A stretch of 64,000 nt of DNA from Prostheceraeus crozeri (taxonomy: Eukaryota > Platyhelminthes > Polycladida > Euryleptidae): assembly GCA_907163375.1 (NCBI GenBank), contig CAJQUW010005746.1, forward strand, positions 62,001 through 126,000, given 5' to 3'. The translations under genes were made by a program, and so were the position numbers. Positions 1-64,000 of this stretch are shown one piece after another; within the stretch, counting starts at the first letter, position 1; every line of letters starts with the position of its first letter. The notes below the pieces were generated by a model. It was not told the DNA's origin, did no database searches, and saw only the letters and a list, made by a program, of their open reading frames with translations.

Positions 1-193
1 ACGTATTTTGAAATTAGCTCTTTTAAGAAATCCGTGGTAAAAGCAAACAGGCACTTTCAAGCTAAAAACAATGTATTTCACAATACGTTACTCAGTTTCA
101 GAAGTATGAAAAGGCAAAACAACGTGTTGCAAAATACTTTTTATCACAAAGAAGAGGCATGATGCGATTGCGAGTGTTTACAATCTATTTTAG
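1..193. other. AT-rich sequence, nothing recognised
   Basis: No coding frame, RNA gene or repeat terminus could be supported here. It is probably the flank into which the hairpin unit at 194-527 inserted. Confidence 0.5.
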
Positions 194-527
194 GATATGA
201 ATAAGGAGATCGATAAGCGAGCTGCTATTTAATTTTCTTTAATACTTTCAATATTTCGTGGTTAAAACCACATCATTAGGAATACAAAGAATACAAAATG
301 ATTTATACTAGGCAGAAGATGTAAAATTTAAATGTTAGTAGAAAAAATCAGATGGCGGTAATCATTACATCCTTTTTTCTACTAACATTTAAATTTTACA
401 TCTTCTGCCTAGTATAAATCATTTTGTATTCTTTGTATTCCTGATGATGTGGTTTTAACCACGAAATATTGAAAGTATTAAAGAAAATTAAATAGCAGCT
501 TGGCTTATCAATTTCCTTATTCATATC
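194..527. repeat. Long hairpin: 154-bp inverted repeat with 25-nt spacer
   Basis: Arms 194-347 and 373-527 are near-perfect reverse complements around a 25-nt spacer. Each arm carries the core of a hammerhead-like fold. The right arm keeps the CTGATGA core (441-447), whereas the left arm read on the minus strand has CTAATGA (G5 to A). The unit lies just outside the target duplication of the Penelope-like element that follows, so it is either an older fold-back of a related element's terminal repeat or a separate insertion. Confidence 0.85.
434..477 (+). ncRNA. Candidate hammerhead ribozyme in right hairpin arm
   Basis: The order of elements is: CTGATGA core (441-447), one extra T, stem II GTGG/CCAC, GAAA (463-466), a self-complementary ATAT stem III, and a T at the cleavage position (470). 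Stem I is weak: three inner pairs, a mismatch, then wobble pairs. The extra T after A9 is also present in the minus-strand hammerhead near 20.1 kb. Hammerheads are an established feature of Penelope-like terminal repeats. Cleavage activity is an inference. Confidence 0.4.
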
Positions 528-544
528 ATTTATTTACCATCAGA

Positions 545-871
545 ATAGACATTTCAGAAAGAAGAAATTCATAGATCGATGTTATATTGATATATACACT
601 GGCCACGCTGCCTCTTTTAGTGCGAACGGCAGAAAGAATGAACATTCACGGATATAACATTCACCAAGTGGAATTGAACATCATTTACATCTACATCTAA
701 GACCTAACATTTACCCGAAGTCAAGAATGACAATAAAATAAATTAGCAGTGCAAAGTTCAATGAAGTGATAAGAATTAAAAATCGATACACATCAAGACT
801 TTACAATCAATTTACAGTTATAGACAAATTCCTTTTGAATACAAAGAGAAGGTTGCATAGAAGAAATGGCA
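545..871. repeat. Left arm of 327-bp inverted repeat of PLE A
   Basis: This is the reverse complement of 2325-2651 with essentially no mismatch seen. It therefore contains an antisense copy of the last ~25 codons of the element's own protein. The first ~36 residues of the open frame starting at 766 are translated from this antisense segment and are not genuine PLE protein. Confidence 0.9.
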
Positions 872-2403
872 GACAAGAACTTCTAACTTTGGTTAAAAAT
901 CTAATCGAACAGGGAGAACTACCTGGAAAAGTGGTGGATTTAATTCCTAAAGGTGTACAAATACCACGACTGTATGGCCTGCCGAAAAGCCATAAAGATG
1001 GTTGTCCGTTTCGTCCTATTCTTTCTATGGTCGGTACTGCATTCCACAAGCTTTCCAAATACGTGGATGATACGCTTTTGAAGCCAATTCTTCATCACTT
1101 CTCCCAATTTTCACTCAAAGATACGAAAGAATTTGTTGACAAAGTTAAGGATTTGGACATAAATGATGATGATATTCTTACATCGTTCGACGTATCTTCG
1201 TTATTTACGAACATTCCGGTGTCTGAAACTATTGATGCAATTTGTGATGTGTGGTTTAGAGTCGAACAACAGCCTCCGAAAATGGGAACAATTCCTTTGT
1301 GTGAAAGTAGTTTACGGAAATTGCTGCTAATGCTTTCTCAAAATGTACTTTTTTCTTTCAACAAGCGATTATATCAGCAGAAAGAAGGACTAGCCATGGG
1401 GAGTCCCCTTAGCGGCTCTTTTGCCACTGTTTTCATGGGCGTTCAGGAGAAAATTCTCTTTAATCGAATAGAGAAGCCGAAATCTTATGTTCGATATGTC
1501 GACGACATACACGTGGTTATGAAGTGTAGTCAGAAAGAAGAATTTGCTCACCAACTCAATACTTTGCACTCAAATCTCCGATTTAATGAAGAGAGTGGTG
1601 TAGCTTTTCTTGATGTGCACATCCACAGAGATCAAAACTGTCTGTCAACGTCAGTATATAGGAAACCAACTTTCACTGGTCTTTATATAAATTATGAAGC
1701 TCACTGTCCTAATAGTTACAAGGTAAATCTAGTGCGGAGCCTTTTCAACAGAGCTCGAATGATATGCTCTTCACAACATCTTCAAGATGAGATCAACCGT
1801 CTTACTTTCATTCTACAACAAAATGGGTATCCAGATTGGTTCATAAGGAAATTTTCAGCAGAGAGGAAGAAAGAGGTTATCCCAGATGTTCCAAAAAAGA
1901 AGATATATTTTAGCGTTCAGTACATAAACGAAAATGTGGTTCAAGAGGCAAAGAGAATAGTGAGCATGGTTGAAAGAGCATATAATCATGTCAAAGTGAT
2001 CCCTTGGTTTCGCACAACACGCTTGACCAGCAACAGCTTCAAGGACCGCATCCCTGATCCCCACCGTTCTATGGTATTATACAAATACGACTGTGCCTGC
2101 AGTGCAGGCTATGTGGGGAAAACAGAGAGGCCTTTGAAAGTCAGAGTGGCGGAACATGTTCCAAAATGGCTAATGGCAAGTAAGACACGCCCGCGTTCCT
2201 CAAAACCAGCGGCATCAGCTATTACGAGACATCATCAAGCTTGTTCTTTTGGTCCGAATATTAATGCATTTAAAGTGATTCGACAATTCAATGGACAACT
2301 GTCACTGCATATTGCTGAAGCTGTTGCCATTTCTTCTATGCAACCTTCTCTTTGTATTCAAAAGGAATTTGTCTATAACTGTAAATTGATTGTAAAGTCT
2401 TGA
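766..2403 (+). CDS. Penelope-like reverse transcriptase / GIY-YIG endonuclease (5'-truncated)
   Basis: The product would copy RNA primed at a nick made by its own endonuclease. Visible RT motifs, with residues counted from 766, are: the IPRLYGLPKSHK block (~66-77), SFDVSSLFTNIP (~140-151, first catalytic Asp), EGLAMGSPLSG (~207-217) and YVDD (244-247). The GIY-YIG region follows at ~438-464 (LYKY...AGYVGKT...R..EH), with the usual PLE C-terminus after it. The frame opens at GTG and has no ATG near the front. Residues 1-36 come from an antisense inverted repeat, and the normal N-terminal region before RT motif 1 is missing. It has no internal stop over 545 codons, so the copy is young, but it is probably not autonomous. 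Confidence 0.9.
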   Translation: MIRIKNRYTSRLYNQFTVIDKFLLNTKRRLHRRNGRQELLTLVKNLIEQGELPGKVVDLIPKGVQIPRLYGLPKSHKDGCPFRPILSMVGTAFHKLSKYVDDTLLKPILHHFSQFSLKDTKEFVDKVKDLDINDDDILTSFDVSSLFTNIPVSETIDAICDVWFRVEQQPPKMGTIPLCESSLRKLLLMLSQNVLFSFNKRLYQQKEGLAMGSPLSGSFATVFMGVQEKILFNRIEKPKSYVRYVDDIHVVMKCSQKEEFAHQLNTLHSNLRFNEESGVAFLDVHIHRDQNCLSTSVYRKPTFTGLYINYEAHCPNSYKVNLVRSLFNRARMICSSQHLQDEINRLTFILQQNGYPDWFIRKFSAERKKEVIPDVPKKKIYFSVQYINENVVQEAKRIVSMVERAYNHVKVIPWFRTTRLTSNSFKDRIPDPHRSMVLYKYDCACSAGYVGKTERPLKVRVAEHVPKWLMASKTRPRSSKPAASAITRHHQACSFGPNINAFKVIRQFNGQLSLHIAEAVAISSMQPSLCIQKEFVYNCKLIVKS

Positions 2404-2651
2404 TGTGTATCGATTTTTAATTCTTATCACTTCATTGAACTTTGCACTGCTAATTTATTTTATTGTCATTCTTGACTTCGGGTAAATGTTAGGTCTTAGA
2501 TGTAGATGTAAATGATGTTCAATTCCACTTGGTGAATGTTATATCCGTGAATGTTCATTCTTTCTGCCGTTCGCACTAAAAGAGGCAGCGTGGCCAGTGT
2601 ATATATCAATATAACATCGATCTATGAATTTCTTCTTTCTGAAATGTCTAT
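2325..2651. repeat. Right arm of 327-bp inverted repeat of PLE A
   Basis: It covers the C-terminal codons, the TGA at 2401-2403 and the 3' UTR of the element. It is the sense copy of the sequence found inverted at 545-871. The near identity of the arms points to a recent insertion or to gene conversion between them. Confidence 0.9.
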
Positions 2652-2687
2652 ACAAATTGGCGATTACAAAAAGAATACCATCAGAAT

Positions 2688-2982
2688 GCTGCTTAAGGAA
2701 AATTACAATTTATTAATCTATTTTAGATTTCTAATCGGTATTATTGTGAATGAAGGGTCAAAGATTGTAGGGTATTTTGAAATACGTTGTTTCATAGTTT
2801 CATTAGAAAAGATATTTCATCGGACCTCGATGAGATAGTTAATTCTATTGACGTGTAGCTTATAATTCCAAATTCTTTTATACTAAAAAAGCACTATTTG
2901 TTCTTGTTTAAAATAACTGACTGATCTCAGACGAAAATACACATACTGAATCACCCACATGACCATGTATTTTAAAACATTG
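2688..2982. other. Flank of PLE A, no gene seen
   Basis: AT-rich sequence after the right target duplication. The open frame across the junction (2551-2838) mixes element 3' UTR with flank and is not credible as a gene. Confidence 0.5.
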
Positions 2983-3210
2983 TCACCGAGCAGTTCTTGG
3001 ACGACCAGTGAACTTTTGGATGCTTCCAATTGTTCCTGCGTTCTCCAACTTGCCACGCATTCGGGAGATTCTGTCACGACATGGAGGTTCAGAGTAACAA
3101 GTGGCTTTCCATTGTCTCTGGACTTCAGAGATGTTCTTGTATTTAAAATACCACTTCAAAACTTGTTTCTTTTCTTCAAATGTAAGCCGAACGTGATGTT
3201 CACCTGACAT
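2983..3210 (-). pseudogene. Fragment of mariner-like transposase, DUF4817-type HTH
   Basis: A frame opening with ATG at 3210 encodes 75 residues beginning MSGEHH. It has the pattern LTFEEKKQVLKWYFKY...RISRMRGKLENAGTIGS followed by GRPRTAR, which is the helix-turn-helix plus linker found at the N-terminus of DUF4817-bearing mariner-like transposases. No catalytic DDE/D region follows and the frame shifts after the GRPR motif, so it is a 3'-truncated relic. It belongs to the same general family as the element at 15.8-17.4 kb but is not a close copy. Confidence 0.6.
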
Positions 3211-3744
3211 GACTCATGTTTATCGGAATTTGAAGGATTCAGACGACAATGAATGTTCATAAAATTCAATTTAAAACAGCTTTCAAGTGTGAGAAGATCG
3301 ACAATAGCGTTTGACATAAAATACTATACATAGACATCAAACAATGGCATCGCACTTTGAAATAATTGATGGTTTTTAAACTGCCTGCATAGATATTTTA
3401 AACTGCCTTCATAGTTCTGAGACACTTGTATAAAATGGATTTACCCATTCTTAGCTTTAAGAAAAATGCAGGCACGTCGGAAGTACGGTAGCAGTAAATT
3501 TTTATTGGGATCGTGGAGTATGTTGCTTGTTGCGCTTGAGATACATAACCTAACACATAACACATTATCAACTTTCCGAAGACAAACATCTAGATGAGGC
3601 TTCAGAGTCAATCTCATCTCCGTCGATTGAGAAAAAGACACACAAATCTCTTGCGAAAAATATAGATTGCCGGATCAAAAATTCAAGTAAATAGACAATA
3701 CAAAGTAAAGTCATTTATTGAATTATTCATCTTTACTTTGTATT
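3211..3744. other. Intergenic stretch with a small hairpin
   Basis: No coding evidence. There is a 10-bp inverted repeat, CAAAGTAAAG/CTTTACTTTG, at about 3700-3742. A short near-duplicate, TTTTAAACTGCCT, occurs twice around 3374-3410. Confidence 0.5.
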
Positions 3745-4733
3745 TTCTATCGTAGTAGACTTTCACTCATATCTTAATGGACTGAATAACAAAATTAAAT
3801 TCACTATTGAAATTGGAAAAGAAAAGTTGAACTTTTTGGATGTCTTGATTTATCGAAATGGTCAACAAATTGAAACAGATATTTATTCAAAACCTACCGA
3901 CAGTCACGCATATGTATCGTTTCATTCATGCTATCCAAGACACGTAATACGGAATGTGCCCTATGCTTTGACTAATCGAATCAACAGGATCGTCACAAGT
4001 CAGACTGTGAAGGAGGTCAGATTGAAGGAAATGAAAAATCCGTTGAAAGAGTTGGATTATCCCGACAATTAATCAATGACGCAATTCAAAAATCAAAATC
4101 CCCGAATACATCACCTCTAAAATGTAACGACGAATCAAAAATAATATCGCATATCCAAACATACAATCCAAATAATCCTAGTTTTTACAGGAATGTGATA
4201 ACTCCTTCGTTTTCCAGTTTGAAGCTCACTGATACATTCAGGGATTACAAGACAAGAATGTCATATCGTCAGCCTCCATCTCTTTTACGAATTCTATCAA
4301 ACAATAATCGTACAATACTGAAAGGTGTAACAAAATGCGGAGATTCACGTTGTCAATGTTGTAATTCTATTATAACAGGAACAACTTTCAACTATAAACG
4401 CAACAACGAAGTGAAAACTTTCTGGAATAAACACAACATGAACTGTAACTCAAAGGACTTGATCTACGTGCTTCAATGTAGAGGTTGCCACGCCCTATAT
4501 GTTGGCCAGACGGGTGACACATTGAGATCCAGGACTCGAGTTCACAGGCAACAAGTGAAGGACAGAAACTATAGGGTGCTATTTGTAAGCAAGCACATCT
4601 CTTCATGCTCACAGAGTGATCCTCCCTTCAGCATAATCCCAATATTAAAGCTGCCCCTAACTGTGATCGAGCTTATATGGAGAATAAAGAAAAATGGTGT
4701 ATTAGTGTTATAAGACCTTCACTTAATCGTGAT
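3745..4733 (+). pseudogene. Penelope-like element B, decayed RT tail plus GIY-YIG
   Basis: Translation begins inside the RT palm. The 3753-4072 part includes NFLDVLIYRNG and YSKPTDSHAYV, typical of the region after YxDD. A frameshift near 4040-4060 moves the reading frame to the connector and the GIY-YIG domain (4195-4713). The latter contains CGDSRCQCC and DLIYVLQCRGCHALYVGQTGDTLRSR. A second frameshift near 4655-4675 restores the expected C-terminus ending PSLNRDQ at about 4733. It is 5'-truncated with at least two frameshifts. It is a different PLE lineage from element A, having the Cys-rich insert before GIY-YIG. Confidence 0.85.
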
Positions 4734-4863
4734 CAATGATTTTCACCTACAATTGACGATGTCTGTGGTATTTTCAATTTTATTTTCATCCATGACATTT
4801 ATGTACTTCACTTACTATGTATGTGTAGCCTATGTTATAATTATTTGAATTCATTATAAGTAT

Positions 4864-4908
4864 AGCCCTTGAAAAGCTTGGAGGTGACCAAGTGAAACCG
4901 GTCGGGCG
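4864..4908 (+). ncRNA. Degenerate hammerhead-like fold at the PLE B 3' end
   Basis: Stem I GCCC/GGGC, stem II CTTGG/CCAAG, GAAA, self-complementary ACCGGT as stem III and a C at position 17 are all present. The core that should read CTGANGA is CTTGAAAA, so it is probably inactive. Its place just after the coding end matches the hammerheads of other Penelope-like elements. Confidence 0.5.
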
Positions 4909-4960
4909 CTGAAAGAAATCAAAGCTTTTTTCTTGATGACCTGTGGGATTTAATTTATTC

Positions 4961-4965
<5 letters not shown>

Positions 4966-5010
<45 letters not shown>

Positions 5011-5049
5011 TATATGTATAGATATATAATATCTATAGGGACCCTCACG

Positions 5050-5133
<84 letters not shown>
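4966..5133. repeat. (TA)n microsatellite in two tracts
   Basis: Two long TA tracts lie here, roughly 4966-5005 and 5051-5133, split by a short non-repeat block (TATAGGGACCCTCACGC). It follows the 3' end of PLE B, as a shorter TA tract follows PLE C. Confidence 0.95.
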
Positions 5134-5135
<2 letters not shown>

Positions 5136-5136
<1 letters not shown>

Positions 5137-5508
5137 AGGTAACTTGCCTCCATTTATACTTCATTTTAAACGTGAAAACTCGTTTTTCGGATCATTTCTT
5201 TTTGACAAAGCATAACTTAGAACGATGTTCAAGATTTGTGATGTGAAATCACTTTTTCAATTTCGTCCATTTGGCGGGAAATTCAGATTGTTTTTCAAAA
5301 TGGCGGAAGAAATTCTTCGTTTTAGTAAGTTGAACAAACTATTTAATTTTCAACTTTCATAATCTTTTCGTGTCCATGTTATTTGGCGTATTTTCTAACC
5401 TAACCCTATGCACAAGTCTGACATTCAAATTCGACTTACTTCAGTGGCAATGCTGCAATGCGTACTGGAATATATATATTTTTTGACAAGTAACCTGGTA
5501 ATTGATAA
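5136..5508. other. No gene recognised
   Basis: Unique-looking AT-rich sequence between the TA repeat and the SINE fold-back. No coding frame or repeat terminus was supported. Confidence 0.5.
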
Positions 5509-5533
5509 ATTTATCAAATCTCAGCAGATGTAA

Positions 5534-5580
5534 CCACCACGACACATGTTTCGGCCTTTTGGGCCTCATCAGTCGTGGGT
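5534..5580 (-). ncRNA. Hammerhead ribozyme, SINE left copy, cleavage base mutated
   Basis: Reading the minus strand from 5580: stem I 5' strand, CTGATGA, stem II GGCC/GGCC, GAAA, palindromic ACATGT, then G where an H (A, C or U) is required at the cleavage site, followed by TCGTGG, which can pair with CCACGA. All parts are intact except base 17, so self-cleavage is predicted to be lost. Confidence 0.75.
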
Positions 5581-5792
5581 AGGTTTGAACCAGCGACGTT
5601 GGAGCTAGAGGACGTGCAAGCATACCCTCTAACCACAAGGCCACCGGACCATCTGTTGAGAGCGTGAATTAGCCAGGAAGGCACCGCTTTAACGCAGGCA
5701 CGTGGAGGGCGGACTGCATTCTGCAATCACTTAATACCGCATCCGAGATTTCTTGCACGTCCTCTAGCTCCAACGTCGCTAGTTCAAACCTA

Positions 5793-5836
5793 CCCACGAC
5801 TGATGAGGCCCAAAAGGCCGAAACATGTCTCGTGGT
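5793..5836 (+). ncRNA. Hammerhead ribozyme, SINE right copy, full consensus
   Basis: The core CTGATGA (5800-5806), stem II GGCC-CAAAA-GGCC (5807-5819), GAAA (5820-5823), palindromic stem III ACATGT (5823-5828) and C17 (5829) are all present. Stem I pairs CCACGA with TCGTGG (5830-5835). Every invariant position of a minimal hammerhead is there, with predicted cleavage after 5829. The two-pair stem III suggests activity as a dimer, as in known short-stem-III hammerheads. Confidence 0.85.
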
Positions 5837-5892
5837 GGTTACATCTGTTGAGATTTGATAAATAAATAAATAAATATATATATATATATATA

Positions 5893-6246
5893 TGCCATCG
5901 CGTAATCCGCTCCTGTGAATGTTAGAATAAGTATCTCTTTCACATAAAAATACCTCAGCGATTCAGGCGCTGCAATGGAGAGGATGACATTATGATACAG
6001 CCTCCGTTATGAGATGGTGAAGTCAGTACAGAGACAGTGGTAAAGATGACGAAGGTGGTCTTGAGAATGATATATCAAGTAGGCCTAATTTGTACATGTA
6101 CCGACAAATATGAACATATCTATCGAATGCCCTGTAGTGACACTTGTTTATCAGCAAAATTGTGAGCCATCAGTTTGTTAGGCTCTTCTATTATCTTGCA
6201 TTATGCAAATCTTTTGCAAGGTATTGTCGGAAGCTAACGACATGTG
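5893..6246. other. No gene recognised
   Basis: Sequence between the SINE tail and the LINE 3' end. No coding or repeat signal was supported. Confidence 0.5.
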
Positions 6247-6385
6247 AGATAATAATAATAATAATAATAAAGACGTATATTTTCAGATATCACACACCCC
6301 AATACTGAGAATCGTGGGGCTAGTACAAAGTATGATTATACCAAGAAAAAGCAAACTTAACAAAGATAATGTGTCGAAGGAAAAT

Positions 6386-9055
6386 TCACAGACAGAAGTC
6401 AGAGTTATAAAGTCTCGTCATGCTTGAGATGAAACATCTGCTACGCTGTGCTGACTTTGATATTGGAAGACGAAGCTTTCCCGAGTAAGGTAATATGGAT
6501 GGAATCAGATGATATAATGGATGATCAATGTTCGCCATGATTTTCTGAAATAGCTTAAAACCAATAATTTTTCGCCTGTACTCGAGAGGAGTGAATTTGG
6601 CACATTCGCAATGATGAGCATTGCATATAATAAAGTGGGCTCGGTTTTGAATTTGCTCCAACTTATCGACCAACGTTCTCGGCAAGTCAACAAACAGAGG
6701 AGCTCCATATTCCAGTAGACCTCGTATACAGTTCTGATAAACAACAGTGAGTTCTGAAGGAGGAAGATAGTCACGCAATTGTCGGAGAATATACAACCTT
6801 GACGACGCTCTTTTGCAAATTTGCTGTATATGTAATTTCCATTTCATGTTACGATCTAAAAGGACACCCAGAATTCTCATATCCTCTTTCATTGGAATAT
6901 TGGCTACCGTAAACGGAGACGTAGATATAGATGCAACTCTCTGAACAATCATTTGTTGGCACTTCTCTTCTTTAACACTCATGCCGTTCTGATGAGTCCA
7001 TTTTATAATTTCATCATAGACTGAAGACAGGTTCGATGTTGAGTCCTTTTTTCGTATTACATCTGCAGCAATGATGTCATCGGCGTATTTCAGAAGTAAA
7101 GAGTCGTGAGAAGGCAAAAACAGATCCGCTATGAAGTAACCAAAAAGAATTGGACCAAATGATGATCCCTGCGGAATACCACTAGGAACGTCAGATGAAG
7201 AACTTGATATTCCTTTCCATTTCACTTTAAATTTTCGGTCTGTAATATAATTCTGAGTAAAAGTGATGGTAAAACCATTAAACTTATCATTTATCATTTT
7301 TGCAATCAAAAGGTCATGCGGTATTCGGTCAAAGCCTTTGAGAAGATCGATGGACATGATATGGCATGCGAGTACTTCGGGATCATCGAGGTGTGTTGTC
7401 AGATAATCTTCCAAGGCGATGAGAGCACAAACAGTGGAACTGCGTGGTCTGTAAGCAAACTGACTATTGTCAAATTTAGTGAGAAATTCATGTTTCATAC
7501 GCTTCAACAAACATTTTTCAAATAACCTGGCCGGCATTGGGAGCAAGGATATCGGTCTCAAAGAGTTTAAAGTTGGTGGAGTACTTTTTGGTAAAGGAGT
7601 CACATAGGCTGTTTTCCATTTCTTAGGTAAATCTGCATGTTGTAGGCAAGAATTGAAGATGATGGTGAGTGGCTCAGCAAGGTGAGTGGCAAACAAGGAC
7701 CAAACCTTAGATGGAATATCGTCTGAACCAGGGGATTTTTTCGGATTGACATGTTGTAATAAATCATTGAGTTCAGCCTCGTTTACTTGAAATGGAATAG
7801 TAAATGGATACGGACGAAATGTTGAGGAGGAAGCAGTCTGCGTAACAAAACTTGAATGTAGAGTTTTTCTAATGTCTTCAAGAATACATTCAACAGATTT
7901 GTCAGGATCACAGTTTGGTAACCAATTACTCATTGCATTCTGATCTCCTTTCACCCATTTGTATACATCCCATACCGATTTTCCTTCTGTCAACATACGA
8001 TTTCCCCAACCTTTTTTGGCTTCATAAATAGCAGTTTTCACTTTCTCCTTGTAATGATGGTACAGATGCCAATCTTTACTCCTGTATGCTTTATAACGTT
8101 TATTGATTAGGACCTTAACCACATTTGTCATCCACGGTGGGTCTTTTATTGACCGATTTACATAATCTATAGGCAACATGTTAAGACTGGCTTCGAGATA
8201 AAAATAAAAAAGATGACACATTTGATCAAGATCACAATTAAGGAGATTACAACTCCAATCAACGGAAGAAAGATATTTCAAAGCAGGTAACAAGTTCGAT
8301 TCACGGAAGTCATAGACTTTAACAAAATAATCATCAGAGACCAAGGTACATTTAGATTTCAGTAAGACAATGTTGTGGTCACTAGTACTCAAAGGAGGAA
8401 GAATAATGCATGACAAATAAAACTGTACATGTTCTTCAGGAATCAATATCAAGTCTAAGATAGCATCTTTGCGTGTTGGTTGTTGTACAAGATTTCGCAG
8501 ACAAAAACTTGATAGAAAAATGTCTGTTTTAAAATGATTAAAGTCTCCAAGAAGGACAACTTTGCATAGCGGAAAACTTTTTAAATGACAATCAACTGAA
8601 TTGATGATATGATTACAGACAGAATTAAACTGATTTAAGTTCAAAGAACTGCCGTGGGGAAAGTATAAATTGACAATGATGGCATGAAACTCTTTGTATT
8701 TAACACGAACAATCAGCATCTCAAATTCATCAGATTTAACAAAATATTCAAGAGTCTCTGATCTGAAAAAATTGCTTACGATACAACACAAACCACCTCC
8801 TTTCTTGGAGGTATCTCGATCAGCACGATGGGTCGTATAACCAGGAAAAGATACGAAATTTAAACCAAATGAATCGTCAAGCCATGTTTCTGTCAGACAT
8901 ACAATGTTAGGACGGTAATCACATAAAAAGAGCGAAAATTCGTCAACTTTATTAACAATAGACCTACAATTAATGGTACAATAGGAAGGAAGAAAAAAAT
9001 ATTTCTCAACTTCAACGTTAGCATTCTTAGGAGATTTAAGAAATTTGTAATTCAG
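6386..9055 (-). CDS. LINE 1 ORF2: AP endonuclease plus reverse transcriptase
   Basis: It nicks the target DNA and reverse-transcribes the LINE RNA at the nick. The open frame runs 889 codons from just after the ORF1 TGA. The endonuclease covers roughly residues 28-235 (NCRSIVNK, LTETWL, LLGDFNHF, TRKDAILDLIL, LSTSDHN). The RT follows, with SPGSDDIPSKV (~441), AYRPRSSTVCAL, SIDLLKGFD, GIPQGSSFGPILF and KYADD (~656-660), then thumb motifs (ILGVLLDRNMKW, LLEYGAPLF). There is no ATG before or within the start of the endonuclease; the first in-frame Met is ~112 codons in. So the protein must start at a non-AUG codon or arise from ORF1 by TGA readthrough. No frameshift was seen, so the copy may be recently active. 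Confidence 0.9.
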   Translation of the reverse strand: MNYKFLKSPKNANVEVEKYFFLPSYCTINCRSIVNKVDEFSLFLCDYRPNIVCLTETWLDDSFGLNFVSFPGYTTHRADRDTSKKGGGLCCIVSNFFRSETLEYFVKSDEFEMLIVRVKYKEFHAIIVNLYFPHGSSLNLNQFNSVCNHIINSVDCHLKSFPLCKVVLLGDFNHFKTDIFLSSFCLRNLVQQPTRKDAILDLILIPEEHVQFYLSCIILPPLSTSDHNIVLLKSKCTLVSDDYFVKVYDFRESNLLPALKYLSSVDWSCNLLNCDLDQMCHLFYFYLEASLNMLPIDYVNRSIKDPPWMTNVVKVLINKRYKAYRSKDWHLYHHYKEKVKTAIYEAKKGWGNRMLTEGKSVWDVYKWVKGDQNAMSNWLPNCDPDKSVECILEDIRKTLHSSFVTQTASSSTFRPYPFTIPFQVNEAELNDLLQHVNPKKSPGSDDIPSKVWSLFATHLAEPLTIIFNSCLQHADLPKKWKTAYVTPLPKSTPPTLNSLRPISLLPMPARLFEKCLLKRMKHEFLTKFDNSQFAYRPRSSTVCALIALEDYLTTHLDDPEVLACHIMSIDLLKGFDRIPHDLLIAKMINDKFNGFTITFTQNYITDRKFKVKWKGISSSSSDVPSGIPQGSSFGPILFGYFIADLFLPSHDSLLLKYADDIIAADVIRKKDSTSNLSSVYDEIIKWTHQNGMSVKEEKCQQMIVQRVASISTSPFTVANIPMKEDMRILGVLLDRNMKWKLHIQQICKRASSRLYILRQLRDYLPPSELTVVYQNCIRGLLEYGAPLFVDLPRTLVDKLEQIQNRAHFIICNAHHCECAKFTPLEYRRKIIGFKLFQKIMANIDHPLYHLIPSILPYSGKLRLPISKSAQRSRCFISSMTRLYNSDFCL

Positions 9056-9790
9056 TCAAAGCTCAGGAAAAATGTGCATCAAAGGTTTTTCGTAGTCTGT
9101 TACCTCACCGTCGACAAGAACTTTTCCTTTATACAGAACGATTTTCTTCTCAGGGTGGTTTGCTTTTAAAAGACTGGTAACACTACGCAAACGATTGTGT
9201 TCCTTACGATCAATCGCGCATCTGTCAGGGTTAATATAAACATTTCTATAGGTAGGTAACTGCCTTAGATGTTTTGCACAATTGAGAACTTTATTTCTCT
9301 CTCTGGTGTTCTTCATAACTACTTTTATGATACGTGACCGGGACGGGTCAAACACCTTGCCAACACGGGAGCACGATGACATTTCACTGGAAGCATCTAG
9401 CTCATTCAACAAGTTACTAACTTTATGCTCCAAGTTTTCAGGTGTCTCATTTTCAGGCTCAATGAGGCCACTTATCACAAAATTCGTTGATAATTGTTTA
9501 CGTTTTTCATACAATTTGTCTTTCTCAATCATCACCAGATGACCTTTGATTAGTGACAATTCCTCATCATACTTTCTAAGCTTCTCGTTGACTGTGTACA
9601 TTTCAGCATTTATAACAGTTTTTATCATAGCTGTGAATTCGTTTTTGATTTCTCGTTTAAACTCGTTCATTTTCGCTTCAAACTCATTCATGATAGTTGC
9701 CATTTCGGAATGAAATGCCTTTTTAATTTCATCGCGTATAACCTCGCGAATACGACCTTCATCTGTACTGGTTTTTCGTGTCTCCGGCAT
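9056..9790 (-). CDS. LINE 1 ORF1 nucleic-acid-binding protein
   Basis: It starts at a true ATG (minus strand, 9790), has 244 residues, and ends at TGA 9058-9056. Residues ~15-100 are rich in E/K with heptad-like spacing, suggesting a coiled coil for oligomerisation. Residues ~105-240 (NFVISGLIEPENE, SRSRIIKVVMKNTRERNKVL, RNVYINPDR) resemble the RRM-like C-terminal part of ORF1 proteins of CR1/L2/Jockey elements, which bind element RNA. The stop is in frame with ORF2 and is followed by C, a leaky context. Confidence 0.85.
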   Translation of the reverse strand: MPETRKTSTDEGRIREVIRDEIKKAFHSEMATIMNEFEAKMNEFKREIKNEFTAMIKTVINAEMYTVNEKLRKYDEELSLIKGHLVMIEKDKLYEKRKQLSTNFVISGLIEPENETPENLEHKVSNLLNELDASSEMSSCSRVGKVFDPSRSRIIKVVMKNTRERNKVLNCAKHLRQLPTYRNVYINPDRCAIDRKEHNRLRSVTSLLKANHPEKKIVLYKGKVLVDGEVTDYEKPLMHIFPEL

Positions 9791-10334
9791 TGTACATGTA
9801 GAGATACTGCGTTCAATAAATGCTTTGTGTTTTGCTTGGGAATTCCAACCACCGATGACGCAAGATAGAAAGTTTGCGTATATTGACTGACGTGGGCAAT
9901 GTCACGTGACAAAAATCGATATCCACAGAAAAATTGGACGTGACTGGTTTCCAAATGCCAATTCTGAACAGCTGATTGTGATTGCGATTGACAATACCAA
10001 TCGATGAAGCAAGCAAGGATATAGAAGCACTGCTGCTGCGAGAATTATAGATATCTATGGCGTTGGTATTCCAAAGACGAAAATAGAACACTCTACACAA
10101 CGAATAATCGCTGCACCGAATGCACAGAACCGATAATGAACACAATTCCGACGACAGAATACTCGACTCAAAATACTGAGCAGCACGGGAATAATATGCA
10201 AAAAGCAAAATCACCAACGAGGCGAACGTCACCAGAGGATTCCAATGATATGAAACACTAATATCCAAAGCCACTTCAAACCCGCAAAACCAAGGATAAG
10301 GCAACACTATCCGGACAGAGAAACAACACGTCAA
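9791..10334 (-). promoter_or_regulatory. Probable 5' UTR/promoter region of LINE 1
   Basis: This is the sequence upstream of the ORF1 ATG in the element orientation. It keeps an open 173-codon frame (10334-9813) with no recognisable domain, which is probably chance. The 5' boundary is a guess because no target duplication was found. Confidence 0.35.
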
Positions 10335-11101
10335 GCAACGACATCAGGATCTTTATCAGTATAGGCCTACCCATGGTGTGAAAACGATAGCCACACTCTG
10401 ACCACACTTGCACCATTATTTGCTTAAGAAGCTTCTTAGTTGCTATTACTCCTAGTGTAAACCAGCATGTTAATTTTTTGAAGAACAACTTTTGATTATT
10501 TTCGTCTCTTGTGATGCAGGGTAGGCATGACTTTGAAAATTACACGATGCATGCGAAAGCTATTTTCAATAATTTTCTTTTATTTCAGAATAGCAACATA
10601 TGGGGCCCACTGAAGTTGACGATCATGGTCTAGATGAGGAAGACGATCATAAACTCTAAAGAAGATAAAAGATAATTGCATTGGAGAAGCCGGACGTCAG
10701 CATTTATCGGTGGCAATGCGCAAAGATGGTAGGCCTACCATCTGATAGTCACACCTAAGCAGATGCTGCGCCTTGGCTCAAATTCTTTCACGAACGAAAT
10801 GCTACAAATGCGGTGTGGGATTGTGAGCAAGTGTTTCGAAGCATGCCACATTTGGTGACTTATTTTGTGATGACAATGAACTGTTCAGCATACACACATA
10901 AGCAAGATAATCGTTTTACAGAGCAAAATAAGTCTACTAAAGAGACAATTACTGATATACATGTAACTGCATGTGTGCAAAGCATGTGTATTTGCATGAG
11001 AGTTTTAGAAGCTGTTGTACACTGCTGTAAGATTTGCTTTATATCATTTGACAACAATGAAATTAAATACACGATAGATCAAATTGCCATGCAAATGATG
11101 T
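10335..11101. other. No gene recognised
   Basis: Frames on both strands around 10813-11154 overlap each other and resemble no known protein. No repeat termini were seen. Confidence 0.5.
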
Positions 11102-11174
11102 GCGGCTGGTCGGATTCGAACCTACGACCACGGTTAACTAGACCTGTGTTCTAACCAACTGAGCTACGAGCCAC
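11102..11174 (-). tRNA. tRNA-Thr(AGT)-like sequence, probably a pseudogene
   Basis: The 73 nt on the minus strand fold roughly as a tRNA: six of seven acceptor pairs, A box TAGCTCAGTTGG, anticodon loop CTAGTTA (anticodon AGT, Thr), and B box GGTTCGAATCC. Mismatches occur in the acceptor stem (C7-C66), D stem, T stem and anticodon stem (a bulged G). These defects favour a decayed tRNA copy or tRNA-derived repeat over a working gene. Confidence 0.55.
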
Positions 11175-11769
11175 CTACGCGACTCTGTCAATTGGCAGGA
11201 TCAAACCCTCACCACCACACATCAGTTGTCAAGGCAATAATAATCAATGAATAAATAACACGTCACAATTCTGACCGCCGACATTAAGGCAAGTAGCGGG
11301 GATCGACGGCAACAGTTACACAAATTATTTTTTGAGTAAACCTCCAGGTAAAAGATGCAAATTATACATTACTCTAATCTGAATTCGATATTTACATGTA
11401 GTCTCCCTCCCTCCCTCTTTATTTCCCAATACGACAATTACAAGGAAAACGATTCCTAGCGGTCACAGGTCTTTGCCGCCAGGAATCAAAAACTTCAGTA
11501 CTACAGAGGAGATACAAACTCTTTATATCATAAGCGAAAAATCGATAACGCAAACTACCGACTGCCGCAAAGCACATAGCGAATAATGCATGCATCAAGG
11601 CAGTTGAGATGAATAATGGATGTGTGAATTGAAATTTGAAATACACGAGCAAGGTGTTCGCACCAGAGAAATTGTTCTTTTTGCAGTTTTATAAAGCTCA
11701 GTGCTTCAATTTTGCCTTTTATTAACACATCCAAAATTTACTACTTTTTAGGAGTGGTAAGACATGATG
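11175..11769. other. No gene recognised
   Basis: AT-rich sequence with short unsupported frames, ending at the 5' truncation point of PLE C. Confidence 0.5.
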
Positions 11770-12519
11770 GCATATATATAGACTAGATGACTTGAAATCA
11801 TTTTTGAAAAAGTAATGTTATCCAAATTCTTTAATCAATGATGGTATATCCAAGGCATTACAGCTTGATCGTTCAACCTTAATACATGATAATGATGTAA
11901 AAAGAAATAATGACAATTCCCTGATTCCTTTTGTATGCACGCATAATGCTCGAAATATAAATGTTCTTCCCATGATTAATCATTTTAACTCAATTTTGAA
12001 AAGTGATCCACAGACTAAAAGACAAATAATTTTTAACAGCAAACGGCAATCTAAAAATGTGAAACAAATCCTATGTAAATCGAAATTTTTAGAAAATGAT
12101 ATTAACATTTTTTCTGTCACTAGATGTAAAGACCAACGCTGTGGTACATGCCAATTTTTAATGGAAGGTAACTCTTATAACTTTAATGAAAACCATTTGT
12201 TATAAAAAGTTATATGACTTGTGCATCTTCTAATCTAATTTATGTTATAACTTGTCATGGCTGTAAAGAATACTACATAGGTGAAACAGGTACATCCTTA
12301 AGAGCTAGAGTTAGAGTCCACAAACAGCAATTGAATAATCCCATCTACAGACAAATAAAGCTGAGTGAACATCTTGAGAAATGTGGCAAGGGACATTTTA
12401 AGATTTTCCCATTTTGTAAGATTCAAATTGATAGTGACATAGAATGCAAATGTAAAGAAAGATATTTCATAGATCTATTCAAGACTAAGCTCAATAATTC
12501 ATCTATAAGAAATCTATGA
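11770..12519 (+). pseudogene. Penelope-like element C, connector plus GIY-YIG domain
   Basis: Recognisable coding starts near 11840 with FVCTHNARNINVLPMI, typical of the stretch between RT and endonuclease in PLEs. The CxxxRCGTCQF block is at ~12125-12160. A lost base near 12196-12206 creates a stop. The other frame (12214-12519) then gives the GIY-YIG domain with LIYVITCHGCKEYYIGETGTSLRARVR and a C-terminus KTKLNN. The RT is absent, so this is a 5'-truncated insertion. It is closer to PLE B than to PLE A because of the Cys motif. Confidence 0.85.
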
Positions 12520-12597
12520 AATGTTTTATATCTACAGCCTATTTTTTGTATTATGCACGTTATCATCTGTAACTTTCACTTTAAATGTATTTTTGAA

Positions 12598-12635
12598 TGC
12601 ACCTGAAGATTGATTGAAATGAAAGCGCTCGTGCA
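12598..12635 (+). ncRNA. Hammerhead-like motif in the 3' region of PLE C
   Basis: Stem I TGCAC/GTGCA pairs perfectly. The core is CTGAAGA (12603-12609; position 7 is free in the consensus), then GAAA (12621-12624), palindromic AGCGCT as stem III and C at the cleavage site (12630). Stem II (12610-12620) is A/T-only and weak and lacks the usual first G-C pair, so activity is doubtful. Confidence 0.55.
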
Positions 12636-12671
12636 TCAATTGTTTTTGATTTGACTATTTGGGTTCTAGTT

Positions 12672-12676
<5 letters not shown>

Positions 12677-12704
<28 letters not shown>
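12677..12704. repeat. (TA)n microsatellite at the PLE C 3' end
   Basis: A TA tract directly follows the PLE C tail, mirroring the arrangement after PLE B. Confidence 0.9.
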
Positions 12705-12707
<3 letters not shown>

Positions 12708-12846
12708 CCAAATAAACCCGGTTGAAAAATGAATCAAAGCATGTATATAAACATATAAAAATGTTTCGGTTTTTTACATTCTTCTTCGGAGAATTACGTT
12801 GACACTCCAAAGCTCTTTGAAAACAATTGCGTATATGTCTTATACG

Positions 12847-14087
12847 CAGGGCTAGGACCGGTTAATTTTTTTGTAACCGGTTAACCGATTATATTTTTAA
12901 CCGGTTAAAATCGGTTAATCGGTTAAAATCGGTTAGAGGAGGATTCCCGGTATTTATTTAGTTGTTAAGGTATATCAAAAACTACGGACCTTGCCACTTT
13001 GGGTTTTGACCTAATTCTTCCATTTGCAGTGCTGTGATTTCATTGCATGAATACAGAACTTCACGTTTAGATGATAGTTCAATTGATAATATTGTGGTTG
13101 CTGCCTACGACTATTCAAAAGTCTTCGATACTCTGAAGTTTAACCATATCATTAACAGTCTGGCTGATTTGGATAATCCACTGGATACGTCAACTGGATC
13201 ATCGATAACTTCAGGGATCGCTTGCAATTCATTGTATGAACGATGATTGTAGCTGTAAAGGACGGTTGTCATTCCTTCCAAAAAACGCATATTATTATTT
13301 CATTTTTATTACTCGCTATGTTTCAATCGTTAGCGTACTAGTTTTGGTTTCTACTATTTCTACTAGTATAATAGTCAGTGCTTCTGTATGAATCCTGCTT
13401 AATAAACCTATCTATCCTATTGTCCACTTGATAAGTAAGCTTACATCTCCAAATTTACGAATGTTATTTCCAAAGTGGTTGTTTCAATAGAAACCGATTT
13501 TGCAAGTGACACCTACGGCTACATGTAGGCCCTATATTCTTTGCCAACTCAATTCAAAGTGAGTTAGTTTTTATTGGCATATATAGCCTATGCGATGTCG
13601 TCTGTGTGTTATTATTGCTAATTTATCCTATTCACCACTTTTTAGGTTAAAACTACAAATGGTGTAAGACTTTCCGCAGTTAAATAGGTCACTCTATGCA
13701 TAGGCCCACTATAAGTATTAAATGGACTGATGTTACTTAGATTACATCAAATTGAAAATATAAATGTCAACATAATCTTATTGTACATCAACCTAATAAA
13801 ATTGTTGAAATATACTGACCATGTGTACGTAGCAGCACGACTAAAGGATTGCGAATTGTAATGAATGAGTTTGAATGGATTGTGGATGAGGATGAATGAG
13901 CAACCACTACTCCATGAAACCAGTGTAAAATCTTTAGTTCAATCGGATTTCATCATACACGTAGTGTAGTACACGTTAAATCTAATGAAACGTCGTAACC
14001 GATTTTAACCGGTTAAGAGAAAGTGTAACCGGTTAAGAGAGAGTGTAACCGGTTAACCGGTTAACCGGTTAACCGATCCTAGCCCTG
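12847..14087. mobile_element. ACCGGTTAA-rich DNA element, copy 1, with captured RT fragment
   Basis: The ends are inverted: CAGGGCTAGGACCGGTTAA at 12847 and its complement finishing at 14087, each followed inward by arrays of AACCGGTTAA words. The CAGGG start suggests the hAT superfamily. The flanks (ttatacg / ttataga) resemble each other but do not give a clean 8-bp duplication. A second copy lies inverted at 18630-19306 with the same internal order, so this is a dispersed family. Confidence 0.7.
12985..13240 (+). pseudogene. LINE reverse-transcriptase fragment inside the ACCGGTTAA element
   Basis: Translation gives FGF-PNSS-CSAVISLHEY followed by YDYSKVFDTLKFNHIINSL, matching RT blocks around the first catalytic Asp of CR1-like LINEs. 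It has an in-frame stop and no further RT motifs. The same fragment is found in copy 2 at 18986-19252, so it was captured before the element spread. Confidence 0.75.
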
Positions 14088-14367
14088 TTATAGACACTAA
14101 AAGAATAGCCATTATGAAAGAGTAATGGGTAGATTACACATCATTCGTCACAAATGCAAATATTTCAAATAGCTACTGAAAAATTATTCAAATGCAGAAA
14201 AGCATCAAGCCAGGCATGAAATTCCTACTATATTGATACAACAATCAATAAATGTTAGACGTCGTCAAATATCGTCGCCAACTATATTTGAATAGAAGCA
14301 TAATACTCAACTTGCCCTGCTACCCAACGTGCCCCACTCCCCGCTGTACATATACAGTGTAGGCCTA
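14088..14367. other. No gene recognised
   Basis: Flank between two DNA elements, with no coding support. Confidence 0.5.
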
Positions 14368-15120
14368 CATCCCTGTGGGAACGAATCTGGCGAAAAGCTG
14401 GCAGATATATCATGCAATAGTTCAGTAATATTTTTTAGCATATTCGCTGGCGAAGTTCGCCGGCGACAATTCGCGCTCTGTATGCCACCTTTTACTTTTG
14501 ACTTTCTCTCTTATTTTCTTTAGTAATCCGCCTCTACAGCCGAGGCTCTATTTTCTCCCTCGCCTCACCATCACCCACACATGGCTAATCTATCTAAGAA
14601 TTAAGTGAAGACTAATGGTAAGAATATAGAGAATCCGCATACATAAATTTTCATAACATATCTTGACATTCAATAATTTACAACAATGACAAATATTTGA
14701 ATAATATCATAGTATTTACTGCGACATTTATGGAAGATAAATACTTCTTTAGTTTAAGCCTTCGTGAATTAAAAAAGATCCCTTTTTATCAGATCAGACT
14801 GAGTATACAATATATTTTCATGTGAAGGTAATATACAAACATTACTACTTACCACTAATTAGTTGCTACAATATCCACGATTTCGCCGGTTGGCGAAAAA
14901 TCAGCTCGCATTAGTTAACAAATATCTACCAACTAATTATAGCAACTTTTTCGCCAACTGTCGTTTTTAAATTTTACACATGTTTTTGGATAGATGATGA
15001 CCATTTTCACATGCGGAGATAGTTTTTACACGAAAATGAACCTTTAAAAAAATTATCTACAAAATCGCTACCTCGCCAGATAATCTGCTGATATTAGCAA
15101 GATGCGTTCCCACAGGGATG
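14368..15120. mobile_element. MITE-like element with 16-bp perfect terminal inverted repeats
   Basis: CATCCCTGTGGGAACG at 14368-14383 is perfectly inverted at 15105-15120, and the arms stay related further in (clusters of CTGGCGA/TCGCCAG). It encodes nothing recognisable; the short frame 14329-14523 crosses the left end. No clean target duplication was found, so the superfamily is open. Confidence 0.6.
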
Positions 15121-15768
15121 CATATGTACATGCAGATGTGTAAGTTTTAAATATAGTTTTCATGTGAATTTTTAGATATGAAACCCACAGAATAATGCAA
15201 GATACACATCACCATTCGAAGGATTGCATTCGGAATGTATCATAACCTTGTCTTAACAACGAATGAGTCATTAGAACGAGACATTTGTAAAGAGAAAATA
15301 CAATCATAATTGACAAGACATTTTTTGATGCTCGAATTTCAAATTACTATTTATAGTACTAAAATTAACGTACAATATTATATTTATAACACATGTAGAT
15401 ATGCTTGAGTAAAAGTTTGCGGAAATACTTCAGGTGCAATGAACAATTTTTGAAGAGTCAAAAAATACAGATAGATTCATAAAAAATGGAAAAATTTGAA
15501 AAATACAAATTTTAAATGAACCTTTTTATTATGAAGGTCTTCGAATCATGCAAAATAGGCACCACCATTCGAAAGAGGAGACTTGAAATGATTTCTAACT
15601 CGATTTACAAAGAGTTTCACTCATCAGTACATAGAAAATTTGAGTCCGATCCTACACGCTAAAAATCGCCCGGTCCTGACAGGATTAAGTATGAGTTGTA
15701 CCTACATGTAGGCAGTATTCTCATTTTAGGGCTACTTGAGTTATCGAATTCAGAATCGAAATCAGAAA
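15121..15768. other. AT-rich stretch with a divergent internal duplication
   Basis: No gene. A motif like ATGCAA-ATA--CACCACCATTCGAA appears near 15195 and 15550 in similar surroundings, suggesting an old ~350-bp duplication. Confidence 0.4.
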
Positions 15769-15770
15769 TA

Positions 15771-17350
15771 CAGGGTGCGGCATAAAGATCTCCCCTATTT
15801 GCCATAGCTATGAAACGAAAAAGAAGACAGATGCAAGAATTCTTTTATATTCCAAAAGTAGTTCATATAATGCCATTATCATATTTTCTATGCAAAACGT
15901 GTCTTCTCTTATTTGCGATTCCGATAGTCTAGGTTAACAAAAGACACTACTGAAGTGACTCATCTCCGCTCTCTTATTGGCGTTCACGTGCCGTATAACA
16001 GCATTCTTGGAATTGCATTGTCATGGCGTGGAGTGGAAAGCATCGTGCCTTTGTTGTCGAGGAACATATCAAGAACGGTGAATCCGTGATAACGACGCAG
16101 CGCGCGTTCCGTAGGCGTTTTGATCTCGGTCGTCATGCTCCTGTCCCAGAGGGAAAGACGATTCGCCTTTGGGTTTCAAATTTTAGACTCACTAGCTCAG
16201 CTTTAAAAAGACAAAGTCCCGGCGACCAAGGACCGCAACAGGGGTAGAGAATGTTACACTTGTGAGAGCTTCGATACAGCACTCTCCCAGGCGTTCAGCA
16301 CGTAGACATGCGGCTGCCCTAGGCATGTCAGATCGAAGTGTCCGCAGAATTTTACATCAGGAACTCAACATGCATCCCTACAAAATGATGGTCGTGCAGG
16401 AGTTGAATGAGACAGACTATGAAACCAGAACAACTTTGTGTGGAGACATTCTCAGGGAGGTTCCCCCTACAGCCGTTATGATCTGCAGCGATGAAGCGCA
16501 TTTCCATTTATCGGGGATAGTTAATAAACAGAACTTTCGCTACTGGTCTGACACCAATCCTCAGGAACTTCATCAGCGACCGCTCCACAGTCCGAAAGTT
16601 ACTGTTTGGTGTGCCGTAGGAAATTTCGGAGTTTGGGGTCCTTATTTTTTTTGAAGAGGATGGTGTTACAGTAACGGTAACGTCTGATCGTTATTGTAAA
16701 ATGCTATAGCATTTTCTCCGTCCGAAAGTCACCGATTTACTCAATGATCAGGAGGACTTGTGGTTCCAACAAGATGGTGCTACATCGCATATCTCACGCC
16801 GGTCACTCACCATCCTCCAAAATTTGTTCCCGAGTCGTTTGATCTCTTTACGAGGTGATATTGGCTGGCCTCCACGTTCGCCAGATTTGTCCCCTTGCGA
16901 TTTTTTCTTTGTGGGGACACATCAAATCAAAAGTCTACAAACACCGACCAAGAAACTTGCAAGACTTAAAGACAACAATAACACAGGAAATTGCTAACAT
17001 TCCAATCGACATGGTTCGTAGTGTAATGGACAACTTTCGCGAGAGGCTTCGCTACTGCATCGAAAATGACGGCCGACACTTAAGCGATGTAATTTTTAAA
17101 ACCTAAATTGACATAATTTCATACATTTACTGTTCTGGAATAGAAAATTTTTCATAGTTTTGTCGTCGTTTTCTTAACATACGAATTCGGTGAAATCAAA
17201 AAGTAAAATGGCAACAACGGGGCTTCAAAACGTAAAATATCATAATGGCATAACATGTACTTTTCTAGGATACAAATATTTTTCATATCATTATCTTCGT
17301 TTACTTTTCAATACCATATAAAATCGGGGAGATCTTTTTGCCGCACCCTG
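15771..17350 (+). mobile_element. Full-length mariner-like transposon with TA duplications
   Basis: Terminal inverted repeats CAGGGTGCGGCA-AAAGATCTCCCC occur at 15771 and inverted up to 17350, flanked by TA on both sides (15769-15770, 17351-17352). The 1580-bp element contains a broken transposase on the same strand. TA target duplication is the hallmark of the IS630-Tc1-mariner superfamily. Confidence 0.9.
16023..17106 (+). pseudogene. Mariner-like transposase, DUF4817 HTH, frameshifted
   Basis: It starts at ATG 16023. The N-terminal HTH (QRAFRRRF, KTIRLWVSNFR) occupies 16023-16247. After a stop, the frame resumes at ~16262 with the second HTH (ALGMSDRSVRRILHQEL) and the first catalytic Asp in SDEAHFHLSG. 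The second Asp is in LWFQQDGATSH near 16760. The third is in SPDLSPCDFF near 16890. I count 41 residues between the second and third Asp, unlike the usual 34 of classical mariners. At least three frameshifts or stops (near 16245, 16650 and 16910) make it inactive. Confidence 0.85.
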
Positions 17351-17387
17351 TACATTGAAATAAGGGAGGCCATTCCTGGATGTATTT

Positions 17388-17902
17388 ATAATTAAAATAT
17401 TGCCACTGGCTTTCTCAGGAATACGTATGTTTATTTCGTCCAATATTTCGTCCTTCTTCCACAGGGACAGACGTTAGACTGACACGGCATTACAAGATGA
17501 TCGGGTCATGATCACATTTCAGCTAGTGACATGCAACACTATCAATAACAAAAGGAAACAAAGGTAAGCAAGTCACCATAGAAAGTAAGTCACATCTGTA
17601 CAGTAAGAAGTCACTATCTGCGATACTACTCTCGAATGAACGGGAGTACCACCTCACCAACGCAACCATTGATTAGAGAGTGTAAATTACCATCTCGTTG
17701 GATATACATGGCTTCTCTTGCTCGTCTTGCGGAACCATCTCTTATTGTCTCCACTACTTTCCACTCAATGTTGTCTTCAGACAGGGATGTGTGCTCATCG
17801 ATGAAATGCTCATATACTGCCGAGGTTCTGGTCTTGATATGCTCCTTGATTCTGGAATAAACATACGTATTCCTGAGAAAGCCAGTGGCAATATTTTAAT
17901 TA
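17388..17902. repeat. Inverted repeat of ~45 bp within the piggyBac remnant
   Basis: Arms near 17388-17434 and 17857-17902 are perfect or near-perfect complements. The right arm is sense coding of the piggyBac-like relic (INIRIPEKASGN). The left arm is the same piece inverted, so it is a local inverted duplication and not a terminal repeat. Confidence 0.8.
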
Positions 17903-18629
17903 CGAAATCAGAAAGCCTCGGCCAATCGGTAATGAATTGAAAACTCCTTGTAATGTTCGTTGCAAGATAGCGTTGCACATCGAGTTATACGAAGAGAAGG
18001 ATGTCATGAAAGATATAGACCTATATCAAAGAGTTTGGAATCAACTACAACATGCACCCTCAGATTGACTAGTCCTTGGAAAGGTACTGGCAGGATCGAT
18101 CGTAGTTGGCGATTCCTGGTTCGGTTCCGTCAAGTGCCATGCAGTTTGATCAATGGTTTGTACATGTGTAATGGTAGTCAAGACTGTTCATTGCTTATAC
18201 CTTTAAATATCATCGCTAACTCTTCAATCGAAAGTTAGATGGAGGGGAATGGATGTTGGCCGCGTCAACAATAGAAAATGTCTATCTGCTTGTTGTTAAG
18301 TTACAATTAAGATTAAATAGAAAAACGGTTTTTATTTCTACATGCTCATCAAATACTACCCGGCTATAAAGGACGACGAAACACGGCGACATGATTTCAA
18401 GACCCATTACTTGAATTATTCAGCTGGAATTGACATACATGACCATGTCAGGACGTGGTCAGTTGATCTCGAAGATTCATGCGTCACTACGATCAATTTG
18501 CTGGTATAATCGGCTTCCTGTTCATTAATTCTTTCCTTGATATGCAGTACTTCCGTGAACCTCCTCTGAAGCACTGCTCGTTCAAAATGGACTTGGCAAA
18601 TGCGTTAGTCAGTTACCAAGATTATCTCT
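17640..18629 (+). pseudogene. piggyBac-like transposase remnant, copy A
   Basis: Several frames together recall the DDE_Tnp_1_7 fold: LIDEMLIYCRG (~17790, first catalytic Asp block), the segment with CKIALHIELYE, then LRLTSPWKGTGRI followed in another frame by VVGDSWFGSVKCHAV (~18110-18150, second catalytic Asp), IDIHDHVRTWSVDLED, and QFAGIIGFLFINSF...LKHCSFKMDLANALVSYQD (~18490-18625). Multiple stops and frameshifts separate these blocks. It ends abruptly at the junction with the ACCGGTTAA element. Confidence 0.75.
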
Positions 18630-19306
18630 GCCAATAGCATCGCAGCATTTCAGCAAACTTCAACTTCACTCTTAAATCTAGGGCGACTACAGTGCATAGC
18701 CTATAAATAAAAACGGACTCAATTTGAATTGAATTAACAGAGAACATAAATGTAGTTTTACTTCCAAAATCGGTTTCTTATGAAATTACATTCGTAAAAT
18801 TGGAGGTGTGCTAATCAAATAGACCATATGCCTAGCTAGGCTTATTAAGTAGAATTCATATAGAATCACTGACTAGTATACTACTAGAAATAGTAGAAAT
18901 CAAAACTAGCACGCTAACGATTGAAACATTGCGAGTAATAAAAATGGAATGATAGTATGGTTGCAATCACCTTTCATGCAATGAATTATAAACGATCCCT
19001 GAAGTAATCGATGATCCAGTTGACGAATCCAGGTGGAAAATCCAAATCAACCAGACTGTTAACGATATGGTTAAACTTAAGAGTACCAAAGGCCTTTGAA
19101 TAGTCGCAGGTAGCAATCACAACAGCATCAATTGAACTATCATCTATACGTGAAGTAATGTAGTCATACAATGAGATCAAAGCACTGCAAGTGGAGGAAT
19201 TCGGTCGAAACCCAAACTGACAAGGTCCGTCGTTGTCGAAAAACTTTGACAACTAAACAAATACCGGGAATTACCATTTAACCGATTTTAACCGGTCCCA
19301 GCTCTG
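18630..19306 (-). mobile_element. ACCGGTTAA-rich DNA element, copy 2 (truncated)
   Basis: Read on the minus strand from 19306 it starts CAGAGCTGGGACCGGTTAA, then follows copy 1 closely: RT fragment, then matching non-coding sequence up to the block ending TATAGGCTATGC. The other terminal repeat is missing. It lies between two overlapping piggyBac fragments. Confidence 0.7.
18986..19252 (-). pseudogene. LINE RT fragment within element copy 2
   Basis: It encodes CQFGFRPNSSTCSALISLYDYITSR and CDYSKAFGTLKFNHIVNSLVDLD, the same RT segment as at 12985-13240 but better preserved (no stop in this part). The DYSKAFD block has become DYSKAFG. RT motifs beyond this are absent. Confidence 0.8.
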
Positions 19307-19307
19307 T

Positions 19308-19812
19308 TCACTACCGTCAATTTGTTGGTATAATCGGCTTCCTGTTCACTAATTCTTTCCTTGCTAAGCAGTACTTTCGTGAACCTACTCTGAAGCACTG
19401 CTCGTTCAAAATGGACTTGGCAAATGCGTTAGTCAGTTACCAAGATTCTCAATCGACAACAAATCAGCTATTAACACGTCCACGAGTCTCCGTCAATCAG
19501 CACGATGTCCCATGTGTCCAGTGTCCACATTCTTCAAAAATTCACTCCCGTGGTAAAGCGTCTTCAAAAGTTTTGTTTTATTATCAGCATGAACGAGCGA
19601 CTCCGAGAAGAATAAAGATCAGGCAAGAAGCACTCATTGATAGCAATTGCCTTCAATAGGCGATAGGGTTATGTCCATTATCGGCTATTACTGCGATTTC
19701 TGTGGCTCCAACTGCCGCGTTTGTGCCCCAACAACACGTGATTGCTGGGCCCCATACGTTCAGAAAGGAATGCCGTTAAAAAGACACTTCCACCATAGGA
19801 AGATTTGATTGA
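19308..19812 (+). pseudogene. piggyBac-like transposase C-terminus, copy B
   Basis: The first ~140 bp repeat 18484-18628 of copy A at roughly 6% divergence (QFVGIIGFLFTNSF...MDLANALVSYQD). It continues to CVQCPHSSKIHSRGKASS and, after a frameshift, to a Cys-rich end at 19672-19809 (YYCDFCGSNCRVCAPTTRDC), the zinc-binding C-terminus typical of piggyBac transposases. It supplies the C-terminus that copy A lacks. Confidence 0.75.
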
Positions 19813-20093
19813 AATTAGATTGAATGTGACTTGTATATAGTTTCAATATGCTACATGAATAAGTATTGTGTTTGCTAATAAAGATATTCCGGTTCTTACT
19901 TGTAAATCAATGACAAAATCGTATTATTATTAGCCTATGGCTTTTTGTATTGTATAGGTTTTTTGTATAGGTCTGGGCCAAAATATAATTGATAAAAATA
20001 ACCCTATCTTATGATTGAAGATGTCTTGGCTAGTCATATATTATATTAAATGGTTGAGGAAGAGCCAAGGTTTTAATGATGTTCCACTTTAAT
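19813..20093. other. No gene recognised
   Basis: AT-rich flank after the piggyBac C-terminus. Confidence 0.4.
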
Positions 20094-20095
20094 TA

Positions 20096-20142
20096 TGATA
20101 TGATTAATTTCGGTTGCTATTCGTCAACCATCATCAGATAGA
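20096..20142 (-). ncRNA. Hammerhead ribozyme in the PLE D terminal region
   Basis: Minus-strand order: stem I (three pairs only), CTGATGA (rc 20131-20137), an extra T, stem II GGTTG/CAACC, GAAA (rc 20108-20111), palindromic ATTAAT stem III, and C at the cleavage position (rc 20102). Stem I is short but the rest fits the consensus. It lies downstream of the minus-strand PLE C-terminus, the expected place. Confidence 0.65.
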
Positions 20143-20451
20143 GGGAATTAAACATAAACGCAAAAGTCATGAATTCAAATTTCACATTAACATAGGAAAT
20201 AGGGGAGTAGACAAGAAATCTAGTAAAAAGTAAAAACTATGTTAACAAATTTCAGTAGAGAAAAGGAGGAATAGAAATATACGACAGAAAGTATTGGACT
20301 ACATTTTACCAATAGCAATAGTAATTGATCTGACTAGAAATATCACTATCAAAATATACAAAATACATAATATGCATACAAAAATAGAAAAGGAATGTAA
20401 TGTGAAAAATGACTTAATGACTTATGGTGAGATTTAGAAAAGATCGAATCA

Positions 20452-20567
20452 CTAAATGAAGAGGAAGTCTTTGTAACATTCTAATTCCGTTTTGTTGTTA
20501 ATCATTGGTTTTAGTTTGTGAATGAACATTGCTTCTCGTAGGCGTAAATTGGTTTCATCTCGGTCAT
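20452..20567 (-). pseudogene. Penelope-like element D, C-terminal end (minus strand)
   Basis: It encodes RDETNLRLREAMFIHKLKP followed by MINNKTELECYKDFLF and a TAG, the standard C-terminus of a PLE GIY-YIG endonuclease. It joins head-to-head with the plus-strand GIY-YIG piece at about 20567. Confidence 0.75.
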
Positions 20568-20885
20568 AGGCAAGTCTTATCTAACAATAGAACAATGAAA
20601 ACATGCAACATACAAAATTGTCCAATAAATGATAACAAAATCTGCTGTCGCAAGAATGTGATCTACCAACTTACTTGTGAGAAATGCAATGGATTTTACA
20701 TCGGAAGCACCATCAGAGAACTACACATCAGATGCAGAGAACATAGGAACAATACTAACTCGTCACTAAACAAACATCTTCGATTATGTAAAACTTACAA
20801 CTTTCCAACTACTCATTCTCTTCCCCAACTTCATCACGATCTTCCATCGTCTCCATCACCTCGAACTTCTACCTCCACCACTTGA
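20568..20885 (+). pseudogene. Penelope-like element D, GIY-YIG core (plus strand, inverted piece)
   Basis: Translation gives KTCNIQNCPINDNKICCRKN, then NVIYQLTCEKCNGFYIGST and ELHIRCREH, the Cys knuckle and GIY-YIG core of a PLE endonuclease. The natural C-terminus is absent here and instead sits inverted at 20452-20567. RT is absent. Confidence 0.8.
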
Positions 20886-23279
20886 AACATATCCGGACAC
20901 TCCTCTTTTCTCCCTCTTCTACTGCCCCAAGCCTGACGCACCACCTTCTCGTTCATTAGTGGATCCCACACAAATCCAGGCTCTTGAAGGATCTAAAAAG
21001 AAAAAATGTTGCAATGGAAAGTCTTTAAGAGAATTGATTTTAATTTCAAAAGAAGTAACTTTGAAGCTCTGAATATTATAAAAAAAACAGTGTAATAGAA
21101 ATATAATTTAAATATGACATATACAGTTCTGCAATCAATCATGACTTATCCAATACTGATTCAGTTTAGATGAGTCAGACTGAGTTTGCGTACTTTTTCT
21201 GATGTGCGCATTTATCGGAAGCATTTTAATTAATTAATTTACCGGAAGGCAATTTATCTATGTGTGCTATACATACTGTCGATTGATCTCTGATCAACAG
21301 TTTAAATGTCTTAATCTTCGCTTCATGGTAGAAGTAAACTGACAATGCAATCAGAAGGAAATTACGCACGTGATGACTTCAAGACAATAATATGCGTAAA
21401 TAACGGCAATCATTCATCATCGCATGCCCTTAGAACCTGAACAGCTCTGATTTCTCTATCCTGCGCGTAGCAGGTCGTTCTCCATCGTCGGCCCATGGCA
21501 TAGACAGAAGGATGCACGTCTGCATGCACTTTTATGGCTGGAGGTGTAGAGAGGTCAAGCTTTGATGCACTACGTCAGACGGACACAATTAATAGAGCTA
21601 TACGAGTACATGTACATTCATTGTGAGATTTTTGACATTCACTAGAAGCAATCAGAACTGACATCATATCACATAATCAACTTTGATGTTGAATTACACA
21701 GTATCACGCAGCCTACCCATCTTACCCATCTACCCACTTAAAATGCATGAAATATCAATGCTGACCATTTTCACATTAGTAACACACGTTCAATAATTTT
21801 GAATGACTTAATGATAGTTCCAGGTGTGTTAAGAACGTCTGAAGTGGAAGAATTTTGCAAGTCGCTTTATTGCAGAGCCGAATACAAGTATTTGCTCTAA
21901 TAGTGTAAGTATTACTCGCAGCTCAGATAAAATTATTTGAGCTGTAATTAAGCTTGCGTGATAAATGCGATTAATCATAATTAACCTAGATTTTAAACTA
22001 ATTGCGATATAGAAGACCTGTTGGGTCCAGCCCACAGAGCAAGACACATGACAATTTTGAATGATTTTCGTCGGATACATGAACAGTGTGATAAAGATCT
22101 CACACCAAATCATTCAACTGTAAGCCATCTACTTGCATTGCAGTCATAGTTATAATGAAAGCTCAGATTTTCACTTGTCCACGACTTGTCAGAACTTTCA
22201 TTTTCATCCGATAGGCATCCAACTGCACACTTAAGTGTACCTCAATAGATGTATTATTGCGCTGCATTTCATCACCATACATAAATGCGTCAACGTCCTC
22301 CAAATTCGGTGAGGTGAGTGATCGAGAAAATCAGGATGATTTTCATCGAAGTCTATATCTATAATAGTAGACTAGATTGATTCAAAGCTTTTTCCTTCAC
22401 TGAGTGTATATAGTCGATTTCTATTGCGAAACAATTGTAGACTTGAGATGCAGGCCAAACTCGCTTTTATATTTTACGTCTTTATCGGCATCGATGGAGA
22501 TAGAATTATCAATGATTGATACATTAATTCAATTAACGAATATTAAACGGGAATATTCACACATATGAACACGGCATGATCCACTGAGCAATAAACGATG
22601 GCTATAGCACACATTGGTAGACCGCAAGCATATAGTGAAGGTCTACATAAGAATTTTTGACCGGTGTCTATTTTGTGACAGAGTGATCATTTTGAAGTAC
22701 TGGCAGTGTAGCAACATATGAATACTTTGTATTTATGCTCAACCCTGTCTTTGTATGTTGATGAACTTCCTATTATTTGAAAATATCACCACTATAAGCA
22801 ACCAAACGAATAAAAAATCCTCACATTAAGAACCCCAAATACCAACTTACAGGACAGCCCAGGATTATATTCTCACAAATGAAACACGTGAAACTCGTAA
22901 AACAGCCAAATACGTGCACTTAAAATTATTTGCATAAAAATCGAGTCTACACAAAATGCAGCTGACTGAAAATATTGTGGGGACATATGAAGGTCCTTCA
23001 GGACTTAAAGTAACAGTTAAAATTTGAATATATATATATTGATAAATATTCATGCTTGCTTTTGTGTAACATACTGCACTTAATCACGATTGTATACAGC
23101 GAGGAATTTAAGCATAGTTCTTTTGAAATGAATGTGTGTATATTTCATGAGAATGCTTCGCATAGCATGTATACATGAAGTAATGTAAGTTTAGGTTTGA
23201 TTTTACTTGATGTATACTGGCAGCTTGGTGTTATAACAGTGAATCTCAAAGCAGCGAACAGTACAAGTTCATATTCGAG
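20886..23279. other. Long non-coding stretch, nothing recognised
   Basis: About 2.4 kb with only short unsupported frames. No repeat ends, RNA genes or splice-consistent coding could be argued from sequence alone. Confidence 0.5.
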
Positions 23280-23281
23280 TA

Positions 23282-24067
23282 CAGTAGAACCCACTTATGA
23301 CGGACTCGGTTATAACGAACTCCTCTTGCAGGCACGGACAAAAATTCCTATTATGTCTATATAAAATGCCTCGGTTATAACGTACTCGGATATAACGTAC
23401 TACTCGGATATAGCGAACTCTTTTCAAAGGTCCACAGAGCAAATTTTGATTTTTTACAACGTACTTAGGGATGAAACTACTTAAGTATTCTGAATCATCG
23501 AAACGAAGCTGACACGATTCTACAATGACTTGCTGCGTTTGATGATGGCAGCAACAGCTCTTGTCATGGACTCGGAGGAGGACAACTTTTGAGTGTCGAA
23601 TCCGTCCAATGAGCAATCGATAGAAGTGAACTGGAATTAAGACATTGTCTGTGATGGTGTCTTCTTAACGCGTCACTGCTGTTCCATTGAATTTTCATCT
23701 GAGACTTGTTTTTTAGTCATTCAGATTTTTAGATTCATGTTCAGAATATTGCATATTTTTTCTTACACAATAGGAAATTGTTAAGACACTATGCTGTTTT
23801 CTCGAGTAGGCATGATCATACATGTAGGGCCAGGGCATACAAATAAATGCACATTACATGTACATGTATTTATGGTGATGCATAGTGATAATTAGCTGGT
23901 CATGCTGGATAGGACCTTGCTATTGCAATTGACAACTTAATTTGGTGCAGAGGTAGGCTTCAATACTTCTTATACAACTTGTTCTTGCACACCTCGGATA
24001 CAACATCTCGGATATAACGTACCAATTTTTTAGGTCCCTTGAAGTACGTTGCAAGTGGGTTCTACTG
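23282..24067. mobile_element. pogo/Tigger-type MITE with TA duplications
   Basis: CAGTAGAACCCACTT is found at 23282 and inverted ending at 24067, each flanked by TA (23280-23281, 24068-24069). Repeated GGATATAACGTACT / GGTTATAACG words inside both ends are typical of pogo/Tigger termini. At 786 bp it holds no identifiable transposase, so it is non-autonomous. Confidence 0.85.
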
Positions 24068-24069
24068 TA

Positions 24070-25780
24070 TAAGAAACATCGAAATTTCAAAATATCGAAA
24101 TATAGAAATAGCGTACTATGCAATGCACGAGTCTTGTGCAGAACTAAGTACATAATCGTATTAGCATTTCATCTCAACATTTTAATTAGGCCATGTTTCC
24201 TTTAGTCTACATGTAGTTGTTGATTTTTTATACAAATGTGTTTCCTTTAAGGGAACAGCAATGCAAAAAATGTACCCTTAAAATAATCCTGTAGCAAAAT
24301 GAAGTAGGATCGACATGGTCCATAACTAGGTTATGTGAACCAAAACTCCAAAGTAAGTAAAAGTGGAAGTTTGAAAAGCACAAGCTGATCAATAACCGAT
24401 TTTTTATAAAAGCAAAGAAATAAAGACAATGTCGTCATACTATTAAAAAGAAAGATTTCGAGATAGAATTACGTTTGCGGTAAACTACGTTATGATAGTT
24501 TTATGGAAAAGGGTGTCATGTCTCATGAATCATTAAAGAATTAAGAGCGGAATGAAGATCTTATGTAAACTGTACGTGTAAGGTGGCAGCAGACAACAAA
24601 AACTTGTGAATGAGTACAGACAGGTAAAGAACAGCTATCTGCTAATGCAACCAACTGATTCAGGCAAATGTAAATTTGTAAGTCAAATGCGTGTGCATAG
24701 TGGGCTCCATTCCTTTTGAACGAGCATTTAGCTAATTTTTCGGTGCAATAATTTCTAGGTAACAAGTCAGAATCAAGGCTCAATAATGATAGGAAATAGA
24801 CCACAACAATTTTAAAGAGCAATTGGCATATACCGAAGATAGCAAAGAAAAGTCATAAAAGTTACAATACGCACTCGGTAACTTTCTTCAAGGACTCCCA
24901 TTCCGCATCTCTGGAGTCAAATACGGCCTTCGGATCGTTGAATGTTGTGCAGAAGTTCCACTGAGATGGAGATGTTGGACATTTATTTATTTCGCTGCAT
25001 TTATAATGTACATCAATCATTCTATACGAATACGAGCAACTTATTAATCAGGGCCTTATCCTGTGGGGGTGTGGGAATTCTGTGCGTATACCCACAGGTT
25101 TTTCTGTGGATATGGGGTGAGGATTCAAATATCAATCCCCACGGCAACCCTGAAGTATGGGGGCAAGAATGCGACATGGATGCTTGACATTTGAAATTCT
25201 GCTTAGGCCTATTTCATCCTGAAGTTCACTATGCTTATATTTTCATTTCTGTTAATAGTGATTGAGGCGGCTTCAGTATAAAAAGATCGTTGTTTTAGGT
25301 ATACCTACACAAAATAATTGTTTATATTCATATAAGAAGGTACTGATAATGACAATGTGAAGCAATATACCAGCAGAAAATTCATGCTGTGGATGTCAAC
25401 GAAACCACAATAAAACTGAGTTATATTTAAGGCTAGAAACCTGGATTCCAAAATAAGATTATGATCGCGCCCCTGCATGCGTATTAGAAACAAAAAGCAT
25501 TGAATTTTTTAATGTAACATCAGATTTACTGTTGACGATGTCAATGTTAATAACTGTGAGCGAACTTTTCCGTCCCCAGCCAAATCACTCGAAAAAGAAA
25601 GTGACTGAGGTTAAGGCTAATAGACTCCATAAAAAAATAAATGAATAAATGAACCTTGTTTATACTCAGAAGCACAATAGGCACAGAGCCTTTCTTCCAT
25701 GTGGCCGAGTTCCATTTATCCCACTCTCATTCTTTTTGTGCTGAATGCTTAGCAAGAATGCATAGTGTACCTATTTTTAA
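24070..25780. other. Non-coding stretch, nothing recognised
   Basis: Short frames only, none with recognisable protein features. Confidence 0.5.
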
Positions 25781-25789
25781 AAGTCTTAG

Positions 25790-25870
25790 TTTTGACCCGA
25801 CTAAGGTTTGAACCATGGTCTCCCGGACGCAGAGCGAACACTCTACCACAAGGCCACAGTGCCATAAAGT
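25790..25870 (-). mobile_element. tRNA-derived SINE head
   Basis: The minus strand shows an A-box-like TGGCCTTGTGGTAGAG (rc 25841-25856) and a B box GGTTCAAACC (rc 25805-25814) at tRNA-like spacing. The head resembles the SINE at 5.5-5.7 kb, but no hammerhead follows; the next bases are TTAGTCGGGTCAAAAC. Confidence 0.65.
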
Positions 25871-26289
25871 AAAAACTAAAGTCAATAAGACATGCAATGT
25901 CTGACTTCCGATGATGCTACTGACTATGATTTCGGGTAAGCGCATGTCCTACTTGTCCCCTCTCCGGTAATCGCCACTGATTGAGTCACGTTGCTGTCTA
26001 TCATTTGCCCCTATTGGCTTATCAGAAACATAGCCTATTTGCTGACATATTTGCCCAGACATTGTCTCATAATTCGTATGCGTGTGTGTGTGCGTGTGTT
26101 TAGATTAGAGCTGAGATCTGAACGGAAAATTAAAATCAAAGCATCGACGTTACTCAGGATGTCAAGGTAGATCCAAATCTGCAAAACTGTGAGTTGTGAC
26201 TTCTTTTCATTGTACAACATTAGGCTATCAGTTTGATAAATAATCTCACATTAATAAATTAATAATTCGACATAGAATGATGTTAACAT

Positions 26290-26378
26290 ACCCCCGTATA
26301 AATCAGAAGGATTGTCCCCCGCTCAGATTTCATTTCGGGGGATGGGGTCCCCCTTGTCCCCTCTTGGCTACGCCACTG
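26290..26378. mobile_element. Fragment of a DNA-transposon end (CAGTGGCGTAGCC)
   Basis: The minus strand starts CAGTGGCGTAGCCAAGAGGG at 26378 and continues G-rich. A related degraded end, CTTGTCCCCTC--CGCCACTG, lies at 25949-25980 in the same orientation. No partner terminus was found, so this is a weak call. Confidence 0.35.
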
Positions 26379-26917
26379 TCATTGCTGTTTGCGGCACAAT
26401 GATGTCTAACTTATTGATACAGGAAATTTGTAGTAAAAGTCAGATTCACGCTTGTGCATTATCTTTTGATACATACTATAAAACGCATTTGTATTATATT
26501 AAATCTTTTGTAGTCCTTAAAGTTAACATTTAACGCAAAAACAGCATCAGCTCATCTTTATCGATTTTCGAGAAAGAGATCAACCGAGAGTCGTTTATTG
26601 ATTTCGAAATATTAAAAACTCATGATTTGACAGAATCAAAAAAATTATAAGCTATCCCTGCTTTTTTAGACAATTTATTCAGCTAAAACATTCAAATAGT
26701 AAAATCCCGACGGTTAATTTCGCTAATGGACGAGTGAGAGTATCGCTAATAAATTCAAGGAAGTTGAAAGAATAAAGTCATGTTAATGAAAAGGTGTTAC
26801 AGGGTGTTGGAGGGGGGGAGAAGTATATATCTATGGGATTTAGCGAATCTAACAGTCTATTGTATGTACAAGATCTTTCCTTATCAATCTTATTAATTCT
26901 TTCGCTGGCTTGCAGGC
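26379..26917. other. No gene recognised
   Basis: AT-rich flank before the Kolobok-like element. Confidence 0.5.
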
Positions 26918-27179
26918 TTAAAGACCCAGTCCGCCCAAATTTACCTAACGTTTTTTCACGCAATCATGTTAATTCCCTATGTGGTGAATCTGTCTACACG
27001 CTCTGACAAACGACTGTACCGTGGATCAGCTTGCAATCGCTGTTTCTTTCTCGAGTGATGACGTCACTAGTGGAATCACCCGCCGGCTGCCGTGAAAGTC
27101 TCTACAGCTCTGCATCAAAGTGAAATCTCTCTTCTCGTTTGTTAGCAAAGCTCCTTGATCATCATCCTAAGTGTGAAAC

Positions 27180-27287
27180 ATGCCTCAGTCCTGTACAGTT
27201 TTTGGGTGCAACACAAATAAGAAAATTCACCCAGATCTGAATTTCTTTTCAATACCCGAAAAACACTCTGACATCCGAAGACAGTGA
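27180..27287 (+). pseudogene. THAP zinc-finger domain, first exon
   Basis: From ATG 27180 the frame reads MPQSCTVFGCNTNKKI then LNFFSIPEKHSDIRRQ before TGA at 27285. This is the start of a THAP domain (C-x4-C, then the F-x-P block) used by Kolobok and P-element transposases for DNA binding. A strong splice donor, GTGAGT, begins at 27284 just before the stop, so this may be a proper first exon. I could not find the exon holding the second zinc ligand pair (C..H), so the gene may be incomplete. Confidence 0.6.
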
Positions 27288-27699
27288 GTGGATCTGAGTG
27301 ATCTCCAGAGAAAATTTCACAAAAAACTCGAACACAAAAAATTTGCGAAAAATTCACGAATAAATCAACATATAGCCGTGACAAAAGGCAATTTGCATTA
27401 GAATTCAAATAATCCAAGACAATAATCTAACATATGTACTGCAAATCCATGCATTGTATAATGTATTATAAAATATGGCCAGAAGCCAAAGAAGGACAGG
27501 CTATCAGCACGTTGAAAAGCATGCATTTATAGAAATAAACTAAATGTGATGAACAGTTTTCACGATCATATTCGTACTCAGCACCTCAAAATATCCTTTT
27601 CCCACTTATTTTTTTAATACATTAAAAACTTTAAATCGATTTTTTTGGGTAGTGTTATAAATTTATTTAATTGTTGTACAAAGGACGTAAATATGATAT

Positions 27700-28222
27700 T
27701 TACATCGCAGTATCAGAATCATGAAAAGAAAACCCCTTGTATTTCATTTCTGGGTCAGGATATGCCTTTCTGATAGCTATAACCACACATGATGGAATGA
27801 CTAGACGATTATGACGGCCCAAACTCCTGTTGTATATCCAATGCACAAAATTACAGTAGGCTGTATGTCGGTAAAGCTCTGGTGTTCGCTGATCTGCACC
27901 GGGTGCTTTTGCCAAAAAAGTAGTGCGCATAGCGGTGGACATGTCTAGCACTCCCTGATTCAAGCAAGTAGATTGAAAATCAGAGTTATAAGTGATACAT
28001 CCATTATAGCGTTTTTGAAGGCATAGATAGCTTCACAGTTCGGACATAAACACCATGACGATAATGTCAATAACCGCCGCTCGTCTAGACAAATCACTTG
28101 AGGATGCATGTCCTCTTCAGTCTCTTCAGTTGGATGAGCGACACCTGCTTCAGAATACGCGCCTTTTGTTTTCCTTGACACTTTACTGGGCTCAAACGCA
28201 TACCCAGTTATTTCTTTATCTG
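27700..28222 (-). CDS. P2X7 C-terminal (ballast)-like domain protein, terminal exon
   Basis: The exon is inferred to start after a pyrimidine-rich acceptor ending ATTACAG (just above 28222). It encodes DKEITGYAFEPSKVSRKTKG, an acidic linker, SSWCLCPNCEAI, then (after a frame change near 28000) CITYNSDFQSTCLNQGVL and ELYRHTAYCNFVHW...LVIPSCVVIAIRKAYPDPEMKYKGF, ending at 27700. The paired Cys motifs and the AYR-PSC-IRK-YP--YKGF block match the intracellular zinc/GDP-binding domain of P2X7 receptors. No channel domain is present. Being inside TTAA-flanked inverted repeats, it is a transposon passenger or accessory gene and not a host receptor. Confidence 0.7.
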
Positions 28223-28903
28223 TAATAAAATGACAACAATTATTCATAGATTTATTAATGAGAATGAGATCAGGCTTTCAAGTGAGTATTTTTTTCATTT
28301 TCATTTATTTATGTCCTTATTTTGTAAAAGTGTTATTCATATTCATGTTCATGCGTAATCTAATATCTGAATAGAATCTAATAATCTAATATATTATCTG
28401 AACATCTAATATGTGAAATATCGTGAAATTATATCATCTGGTATCAATAAATGCGATAAACATTTATCATCTTCATCGCGTTCATTAGTTCATTTCGCCT
28501 TATACATTCAGTTCATCGCTAATTCGTAGTTCTGACAAATTCGCAAATGATGATGTACTAATGCAAAATATGAAAATTTGGGCATTGTCCTGACTCTGTA
28601 TTATAAATCTACCGCACCAAAATGAAACAGGATCACTTTCTTTAGAAACTGCCAGTATCGATTGCTTGGCGATTCCGCTTGCTGTTTCAGCGTCAGCAGG
28701 GGGCGAGTCCGCTACTGATATCAATAGGCTGTACTGTTGTCTGCTCCTTTGACTTCCCCGAATGACGTCACGAAAATACTTTCATCGGCTCCGTGTGTGT
28801 TAATGCATCTCGATACGAACGAATGAATATGTACACAGTTCCTTAAACATCATGAGCTATCTAAACAGGGTAACATGAAAAATTGGGCGGACTGGGTCTT
28901 TAA

Positions 28904-29908
28904 GAATGAATAACTTACTTACGTCATTTGTGAATGAAATCCATGATGTCTGAATGGAAAACGAAGTCATCTTTTACTGCGATAATAATAAATTTCATGA
29001 CCTTCAATGTTTTAATGTCAGAATACGTCAAAATGACATCATCGAATCCTGCTACACGCGATGTTCTGAAAAATTAGTTGGAACATATGCACATTCTCTG
29101 CTTAATGACAGTTAGATGAAAGTTCTAAAGGATAGTAAAAAGTGAATTTCTATGAACACCAAAATTGCAGATCTTTTAACTGTCATTTTGTTGGTCTCAA
29201 TTTTTTCAATTTTTTAAGTTGGTTGAAAAGTTTTAGGTACTTCTCTTTCCCCCCCACATTTTTCAAGTTTTCCAAAATCATCAAATTTCGTCAAATTCTG
29301 TCACTGAGTGACACTACAATACGACTGAGAAGTCTTACTTGAACCCTGGGATGAAGGATTGGTCCCTTGGATACTCAGTTAGAATACAAGGTACAGCTGT
29401 GATCATGAACTTCGTGTGATTGTTGTCTACAGACAAATGACGAGCAGTTGTCTAATTCTGAGGCTGTAAATGTTCTACAAGTCAGATAAGAGGAGTTTTA
29501 CACACTCAATGCTATGCCATGTCAGTGAGAACAGGTAGGAGCAAGAGAATCTCGTTGACGATGCAACACTTCCGGGTGTCAACAACAGAAAGTGGGGGGG
29601 GGGAGAATAGAAGTACCAAGTTTTAAATTGTCTCCCAGTAGCGGTGTAAGAAGTCAGAGCTCATCGTGTTATAATTCACTTGTATCCACAGTTGTGAGAC
29701 TGTCAGGCATGAAAAGTGCTACTTCTTTGCAAGTGTGATGGAGCACATTGAATCGATTTCTATGTGCTGAAGCTATAACTTGAAAAATTCAACAATTATG
29801 TTAAAAAATGAATGAGTTTCGATCATAGAGGTATTTTAACTTTGTTCCCTGATTCTTAACGGTAAGATCAACATTTCATTAATTAGAAAATCCATCTGAA
29901 CTGCATCA
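28904..29908. other. No gene recognised
   Basis: Non-coding sequence with a short G run near 29596. No supported feature. Confidence 0.5.
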
Positions 29909-32511
29909 CCCGTGTTCAGACAGAGCGCGGTTGCACGGCCATTTTCTGCCGAGCTAAATGGCTTCTCGGTTTCTATCATTACACTCAGTTCAAAACCGCT
30001 GTGCTCTCAAATGGATCTGAAAAAAACATTTCAGATGATTTTCAGAAAAAACGTTTTGATTCTGATTACAAAATGAATAATGCGATCGCGTTCTCCATAA
30101 AATTTCAATTTAACCGAAGTCCGTTTCGGTAATTTTGGTCAAGTATTGAGAAAACTAGATCAAAGAAATCTTTTGATTACAAACCTCATACTTTAATTGT
30201 GGGGGGGGCTGCATTTAATAGACGCTTATTACCAAGTGTGTATTTTACTGTGAAATAAGCTGATAGAGAATTCCGAAATAATGACATCTCCTCACGGTAT
30301 TACAATGTTTCTATCAAAAGCCTGATATTTTTGAATGTTCTTACGAAATCAATCCCGGTAGAACTCTAAAAACGCTCTCCAAAATTTACACGGTACCACA
30401 CAGTAGTGCTTATCTTAGTTATCTACGGTCATCACATTATAAATAGGCTAATGACTTTCATCATGCTTGAATAATGAAAGTGTAAAACACCTGTGGACTT
30501 TGAAGGTGCTGCGAACGTCAGCCATCCAGTTAGAGGACTACTCAGGTTCGATTCCTGGTAGGGGCTCTCTGTTTTCATGATTGCATTGTTTGATTAAGGC
30601 GATCTAAATACGAGTTTTTATATATTCCTGTGGACCAGTGGCGGGCGCGATTCTGAATGTTTTGAGATTATAGACATAATAAAACCATTGGGTTTAAGTC
30701 TTACTTTGAGATACGGTGACTAGAAGTTTCCAGTTAATCTAGCTAACATTATTTCTCATTTCCAAACCATTCTTCATTAAAAGTGTGATTATTTCCAAAA
30801 TTGAGAGCATGTGACACTCATAGTTTATTTAGACTGACATTGTAACAAACCTATCAATCAATACGGTTCTCTATTTATAAATGCTTGGGAAAACAGCGTA
30901 ATAAATCAGAACAAGGCAACAAGGAATGAAAAGTCTTGATAGTCTATTGGCAAGATTGTACTGCAAGGGCTGCATCGTACTATGAAGTATCTTATTAACA
31001 TTTTTATTTTCCAGTCTTGTTTCTTTTAATCTCTTGGTCTTTATCTATCAGATTTCATCGAACATAGCTGTAGGAGCGTAAGGATTTGCAGTTTCTTCTA
31101 TTAGCCCTGAGATAAGCATAATTGTGCATCAATTCAATCACACTATTGGGCATATGACGTTTGCAAAACATCGGCAAATCTAATAGACAGATGTTCTAAG
31201 ACTTGAACAGTTCCAAGCACAAAATTCTATGACAGCCTTAGATGCTGCGTTTCACCTTACAATGTTTCCTCAGTACGGCTCGGAATGGCCAAGACTAGCT
31301 CAAAATATCTAGAATTGGCACTCTATAATCTTTATGATTATCAGCCGCTCGCCATAGCCAGGATAGATAAACACAGAACATCCCGTTATGTTGTGTAGTC
31401 CCTTGCTCAACCATTTCAGATATTTTAAGCTACCTTAGGCAATTCCGGGCCGTCTACTGCTGCCATGGATTTTTGTGTTTTGTGCTTCAATAGGTCTGAG
31501 GACGTATTTCTTTTCTATGTACAGGTAAACAGGAGATCTAGAATCTCCGTAATTGGAAAATCTGCAAGGGCAATTGTGTTCATAGTGTACACATTAAATG
31601 CAATCATTGTTATCAATGTACGAGTATTTATATGATTGCAATGCGGAGATATAATATCATAGGGACCTACTATGTTTGACTGCCTTGACACCATGTAGGC
31701 CTATGATTCGCATAGGCCCTAAATGCTGCACGGCCAGGGCGAACGTGTTTAATGATATGTGGGGAACTGCCACTGAGATTTCACACTCTTGTCTAGCCAT
31801 ACATGATCTCAGGAGCGAGCACCCGCGCATTGCAATTATCTCAAACGATGAAAGAGTGAATAGAAGCATTGCTTTATCAAGGAAATTAATCAAGGAAATT
31901 TAATTGAGAAGTCGCATTGCAAAAAATCGCACGATTTCAGGTCATTCAAAATCGCGCAATTGATTCCATCGCACGATTAATTACCTAAGTCATTATTTAC
32001 GATTGTACTCGATCTACCGAACCGATTCATGTGATCTACACTGCAAATAAATCGCAGCAATATAATGAATCCGATGAGCATAGGGATTTCTTTATTTCAC
32101 AAATTTTAATTATTTATGATCAGAGTGTCATTTTCACTTTCAAAGTTAACAAAATATCGGCATGTGATTGGGTCTTCAATTGCGCGATTACTTTGCTCAT
32201 TGAAATGGAGTTATCCAGCAATTTTTATAAATTTTATATTTTCAAAGTGCTCGTAACATTGTCATAATGAATATATAACTTTTCATTTGATCTGATATGC
32301 TTCTGAGGAGAACATACTGTGATATTCAATCTCCTACTACCGCAGACACAACTCTTTTGAAGTTGAGGTGTTTCTTAGCATTCTTTGCATTTGTCTAAAA
32401 AAAGCTCTAAGCCGTCGCTAAAACCGTGTTCTGTCTGAACAACAGGTTTCTCTTCAATGATTGAGGGGACAAAACCGAAAAACCTCAGACCGTTCTCTGT
32501 CTGAACGGGCC
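29909..32511. mobile_element. Possible DNA element bounded by GTTCAGACAGA inverted repeats
   Basis: GTTCAGACAGAGCGCGGTT near 29912 is matched in inverse at 32422-32440 (AACCGTGTTCTGTCTGAAC) and again near 32494-32511 (CTCTGTCTGAACGGGCC). The inside is mostly non-coding; a T-arm-like GGTTCGATTCC with flanking complementary CAGG/CCTG occurs at ~30543-30560. No target duplication was found, so the boundaries are tentative. Confidence 0.4.
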
Positions 32512-34200
32512 GTAAAGAGAAAACATTCAAAAGCATGCTCTAGTCGATCATTTTATGTTATAGAAGTCAGTTCTCTACATCATAGCAACAGTAACTGAAC
32601 TTTAATCATGAAGTTAGCTACAAACGAAATAGAAAACATAACAGAGAGATAGAGAATATTCGTGTAAATTGACAAAGAATGCTTCCTATAGTACATATGC
32701 CAGCTCAGAGGAAGAAATTTACGCAGGATGGTGAAATTTACGCAGTTCGCGGTTAAAATTTGATTAATGGTAGTACTTTCAAAATAGCTGTACGTGATCA
32801 GACAGTATTATTTCCCGCAATACACCAACCTACATAACAAACATTTTCACGTGGTTCAAAATGTACTGGTTTATGTTCAGTTTAAGGTTTTTGAATGCTT
32901 GATACACTTGCGTGGAAAGAAAATTCATTGTAGGTCAACTTAAAGTCACTATATCTAAAAATGAAGGGGTAGGCCCTACTGTAATTTGAATATATTTTAA
33001 AAAAGTTAAATAATTTTAAAATATCTTAACAAATAACTTATACTTATAACTTATAACTTATATAACATATATTGTACATTAGAAAGAAATGAAAAAACAA
33101 GTTTTCATTGTGATATAATAGTGCAGTTGTTGAAAAATAGAGGACTCTATGACTAAATTGACGCTATTCAGACTTATACACGGCAATCAAAACTATCAAA
33201 GACATAACAAAAATAAACAAATGTTAAAAAAGACGTTGCATTACACGAGAAACAATAGTTTTGAGAAATAGTATCCAACAATATTTTGTATGGTTTGTCG
33301 AAATTGAAACTGAACAATTCTACGTAGCAACAATAAGAAGAATTTTAACTGATGTTAAGAGCTATTTCAGATAATTCGCTTGAACACAGAAAGTAATGAA
33401 GGTTTCTAAAAATATGACGAACAAATATAATCAAAAATGAGATGTACAGTGAAACTTTGGTGTGTAAAAGTCTGTATCGTGAGGAGTATACGCATCATGG
33501 ATTATTTTACTTTTTGACAAAAATGTGGATAACCATCATTCTCGCGTGTACGCGAACATTCCATTCTTACATGATCAAATGCAGCGAATATCTGATGTTA
33601 CGTCTTGCCATTTGATAAAGGCATCAATACTTAAGAAAAAATGACAGATTATAATAAATCTATGATTCTAGCTTCAATAGCGATCATTATCAATGAAAAA
33701 TGAAGAACTTTAAAATTAAAATGAGGGTATGATCTCTCTTTCATAGAATTTCTTGATGAATAGCGCTCCTGCTATCCTTATCAACCATGAGGCTTAGCTT
33801 GATAGCAAGTTTGGCACGCGTGAGCAAAGAAAGATTCCATGTTTAAAAATATCTGAGGTTCTCTGACAAACCAAACTCTGATTGTTTGACAAGGATTCTC
33901 ATCAAAAATTTCATCCATAACTCAGGATGATCTTAACTTGAATACTGTTGAAATTTATGCGAAGATGCCCGCTTTACAAATTTTCGTCTCTGTTGTATGT
34001 GATGTGCTGTTGAACTTCGAAACAAATATATTATGATCGAATCATTTACACTTGAATATGCAATTGACTCTTACACACGCAAGTATACTCATAGAATCCT
34101 AAAAATCAAACATGGGAACTATTCGAAATTTAAAGCTGTTTAAATTCCTGATTAAGCATATCTCATATCTCAAGTGTTCGGCTATTAAATGTACTTAAGG
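32512..34200. other. Non-coding AT-rich stretch with a short minisatellite
   Basis: A short TAACTTATA-type tandem repeat lies at ~33027-33064. No coding support on either strand. Confidence 0.5.
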
Positions 34201-36092
34201 GATCAAAAATGATGTAGATTCTTTTTCATTGTTATTTTATACACTATTTTTCTCTCTAACTTCGCTTGTTTTTCGATTATTTTCATCTTCCAGTTTAATT
34301 GTTCTTCTTCCCCAATCGCCGCAGTTTCTCTCAAATTACGAGCTTCCTGCTCCATTTCTTCAGCCTTCCTTTTCTTTTTGTTTTTCATCGACACTCGCCA
34401 AATCAAGCTCCAATTTCTTCAATTTTGCACTTTTCTGTCGCTCCTTCTCTAGTTCGTCTTCTATTTTCTTTCTGGTCAGTTCTCTCTCCGCCTCAGCTAT
34501 TTTACTTTTTTCTTATTCTTCCTCTCTTTGTACGCACTCTTTGCATTTTGTGCCATTTGCTGCAATTCGTCAGAAAAGGGCACTTCAAAACATGCCTTAT
34601 TCCGCGAATTCAAATATGATTTCGTAAACGTGAGTGCTCGCACTCATTGTTGATCCAGACTGGTTCGTTTTTTCGTCACTATGGAAGCATGCTGAATAGT
34701 CTTTCGACATCTGAATTCCCGTGAGGAATGATCAAACAATGGCGAACTAATCGTTTCAAGATACGAACGTTCAGTTAGCTGATGACCTTCTGCCAAAAAC
34801 TAAGGGTAACAGCTCGACCTGAAGCTTGATATTTTGCAATTCTTAATGCTGTTAGATCAGCATCCTGAAAGACATTTGAAAGCTTCTTTGCCACGTTGAT
34901 CGTCAACGTTTCATAGTAAATGGAGGTAAGGTTTTCGAGTAAAGAAACCTCATATTTCTCAGTAATTTATTCGGAAGCGGAAAGTAGTGCACCAGTTGTT
35001 GTGTACAGGAGATGTAAAAGGCTCGTACTTGTTCATAAAACCTTCTTCTTTGCTGCTCGCCAAGATCAATTACTAATCTAAAAATCCTTTCGCCAATAAT
35101 GATTTTCCGATCCGGCAGAATAGCATCCGTATTGAAACTTTTCCATGGCTCTTTGGTGTCAATGCAATCTTCCTTATACATCAAGAGCCATTTGATGAGA
35201 AGATTTGACATAGTTTGCCATAAGTTATGTATGGGGCAACCATCACGTTGGAATCTTTTCAAATTCCCTCAGAGGTTTTAAAGCGGTGGCAAAGAATTCT
35301 AATATGCATTCAGTAAGAGGATCTGAAAGTGCCTTCTGAATTCTTCTGATTCGATCATTCGAAGACGACGTGTTTGACTTGGCCACAGTTACAACAAAAA
35401 AGTGCTTCAATGCTTCCAGTTGTTCTAATAGTCGCTCGATCACCTCCAAACACTGCAACCATCGTTTATCTACAAGGCGCAAGAATCTGTGCTGCTCCAC
35501 CTTCATAAGATTGGCGCTGTGTTTATATTCCGAATCAAAGTTATGATACCGAAATCATAACGAGATTTTTCTATCGTACAGCATATTAACAAAACCTAGA
35601 AAAAGATCATAATTGATCAGATTGTCTATGCTACAACTGCAGCCATCAGTCTTGACCAACCAGCATAGAACCATCATAGAAAGAAAAACCATTGTACATG
35701 AAATGTAGTTAGTGTGTCACTGTTAAAGCACATAACTCGAACATATGTTGATATCACTGAGCGGTAGTTGGCACGACTGGAGATAAGAGAGAAAATCCGA
35801 TCTTTCACAGAATTCTTTCTTAGAAGTAATGATTAATTCTGGATTATTTAAACGTACTCGTCCCAGTATCACTTACGTTTACGACCTGAAAGAAGCTACA
35901 GATTAATTGGAGTATACTCGGAATATATCGTATTATATTCGTATAATACAAATAGACATAGATTTTCACTAAACATGTGTGAAACTGGTCTTGATTATTA
36001 AGAAATCTTCAGCTGAACATAAAACATTGACAGTAGTACTTGAAAATTTTCGCAGAAGAACATGAAAAATTTACGCAGCGGCCCGACCACTG
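32691..36092 (-). mobile_element. hAT-type element remains, possible 8-bp TSD
   Basis: TTCCTATA occurs at 32683-32690 and 36093-36100. The right boundary read on the minus strand starts CAGTGGTCGGGCCGCTGCG, a hAT-like end. The left boundary does not show a clear matching inverted repeat, so the TSD could be chance. The interior holds hAT transposase remains on the minus strand. Confidence 0.4.
34210..35540 (-). pseudogene. hAT-like transposase remnant
   Basis: Minus-strand blocks in order are: RFLRLVDKRWLQCLEVIERLLEQ and LSDPLTECILEFF (35506-35243), then MSNLLIKWLL...AILPDRKIIIGERI...RRFYEQVRAFYISC (35262-34903), then HCLIIPHGNSDVERLFSML (~34690-34740), the C-terminal dimerisation signature of hAT transposases. 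After that come IVTKKRTSLDQQ and a lysine/glutamate-rich coiled-coil tail to ~34210. Stops and frameshifts occur between blocks. The N-terminal BED finger was not found. Confidence 0.75.
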
Positions 36093-36100
36093 TTCCTATA

Positions 36101-36538
36101 CCTAAGTCATGGATTTCTATCTGAATGCAGCAATCTTGTGAAGACCGACAAACTAATTAGACAATGAAATTCTGCTTGTCGACAGTTAAGAGACGATTTC
36201 AAACATCATTGGTCACGCGGACCGATATCTATGATTCATGCAACTCATACATCGAGGAAGCAATGTCAGTTTGGCGAAAAACTGTGATTGAAGGTTGCAT
36301 CACGAGTGACGATCGAGGGCGAAGCCCGAGATCGACAAACGAGTGTTGCAACCGAATTGTTACACTGTTTTTTTGGACAGAGTAATGTAAGCGATTTATC
36401 ACCACACTTAGCCGATTTCTATGTAATTGCTTGAACTATTAGGGAATTTGTACTTTTTTGTTCCTCAATGAATGGTTCAACCATAGATATCTATAACTAG
36501 CAATTTTGGCTGGTCAACAGTTTGCAGATGTGTTTTGG
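36101..36538. other. No gene recognised
   Basis: Short flank between the hAT remains and Crypton A. The frame at 36164-36385 has no recognisable feature. Confidence 0.4.
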
Positions 36539-38531
36539 AACGCTATCTTAGCGCTATGATAGCGTTATCCGACAAACTAAGTATTTCAGAACGCGCTATT
36601 CTTTATCATAAAGCGCCAATCTATGCGCTATTTATTGAAGTTCTGAGAAACGCTACTTAACACAATAGGAAATTGGTTATTGTCTGTAATTGTAAATGAA
36701 AGCTACCTTATTTTATGCACCTTTTTGGCGGAATGTTTTTGCATGTTTACTACTTGTCAAGTTACAAGAGTTCCAACATCAGTTTTTTTTGTTTTCTAAT
36801 ATGTAGCCTACTGTCACAATTTCAGATTTGTACAAAACAATTAATTCCAGATCTAATTTATTAATTTAGAAAGACACATTTATACTGAAATCAAAATCAA
36901 TTTGATCAATGGATGTATGAAAGCAATTACATAATTTAGTCTTTGGTTTAGGCGGGTCTAGAAGGCTGCTAAGCATCACTTCTTGCTCCGGTCCTTTTCT
37001 TTTGTATGCTTCAACAGCATTGCTTCGATGCCCAGTTCTTGATTTTATTAACCGCTCGCCTACATTTTCTCGGAATAGCCTTGTCGCACATGTTACTTTG
37101 CCAGAATGTGCCGTGATGTGTCCTTTGATATCGGCTATGGATGCGGCCTCCGGCAACAATTTTCTGATGGAATTGACTCCAACGGGAGAAGTGGCGAATC
37201 TGGGCTGGTCTGGGATAATGTTTCGTAGTGGTCGACGGTAAAATGCTCCCGTAAAAACACCCATGCTTCGAAGCCGGCTCACGTAAAGTTTCAATATCTT
37301 ATATACCGATCGATTGTTATCGCTATCGTATTGTCGAACACACTTGTTTTGTATCTTGCGATCGCGGATTCCACCGGAAAAGACTTTGTTGCTGCGACCC
37401 GTGTACTCAACAAATTTCCCATGGTCGTCTTCTGAAAACGTGAATTGCTCCAGTTGCATCTGGCGATGCTCGTCGCACGCTCTGAGCCCGAAAACTTTAC
37501 AGTTGTAGAAGTAAACGGCCCGCAATAGTCCATTTCCATCATGTAAGGAAAATGCATTGGTATCCCATAGTTTCGCCTCACTATCCTCTGATATCGGATC
37601 AGCTCTCTTGTGATGGGATCCGATGCCCCGAGAAGTGAGATTTCTCATGCAGGCATCTAAAGCACGGACAAATTGCACAAAATTGAAATCCTCCTTATCC
37701 ATTATATTGCAGTCGGGTCTTCTCGGATAAATCGGGCCAATCCGCAAACAATATTGTAAATAGTATTGGGAGGATACTCGGTTTCATCCTGCCGTCGGAT
37801 CTCGAATATAAAATGTTTCAAGGCTCTTGAAATGTCAGCCTTTGGAGCCGTCCACAAATCTGTTAGTTGGGGAACCAAGTAATCATTTTCTTGTGTTGTG
37901 GAAGATTGTTGGTTTCTCCAAGTGGCCCGATCTTCATATAACTTTGTGCACCAGGAACTATTTCTAACGGTGTTCTTCGACCGTGAACATGAAACAACGC
38001 GATCAATGTCCTGAGACGACGCAATGGAAAATCGACTAGCGTCAAAGCTGTGGTCTGCCATTGTGATCAGATGTGCTTAGGGTAAAATTCAGAAATCCTA
38101 TTTATATATTAGTGATGAGAATTATTAACAAGTCAATCTTTTAAGAATAGATTTCATATCAAATACAATCAGCAACTGCTTTATCAAGAGAAGACACTTA
38201 TGAAAGAGTAACAATACAACGCTATGAATTTGTATGGGCATTCATTCTGTCTATTCCCTTATTCCAACGCAACTAGGTGTGAAAGTCTTGACTGGCAACA
38301 GAATCTATTGTGTTCGCTGTTGTACAAAGAGATTATCAGCTATGTTATAAAGAAACGCTATCTTAGCGTTTCTGGATAACAGAACAAGTTGAAATTACGG
38401 TTACATTCACAATGTGCAATTACGAGCCATAGCAATCTTGGGTCAGATAATCAACAGATCAATCTATGCAGGCGGGCAGTTTTATTCTACTATAGCGCTA
38501 GAAAACGCTATCTTAGCGCTGTCATAGCGTT
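36539..38531 (-). mobile_element. Crypton A with palindromic flanking sites
   Basis: A tyrosine-recombinase gene lies between direct copies of a palindromic 28-mer built from AACGCTATC...GATAGCGTT, at 36539-36566 and 38504-38531 (26 of 28 identical). A partial copy is at 38354-38380. Cryptons move by a tyrosine recombinase and do not have DDE-type inverted termini, so repeated palindromes would suit recombinase binding sites. The exact ends are an inference. Confidence 0.55.
36866..38061 (-). pseudogene. Crypton A tyrosine recombinase (DUF3504-type), one frameshift
   Basis: It starts at ATG (minus strand, 38061). The N-terminal core-binding part has LKHFIFEIRRQDETEYPPNT (~37810). One frameshift near 37705 separates it from the catalytic part ending at 36866. 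The latter shows FGLRACDEHRQ (catalytic Arg I), AFYRRPL, the box HSGK in place of the canonical HxxR (Arg replaced by Lys), and GHRSNAVEAY with the Tyr nucleophile. The overall length of ~395 residues fits Crypton integrases related to the ZMYM/QRICH1 DUF3504 domain. The Arg-to-Lys change and the frameshift suggest loss of function. Confidence 0.8.
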
Positions 38532-38861
38532 CGAAGTTAGAATAGCGTCACAAAATTGTGTTGAGACAGAGCCTTTCATACAAACTTCAGCGTGTGCAAA
38601 ATGTGGAAATACCTTGTCAGACAGTCTGACGCTATCTGTGTTTCATACAACTTACACAAGCTGTGAGGAGCTCGAACGCTATCTAAGAAAACGATATCTA
38701 TGGTATTTCTCTATTCAGCAGTTGAAACAAGTAAAATTGCATCAGCTGCACTTACATGCGGACGCAATGCAAGTGATTTAGAACTTCATGTTGATGTAAT
38801 TGAAATTACCACAGTTAATGCATATGCATGGCCAGAGTGTAACAAATTCAGTTACACCACT

Positions 38862-39133
38862 CTATTAAACATAGAAATAAACTGTTTATCTGAAGTTGAC
38901 TAGAATGGAAATTGACTCAAGGTCGCGGCACATCCGGGGGAACTAAGTTGGGGCATGAACCACCAATTAAAAGCTTCGATTTACACATGTGACTGATTCT
39001 AACCCAATCATACAGACGTTGGCAGGTGCATCTAAGTGAAAATGCGTGCGATTTATGTGCCGTTATTGTGCATTGCATGAAGCTTAATTTCCATTCTAGA
39101 GGTTTTATTGTTGTCAATTTCTATGCTATTAAA
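38862..39133. mobile_element. 256-bp MITE, copy 1, with perfect 8-bp TSD
   Basis: The element 38870-39125 begins CATAGAAAT and ends ATTTCTATG. The flanking CTATTAAA is duplicated exactly (38862-38869, 39126-39133). A second inner inverted pair, CTAGAATGGAAATT/AATTTCCATTCTAG, frames the central part. The 8-bp duplication suggests hAT-type transposition. Copy 2 is at 59124-59382. Confidence 0.9.
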
Positions 39134-39590
39134 CTCGCACTTCGTGCTCGTGTAATTGTTCGTGGCGTAGTCTGTAACTGTCTTTAACGTTTAATGACGG
39201 TTTAACGAATGACGCGTTATAGGACAACTCCAATCTCGCTGTATGATGCGGGTGTGAACACTATTGAACACACCTCTTGTCTAGATTCATGGGGCCGGCT
39301 TTCCTCTCAGATGTTCATTAACTCTAGTGACTAGGTGTATCCGTGATTCATCATTAAAACAGTCATGGTATTGTCTGCATATAAGCCTGTAGCATTGATG
39401 CCAGATGATATACACTGATAAATGTTAGTCTGAGTGTAAAAGTCGCAAAGCTGTTGTAGGTTATGACATGTACTTTAGTGTCTTCTTTCTTTTAAACGGA
39501 GTGAGTTATTTGGACACCCTTTCAAGTTTCACGCTCATATTCCTCTACAAAACAGAGGGGGCAGTGCGTGGCTTGAGCAGTATCGTCGCT
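39134..39590. other. No gene recognised
   Basis: Unique-looking flank between two MITEs. Confidence 0.4.
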
Positions 39591-40493
39591 GCTGTTACCA
39601 GGGGTCATCAAAAATTGATTGCAATTAAATTGCTCAGTCCAATCAATTAATTGTAAGTGATGTTTTTACCAATCAATTAATTTTAATTGAAAGTTTGACC
39701 AATCAATTAATTGGCATTGGACTCCTGGGCAATCAATTAATTGGTAATTGGAATTACAGACAATCAATTAATTGATATTGAAATGTACCCAATCAATTAA
39801 TTGATAATTGAATTTATCAATTAACTGATCGATAATTATAAATTAGTCAATGGAAAAACATGTAGGCCTATATACATGTTAGCCTAGAATAATTCTATTC
39901 ATATTGGAACTCGATTCAATCAGTTAAAATACCGGTATTAATATTGTATGATCATTTTGCGTCCCCATAGTTTTGATGTTCACTAGTGCACTGATTTTAC
40001 TGATTCAGATTTCAATAATTATCATCGTTTTATGAACTCTCAGCTTAATACTAGGCTACTTTGTCAACATAGTTTCAAATACCATGGATAATGACTTTCG
40101 AAGGTTGACAAGTAAGGGCAATCATGTTGAAGAATATGCAGTAGATCATATTGAGTGATGTCAGTTGTGATACAGTTGAGAGGTGTCAGATTGAGTCAGC
40201 AGAATGAATTTTGTATAGTGGATGCGTAGGAAGAAGCGAAAATCTTAGGTGAATTGTAATGCTATATATTACAATGCAGTGAAACTTGATAAAATAATTG
40301 AACCAATTTATTGATTATGAATCAATCAATCAATTGATATTGGGACATACATCAATCAATTAATTGATAATTGGAATTGAAAACAATCAATTAATTGATA
40401 TTGAGTAGAATACAATAAATTAATTGATAAATGAAATTCATCGCAATCAATTAATTGAGGTTCAATTAATTTTTGATGACCCCTGGCTGTTAC
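39591..40493. mobile_element. 887-bp hAT MITE with perfect TSD and terminal repeat arrays
   Basis: The element 39599-40485 starts CAGGGGTCATCAAAAATTGA and ends in the inverted form. GCTGTTAC is duplicated exactly at 39591-39598 and 40486-40493. Both ends carry arrays of the palindromic word AATCAATTAATTG at ~25-45-bp spacing (about six on the left, five on the right). The ~480-bp middle encodes nothing. Confidence 0.95.
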
Positions 40494-41419
40494 TATTATT
40501 AGTAACCATTATTAATTTCTATTATTAGTAAGAGAATCATGAGCTTGATGGGTCATTTAATTGAGATGAACATATTTTTTAATATGATTGCAAGATTTTT
40601 TATCTTTGTCAGTCGAATTACTGAGGCGTTTGGCCTTAATAAAGAAAGACTGAGACGTGAGTTTCTTTTCAGTTAATGCCGCCGGTGTTTGTCATTAACA
40701 AAGAGCATTTTGTTTTTTAAAAAGGTTTATTGCCTAAAATCATTCAAAGTTGTACAAGATGCTTTAAATTCTCTTTTTCAATAAACCAGCTTGCACTCTT
40801 TATTATAAAAGTTGTTCAAAATGCAAAAAATTTACCTTACTACAAAAAATAAGCATTACTACAAATTTCTTGCCGCTAACGTGTCTTGCTTGTATTTAAA
40901 CTCGATCAAGTTTTGTGCCAGACGTTTGATATGCATGTACATGCATGTCATCTTTGAGATGCAGACATAATGCACAGTAAGAGGATCACTTCGTCTCTGC
41001 AAACCAAATAGATCAAAGTATCAACAGGAAAAATCAAGTCAGAGCATCAAATCTAATCGATCACTAAAAATTGTATTGCATTGCAATTTCATTGTTTTCA
41101 AAGCGATCATCGACATTTGGAACGCTGACTAGATTTTTCCTTTTCAGATGTGGCCTTTGGTCGAGAGAAAGCTTACATGTGAAGGACATCCCCAGTCTGT
41201 AATGTTTTTAGCTTTTGAGAGTCCTCATAAGAGATCAGATGGCATACTGTTACATACAACAATATTTCCTTATTGACTAGAAATGCGGTTGGGTGTTTGC
41301 TTTATCATGCGGGGACATCGTACTGAGAAAGAGTTTATATTTTTGGAGATGTGGTAGGCCTATAATTCATTATTGCAGCAAACCATGGTCTAAGAGATCC
41401 TGATGAAGAAAAGTATGAA
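40494..41419. other. No gene recognised
   Basis: Non-coding sequence after the hAT MITE. Confidence 0.5.
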
Positions 41420-41876
41420 AACATAAAAGATATATAACCAAAAAATGAGCAATATAAAAGCAAAAATGAATAGCGAGTTGCATCCTCATGCAGGTATACC
41501 CGTAGTAAATTTGATATGTAGTTGACCAGGTGACGGCAGATCATCTTTCTGAGAAAGTTGTACAAAAGTAATCAAAACTCCCCTTTTCAGTTTATAGGCC
41601 GATATAATCACGTAAAAGTTTAAAGTATCAAAGACAGGCCTTCGGCGTCCAGCGCCTTCAACGGTCGATGTTTGGATGGCACAGAAACACAGGTCGATGT
41701 CTGTGCCATCCAAACATCGATCGTTGAAGGCGCTGGACGCCGAAGGCCTGTCTGTCTTTGATACTTATAATGTAAAAGGGTTATAATATATATACGAGCA
41801 ATGTAAAAGGAAAAATGAATAGCGAGTTGCATCCTCATGCAGCTATACCCGGAGTAAATTTGATATGTAACTGACA
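41420..41876. repeat. Direct repeats flanking a strong GC-rich hairpin
   Basis: A ~65-bp near-identical unit (GAATAGCGAGTTGCATCCTC...TTTGATATGTA) occurs at about 41464-41525 and 41811-41876, with weaker similarity upstream of each. Between them is a hairpin with arms 41624-41684 and 41701-41767 around a 16-nt loop, almost fully paired and unusually G/C-rich for this window. Confidence 0.9.
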
Positions 41877-42411
41877 TAAAAAGTTAAAATATGCCGGTAT
41901 TCACTATACACAGCTTAACATGCTACTAACATTTCGTCAAAGTGAGTGCATCAGAAAGAATGAATAAATATTGCTTTTTGAAAACACAATGTACAATTGT
42001 GAGTAGAATAATTAATTAAGGATTGAGTTGCATCCTCAGTAGAAGGGGAATAGACCTGAAAAGCCGCTTGTTCATGATTTCATCCGATGTGAGTCTACTG
42101 ATGATTCCTAATGTTGGTTGAAATGGCGGCTATTCAAGTCTACTCCCGATGCAATTCAATGTTTCATTCTTCTATTTACACGTGCCTTCATTTGTGCTGT
42201 CTCCATTTGAACATGAAAACCATTTTCAATGCTAAAAGTACTTTAATCGACCTTCCTCGCGATTGCGTTGTGCGTCGGTAAGGGAGGATCAGTTTAGTAA
42301 CTGCCTATTTTTCAATTTTGAAAATATTAGTTTGCTCCCGTGAGTGACTTAATTGAAAGCGTCTTTCTGACAAGTTTTCAATACATTTGTGCATGTTTGT
42401 ACAAGTTTCTA
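41877..42411. other. No gene recognised
   Basis: A partial third copy of GAGTTGCATCCTC lies near 42024. Otherwise featureless. Confidence 0.4.
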
Positions 42412-42434
42412 GTACATGTGTGTAATACATGTTC

Positions 42435-42660
42435 CTTAATACTAGAAGGACCGACCGGTCATTTTTGACCGCTGCTCAACCACGAAGTGTTAGAACTTCT
42501 ATGAAATTCGATATTCCGACTTAGCTTGTCTTGACTTTTCTTGAATATGTAGTGGCCTCATATTAGTCGCATCAAAATTTGATTGGACCTATTACTTTCT
42601 TTGTTTTATGTGTGTCTACCTGCAAGGACCGGACCGGTCAAAAATGACCACTTATTAATA
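42435..42660. repeat. ACCGGTCATTTTTGACC inverted-repeat unit (MITE-like)
   Basis: GACCGGTCATTTTTGACC near 42453 and GGACCGGTCAAAAATGACC near 42632 are inverted copies. A TTAA sits just before the left copy, so a TTAA-type (piggyBac-like) MITE is possible but not proven. Confidence 0.4.
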
Positions 42661-42787
42661 TCGTTTAGAATTTTTATACTTTAAATTCAGTTTTCGAATA
42701 GAAATTGGAATAAGCGTGTAGTCTCAAACCAGATTGCTGCATTGTCAAAAGTGAGTGAAAAAACACCCCTGGCTGTTACTATTATTA

Positions 42788-44321
42788 CAGTCCATTTCAT
42801 AAAAAGTGGATCATCCTAAAATTTGACTAAATAAAACATAAGTATGATACAGAAAGCATTTTTCATGTTATTTCATGTCCCTAATATATTTAAATGTCCT
42901 TATATAATCTGATAAGCTATGATACAGTAACGGTTCTTAAGAAGCTAATATTTTGTGGCCCTACCCTTATTGTCAATGACATTACCAATTCGTCTAGGCA
43001 TTGATTCGATGATATCGTTGATTTTTGACTGATCTAACTTTCTCCACTCTCTTTTTAACAGTGACGTAAGTTGTGATGCGCCATCTGTAGGTAGCAGTGA
43101 ACGACGAACGTTACGTTTTAGAATACTCCATACATTTTCTATGGGATTCAGATCAGGAGAACGAGCTGGCCAAGATAATGTCCTAAGTCCTAATTGAGAC
43201 TTGCATAAGTTGACTCTACTACTCCTGTGACACGTAGCATTATCATCCATAAATAACCAAGTCGATGGATCACCAAGTTGATCTGTCATTTGGCCAATGT
43301 TCATTAGTAAAACATTCACATAGCGTTCAGAATTCATGGTTCCTTGGTGTATGTGAAGTTCAGAGCGGCCATTGGTCCAAATGCCAGCCCAAATCAGTAG
43401 AGTCGCACCACCTTGTACCCGGGGACGATGTAAATGTCTCGGAATTTCCTGATCAGATTTTATCCATAATCTCAATCGACCATCACTATCCTTCAGACGG
43501 ACTGATGCCTCATCAGACCAGACAACCCGATCCCATTGATTTCGCCAGTGACAATGACTCATTGCCCATCTGAGACGTCTTTTTGTATGCTGATCTGATA
43601 ATTCGATCTGAGAGGGCCTCTTACAGCTCTTGAAATTCGACTCAATAAGTCTTCTACGAATAGTGGACTTAGAAATAGACGAGTCTAGTGCAGCCATCTC
43701 AGTTAACGAGAGACTTGGATCAACTTCAACAAATCTCAAAATTAGGCGGTCTCTACGTTTGGATGTTCTAGCAAGGCTGACACTTTGCCTTTTGTGAATG
43801 CGATCTCGTTATTGTTCATTTGTGCTTTGTATTGTTTTCAACCGGTAAGAGATAGATTTCTAGCTGAAAGCAATCAGAAGTGCTGCCAACACCACCGCAA
43901 CGAAGTCAGGAAGCTATGGAACATGAAGTCCAGTTAATCACATGTAGCAGTTACATTATTGTTGATGAATCATGGTGCTACACTGGCTCTGATTGACCGA
44001 TTTTCTTTATTTTTGTTTTGCTTGATAGCTTTTGGCTTGTAGAACAACATATTACATAACAAAGGAAACAAATGTAATTTTATAAGAGTGAGGTATGATT
44101 TTGTGTAACATTGCTAAATGAAGATCAAATTATCTACTACTTTTTTATCTATAACAGGAAGACAACTCAATATTCATGCTTGAAATTTCCAACAATGATA
44201 TTAGTAAGCACAACTGACATATCTTCCAAATTTCAGAGAAATTCGTTCAAGTTTGGCGGAGTTAGACAAAGTTGAAGTTAAGGCGATGTTTAAGGGTGAT
44301 CCATTTTTTATGAAACAATCT
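42788..44321 (-). mobile_element. Tc1-like transposon
   Basis: The left terminus CAGTCCATTTCATAAAAAGT follows a TA. The right end near 44321 is its diverged inverse (GGGTGATCCATTTTTTATGAAAC...CTG), without a clear TA after it. The transposase is on the minus strand inside. Confidence 0.75.
42945..43739 (-). pseudogene. Tc1-like DD34E transposase, N-terminally damaged
   Basis: It is a cut-and-paste transposase with an RNase-H-like fold. Catalytic residues are present: Asp in VVWSDEASV, Asp in FMDDNATCH and Glu in NPIENVW, with 34 residues between the last two by my count. The C-terminus (IIESMPRRIGNVIDNKG) is typical. The frame opens at a TTG. Coding similarity continues upstream to about 43810 (QSVSLARTSKRRDR), but the first helix-turn-helix cannot be read, so it is probably not functional although the catalytic domain is open. 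Confidence 0.85.
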
Positions 44322-44423
44322 GGTTCATGTGTGTAACACATGTTCCTTAATACTAATACACAATATTCTTTATTTGCGAAATTACATGCGCACATTGGTT
44401 TTAAACTAACAAGTTAAGTGTGA

Positions 44424-45625
44424 CTATGAGAAATGGGTACAGGGCAGATAAGAGTATTCAATAGATGTTGAAGTCAAGCACAACAGTTTATGCAAGCATC
44501 GCATGAAAAGGGTTCTTATGTTATTTGTTGTACAAGATTTAATCTGGTAATTGTGATGGCGCTTCCGAAGATTATGTCCGCATTCTTTTAAGTCTGGGAG
44601 GAATTCGTGAAGAACGTGGTTCTTGTCTCTCATGATCTTTTTAAATAATATCCTGATCTTAAATATCCTGTTTCTCAATCGTTTTCAAAATATTTGCATC
44701 AGGTTTGTAGAAACCAAGTAGAATGCTGCGCTTCACAAATTTCGTGATACGGGTCTTATCAGCTTCTGAGGTGAATCCCCACAAGCCCTGAACCGCATAG
44801 AGCAGTCTATTTATAACAAGGGCGTCATAAACTTGGTATGCATCTTTTTTGCTGGCACCTCGACTTCGCATGATGTTCATAGCATAAAGACTACAATTAC
44901 ATTTTTTGGACATGCGCACTTGTACTCAGTTTATCAGTATGACTCCAAGAATCTTGATTTTATTAGTACGATTTATATTTGGAATCAGGGCAGCATTCCC
45001 CTTTGATCTGGGTCTTCTGAAGATGATTTCTTTAGATTTTGATACATTCAATTTCAGATTGCATGTATCTGCCTAGGATCTGATGCTTTCAAGTTCTAAT
45101 ATTGCACTTTTTGAGTTATATGGTTGTAGTAGAATGTACGCATTATCAGTGTATTCGATTATCAAATTTTCTTTTGTGATTGGTTTAAGGTCAGAAGTGG
45201 CAACAGTAAACGCAAATGGACCTAGGACTGAACCTGGGAATACTCCGGCATTTATTGTTATATCAATTGACATTTCATCTTGTGAGTGTTTTATGATGAC
45301 GTTCAGTAACAAAATCGACCATCCAATTAAAGACTTCAGTAGACAGATTTAAGCGACTTAGTTGTTCAAGAAGGTTGACGTGACGTATAGCATCGAATGC
45401 CTTACTAAAATCAAGGGATAAAACCTGTATGTAATTGTTATACTCAAGAGCAGTCGTAATTTCTTGTGTTAGAGCAACAAGTGCAGCAGTTGTACTACCC
45501 TTTGGTCGAAATGCGTATTGGTTATCAAATTGCTCATTGTTCTCAAGAGCCTTATAAAGGAATTTCTTAGCAAACCGTGATGGCATGCCATCAGGACCAA
45601 CAGAAGTATTTTTGAGTTTAATCAA
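44424..45625 (-). pseudogene. LINE fragment: reverse transcriptase and C-terminus
   Basis: Minus-strand order: TSVGPDGMPSRF, FRPKGSTTAALVALTQ and SLDFSKAFDAIRHVNL (45625-45275), then PGSVLGPFAF and IEYTDNAY in place of YADD (45312-45073), then NRLLYAVQGLWGFTS (44919-44659), then GHNLRKRHHNYQI near the end. Frameshifts separate the blocks and the catalytic YADD is lost. It belongs to a different LINE family from the two long LINEs here, judging by the C-terminal LRKRHHNY motif. Confidence 0.8.
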
Positions 45626-46509
45626 TGCGTGATGAATTCAATGATTCAATGATTGAATGATTTTAAGTGAATGCATATAAGATAACGAATCAGACACGAG
45701 GCGAAGGAGCATTTTCTGAGTTTTCCTTTGATATCTTTGATATATGGCTCATCGAAGTCGGTAGACTAAGACAGAAATGGTGATGTCGCAAGGTTATCAC
45801 ACTATATCGTGACTGTATTGGCTGAACAAGTCATTCTCATATTTTCATCAAAAATATTGGTGCTTGACATCATCGGAATCCTTGTGATGTAAGGACTGAA
45901 GGCGTGTTCACAATAACTGTAAATTGAAATGAAGTCGCTCAGTATGTGTAAAACAGTTGTTGTTCACATTAGCCTGATTTTCCCATCGTTGAATAGTTTC
46001 AATGTGACAGTGGAGCTCAATGATAGAATAAAATATTGTCACGATTCAATCGTTGCCGTTGCCGTACTAGTGTGAACGCACCTTTGAAATTTGCAAGTTC
46101 TATTCAAAAGAGTTCAATAGCTATTTTTCAAACTTTTTTCAATATTTTTCTTCTTATCGCTAAAGTAAAATTATCATAGATTATTTTAAGACTGACAATG
46201 TAGGCTCTCGAATGGTGCATGGTGCGTAGATAGGAAGGCATGAGAATCGATTGAATTTCGACATAATTTAGGTGGTCAGTCTTTTATAAAGGAAAGCTTA
46301 TCATGCGGCGCGGACCTAGGATTGATCATGGCACCAGCCCTAGGACTCTTCACATAATCAGAGAAAGCATAGAGAATCTCATTTCCGCCGAGAACTTCAG
46401 ACTGCTTCACATTGGATCTATATGTTCTTCTACTTGATCGTGTCTAAAATGAGAAGGAGTCTGGCAGAGGTCGGCAGATAAGCAGGTACGTAGTAGTCGT
46501 CGTAGGACA
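45626..46509. other. No gene recognised
   Basis: Non-coding stretch between LINE fragments. A short run of GATTCAATGATT-type repeats lies near 45630-45655. Confidence 0.5.
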
Positions 46510-47215
46510 GTGGTCTTGACACTTTTCTGCAAAATTAAAGTTATATATTTATCACGGAAATCTTGTAATGCGTCCTATCCAGACATTTTTATCAATAGTG
46601 TGCCAATCGAGGTAGTTACATCTGTGAAAATTCTTGGAGTGATTTTTTCGAATAACTTGCGTTGGAGCGAGCAATTTTCGTCTCTGTATGCAATTTTCGT
46701 CTCTGTATGCAAAATGCTGTCGGGCCATGCCGTATGTCAAGAAATTAAACTCCAATGGTAATTGTAATGACGTTATCATGCAAGGATTCTTCGGCATCGT
46801 TTTTTGTCATATTGTATACTGTTGGCCTATTATGTGCGATTTAAATAGGAAGGATTTCCAGAAACTTGAGATACTGTACAAAAAGGCTTGTCGGTGGGCC
46901 AATTTGACCCACCATAATTCACTTCGTGATCTCCTTGACAGATGCTGTGTGAAGATCATTTAAAATATTTGTATACATAAAGACTGTCATCCCGTTGTCC
47001 CAATTTTTTGTTTTGCGTGACTCTAAGCATAATATCACACATTCCCGTGCCCTTCTTCCTTTACGTCGGAACTCATCCTTGTATTACAACTCATTTGTTC
47101 GATTTTCGTCACGTTCGTAACTTTGACACGTTGATTTTGTCAGTACCAAACAATTCTTGTATTAGTCATACCGCTTTTGTATGATGAATAAAGCATTCTA
47201 CTATCATTATTATTA
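46510..47215 (+). pseudogene. LINE 3'-end fragment (RT thumb/C-terminus)
   Basis: The segment has INSVPIEVVTSVKILGVIFSN followed by NLRW, then in another frame VKKLNSNGN and MCDLNRKDFQKLEILYKKACRWA, the C-terminal region of a CR1/Jockey-type RT, and ends at an ATT-rich tail near 47205. A 19-bp tandem duplication at ~46671-46706 (GCAATTTTCGTCTCTGTAT twice) causes a frame change. The palm domain is absent. Confidence 0.7.
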
Positions 47216-47305
47216 TTGCTTGGCGAACCACTTTTAAATATAAGCATCCCAAAGCGAACCAGCAGTTTTATTCGGAAGAATTGCAATGGGCAAAGACGAC
47301 TAATA

Positions 47306-47400
47306 AAAAATTTTTTAACGGTATATGCTATATTTAAGCAAGGTAGATAATTTCTTATTTTCTCACATGTCACATGAGATTGCAAATTACAGTATTTTTT
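47306..47400 (+). repeat. Dispersed ~95-bp repeat, copy 1
   Basis: The block around TTTTCTCACATGTCACATGAGATTG matches the reverse complement of 57893-57995 with roughly 80% identity. Family unknown. Confidence 0.7.
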
Positions 47401-47519
47401 CAGGATTTTAGTATACTTTAGTAGCATAATTACTAACAGTAATAATAATATAATAATGATAATGATAATAATAGTACTAATGTAATACAAGATCGAAAGA
47501 CAAAGAAGATGATTGTAAG

Positions 47520-47990
47520 GCTTGTACTAAAACACAAAAAGTTTTTTTTGGAGTGCTGGAAAAGGTGCTCAATGGAGTTATGAGAGAGCAAAATTTGAAG
47601 TTTACCGATGAGGAATTGAATACATTACTTTGTGAAGTTGAAGCTATTCTGAATAGTCGTCCAATTGCCAGTCTGTCTGATGATCTAAATGATTTTTGAC
47701 CTCTCACCCCGAATCACATTCTACTTCTGAAATCTGGTCCAAGTTGCCTTCCTGGCTTGTTTTCTGCTGACGAATGGTACATCAAACGAAGATGAAAGCA
47801 AATGCAGTGTTTAGCAGACGCATTCTGGACTCGTTGGAGGATATTTTAGTCTTCTTCAGAAAAGACAGACAAAAATGGAACAAAGGTGAAACATGAAAAA
47901 AATGGAACAGAAATCAAATACGATGACATGAGTCGCATTCGTTCCGTTTCAGTCAGAGCGGTTCATTTCGATCATAAGCACAATTTCAGG
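47520..47990 (+). pseudogene. BEL/Pao-type LTR retrotransposon fragment, integrase C-terminus
   Basis: The frame encodes EVEAILNSRPIAS then SDDLNDF, a stop, PLTPNHILLLKSG and later DAFWTRW, which is the hallmark end of BEL/Pao integrases (EVEAxLNSRPL, LTPNHFL, W.RW). Stops and a frame change mark it as decayed. No LTR or upstream pol sequence was found. Confidence 0.7.
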
Positions 47991-48459
47991 AATAAGAAAT
48001 CTATTTCTAGCCTTCCAACATTTGTTGATCTTGTTCGTCATTGATTCAGATTTTCGTTCAGAGCTGATTCTCGTTCAGAGCTGATTTATTTGAGATCTTT
48101 GCCCAATGCATCAATATTTTTGACTACTTCTTACACTAATATTTCAAATAAGACATCCGTTGCACAGTCATATTTGTGTGGTTGGTGTAAAGTTTGTATT
48201 ATTTCTTGCGTCTAGTTCGGGTCTCTTATTCCTTTGTCTTGCTATAACGCATGTATTTGCATTTCTATGTGTCTCTTCTAGTAGTTTCAGATCTAGGTTC
48301 ATTTTCATATCTACCCTGTCTGTTTGTATGAAGTCTATGTGCATTATCCCTTAAGCATTTACAATACAATTTGAGATTTTAATAGCACTTTAAACTAGTC
48401 CTCTGCTAGAATAGTGCTCCTGGGAAAATGAACAGGAAACACAAAGGAAAGTTAGGATT
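47991..48459. other. No gene recognised
   Basis: It contains a short tandem pair of TCGTTCAGAGCTGATT (48052-48086). Otherwise no supported feature. Confidence 0.5.
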
Positions 48460-49422
48460 TCAAGTTATTGTCACATTTGAGCAGTTATTGAAAACAGGAG
48501 CAAAAGTCACCGTTCCTTGAAACTCCTGAGCACTTTCGCAGGTCTTGGTCGTTTCGTATACTACCGCATCCATATTTTCAAACATCGGGGCTTCCTTACT
48601 TGACGTTGGAATCAATGAACTTTCACCTTGATCGCTTGGCTTCGCATTGCAGTACAGAATTTCTGTCATTCTTTCATTATAGTGTTCGGCAGTGAAATAG
48701 CATTTGTCAGCCTTTTCAGAGATGCGACCTGTCGTCGTTTGGGCAACTTCCTTTGAAACCCCGGCGTTGATCAGTCTCTGCTTTGCGGATCGGCGGAGGC
48801 TGGTATTTGAATAAAAGATTTCTTTTGAGTTTTCATTGTTTGAAAATGCACTCAAGTCTTCATTGTTTAGTGTTTTCATAAGTTCACGTGTGACTTTCTC
48901 TATGGCGTGAATTCCAAACGGACTTTGCTTGTACCATTTATTTCCTTTAGGGTTCTGCATAGGAGTCAAGTAAAAAGCATTGAGACCTTGTATGTTTTTA
49001 CGATATGAAACATATAATTTGTACATGGCGATTATGCATCTGTCTGGATTTTCTTTGTTTGGGTAAATGACTGTGGTCTTTGGCTCCATTCGACTGCAAT
49101 TCAAGCCAAACTTGCTGTTTTTAGATGTTCTCTCTACATACCGCAAAGTTTCTTGTCCGTTCATGATTTCCAAGAACAACTGGGAGTTATCACCGTATTC
49201 GAGATCCTTATGTTCTTGACCGGTGCGTAAGGAAAGATGGACGCCCAGATGATATATGAGTGCATATAATAACTGTCTTGGGTTAGAATAACCAAATGAT
49301 CCGTTCCGCCACAGCATTTCTTCGTGTCGTGCCGTGATCGTTGTTATATTTGCATATGCGATAAACGATTGCACACTTAAGTGAACCTGTTTAGTAAATA
49401 ACATTTTTAGTGTTTGACACAT
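48460..49422 (-). pseudogene. Crypton B tyrosine recombinase, N-terminally truncated
   Basis: The ATG is at 49422, but the first ~12 codons lie in the arm of a fold-back repeat, so the real N-terminal domain is lost. The catalytic region shows LSLRTGQEHKDL (Arg I), IYPNKENPDRC and MYKLYVSYR, WYKQSPFGIHAIE, then NTSLRRSAKQRL where the family normally has a His before SLR. GRIS replaces GHIS, and a Tyr follows in KCYF. The C-terminus FNNCSN matches Crypton C. Loss of the second His makes activity unlikely, although 320 codons are open. Confidence 0.8.
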
Positions 49423-49825
49423 AAGCCTTATATCAATGACGCTTTTCTACATCAACATGCCATAGTTTTATCAATGATCATTTTAGTCCAGTTCATCGGA
49501 ATCTTTTAATCTGTTTCTCGGTAATAGGTCTATGGTTGAAATACGTGAGACAACTACATCACAAAATGCAGCCAGAATGAATTTAGATTCTTATTATAAC
49601 TTTCGATTGTCGTATCCAACACTGCAAAATCATTCTAGCTGCATTTTAAGATGTAGTTGTCTATCACGTATATTTGATCGATATTACCGAGAAAAAGATT
49701 AAAAGATTCCAATAAACTGGACTTAAATGATTATTGATAAAATATGTTGATGCAGAAAAACGTCAAAATGATAAATGGCCTATGTGTCAAACACTCAAAA
49801 AATTATATTTAGTAAACAAACAAGC
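49386..49825. repeat. Fold-back element, ~190-bp inverted arms
   Basis: Arms ~49386-49575 and ~49625-49825 are about 80% complementary, with a ~50-bp centre. The left arm overlaps the 5' end of the Crypton B frame, so that coding start is derived from the repeat or the repeat from the Crypton. Confidence 0.75.
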
Positions 49826-50271
49826 GCTTTAAAAAATTCCCAAAGTTTCCTAATAATTCCCCGTTAGAATTAATCCTGTCAAAGCACAAGCCAATTCGAA
49901 TGGCAACAAAAAAATGAAAATATATTTATATCTACACTGTTATAATAAAATGTGGTGAACCGAATGTTTTACTTTGGAGACTGAGCCCCCTATTTGTCAT
50001 TTAGTTTACGTGTACCTAACTCAAGATAACGGGAGGCCATGATGATAAAAAAGCTGACACCAAAACTTAGCAAAAAGATTCAGCTTGAATGCAAAAAAAT
50101 AGTAGAGGAAATATCAGAGCTTCATCTCTGACGAATGCAGTTTCTGCCAGGCCAGAGCCAGTAGCATGCCTGCGTTCACCGCCTAAAAATTCGTTTGCAA
50201 CACCTAGAATTTTACCGCCCCCCGTCAAAAAATCGTTCCCGCGTACCTGCCTTCGCGTAAATCAATTAAAG

Positions 50272-50442
50272 TTAAGCGTGACTTTTTTGATCGTTCCAGT
50301 ATTGAGTCTGGACTTCTTTGAATTTCATTCCTATTTGATCGCAACCTTCTTCTGCTGCTTTGTCAATGTCAAAGTTAAACAGCTCATCATCAAAGTTCAC
50401 TACTGCATAATTGATCATCGTGCTCTTCCTCTCCAATTTCAT
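50272..50442 (-). CDS. Hypothetical 56-residue acidic protein
   Basis: A short frame opens at ATG (50442) with NFDDELFNFDIDKAAEEG and QTQYWNDQKSHA. The composition looks coding-like (acidic, few rare residues). I do not recognise it. It could be the start of a larger spliced gene or a relic near the Cryptons. Confidence 0.2.
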   Translation of the reverse strand: MKLERKSTMINYAVVNFDDELFNFDIDKAAEEGCDQIGMKFKEVQTQYWNDQKSHA

Positions 50443-50638
50443 AAAATAATAGACTTTATTTGACCCATTCTGTGGAATTCCTAGATTTCCATGATCATGT
50501 ACTTCTCCTTGTATTTCTCCGCTGAAATCACTATGATGCCCAAGATATTGTTGAGTTTGTGTTTCATTGAGACATCTAAGTTTGTCACAAAAATGGATCT
50601 ATAGAGCGCAACATGGATCTATGGTATTAGATGTATAT

Positions 50639-50732
50639 GATAAACCACTGTTTTGAGGAGTGAACCAAGGATCATCTACGAGTGCGAAGCACGAGTAGAT
50701 GTCTTGGTTTACTCCGAAAAAAGTGGTTTATC
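50639..50732. repeat. Hairpin upstream of Crypton C
   Basis: Arms of about 42 nt (GATAAACCACT.../...AGTGGTTTATC) pair with a few mismatches around a small GAA loop. It lies ~210 bp before the Crypton C ATG. Confidence 0.85.
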
Positions 50733-50941
50733 AATATTTCTATTCCGATCATATAAATGGGCATCTATCAATGATCTATCGATGTCCATGATCAATCTGA
50801 TCCTATATCCCGAACATAGTCATGGAAATCTGTAATACTTAGATTTCTAAATTTTAAACTAATTTTCAATAATATAATATGCCTGAGAAATCAATTCTCT
50901 GCCACAATTTCACTATTGTCTAACTGTCAAGCCTACGAAGA

Positions 50942-52241
50942 ATGAATGATTCATTTCTAGAAGAATATTTTGACGAATTCGATTCTCTTATGATGGACTT
51001 TTTCAATGATGACTGTACACAACAAGCTACTTCTGCATCAACCTCTAGATTTGCTACAACATCATCAGAAGAAATACAAGAACATTTGAAAAGAAGAGTA
51101 CCTGAGGGAACCAAGAAGAAAGAAAAGTCATGTGTAAAGCTGTTCAAATCATGGCATGGTGAATGGAAAATAAGACTGGATGGGTGCAAGTTGTTCCATG
51201 AGCTGGAAGAGATGAGCGATAGCGATTTGAATTACTGCTTAAAGTTTTTTTGGCAGATGTGCGTAAACAGGACGGAACGAAATACCCGCCAAAATCGTTA
51301 AAGTCTATATTTGCAATGATACAACATTATTTACAATACGAATGCGGCAGAGATTGGTCATTGTTCAAATCTACAGAGTTCAAAGAGGCACGCGATGTCC
51401 TTGACGCAGAAATGAGAGTCAGCGCAGAAGAAGGAAATGTTGCACCCCAAAACGCGCAGAACAAATATCTGAGGATGATGAAAAGGAATTATGGCAGAAG
51501 GGTATTCTAGGATCTGGTACACCAACTCAACTCCAAGAAAGTCTGATTTACTGTCTCGGAATTCAATTGGGATTACGTGCAGCAGCAGAACATAAGCAGT
51601 TGAATTTTGGAAACAACAGTCAACTGAAGCTAATAACAGAAAATGGAGAGAAGGTTCTTCGATACACAGAACATGTATCAAAATGCAAAAACTTTGGTCT
51701 GAAGCAATCGACATTGGATCCAAAATCTGTAAGAATATTCCCTAACAAAGAAAACCCCAGTCGCTGCGTGATAAACCTTTATGAACTGTACATTTCGCAT
51801 AGACCGACTGAATGTAAATTGCCTGATTTCTACCTAGCGAGGATCAATAATCCGACTTCATCAGTGTGGTACAAAGCTCAACCTTTGGGAATTCATCAGA
51901 TTGAAGGTGTTACCAAGCGATTCATGTCTAGCATTGGCAAAACAGGATATTACACGAATACAAGCTTACGCCGCTCAGCTAAGACAAGGTTGGTGAAGGC
52001 AGGGATACCGAAAGAGGTGGTAAGGAAACGCATGGGCCATATATCAGACGCCGATGAGGTCTATATTCATGAGCAGCTGATGGAAAGAGAAATGGGAAGC
52101 ATACTCTCTGGTTCAAACCCACAGCCTGTGTCCTCTGTTGTCCCGTCTACATCTTTTTTGTCAGAGTCAGAGCAAGAAGCTACCAAGTCAAACAAAACAA
52201 TCATATTTAATAACTGTTCATTTAACAATTGTACATTTTAA
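50942..52241 (+). pseudogene. Crypton C tyrosine recombinase, two frameshifts
   Basis: It starts at ATG 50942 with an acidic N-terminus. The core-binding domain follows, and a T-run (7 T at 51245-51251) marks frameshift 1, after which the frame reads RKQDGTKYPPKSLKSIFAMI. Frameshift 2 lies near 51465. From 51567 the catalytic domain is open: LGLRAAAEHKQL (Arg I), FPNKENPSRCVINLYELYIS, WYKAQPLGIHQIE, NTSLRRSAKTRL (Arg II, with Thr where His is expected) and MGHISDADEVYI (His and Tyr nucleophile). It ends FNNCSFNNCTF. It is related to Crypton B but retains more catalytic residues. Confidence 0.85.
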
Positions 52242-52293
52242 CTATGTTTTGTTATATATGTTTTCTAAAGGATGCAGTATCAGAGATCACATC

Positions 52294-52368
52294 AGTAGAT
52301 GAACTTTCAAGCAGTAGATGAAATTCAATTTTGCATTTCATTTTGCAAAGTTCATCTACTGATGTAAT
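52294..52368. repeat. Hairpin downstream of Crypton C
   Basis: ACATCAGTAGATGAACTTT at ~52294 is perfectly inverted at ~52349-52367. It lies ~50 bp after the Crypton stop and shares CATCTAC with the upstream hairpin. Confidence 0.85.
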
Positions 52369-52699
52369 ATCTTATCACATGGATAAATATAGATATCTGG
52401 ATTAATAGGTAGTTTATACACTTTTTCGTCTACTTTATATTAACATGGGGACATAGGCAATGGAGGAATAGAACTTGGATTGGACATAGGCATTTTTCAT
52501 GTCTTCTCATGGGCTACATATCAGCAACCTAGACTTGGAGTTACACAGAAGTCTCCTCGCCTTCGGCTCGTAGATTCTCACCGTGTAACTCATTGTAGAT
52601 AGTAAGTTACTGTGCGTGTAATTGGCCATCATCATTTTGTTACTATTCGGTCGATTTTTGCTTTGGGCAAGAGTCAAACTGGTTTGCAAATATGTAAAA

Positions 52700-53520
52700 T
52701 ACTCTATTTTAGCAACCGTTCTATGGTGTCGCTGAAGTGTATATCGATCCAGTAATAAAGCGAGTTTTGGAAATGAATGCGTTTTACAACAATGACAATG
52801 CACCACGCGCTACATCCACGGCCGATGTCGATCGCTTATATCTACCACGTAGAAATGGAGGTAGAGGGCTTAAGAACATCCGGGAAGTGATAGAAGGAGA
52901 GGACAGGAGCCTCAACGAATACGTATGGAATAATCAAGACAATCCACTGCTGGTGGTGATGAAATCAGATGAGCAGAACAGCAAAGGCCCGACAAATTCC
53001 AAACATGGAAAGCAGCACAATTGCCGTCAATTGGACAGCAGACAAAGGTGGCATGAGAAGCCTCTGCATGGGCAATATTTCAGACAAACCAAGGACATTA
53101 CAACAAAAGAAACACAGTGCAAATGGCTAGCAGCTGTCAAATTAAAGATTGAGACCGAATGACTGCTAACAGCCGCATAAGATCAGGCTCTGAACACGAA
53201 GGCACATGAAGCACATATCCTAAAGATTTCAACAGACGCGAAATGCAGACTTTGTAAAGCAACTGACGAAACTGTCTCTCACATTCTGACTGGCTGTTCA
53301 AAGCTGGCAGGAACGGAATACCTCTGCAGACAAAACGAAGTTGCCAAATCTATCCATAGAGCGATTTGTAAGGACAAATAAATTGATGTGGTGGATCAAT
53401 ATTGGAAGCACGACCCACAATCGGTGATCGAAACTAATGATGCAAAGATCTTGTGGGACTTCGAAGAGGGAACTGACCACTACAAGCAGGAAGACCAGAC
53501 ATCATCGTGGTGGATAGGAT
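52700..53520 (+). pseudogene. LINE C-terminal fragment with zinc-knuckle-like motif
   Basis: One frame gives ADVDRLYLPRRNGGRGLKNI, the motif PLHGQYFRQT, then after in-frame TGA and TAA stops DQALNTKAHEAHIL, CRLCKATDETVSHILTGC and YWKHDP. This matches the C-terminal region, with its CxxC-H-C motif, of a LINE family common in marine invertebrates. The RT palm is absent and three in-frame stops make it a relic. Confidence 0.75.
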
Positions 53521-53767
53521 CCAAAGGAAAACTAATTGATAATAATAGATAATAATAATAATATATAAAAAAAAAAAATAATAATAATAATGAAGGGTTT
53601 ATTGAAGAATAATGAAAATCATGAATGCATTATACACTTTCTGACACATGCACATACATAGCATAAAGTAACCATAAAAGGAAGATACACTGGTACATCT
53701 ATCATACTCATGTCAAGTTAACAAGCTAATAGCAAATATAAAATATTCAAATAAGCAAGAGTAGAAA

Positions 53768-56304
53768 TTACAAGAAATCACCGTTACTCAACATACATGC
53801 CCAATAGAAAAAAGAATCGAGCCGTCTTGATGTTGAACAGTCAGGCAAAAAATACCGTCCTGAACAAGACATGATTGGTGGAACCCGATCATGAAGGGGG
53901 TGGGCAGGATCTTTACACTTCTGCAAGAATTTACAGGCTAGTTGATCACGCGACAGAGCAAAGTCAGGAATCGCATCGCATGTACAGCATTCCAAGCAAA
54001 TGATGAGATGAGCTCTGCTCCTTAATCTGTCAACCTTATGTACAACAGAGCTTGAGAGCTTACCAAAAACTGGAGATGCGTACAAAATTACAGACATAAT
54101 GCATGCATTGAAAACTTCAAATAGGCTTCAAAGACCGGAGAACATGCAACCGTCGAGAAGCACAGAGTGTAACACGATCGAAATGACAGTTCCATTTCAA
54201 ATTGTTCTCAATTGTTACCCCTAAGATGTTCACGGAGGAAGCCAGTTGAATGTCATCAGAAGGAACAAAAGAAAAATTCCTAGAACGATAGAAAAACAAT
54301 TGACTGTGATTTAAATACATGTGGTCCTCTTCAGACCAAGTCAGCACTATCGAGAAATTTGAAGGATTCGGTTCTTGATTGCAGCACGACTCAACAAGGG
54401 TCAGGTCATCTGCATACTTGATCAATCGAGCATTAGGACTGTCGACTTTCAGTTCAGCGATAAACAGCGCGAACAGATACGGGCCCAAAACGGAGCCTTG
54501 GGGCACCCTCGAAGTGGCCACGAACGTCGGTCCAACTTTGCCATCCAAACTTACTCTGAGATGACGGTCGACAAGATAAGAATGCAACCATAGAAGGAAC
54601 CCCTTGTTGAAATCCATACTCTGAAGGATATTGATTAGGCGCTGAAACTGAAGTTTGTCGAATGCCTTAGCGAAGTCGAGGCAAGTCAGTCTGACACCCA
54701 AATTGTTAGGATCCTCCATAAAAGATGTAACACAATCATGGATATCAATCAGCGCTCCAGTGGTCGAGCCAAGTGGTCTGAAGGCGTGCTGATTTTGACC
54801 AAAGAAGCGCAATAAATCATGCTTCATTCCGGAGAGAATTAAGCGCTCAAAAACCTTCGATACAATAGGCAGCAATGAAATCTGCCTGCAATCATTGGCA
54901 GTAGGATTTACCTTCTTGGGAATGGGACGCACGAAAGCATGTTTCCACACGTCAGGGAATTTCCTAGTCGCTATCGACGCGCGGCAAATGTCACAGAGAG
55001 GTTCACATATTATATCAGCACTCTCATACAAAAGACGAGCACAAATACCGTCGGATCCTGATGACTGCCTGAGTTTTAATTGCTTCAGGAGACGATAGAC
55101 TTCCAAGGGATCAATGTCGACGTTCCAGTGCTCATCCACAAAGTCGCACAATTCTTCATCACGCGCATGGTTAAAAGAAAGCTTGAAAATCTCAGACATT
55201 TCGAGGAGGAATTGACTCAACTCATTACCAGCCTTTGGAGCAACGGAGGGCTGCTGCTTTCCCTGGAACTCGCGGACGACACTCCAGATATTGATGACAT
55301 TGCTGCTCCATTTCGCTTTGGCTTTGAAAATGTCAACATAAATCTTGTCCTTCAAATGATTATATATCGTCCAATTACGGGATCGATAAGCAGAGCAGCG
55401 ATCATCAATGAGTTTTTTTTAAGCAATGGAGTAAGCCATGGTTTATCCTTGCTTGTAAGTTCAACCTCGTATTGCGGAATGATTGACATTGCTTCAAAAA
55501 ATATCTCATAAAAGCCATGCATTTCTCATCTACGTTTACAGCGTTGTACACTTTTTCAAATTTAGAAGATGACAAATCAGACAAAAACATTTGCATATTG
55601 CCGAGTCTATAGTCAAAAACTTTACGAACGGTTCCTTGATGACTCACAGAAGCTACAGAGGAAGGCAGAAATACACAACAATGATCTGAAGTAGACAGAG
55701 GGGAACCAGCAGTGGCTGGAGTTGGATAATAATTCTCCACATTTTCTGAAATCCAGATCTGATCCAGAAACGAATTACCCCGTGTCGGTGCCATAACTTT
55801 ATTTACACATGTAAAGCTATAACGGAAAAGATTTGTGTTAAAGTCATTGAAATCACCGCAAAAAATCAGGCTTGAGTTCGGGTACGTATCTAAAATCTTG
55901 TCAACGAAGAACGTCAAACTCTCACTGACACCTCGATGAGTACTTGAACACAAGTTCGGCGGGATGTAAATACAAAGCACCACAACATTTATAACAGGAA
56001 GTCGAACACTTATGTACTCAATACATTCAATAGACGGTTGCTGCAAAACGTGCGGTTTGTACAAATGATCAGCGTATATACATACACCATCTCCAATACG
56101 ATCAACTCTGTCAGATCGAAAAAGAAGATAGTTTTCCAATGACAAGAAGTTATCTGAGATTTCATATGTTAGCCAAGTTTCTGTGATTCCGATAAGTCCT
56201 GGTAAAAAATTATTCACCAAAACTTGAACTTCATCAAATTTATACAAAATAGAACAAGCATTTAATAACAGCAATGACGGGTAGCACGCAGATGGTAAAA
56301 TCAC
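53768..56304 (-). pseudogene. LINE 2 ORF2: endonuclease and reverse transcriptase
   Basis: The endonuclease part (56304-55405) has NACSILYKFDEVQ, ITETWL, FCGDFNDF, FLDQIWIS and PLSTSDHCC. A frameshift falls in an 8-A run (55412-55419). The RT part (55355-54117) has SSGSDGICARL, HAFRPLGSTTGALIDIHDC, DFAKAFDKL, VPQGSVLGPYLFALF and IKYADDLT. A second frameshift near 54110-54125 leads to the C-terminal part (54097-53768). The first codon is GTG, overlapping the ORF1 stop as GTGA, with ORF2 in the -1 frame relative to ORF1. Catalytic residues remain; the frameshifts disable this copy. Confidence 0.85.
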
Positions 56305-57047
56305 AGACGAAAATTTTTGATTGAGTCACGACTCCGCACCTGACCTCTGTAAATTACTACGTCTAAGCCAGCTGCTTTTTGGCGTCGAAGCTCTTGTCGA
56401 AGGAGAAATTGTTCGTGCTGTTGCTGTTTCGTTAAATCATTGGAGACGAAAGCATTTCTGAACTGGGTGGAATTTCTTAAATCTTTAGATTTTCGAATGA
56501 ATTCTGCCTCAGTGAAACTGTCTTGAAAATGAACTTTTAAAGGCCGCACCCTGTCTCTAGACAGCTTTCCAAATCGATGCATTGTAGCAGCTTTCACATG
56601 CCCAAGTCCAAGATCCTCGCACATTTCCTGAATGCTTATCATGTCAGCCTCCTGACGCTCTTTCAATGTCCCATCGGTTTTTTCTCTCAAACCATGGATG
56701 ATAGCATTATCTCGCCGTCTTCCACGCTCCTCAACCTCCCACAAAACGTCCTCGAGATTAAAAGATTCCTTAACTTCATCAAGCGAATGACGCAGTCCAT
56801 GAATTTCCTCTTGCTGTGATTCTTGAATTTCACGAGCATTTCTAACAGAATTTTCAATCCCCAGCATGCGGTCATCAAGCCTACGCAAATCACTGTGCAA
56901 TTGGAGAAATTCGTCCTTTATACTCTGTATGGAAACTAATAAATCAGCCTTAGACTCTTCGACGATAGCACGAATATTAGCCAAAGTCAAAGGTGGTGGG
57001 GCATCATTAAAAGATTGACTTGACCGGAGTTGTCGCTGACGAGGCAT
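56301..57047 (-). CDS. LINE 2 ORF1 nucleic-acid-binding protein
   Basis: It has a true ATG at 57047, 248 residues, and a stop at 56303-56301. Residues ~25-100 form a likely coiled coil (IKDEFLQLHSDLRRLDDRM, then GIENSVRN). Residues ~110-245 contain an RRM-like domain (RRRDNAIIHGLREK, RVRPLKVHFQDSF, NAFVSNDLTKQQQ). This is the usual layout of CR1/L2 ORF1 proteins, which bind element RNA. A heptamer A-AAT-TTT sits 6 nt before the stop codon. Confidence 0.85.
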   Translation of the reverse strand: MPRQRQLRSSQSFNDAPPPLTLANIRAIVEESKADLLVSIQSIKDEFLQLHSDLRRLDDRMLGIENSVRNAREIQESQQEEIHGLRHSLDEVKESFNLEDVLWEVEERGRRRDNAIIHGLREKTDGTLKERQEADMISIQEMCEDLGLGHVKAATMHRFGKLSRDRVRPLKVHFQDSFTEAEFIRKSKDLRNSTQFRNAFVSNDLTKQQQHEQFLLRQELRRQKAAGLDVVIYRGQVRSRDSIKNFRL

Positions 57048-57064
57048 GAAAAACAGAGATGAAA

Positions 57065-57140
57065 AAATAAATCCAACTCAGGGCTCGAACGCAATACCGC
57101 TCGGAAGGTGACCAGAAGCAAGTACCGCACGACTATACCA
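57065..57140 (-). promoter_or_regulatory. tRNA-like A and B boxes in the LINE 2 5' UTR
   Basis: The minus strand contains TGGTATAGTCG (fits the A-box consensus TRGYNNANNNG) and ~40 bp later GTTCGAGCC (fits the B box GWTCRANNC), both just upstream of ORF1. The sequence does not fold into a good tRNA. This could be a pol III-type internal promoter or an inserted SINE head. Confidence 0.45.
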
Positions 57141-58045
57141 GCAGTAGACGCTAATGTGTGTTAAACTCGTACCGTATCAGCGACTTCAATTTTACGACTT
57201 GCAGCCGGACAGTGCACGTGACACTTAGATTCCACCGCGCCAACCGAGATAGAAGAGGAGCAACACTCACTGATAGTCACAAAGTGACAGCAAAAAGACG
57301 GAAAAGGCCTGTAACATACGATCGCGTTGATATTCAGTGAAGTGAGTGGCACCGTTGTGACAACGGATACGAGAGGAACACAAAGATATAAAAAAATTCC
57401 GATCAGTGGATCACGCAACGACGAGAACTAAGCAAATCACACTTTCCTGACACGAGAGAGACAGCGACGTCGTACAACATAGCAGATATAGAAGATATAG
57501 CAGTCCCCGACGACAAAAACATACAAAAGAAAGACCTTGGGTGCCTACACATCAAGGTTGAAGGCCTACCTCAACAAGATTCCTGGGGCACACCACATAC
57601 CGGAATTGACGAAAGCAATACTCCTTGGCAGTGCTCATATCCTGCGTTGAATTCTTGATCTCCCTGAGGATTGGTAAGTCTCCGAGGTATTGAGACACTA
57701 ACCGATATGAATGTGTGAGATCGTGTCCAAAAAAGGTACTAATGTGACAGCTATTTACGCAACCAAAGCATTTTTAACTGTAACTCATAGACTACAATAC
57801 ATTGAACTTGTGTAGACTTTGTTCTCCATGTGCGTATGTTCTAATTAAGGGTACTTACATATTTTGTCACATAATTTGTTTAAATGTTCTTTAAATTTAC
57901 CATGTTAGAAATCATGCAATTGGCAATCTCATGTGACATGTGAGAAAATGTGAAATTATCTGTCATGCTTAAATATAGCATATAGTACATGCATATAAAC
58001 TTTTTGTAATATTTATTATAGTTTTCTCGCGTTTCTTGTACAATA
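57141..58045. other. Probable LINE 2 5' UTR and flank, no gene
   Basis: It has a higher C/G content up to ~57560, as expected for a LINE 5' UTR, and is then AT-rich. The reverse-strand repeat at 57893-57995 matches 47306-47400. Confidence 0.4.
57893..57995 (-). repeat. Dispersed ~95-bp repeat, copy 2
   Basis: This is the inverse-orientation match to 47306-47400, including CTATATTTAAGCA and TTTTCTCACATGTCACATG. Confidence 0.7.
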
Positions 58046-58061
58046 TTGTCGCTGATACAGT

Positions 58062-58322
58062 ATGCCGCTTGTTGTGCTGATTCTTCAGGCGCATCGCTTT
58101 TTATACGGAAATTCTCGGCGTACCACCAAATCGTACGCGTACAACACTTTGAAGACCATGATCTCACTCTCGGACTCGTTCCCTGCAGAAGCTCATGCTG
58201 GCGGCCGGGCTACACTGTTGCGTTGGGCAATTGTAGGTTACACCACAGTTCCTTACCCTCACATTATCAAAAGTGCTGTGCGCACAGAATTAGACAGGTC
58301 GTCTCTTCTTCTGTTTGACTAG
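58062..58322 (+). CDS. Hypothetical 86-residue frame
   Basis: It opens at ATG (58062) and ends LLLFD. It is unrecognised. Its local G/C content is above that of the neighbours and an overlapping frame (58046-58318) is also open, so chance is quite possible. Confidence 0.15.
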   Translation: MPLVVLILQAHRFLYGNSRRTTKSYAYNTLKTMISLSDSFPAEAHAGGRATLLRWAIVGYTTVPYPHIIKSAVRTELDRSSLLLFD

Positions 58323-59115
58323 AAAGGAAGCATTGGAACATGTGACGTTATTGAAATGGCACAATCTACTGACATAATACCATAGCAATCGAACAATGAG
58401 CAGCCAGTTCAACATTAAACACGCCAAATTGTGCAAGTTTCAGTGACTGTTATCAACCGGATCACACAGCAAAGAGACACAGTCGATGTCAAGTTCTACA
58501 GAGAAGTTTGTGAACGTTTTTTCATGCGCCTGCTAACTTTTTTAAAATGATCGGAGGGCCCAACATTATCGAGAAAACTTTTGCGCAATGATCTGAATTC
58601 TTCGAATCTGAAGGAATCGTGACGATCGGAGCATTTTGAAGGAATTCAGAGCAATCCGCAAGCGACGCACGACTATTTTTCCTATCTCTGCCAGGTATTA
58701 AGAAATTCTTTTTGCCCACTTAATAAATTCCTGCATGTGCCATTGTCTTGAATCAGTTTGCACTTCTAGCAAAGTGATGCGGTTAAACAATCTAATTCTG
58801 TGGCTGTGCGATTCATTGCACACATCTAATTTTAGTCTGACCATAGTCGTATTAGACTTATTCCCTATTGTACGCCTATTGTGTTATACGCACTCCACAT
58901 TCAACTTTATTCTCTATTGTCTGACATAGAAATCTAGCAATTCATGTAATTTCACCAAGATTTTAGAATAATAAGTCATTCACACTTAGCCATAAGTTTA
59001 TCTTGCTGATTGATAGACAATGGGCCTAGTGACAGTGAATTCAATGCTTCAATGGTATAGCTTTGAAATCGAACAATTCTATACGAAGTTAAGCTATAAT
59101 TAAGTACCATGTACG
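58323..59115. other. No gene recognised
   Basis: Only short unsupported frames. Confidence 0.5.
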
Positions 59116-59390
59116 CATTTAGCCATAGAAATAGATTGTTGTTTATCTGAAGTTGACTAGAATGGAAATTGACTCAAGGTCGCGGCACATCCGGGGGAAC
59201 TAAGTTGGGGCATGAAGAACCAATTAAAACATTCTATTCACTCATGTGACTGATTCTAACCCAATGATACAGACGTTGGCAGGTGCATCTAAGTGAAAAT
59301 GCGTGCGATTTATGTGCCGTTATTGTGCATTGCATGAAGCTTAATTTCCATTCTAGAGGTTTTATTGTTGTGAATTTCTATGCATTTAGC
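59116..59390. mobile_element. 259-bp MITE, copy 2, with perfect 8-bp TSD
   Basis: The element 59124-59382 matches 38870-39125 almost throughout. CATTTAGC is duplicated exactly at 59116-59123 and 59383-59390. Differences are concentrated around the CATGAAG/ATTCTATTCAC stretch. Confidence 0.9.
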
Positions 59391-60263
59391 CGTTTATTAT
59401 TTTCACAAAGCGTCTGCTGAACACAATAATGGTCGACAAACAATAGCTATCTTTCTGTGTGATCAACCCTCCAGTAATGGCCAGCACACGAATGCTGTTA
59501 TATACATATGTATTTCAGTCCGAGAAATATCAACGCTGTAAGAGGTCCACGGACGGTCGTCAAAATCATAGATATCTCAGCAACTGCATCAGTGTCGCCG
59601 GTGGTATTTTAATAAACTCGTTCTTCAACACAGAAAAGCAGAAACGTCTTCGCTATGGAACTTAATCCTTGAAATCAATCAGATTTCTATCATTAAAACT
59701 GTCGGTGTATGACATTTTATTCCACAGTTTCTACCGACAGCTGTATGAAAACTGTGGTGTAAATGACGTGAATTGACCGCTACTGTGGTGTAATTTAGTT
59801 TCTCCTTGCGTTTCGCTACAAAGAGATAGCGGAGGCATATAAAAATATAGACACATTCATGAAGGATCTCCGCCGTCTCAACATATTCCTTCGACTCACA
59901 CATTCAAAAAAAATTCTAAACAGAGTTGCTGATGTGTCATTTTATTGGTCCTTTGATCATCAACTGAATCCTATAGGATTCCTGAATCCCATTGATGTAG
60001 CTCCTGAATCTCATCCAAAATTAAATAGTTGCTATGAAAAAGACGTGCCATTTCCGCATATTCGAGAACACAGAGTTCATTTGAGAAAAAATTATTCGTT
60101 TGGAAACTTCTACCCTCTTTATGTGCAAAAAATCAAATTCAGCTGCGAATTTACAGCCAAAGTCATCAGATGTTGGAATGAATGAGAAAGATGAAAAAGT
60201 AAAAAATTCAATAATAGTCATAGAACTTGATGAAATAAGAAAGCAACCAAGAATGTTCTAATA
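59391..60263. other. No confident gene; one 108-residue frame
   Basis: The frame 59859-60185 (plus strand, ATG, with FLRLTHSKKILNRVADV and NPIDVAPESHPKLN) is unrecognised and is antisense to other open frames, so it is not called as a gene. Confidence 0.4.
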
Positions 60264-60265
60264 TA

Positions 60266-61644
60266 CAGTACGCGACAGCGAGTTTGCATGAAAGATGAAA
60301 ATGGTGGATTTTCAATCACTCGTTTATTATTGTCATCAAATCATCAATTATTGCAACTAGTGAACATATTTCATGATGAAACTAACAAAAATTGTTCTAG
60401 AATTACTTTAAAACCACCTCATTTGCAGAGTTCATCAGAATTTTGTGTGATGTCCCTTGGACTTCACGACAACGTCAATTCTCCTTGGCATCGACGCTAC
60501 GAGATTTTGGCATACCTTTAAGTCAGGGTCATGGTACCATAACTTGAGAAAGCTTTTGATAATGTCACTTTTACTTCTCGCCTGGTATTTGCGCAGGCGA
60601 TTCTTGACAATGGCCCAAACGTTCTCTATCGGATTCAAATCCGGTGAAGAAGGTGGCCACCTCAAGAGCTGGATACCTTTTTCGTTGAAATGTGCAATTG
60701 ATTTCTTGGACACATGACAAGGTGCATTGTCTTGTTGGAAAATTCCATTACCGTCAGGAAATGTTTCACTCAGTTGTTGAACGAGTCTTCTGTCGACGAT
60801 AAGCTCGATGTATTTGTCACGGTCAAGACGTCCGTCGACGACATGAACTCGCCCAGTCCCATACCACGAGAAACAACTCCAGAACATCACTTTTGTAGGG
60901 TGCTTCACTGAAGTCTTGAAGTGCTCCTCAGACAATGGATAACCGTCTACAACACGTACGAAGCGAGGGCACCCATCGTTGGCTTCAATTATGGTTTCAT
61001 ATGACCACAAAACATTCTTCCATTGGTCAACGGTCCACGACGCGTGCTGCAGAGCCCATGCGTATCTCTTATCAATGTTCAATGGCGAAAGATATGGCTT
61101 ATTCTGGGGTGTTCTGACGGAGCAACCAGCCTCGTGGAGGGCTCTTTGAATTGTGCGAAGACGTCCTCAGCAGACTCTCCCATGGCCTCGTGAATGTCAG
61201 CTGCTGTGGATCTTGGCGATTTCACAACCAGTGATCGAAGATGTCGCAGGTCTCTCTCACAGAATTTCTTATTCTGTCCACCGCAATTTTCATATCGGAT
61301 TTTGTATCCGCCACTTCCTTCATATCGTTTAATAATTCTCGAGACAATTGATTGATTCACTCCAATATCAGCGGCTATTTCATCATGAGTTTTTGACGTG
61401 TGGCTGTATAAAGTGATAACTTGTAATCGTCTTTCGTTGCGCTCACTCATTGTGATTGTCTTAATAGCGGAGTGTCTATGTGCTTTGTTCGAGTTTGAAT
61501 TTTAAATAATAGATATCTATTATGTCTAGACGATCATTCATCAACCAAATCAAGTCATTTCAATTAGATCTTGTGTCATAGATAGCTTATGAGACAAGTT
61601 TAACGCTTTGTATCATCTTCATGCAAACTCGCTATCGCGTACTG
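60266..61644 (-). mobile_element. Tc1-like transposon with TA duplications
   Basis: CAGTACGCGACAGCGAGTTT at 60266 is inverted at the right end (61644), with TA on each side (60264-60265, 61645-61646). At 1379 bp with one transposase gene it is full length. Confidence 0.9.
60435..61450 (-). pseudogene. Tc1-like transposase, first catalytic Asp replaced by Tyr
   Basis: It starts at ATG 61450 (MSERNERRLQVITLYSHTSK). The helix-turn-helix is DEIAADIGVNQSIVSRIIKRY. A frameshift near 61165 separates it from the catalytic part (to 60435). There, VLWSYETIIE has Tyr where Asp is required, followed by FQQDNAPCH and NPIENVW (34 residues between Asp and Glu). The C-terminus is SMPRRIDVVVKSKG. Both the frameshift and the Asp-to-Tyr change (GAT to TAT) predict an inactive enzyme. 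Confidence 0.9.
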
Positions 61645-61651
61645 TAATATA

Positions 61652-62981
61652 CTCATTGACATAATTAATGAAACAAACTATCATTGGCTTGAATTGAAGT
61701 TTGTTTCATTTCTTTCTCAGGTATGATGCAATATCTCGCTTTCTATGTATCACCATTCAACACATTAGAGAATGGAGAAAGATCTATGGTGGTCAAATTT
61801 CAAATTTTGATATCGATATAACTGTCACAATTGCTTTTACAAATTGAACATAAACGTGAACTGAAATTGGAATGATTCGTTGTGGTAGAAGTTGTGCGAG
61901 TGTTGCCGAAGAGCTGCAACTATCGAGAGTCGTTGTTTGGAGGTGGTGGTGTCGATGGAAAGCAGAAGGAGATGTTAAAAAGAAGAAGGGATCTGGTCGA
62001 CCAAGAAAGTCTGCAGGCAGGACAGACGCACGTCTAGTTTTAGATTTGTGTCAGTCCCAAAGCTAGTCGTACACTGGAAGAGTGCCTCAAATATAGACTG
62101 TGGCGTTCGAACGGCTTACCGAAGATTGCGAGAAGCTGGAATTCAATCGCGACGACCAGCTGTCCTAATTCCATTGAGTTTTGAGCACCGCAGAAGACGA
62201 GTTGCCTGGTGTGATGCCCATCGCCCATGGAATGACCATCACTGGCAGAAAGTCTTGTGGACCGATGAATCGAGATTCACTCTGGATTTCAATGACGGTC
62301 GTGTCAGAGTGCATCGTCTTCCAGGTGAACGCCTTGCCCCATGCTGTATTAAAGAACACGACAGATATGGTGGTGGAAGTGTTATGATGTGGGGTGGCAT
62401 TTGGCATGGCGGACGAACGGCAGCAGTCATCATCAAAGGCACGTTGACTGGAGAGAGGTATCTCAATGAAATTGTGCTTCCTGTTGCTGCCCCAGTGGTC
62501 AGGGTGGAGGATCTCGTCTTCCAAGACGACAACGCAAGACTACATCGCTCCTCGGCTGTCATTGCCACTGTTAGGAGATTGAACATTCAAACCCTTGACT
62601 GGCCTGCACGCTCACCTGACTTGTCACCCATTGAACAAGTCTGGGACGAGCTTGGGCGGCGAGTGAGAGACCGCTATTCACTTCCACCAGTGTCCCTAAA
62701 GATTCTCTCTGAAAGACTGACAGAGCAGTGGCTTCTCCTTGAAACATCCTTCATTCAGAAACTTTGTGAATCCATGCCATTTCGGATTACTGAATGTATT
62801 GGAGCTAGAGGGGGCATACGCGCTATTAAAGTTGAATCTGCTACATGCGTTGTTTTTCTGTGCTAGCGACTTGATGGAGATTGTGACTAAATTATCAAGG
62901 TATCATACATACATGTATATATACCAGTCAAAAATGAAAGAAGTTAAAGAAGTAAATGTTTCAAAAAATTTTGTCAATGAG
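61652..62981 (+). mobile_element. Second Tc1-like transposon, 3 bp from the first
   Basis: CTCATTGACA at 61652 is inverted at the right end (TTGTCAATGAG, 62981), with TA at 61650-61651 and 62982-62983. Only ATA separates it from the previous element's TA. Confidence 0.8.
61872..62866 (+). pseudogene. Tc1-like DD34E transposase, one frameshift
   Basis: The N-terminal HTH (MIRCGRSCASVAEELQLSR) then GSGRPRKS runs 61872-62066. A frameshift near 62045 leads to the catalytic part (62048-62866). That part has KVLWTDESRFTLDF, LVFQDDNARLHRSS and SPIEQVWDEL, with 34 residues between the second Asp and Glu, so the triad is complete. The C-terminus is SMPFRITECIGARGG. Only the single frameshift appears to disable it. 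It is a different Tc1 lineage from the neighbouring element. Confidence 0.9.
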
Positions 62982-62983
62982 TA

Positions 62984-64000
62984 TTTATTACGACAAAATA
63001 TTCATGCACTGTCATAGAAGCTTTTAATTTTGCCATTATATTCTAATGACTTCATGTGCTCTTCATTTTAGCTAAAGTTATTGGAACACAATGACAAAGT
63101 CACAATGCTGCAGTCTCATTTATGTCTGAGATTTCTAACCTTATAAATCCATAATATACATTGTTGCTACATTTGGCTAATTGTAAGTAATAGGCCGACT
63201 AAGAAAACGGTTTTCGTAAGTCAAAACTTCACAATTTGAAAAAAGTCATCTCGAGAATGGCTAATTTAAATTTTGCAGATAACTGTAGAGAATAATAAAG
63301 GATGCGCATATTTTTATTACTTTGCCGGTGTCATTGGTGTTATAATATAGGAATATTGTCATAGCTTAGAGGACAATAATGCAGCATTATATCATGGATT
63401 TGTAGGGCTGTAATATCAGACATAGACGAGGCTAAGCTAGCAGACGAAAAAATTTGTAATTCGTTGGGCATATAATGGTGCATTATCAAACTCATTTCAA
63501 TCATTTCTATGACCTCCAAAGCCATCGAGAGTGAAATACAATGTATCTTCTTGATGTTATCACGAATGTCTATGAATATATTCATAGACATCCCTGATGT
63601 TGTCAACGGATTATGAAAGATATCAGACAACTGCAAAATCATAGTTCAATTAGCATTATCGGACAACGATATGTGATTAGTTCAAAGAAATTGGTTAAGT
63701 CTATTATCTGCGGTTTTGGATGCAAATGCAACATATGGTGTGATACTAATGACCTGTTCACCAAGTTACATGTAAACTTTTCTGCTTTATTGGAATGTGG
63801 AAACCCACTTCAACCTTTGAGAGAAATTGTTCCTCATGTGTAATTGACACTTTCCGCACCGCTAGAAGAAGTAACAGATCTTTTATAAAAACTTGTCTTG
63901 ACTACAATATGTCCATTCAACGCTGTGATTGAACTCTTTAGTAACTGCAACTTTATTTGTCTGTAAATAACGCGCTTTACTTTCGTCATTGTTCTGTTGT
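62984..64000. other. No confident gene; contains a 26-bp perfect palindrome
   Basis: The palindrome at 63566-63591 is ATGTCTATGAATA followed by its exact complement. The frame 63613-63843 (ATG, 76 residues with CGFGCKCNIWC) is unrecognised. Confidence 0.5.

What the first reader, a model, noticed from the sequence alone, without database searches (positions are those of the whole stretch)
26918..28903. TTAA transposon carrying a P2X7 C-terminal-like domain and a THAP exon
Perfect terminal repeats with TTAA on both sides enclose a plus-strand THAP start and a minus-strand gene whose Cys motifs and PSC-IRK-YP block match the intracellular domain of P2X7 receptors. A receptor 'ballast' domain as cargo or accessory factor of a Kolobok-like element suggests where that vertebrate domain may have come from, or a transposition role for it.
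Basis: partly seen in the sequence, partly recalled or inferred. Interest (0 to 1): 0.8.

Follow-up and report, generated by a model that had tools for sequence, protein, structure and literature searches.

The report
Broken jumping gene with P2X7-like domain
This is a crippled copy of a Kolobok DNA transposon, a kind of mobile element already reported to carry the protein domain from which part of the vertebrate P2X7 receptor is thought to derive; longer relatives in the same genome show that domain's gene lying on the opposite strand beside or inside the transposase gene.

Summary
Window 26918-28903 is a TTAA-flanked element with matching inverted ends (25 of 26 bases), a minus-strand match to Pfam P2RX7_C (55 bits, cut-off 23.5) and a plus-strand THAP start. 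The end pattern recurs 219 times in the genome (reversed-pattern control 10). A longer relative, L057, encodes a THAP transposase and an open P2X7-like gene, so this is a Kolobok element of Kol0 type and the P2X7-like protein is its KolX. Kojima & Bao 2022 (PMC9587614) already reported KolX as the P2X7 ballast domain and likely source of P2X7. Corrections: the 'THAP exon' is a fossil (stop in 23 of 23 short-copy rows), and KolX here has lost 40 bases. Not described in the passages I read: in 71 of 71 transposase hits with KolX within 8 kb the strands are opposite; three families appear to have KolX nested in the intron after GDGR, and one copy read in full has it tail-to-tail. KolX in short copies evolves close to neutrally. 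Verdict: real; new member of a known kind.

The parts
26918..26921 (.). left TTAA target-site duplication
   Evidence: 16 of 20 other fetched copies have TTAA on both sides
26922..26942 (+). left terminal inverted repeat, begins AG
   Evidence: 219 genome hits for TTAA + end pattern, control 10
27180..27348 (+). remnant of the THAP start of the transposase gene; in-frame stop after 35 codons, next to a 4-base insertion; rest of gene deleted
   Evidence: element 1-431 aligns to L057 60-531
27348..27353 (.). deletion junction 1: about 1.3 kb of the full-size element missing (rest of THAP exon, exon with GDGR, part of the intron)
   Evidence: L057 531 to 1852
27700..28277 (-). KolX (P2X7 ballast-like) coding remnant, frameshifted; 40 bases missing near 28010-28030, removing the E-C-V-C-C block
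28339..28413 (.). deletion junction 2: about 1.5 kb missing (sequence upstream of the KolX frame and the later transposase exons), short repeat-rich filler
   Evidence: L057 2888 to 4436
28413..28878 (+). right subterminal region, homologous to L057 from 4436; holds one ~175-base unit that is duplicated in longer copies
28879..28899 (-). right terminal inverted repeat, ends CT
28900..28903 (.). right TTAA target-site duplication

Best explanation
The feature is a non-autonomous, internally deleted copy of a Kol0-type Kolobok DNA transposon. Shown: the ends, TTAA, colinearity with a longer element (L057) whose four transposase frames (THAP first) and antisense KolX frame are all open, and the P2X7 ballast signature of KolX. 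Inferred from family knowledge: transposase of longer copies cuts and pastes the short ones in trans at TTAA. Inferred without a test: KolX is a zinc-containing, possibly guanine-nucleotide-binding accessory or regulator of transposition, made from the opposite strand. In short copies KolX behaves as a passenger; from the window copy neither protein can be made intact.
For: Ends and TTAA. Colinearity with L057 by two deletions. THAP 63.3 bits, Mutator-like transposase 27.4 bits (cut-off 26.5), KolX 71.2 bits in L057. KolX profile against P2X7 chains E 7e-17, no other PDB sequence at 0.01; the 14 Foldseek hits with E below 0.01, of 43 listed, are all P2X7. Seven cysteines (C75, C77, C80, C91, C92, C106, C176) invariant in the 10 KolX aligned; in the 16 five are invariant and C92 is at 90% or more. 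71 of 150 transposase hits have KolX within 8 kb, all 71 on the opposite strand. Short-copy KolX shows no codon-position bias.
Against: Of the full-size copies looked at, only L057 has KolX open: L058 and L059 carry frameshifting indels and the frame of L035 (C11424) starts late; the THAP exon frame of L058 is also cut short, 129 against 168 codons. Intron borders are read from consensus sites; no transcripts were available. The catalytic D-D-E residues were read from motifs, not aligned to references. The AlphaFold2 model of KolX is weak (mean pLDDT 54). Placement in Kol0 rests on KolX and THAP, not on a transposase tree. The 71 rows are copies (one copy counted twice), not independent families. 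Function of KolX is inference.
Confidence: 0.92

Rival explanations
1. The short copies are a piggyBac-type TTAA family that picked up the domain; a few piggyBac families are reported to encode KolX-like proteins.
For: TTAA target site is shared with piggyBac, and such piggyBac families are mentioned in PMC9587614 (passages).
Against: A longer copy with the same ends encodes a THAP transposase with GDGR, HDSMGHNA and DPWHMAK blocks and a Mutator-like match, and the ends are 5'-AG/CT-3'. KolX keeps seven cysteines, which the paper says the piggyBac version mostly lacks.
Confidence: 0.02
2. The P2X7-like ORF is a host gene (ZCD / nanor-like, or a P2X7-type receptor exon) captured as cargo by this transposon.
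For: Host ZCD genes are reported in molluscs and other animals (PMC7016195, passages). 33 of 150 domain hits here were linked by contig to neither a transposase hit, nor window-family DNA, nor its ends; at least 9 of those 33 nevertheless read as members of transposon families by protein.
Against: KolX lies antisense near the transposase in 71 transposase rows (70 KolX) of diverged families, which a recent capture by one family would not give. The four contigs with P2X receptor hits (C3332, C8300, C11391, C4722) hold none of the 150 scored domain hits.
Confidence: 0.05
3. KolX is kept by selection in the short copies because it helps their own mobility in cis.
For: KolX is still open in 11 of 24 short-copy rows although the THAP start is dead in 23 of 23. 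Within-group dN/dS is about 0.75, not 1.
Against: Among 22 short-copy rows variants fall evenly on codon positions 1/2/3 (38/35/36). Fixed differences between full-size and short copies do show a third-position excess, 4/2/10, but number only 16.
Confidence: 0.05

Closest known systems
Kol0 (Kolobok0) lineage of Kolobok transposons with KolX, e.g. Kolobok-1_XT (Kojima & Bao 2022, PMC9587614)
   Same: TTAA target, 5'-RR/YY-3' ends, DDD/E transposase, second protein KolX similar to P2X7 476-595 with seven cysteines around two zinc ions.
   Different: The passages I read do not describe KolX inside the transposase intron or antisense to it ('antisense' and 'opposite' 0 occurrences), nor THAP (0 occurrences). 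Kolobok-1_XT itself could not be compared here.
Xenopus Kolobok transposases (PMC6004289, passages)
   Same: THAP domain plus DDE plus H2CH motif is described as usual for Kolobok transposases; L057 and L087 have THAP.
   Different: No KolX or P2X7 link in the passages seen ('P2X' 0 occurrences).
P2X7 receptor cytoplasmic ballast domain (PF20478; PDB 6u9v, 9e3m)
   Same: Sequence and fold match; seven cysteines; by the printed alignment L057 KolX has the equivalents of R546, H547, Y550 and R578.
   Different: No channel domain is attached; the gene belongs to a transposon.
KolobokP with His-Me finger nuclease (PMC9587614)
   Same: Second protein on the complementary strand; tandem multimers occur.
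   Different: No long terminal direct repeats seen between L057 and L058; accessory protein is KolX; the tandem array on C3634 includes a 0.6-kb spacer and truncated left ends.
Nanor / ZCD host proteins (PMC7016195)
   Same: Ballast domain at the C-terminus with conserved zinc cysteines.
   Different: Described as host genes ('transpos' 0 occurrences). That paper says H547 is not found in invertebrates; here its equivalent H150 is nearly invariant in the 10 KolX.

Membership tests
Kolobok superfamily | TTAA target-site duplication | tested here: met
   window both sides; 16 of 20 other fetched copies both sides
Kolobok superfamily | ends 5'-RR ... YY-3' | tested here: met
   AG...CT inside TTAA; rule from PMC9587614
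Kolobok superfamily | DDD/E transposase, with THAP domain usual | tested here: met
   L057, a longer copy with the same ends: THAP 63.3 bits, Mutator-like transposase 27.4 bits against cut-off 26.5; last exon no Pfam hit. L058 is similar but its first exon frame is cut short. Absent from the window copy by deletion
Kolobok superfamily | transposase clusters with reference Kolobok transposases in a tree | not tested
   Repbase references not held
Kol0 lineage | encodes KolX with P2X7 ballast similarity | tested here: met
   PF20478 71.2 bits in L057, 55 bits in window; PDB profile hits only P2X7
P2X7 ballast (ZCD) domain | seven zinc-binding cysteines | tested here: met
   seven cysteines invariant in 10 KolX, five invariant in 16; that these are the zinc ligands is inferred from the alignment. 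Not met in the window copy, where C-V-C-C is deleted
P2X7 receptor | channel domain fused to ballast | tested here: not met
   13 P2X_receptor hits and 150 scored ballast hits share no contig
piggyBac | piggyBac transposase | tested here: not met
   no piggyBac model among Pfam hits of five L057 frames at E up to 1
KolobokP | long terminal direct repeats of about 450 or 660 bases | tested here: not met
   L058 against L057 shows only ~166-base subterminal units and the short ends besides the main match

The most novel reading that the evidence does not exclude
KolX is the guanine-nucleotide cofactor subunit of Kolobok transposition. P-element transposase, also a THAP protein, has a GTP-binding domain built into its catalytic fold (PMC7776569), whereas Kol0 Kolobok would supply a GTP/GDP-binding zinc protein in trans. 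Its nested antisense gene, inside the intron that splits the first catalytic motif, would make transposase and cofactor compete for transcription, a built-in brake. P2X7 would then have inherited a transposition cofactor's nucleotide sensor.
Probability: 0.1. Interest if true: 0.75.

Novelty: new member of a known kind. Interest (0 to 1): 0.35.

Why it matters
It gives further genome-wide support for the published claim that the P2X7 ballast domain is a transposon protein, and adds a setting for its unknown function: a zinc (perhaps guanine-nucleotide) protein encoded antisense to a THAP transposase, in two arrangements within one genome. That would make the function of the ballast domain testable in a transposition assay rather than only in a channel.

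Tried and rejected
THAP as a spliced first exon of a chimeric gene: rejected, because L057 has the THAP domain in one open exon and the donor-like site in the window is a 4-base insertion.

KolX as a selected cis factor in short copies: not supported, though within-group dN/dS is 0.75 rather than 1.

The second copy on the same contig (C4781:28259-30247) as an independent insertion: rejected. Its flanks are the reverse complement of the window flanks, 98.2% over 4.86 kb, so it is one insertion in an inverted duplication. L009 and L027 also share flanks, and L003 and L004 are units of one array. L003 and L027 were dropped before the dN/dS counts (22 rows kept), but are among the 24 rows and the 23 (there L003 alone stands for the array).

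Structure of KolX: only a weak model (pLDDT 54); the fold search still put only P2X7 chains below E 0.01. I lean on sequence instead.

Eight other window frames scanned with Pfam are ordinary mobile-element genes.

Full report
Observation. The window is contig C4781:62001-126000 of a 2.05-Gb genome. At 26918-28903 a 1,978-base element lies between two TTAA. Its ends match over 25 of 26 bases counted with TTAA and one flanking base. The end pattern occurs 219 times in the genome with up to two mismatches, against 10 for the reversed pattern. The element's DNA has 83 matching pieces, with 40 of 205 candidates scored. Of 20 other copies fetched, 16 have TTAA on both sides, at 15 distinct sites.

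What the genes are. The minus-strand frame 27700-28032 matches Pfam P2RX7_C at 55 bits (cut-off 23.5); the THAP start scores only 15.3 bits alone. A longer copy settles it. L057 (C6432, about 4.86 kb between its ends) shares the ends and has open transposase frames on one strand: 364-867 (THAP 63.3 bits), 883-1431 (holding GDGR), 3219-3611 (Mutator-like 27.4 bits, cut-off 26.5) and 3615-4235 (no Pfam hit). The P2X7-like frame lies on the other strand at 2209-2826 (71.2 bits). Consensus donors and acceptors would join the pieces (read by eye; no transcript seen). L058 (C2088) has the same layout at 96.7% identity, but its THAP exon frame is cut short and its KolX is frameshifted. KolX is frameshifted in L059 too. 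So of the full-size copies looked at, only L057 has both open.

The window copy. Compared with L057 it keeps 60-531, 1852-2888 and 4436-4930 and lacks the rest. The THAP start is dead: 23 of 23 short-copy rows carry an in-frame stop at codon 36 and/or 38, and the window's donor-like GTGAGT is a 4-base insertion. Its KolX lost 2+20+18 bases in the E-C-V-C-C block. Neither protein can be made intact from this copy.

Known kind. Kojima & Bao 2022 (PMC9587614; abstract, sections 3 and 10, and passages seen) state that Kol0-type Kolobok transposons encode KolX, that KolX matches P2X7 476-595 with seven conserved cysteines around two zinc ions, and that P2X7 arose by fusion of a P2X4-like gene with KolX. 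Rump et al. 2020 (PMC7016195; passages) had found the domain across animals; 'transpos' does not occur in that text. In the library held, a search for KolX with Kolobok found only that one paper. THAP as a usual part of Kolobok transposases is stated in PMC6004289 (passages).

Membership of the protein. Seven cysteines are invariant in the 10 KolX aligned, chosen from open frames and covering about four families. In the 16 five are invariant and C92 is at 90% or more. A KolX profile finds only P2X7 in the PDB (four distinct sequences, E 7e-17 and weaker). The AlphaFold2 model is weak (pLDDT 54), yet its 14 Foldseek hits with E below 0.01, of 43 listed, are all P2X7. By the printed alignment, equivalents of R546, H547, Y550 and R578 are present in L057 KolX.

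Architecture. The searches scored 150 of 262 KolX candidates and 150 of 387 transposase candidates, so counts are lower bounds. 71 of 150 transposase rows have a KolX within 8 kb, involving 70 KolX; in all 71 the strands are opposite, 53 with KolX upstream of the C-terminal exon and 18 downstream. Six of the 71 gaps exceed 2 kb, and C1539 is counted twice. By my arithmetic about 0.2 such pairs would be expected by chance; these are copies, not independent families. Of 20 KolX loci scanned (L029-L048), 9 show GDGR on the other strand beyond KolX, 8 of them with the DPWH-AK block on the opposite side; 5 show only DPWH-AK and 6 neither, four of which are short copies. In three families (L057 type, L029 group, L044; 41-46% transposase identity between families) GDGR is followed by a donor-like site in the same codon; the acceptor was located only in the L057 type. 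In L087 (C3233) the transposase is one uninterrupted 777-codon frame with THAP (55.6 bits), and KolX lies tail-to-tail behind it. I did not see these arrangements described in the passages read; Repbase entries could not be checked. The 13 P2X receptor hits lie on contigs C3332, C8300, C11391 and C4722, none of which holds a scored KolX hit, so no P2X-ballast fusion was seen. Sorted by contig, 70 of 150 KolX hits have a transposase near, 36 share a contig with window-family DNA, 11 with the same ends (C7737 is far from the end, C9669 3.4 kb away) and 33 are unassigned. At least 9 of those 33 (C10545, C7844, C2721, C10630, C2457, C11725, C12536, C6710, C10087) read as members of transposon families by protein.

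Selection. Among 22 short-copy rows (L003 and L027 dropped as duplicates) KolX variants fall 38/35/36 on codon positions 1/2/3, mean dN 0.030 and dS 0.040. L057 against each short copy gives dN/dS 0.20 to 0.42. Fixed differences between the three full-size rows and the short copies fall 4/2/10, nine synonymous and seven not; this is a small sample. The simplest reading is constraint in the full-size lineage and near-neutral drift in the short copies, although 11 of 24 short-copy rows are still open.

Mechanism. Shown: ends, TTAA, deletion origin, antisense KolX, lack of codon-position bias in short copies. Inferred: trans-mobilisation by transposase of longer copies, and KolX as an accessory or regulator. 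The bold reading is that KolX brings a guanine-nucleotide step in trans, by analogy with the GTP domain inside P-element transposase (PMC7776569, passages) and the GTP/GDP site of the ballast domain (PMC9859053, passages). Nothing here tests nucleotide binding.

Verdict. Real, correctly read in outline, and a new member of a published kind; the nested antisense arrangement is the part worth a follow-up.

Noticed in passing
window 26918-28903 with flanks, and 44348-46500, against C4781:26759-31747 and 12037-14740: The contig holds an inverted duplication: the element with its flanks recurs reversed at 98.2% over 4.86 kb, and a second stretch at 94-98%. Either a palindrome or two haplotypes joined head to head in assembly.
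   Followed up: partly
G000:C3634:150224-180796 (L003-L008): Tandem array of ten near-complete and two partial units of about 2.65 kb, each a copy of the element lacking the left TTAA and the next 3-4 bases, plus about 0.6 kb of spacer; two neighbouring units compared are 99.4% alike. A transposon turning into a satellite.
   Followed up: partly
L057:4243-4418 and 4436 onwards; window 28436-28611: A subterminal unit of about 175 bases is directly repeated at the right end of longer copies, perhaps transposase-binding repeats; the window copy has one.
   Followed up: no
window 36869-37783 (-), 48463-49446 (-), 51405-52238 (+): Three frames match DUF3504, two of them also the phage-integrase family below its cut-off: tyrosine-recombinase-like mobile-element genes.
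   Followed up: partly
window 742-2400 (+), 6389-9055 (-), 54120-55418 (-); 42948-43808 (-), 61979-62863 (+): Reverse transcriptases of retroelements and two Tc1/mariner-type transposases; the window is dense in ordinary transposable elements.
   Followed up: partly
unassigned P2RX7_C hits in G000, e.g. C8929:152808, C1211:693370: Some 24 ballast-domain hits were linked here neither to a transposase hit nor, by protein reading, to a transposon family; they may include host ZCD/Nanor-like genes or further transposon families.
   Followed up: no
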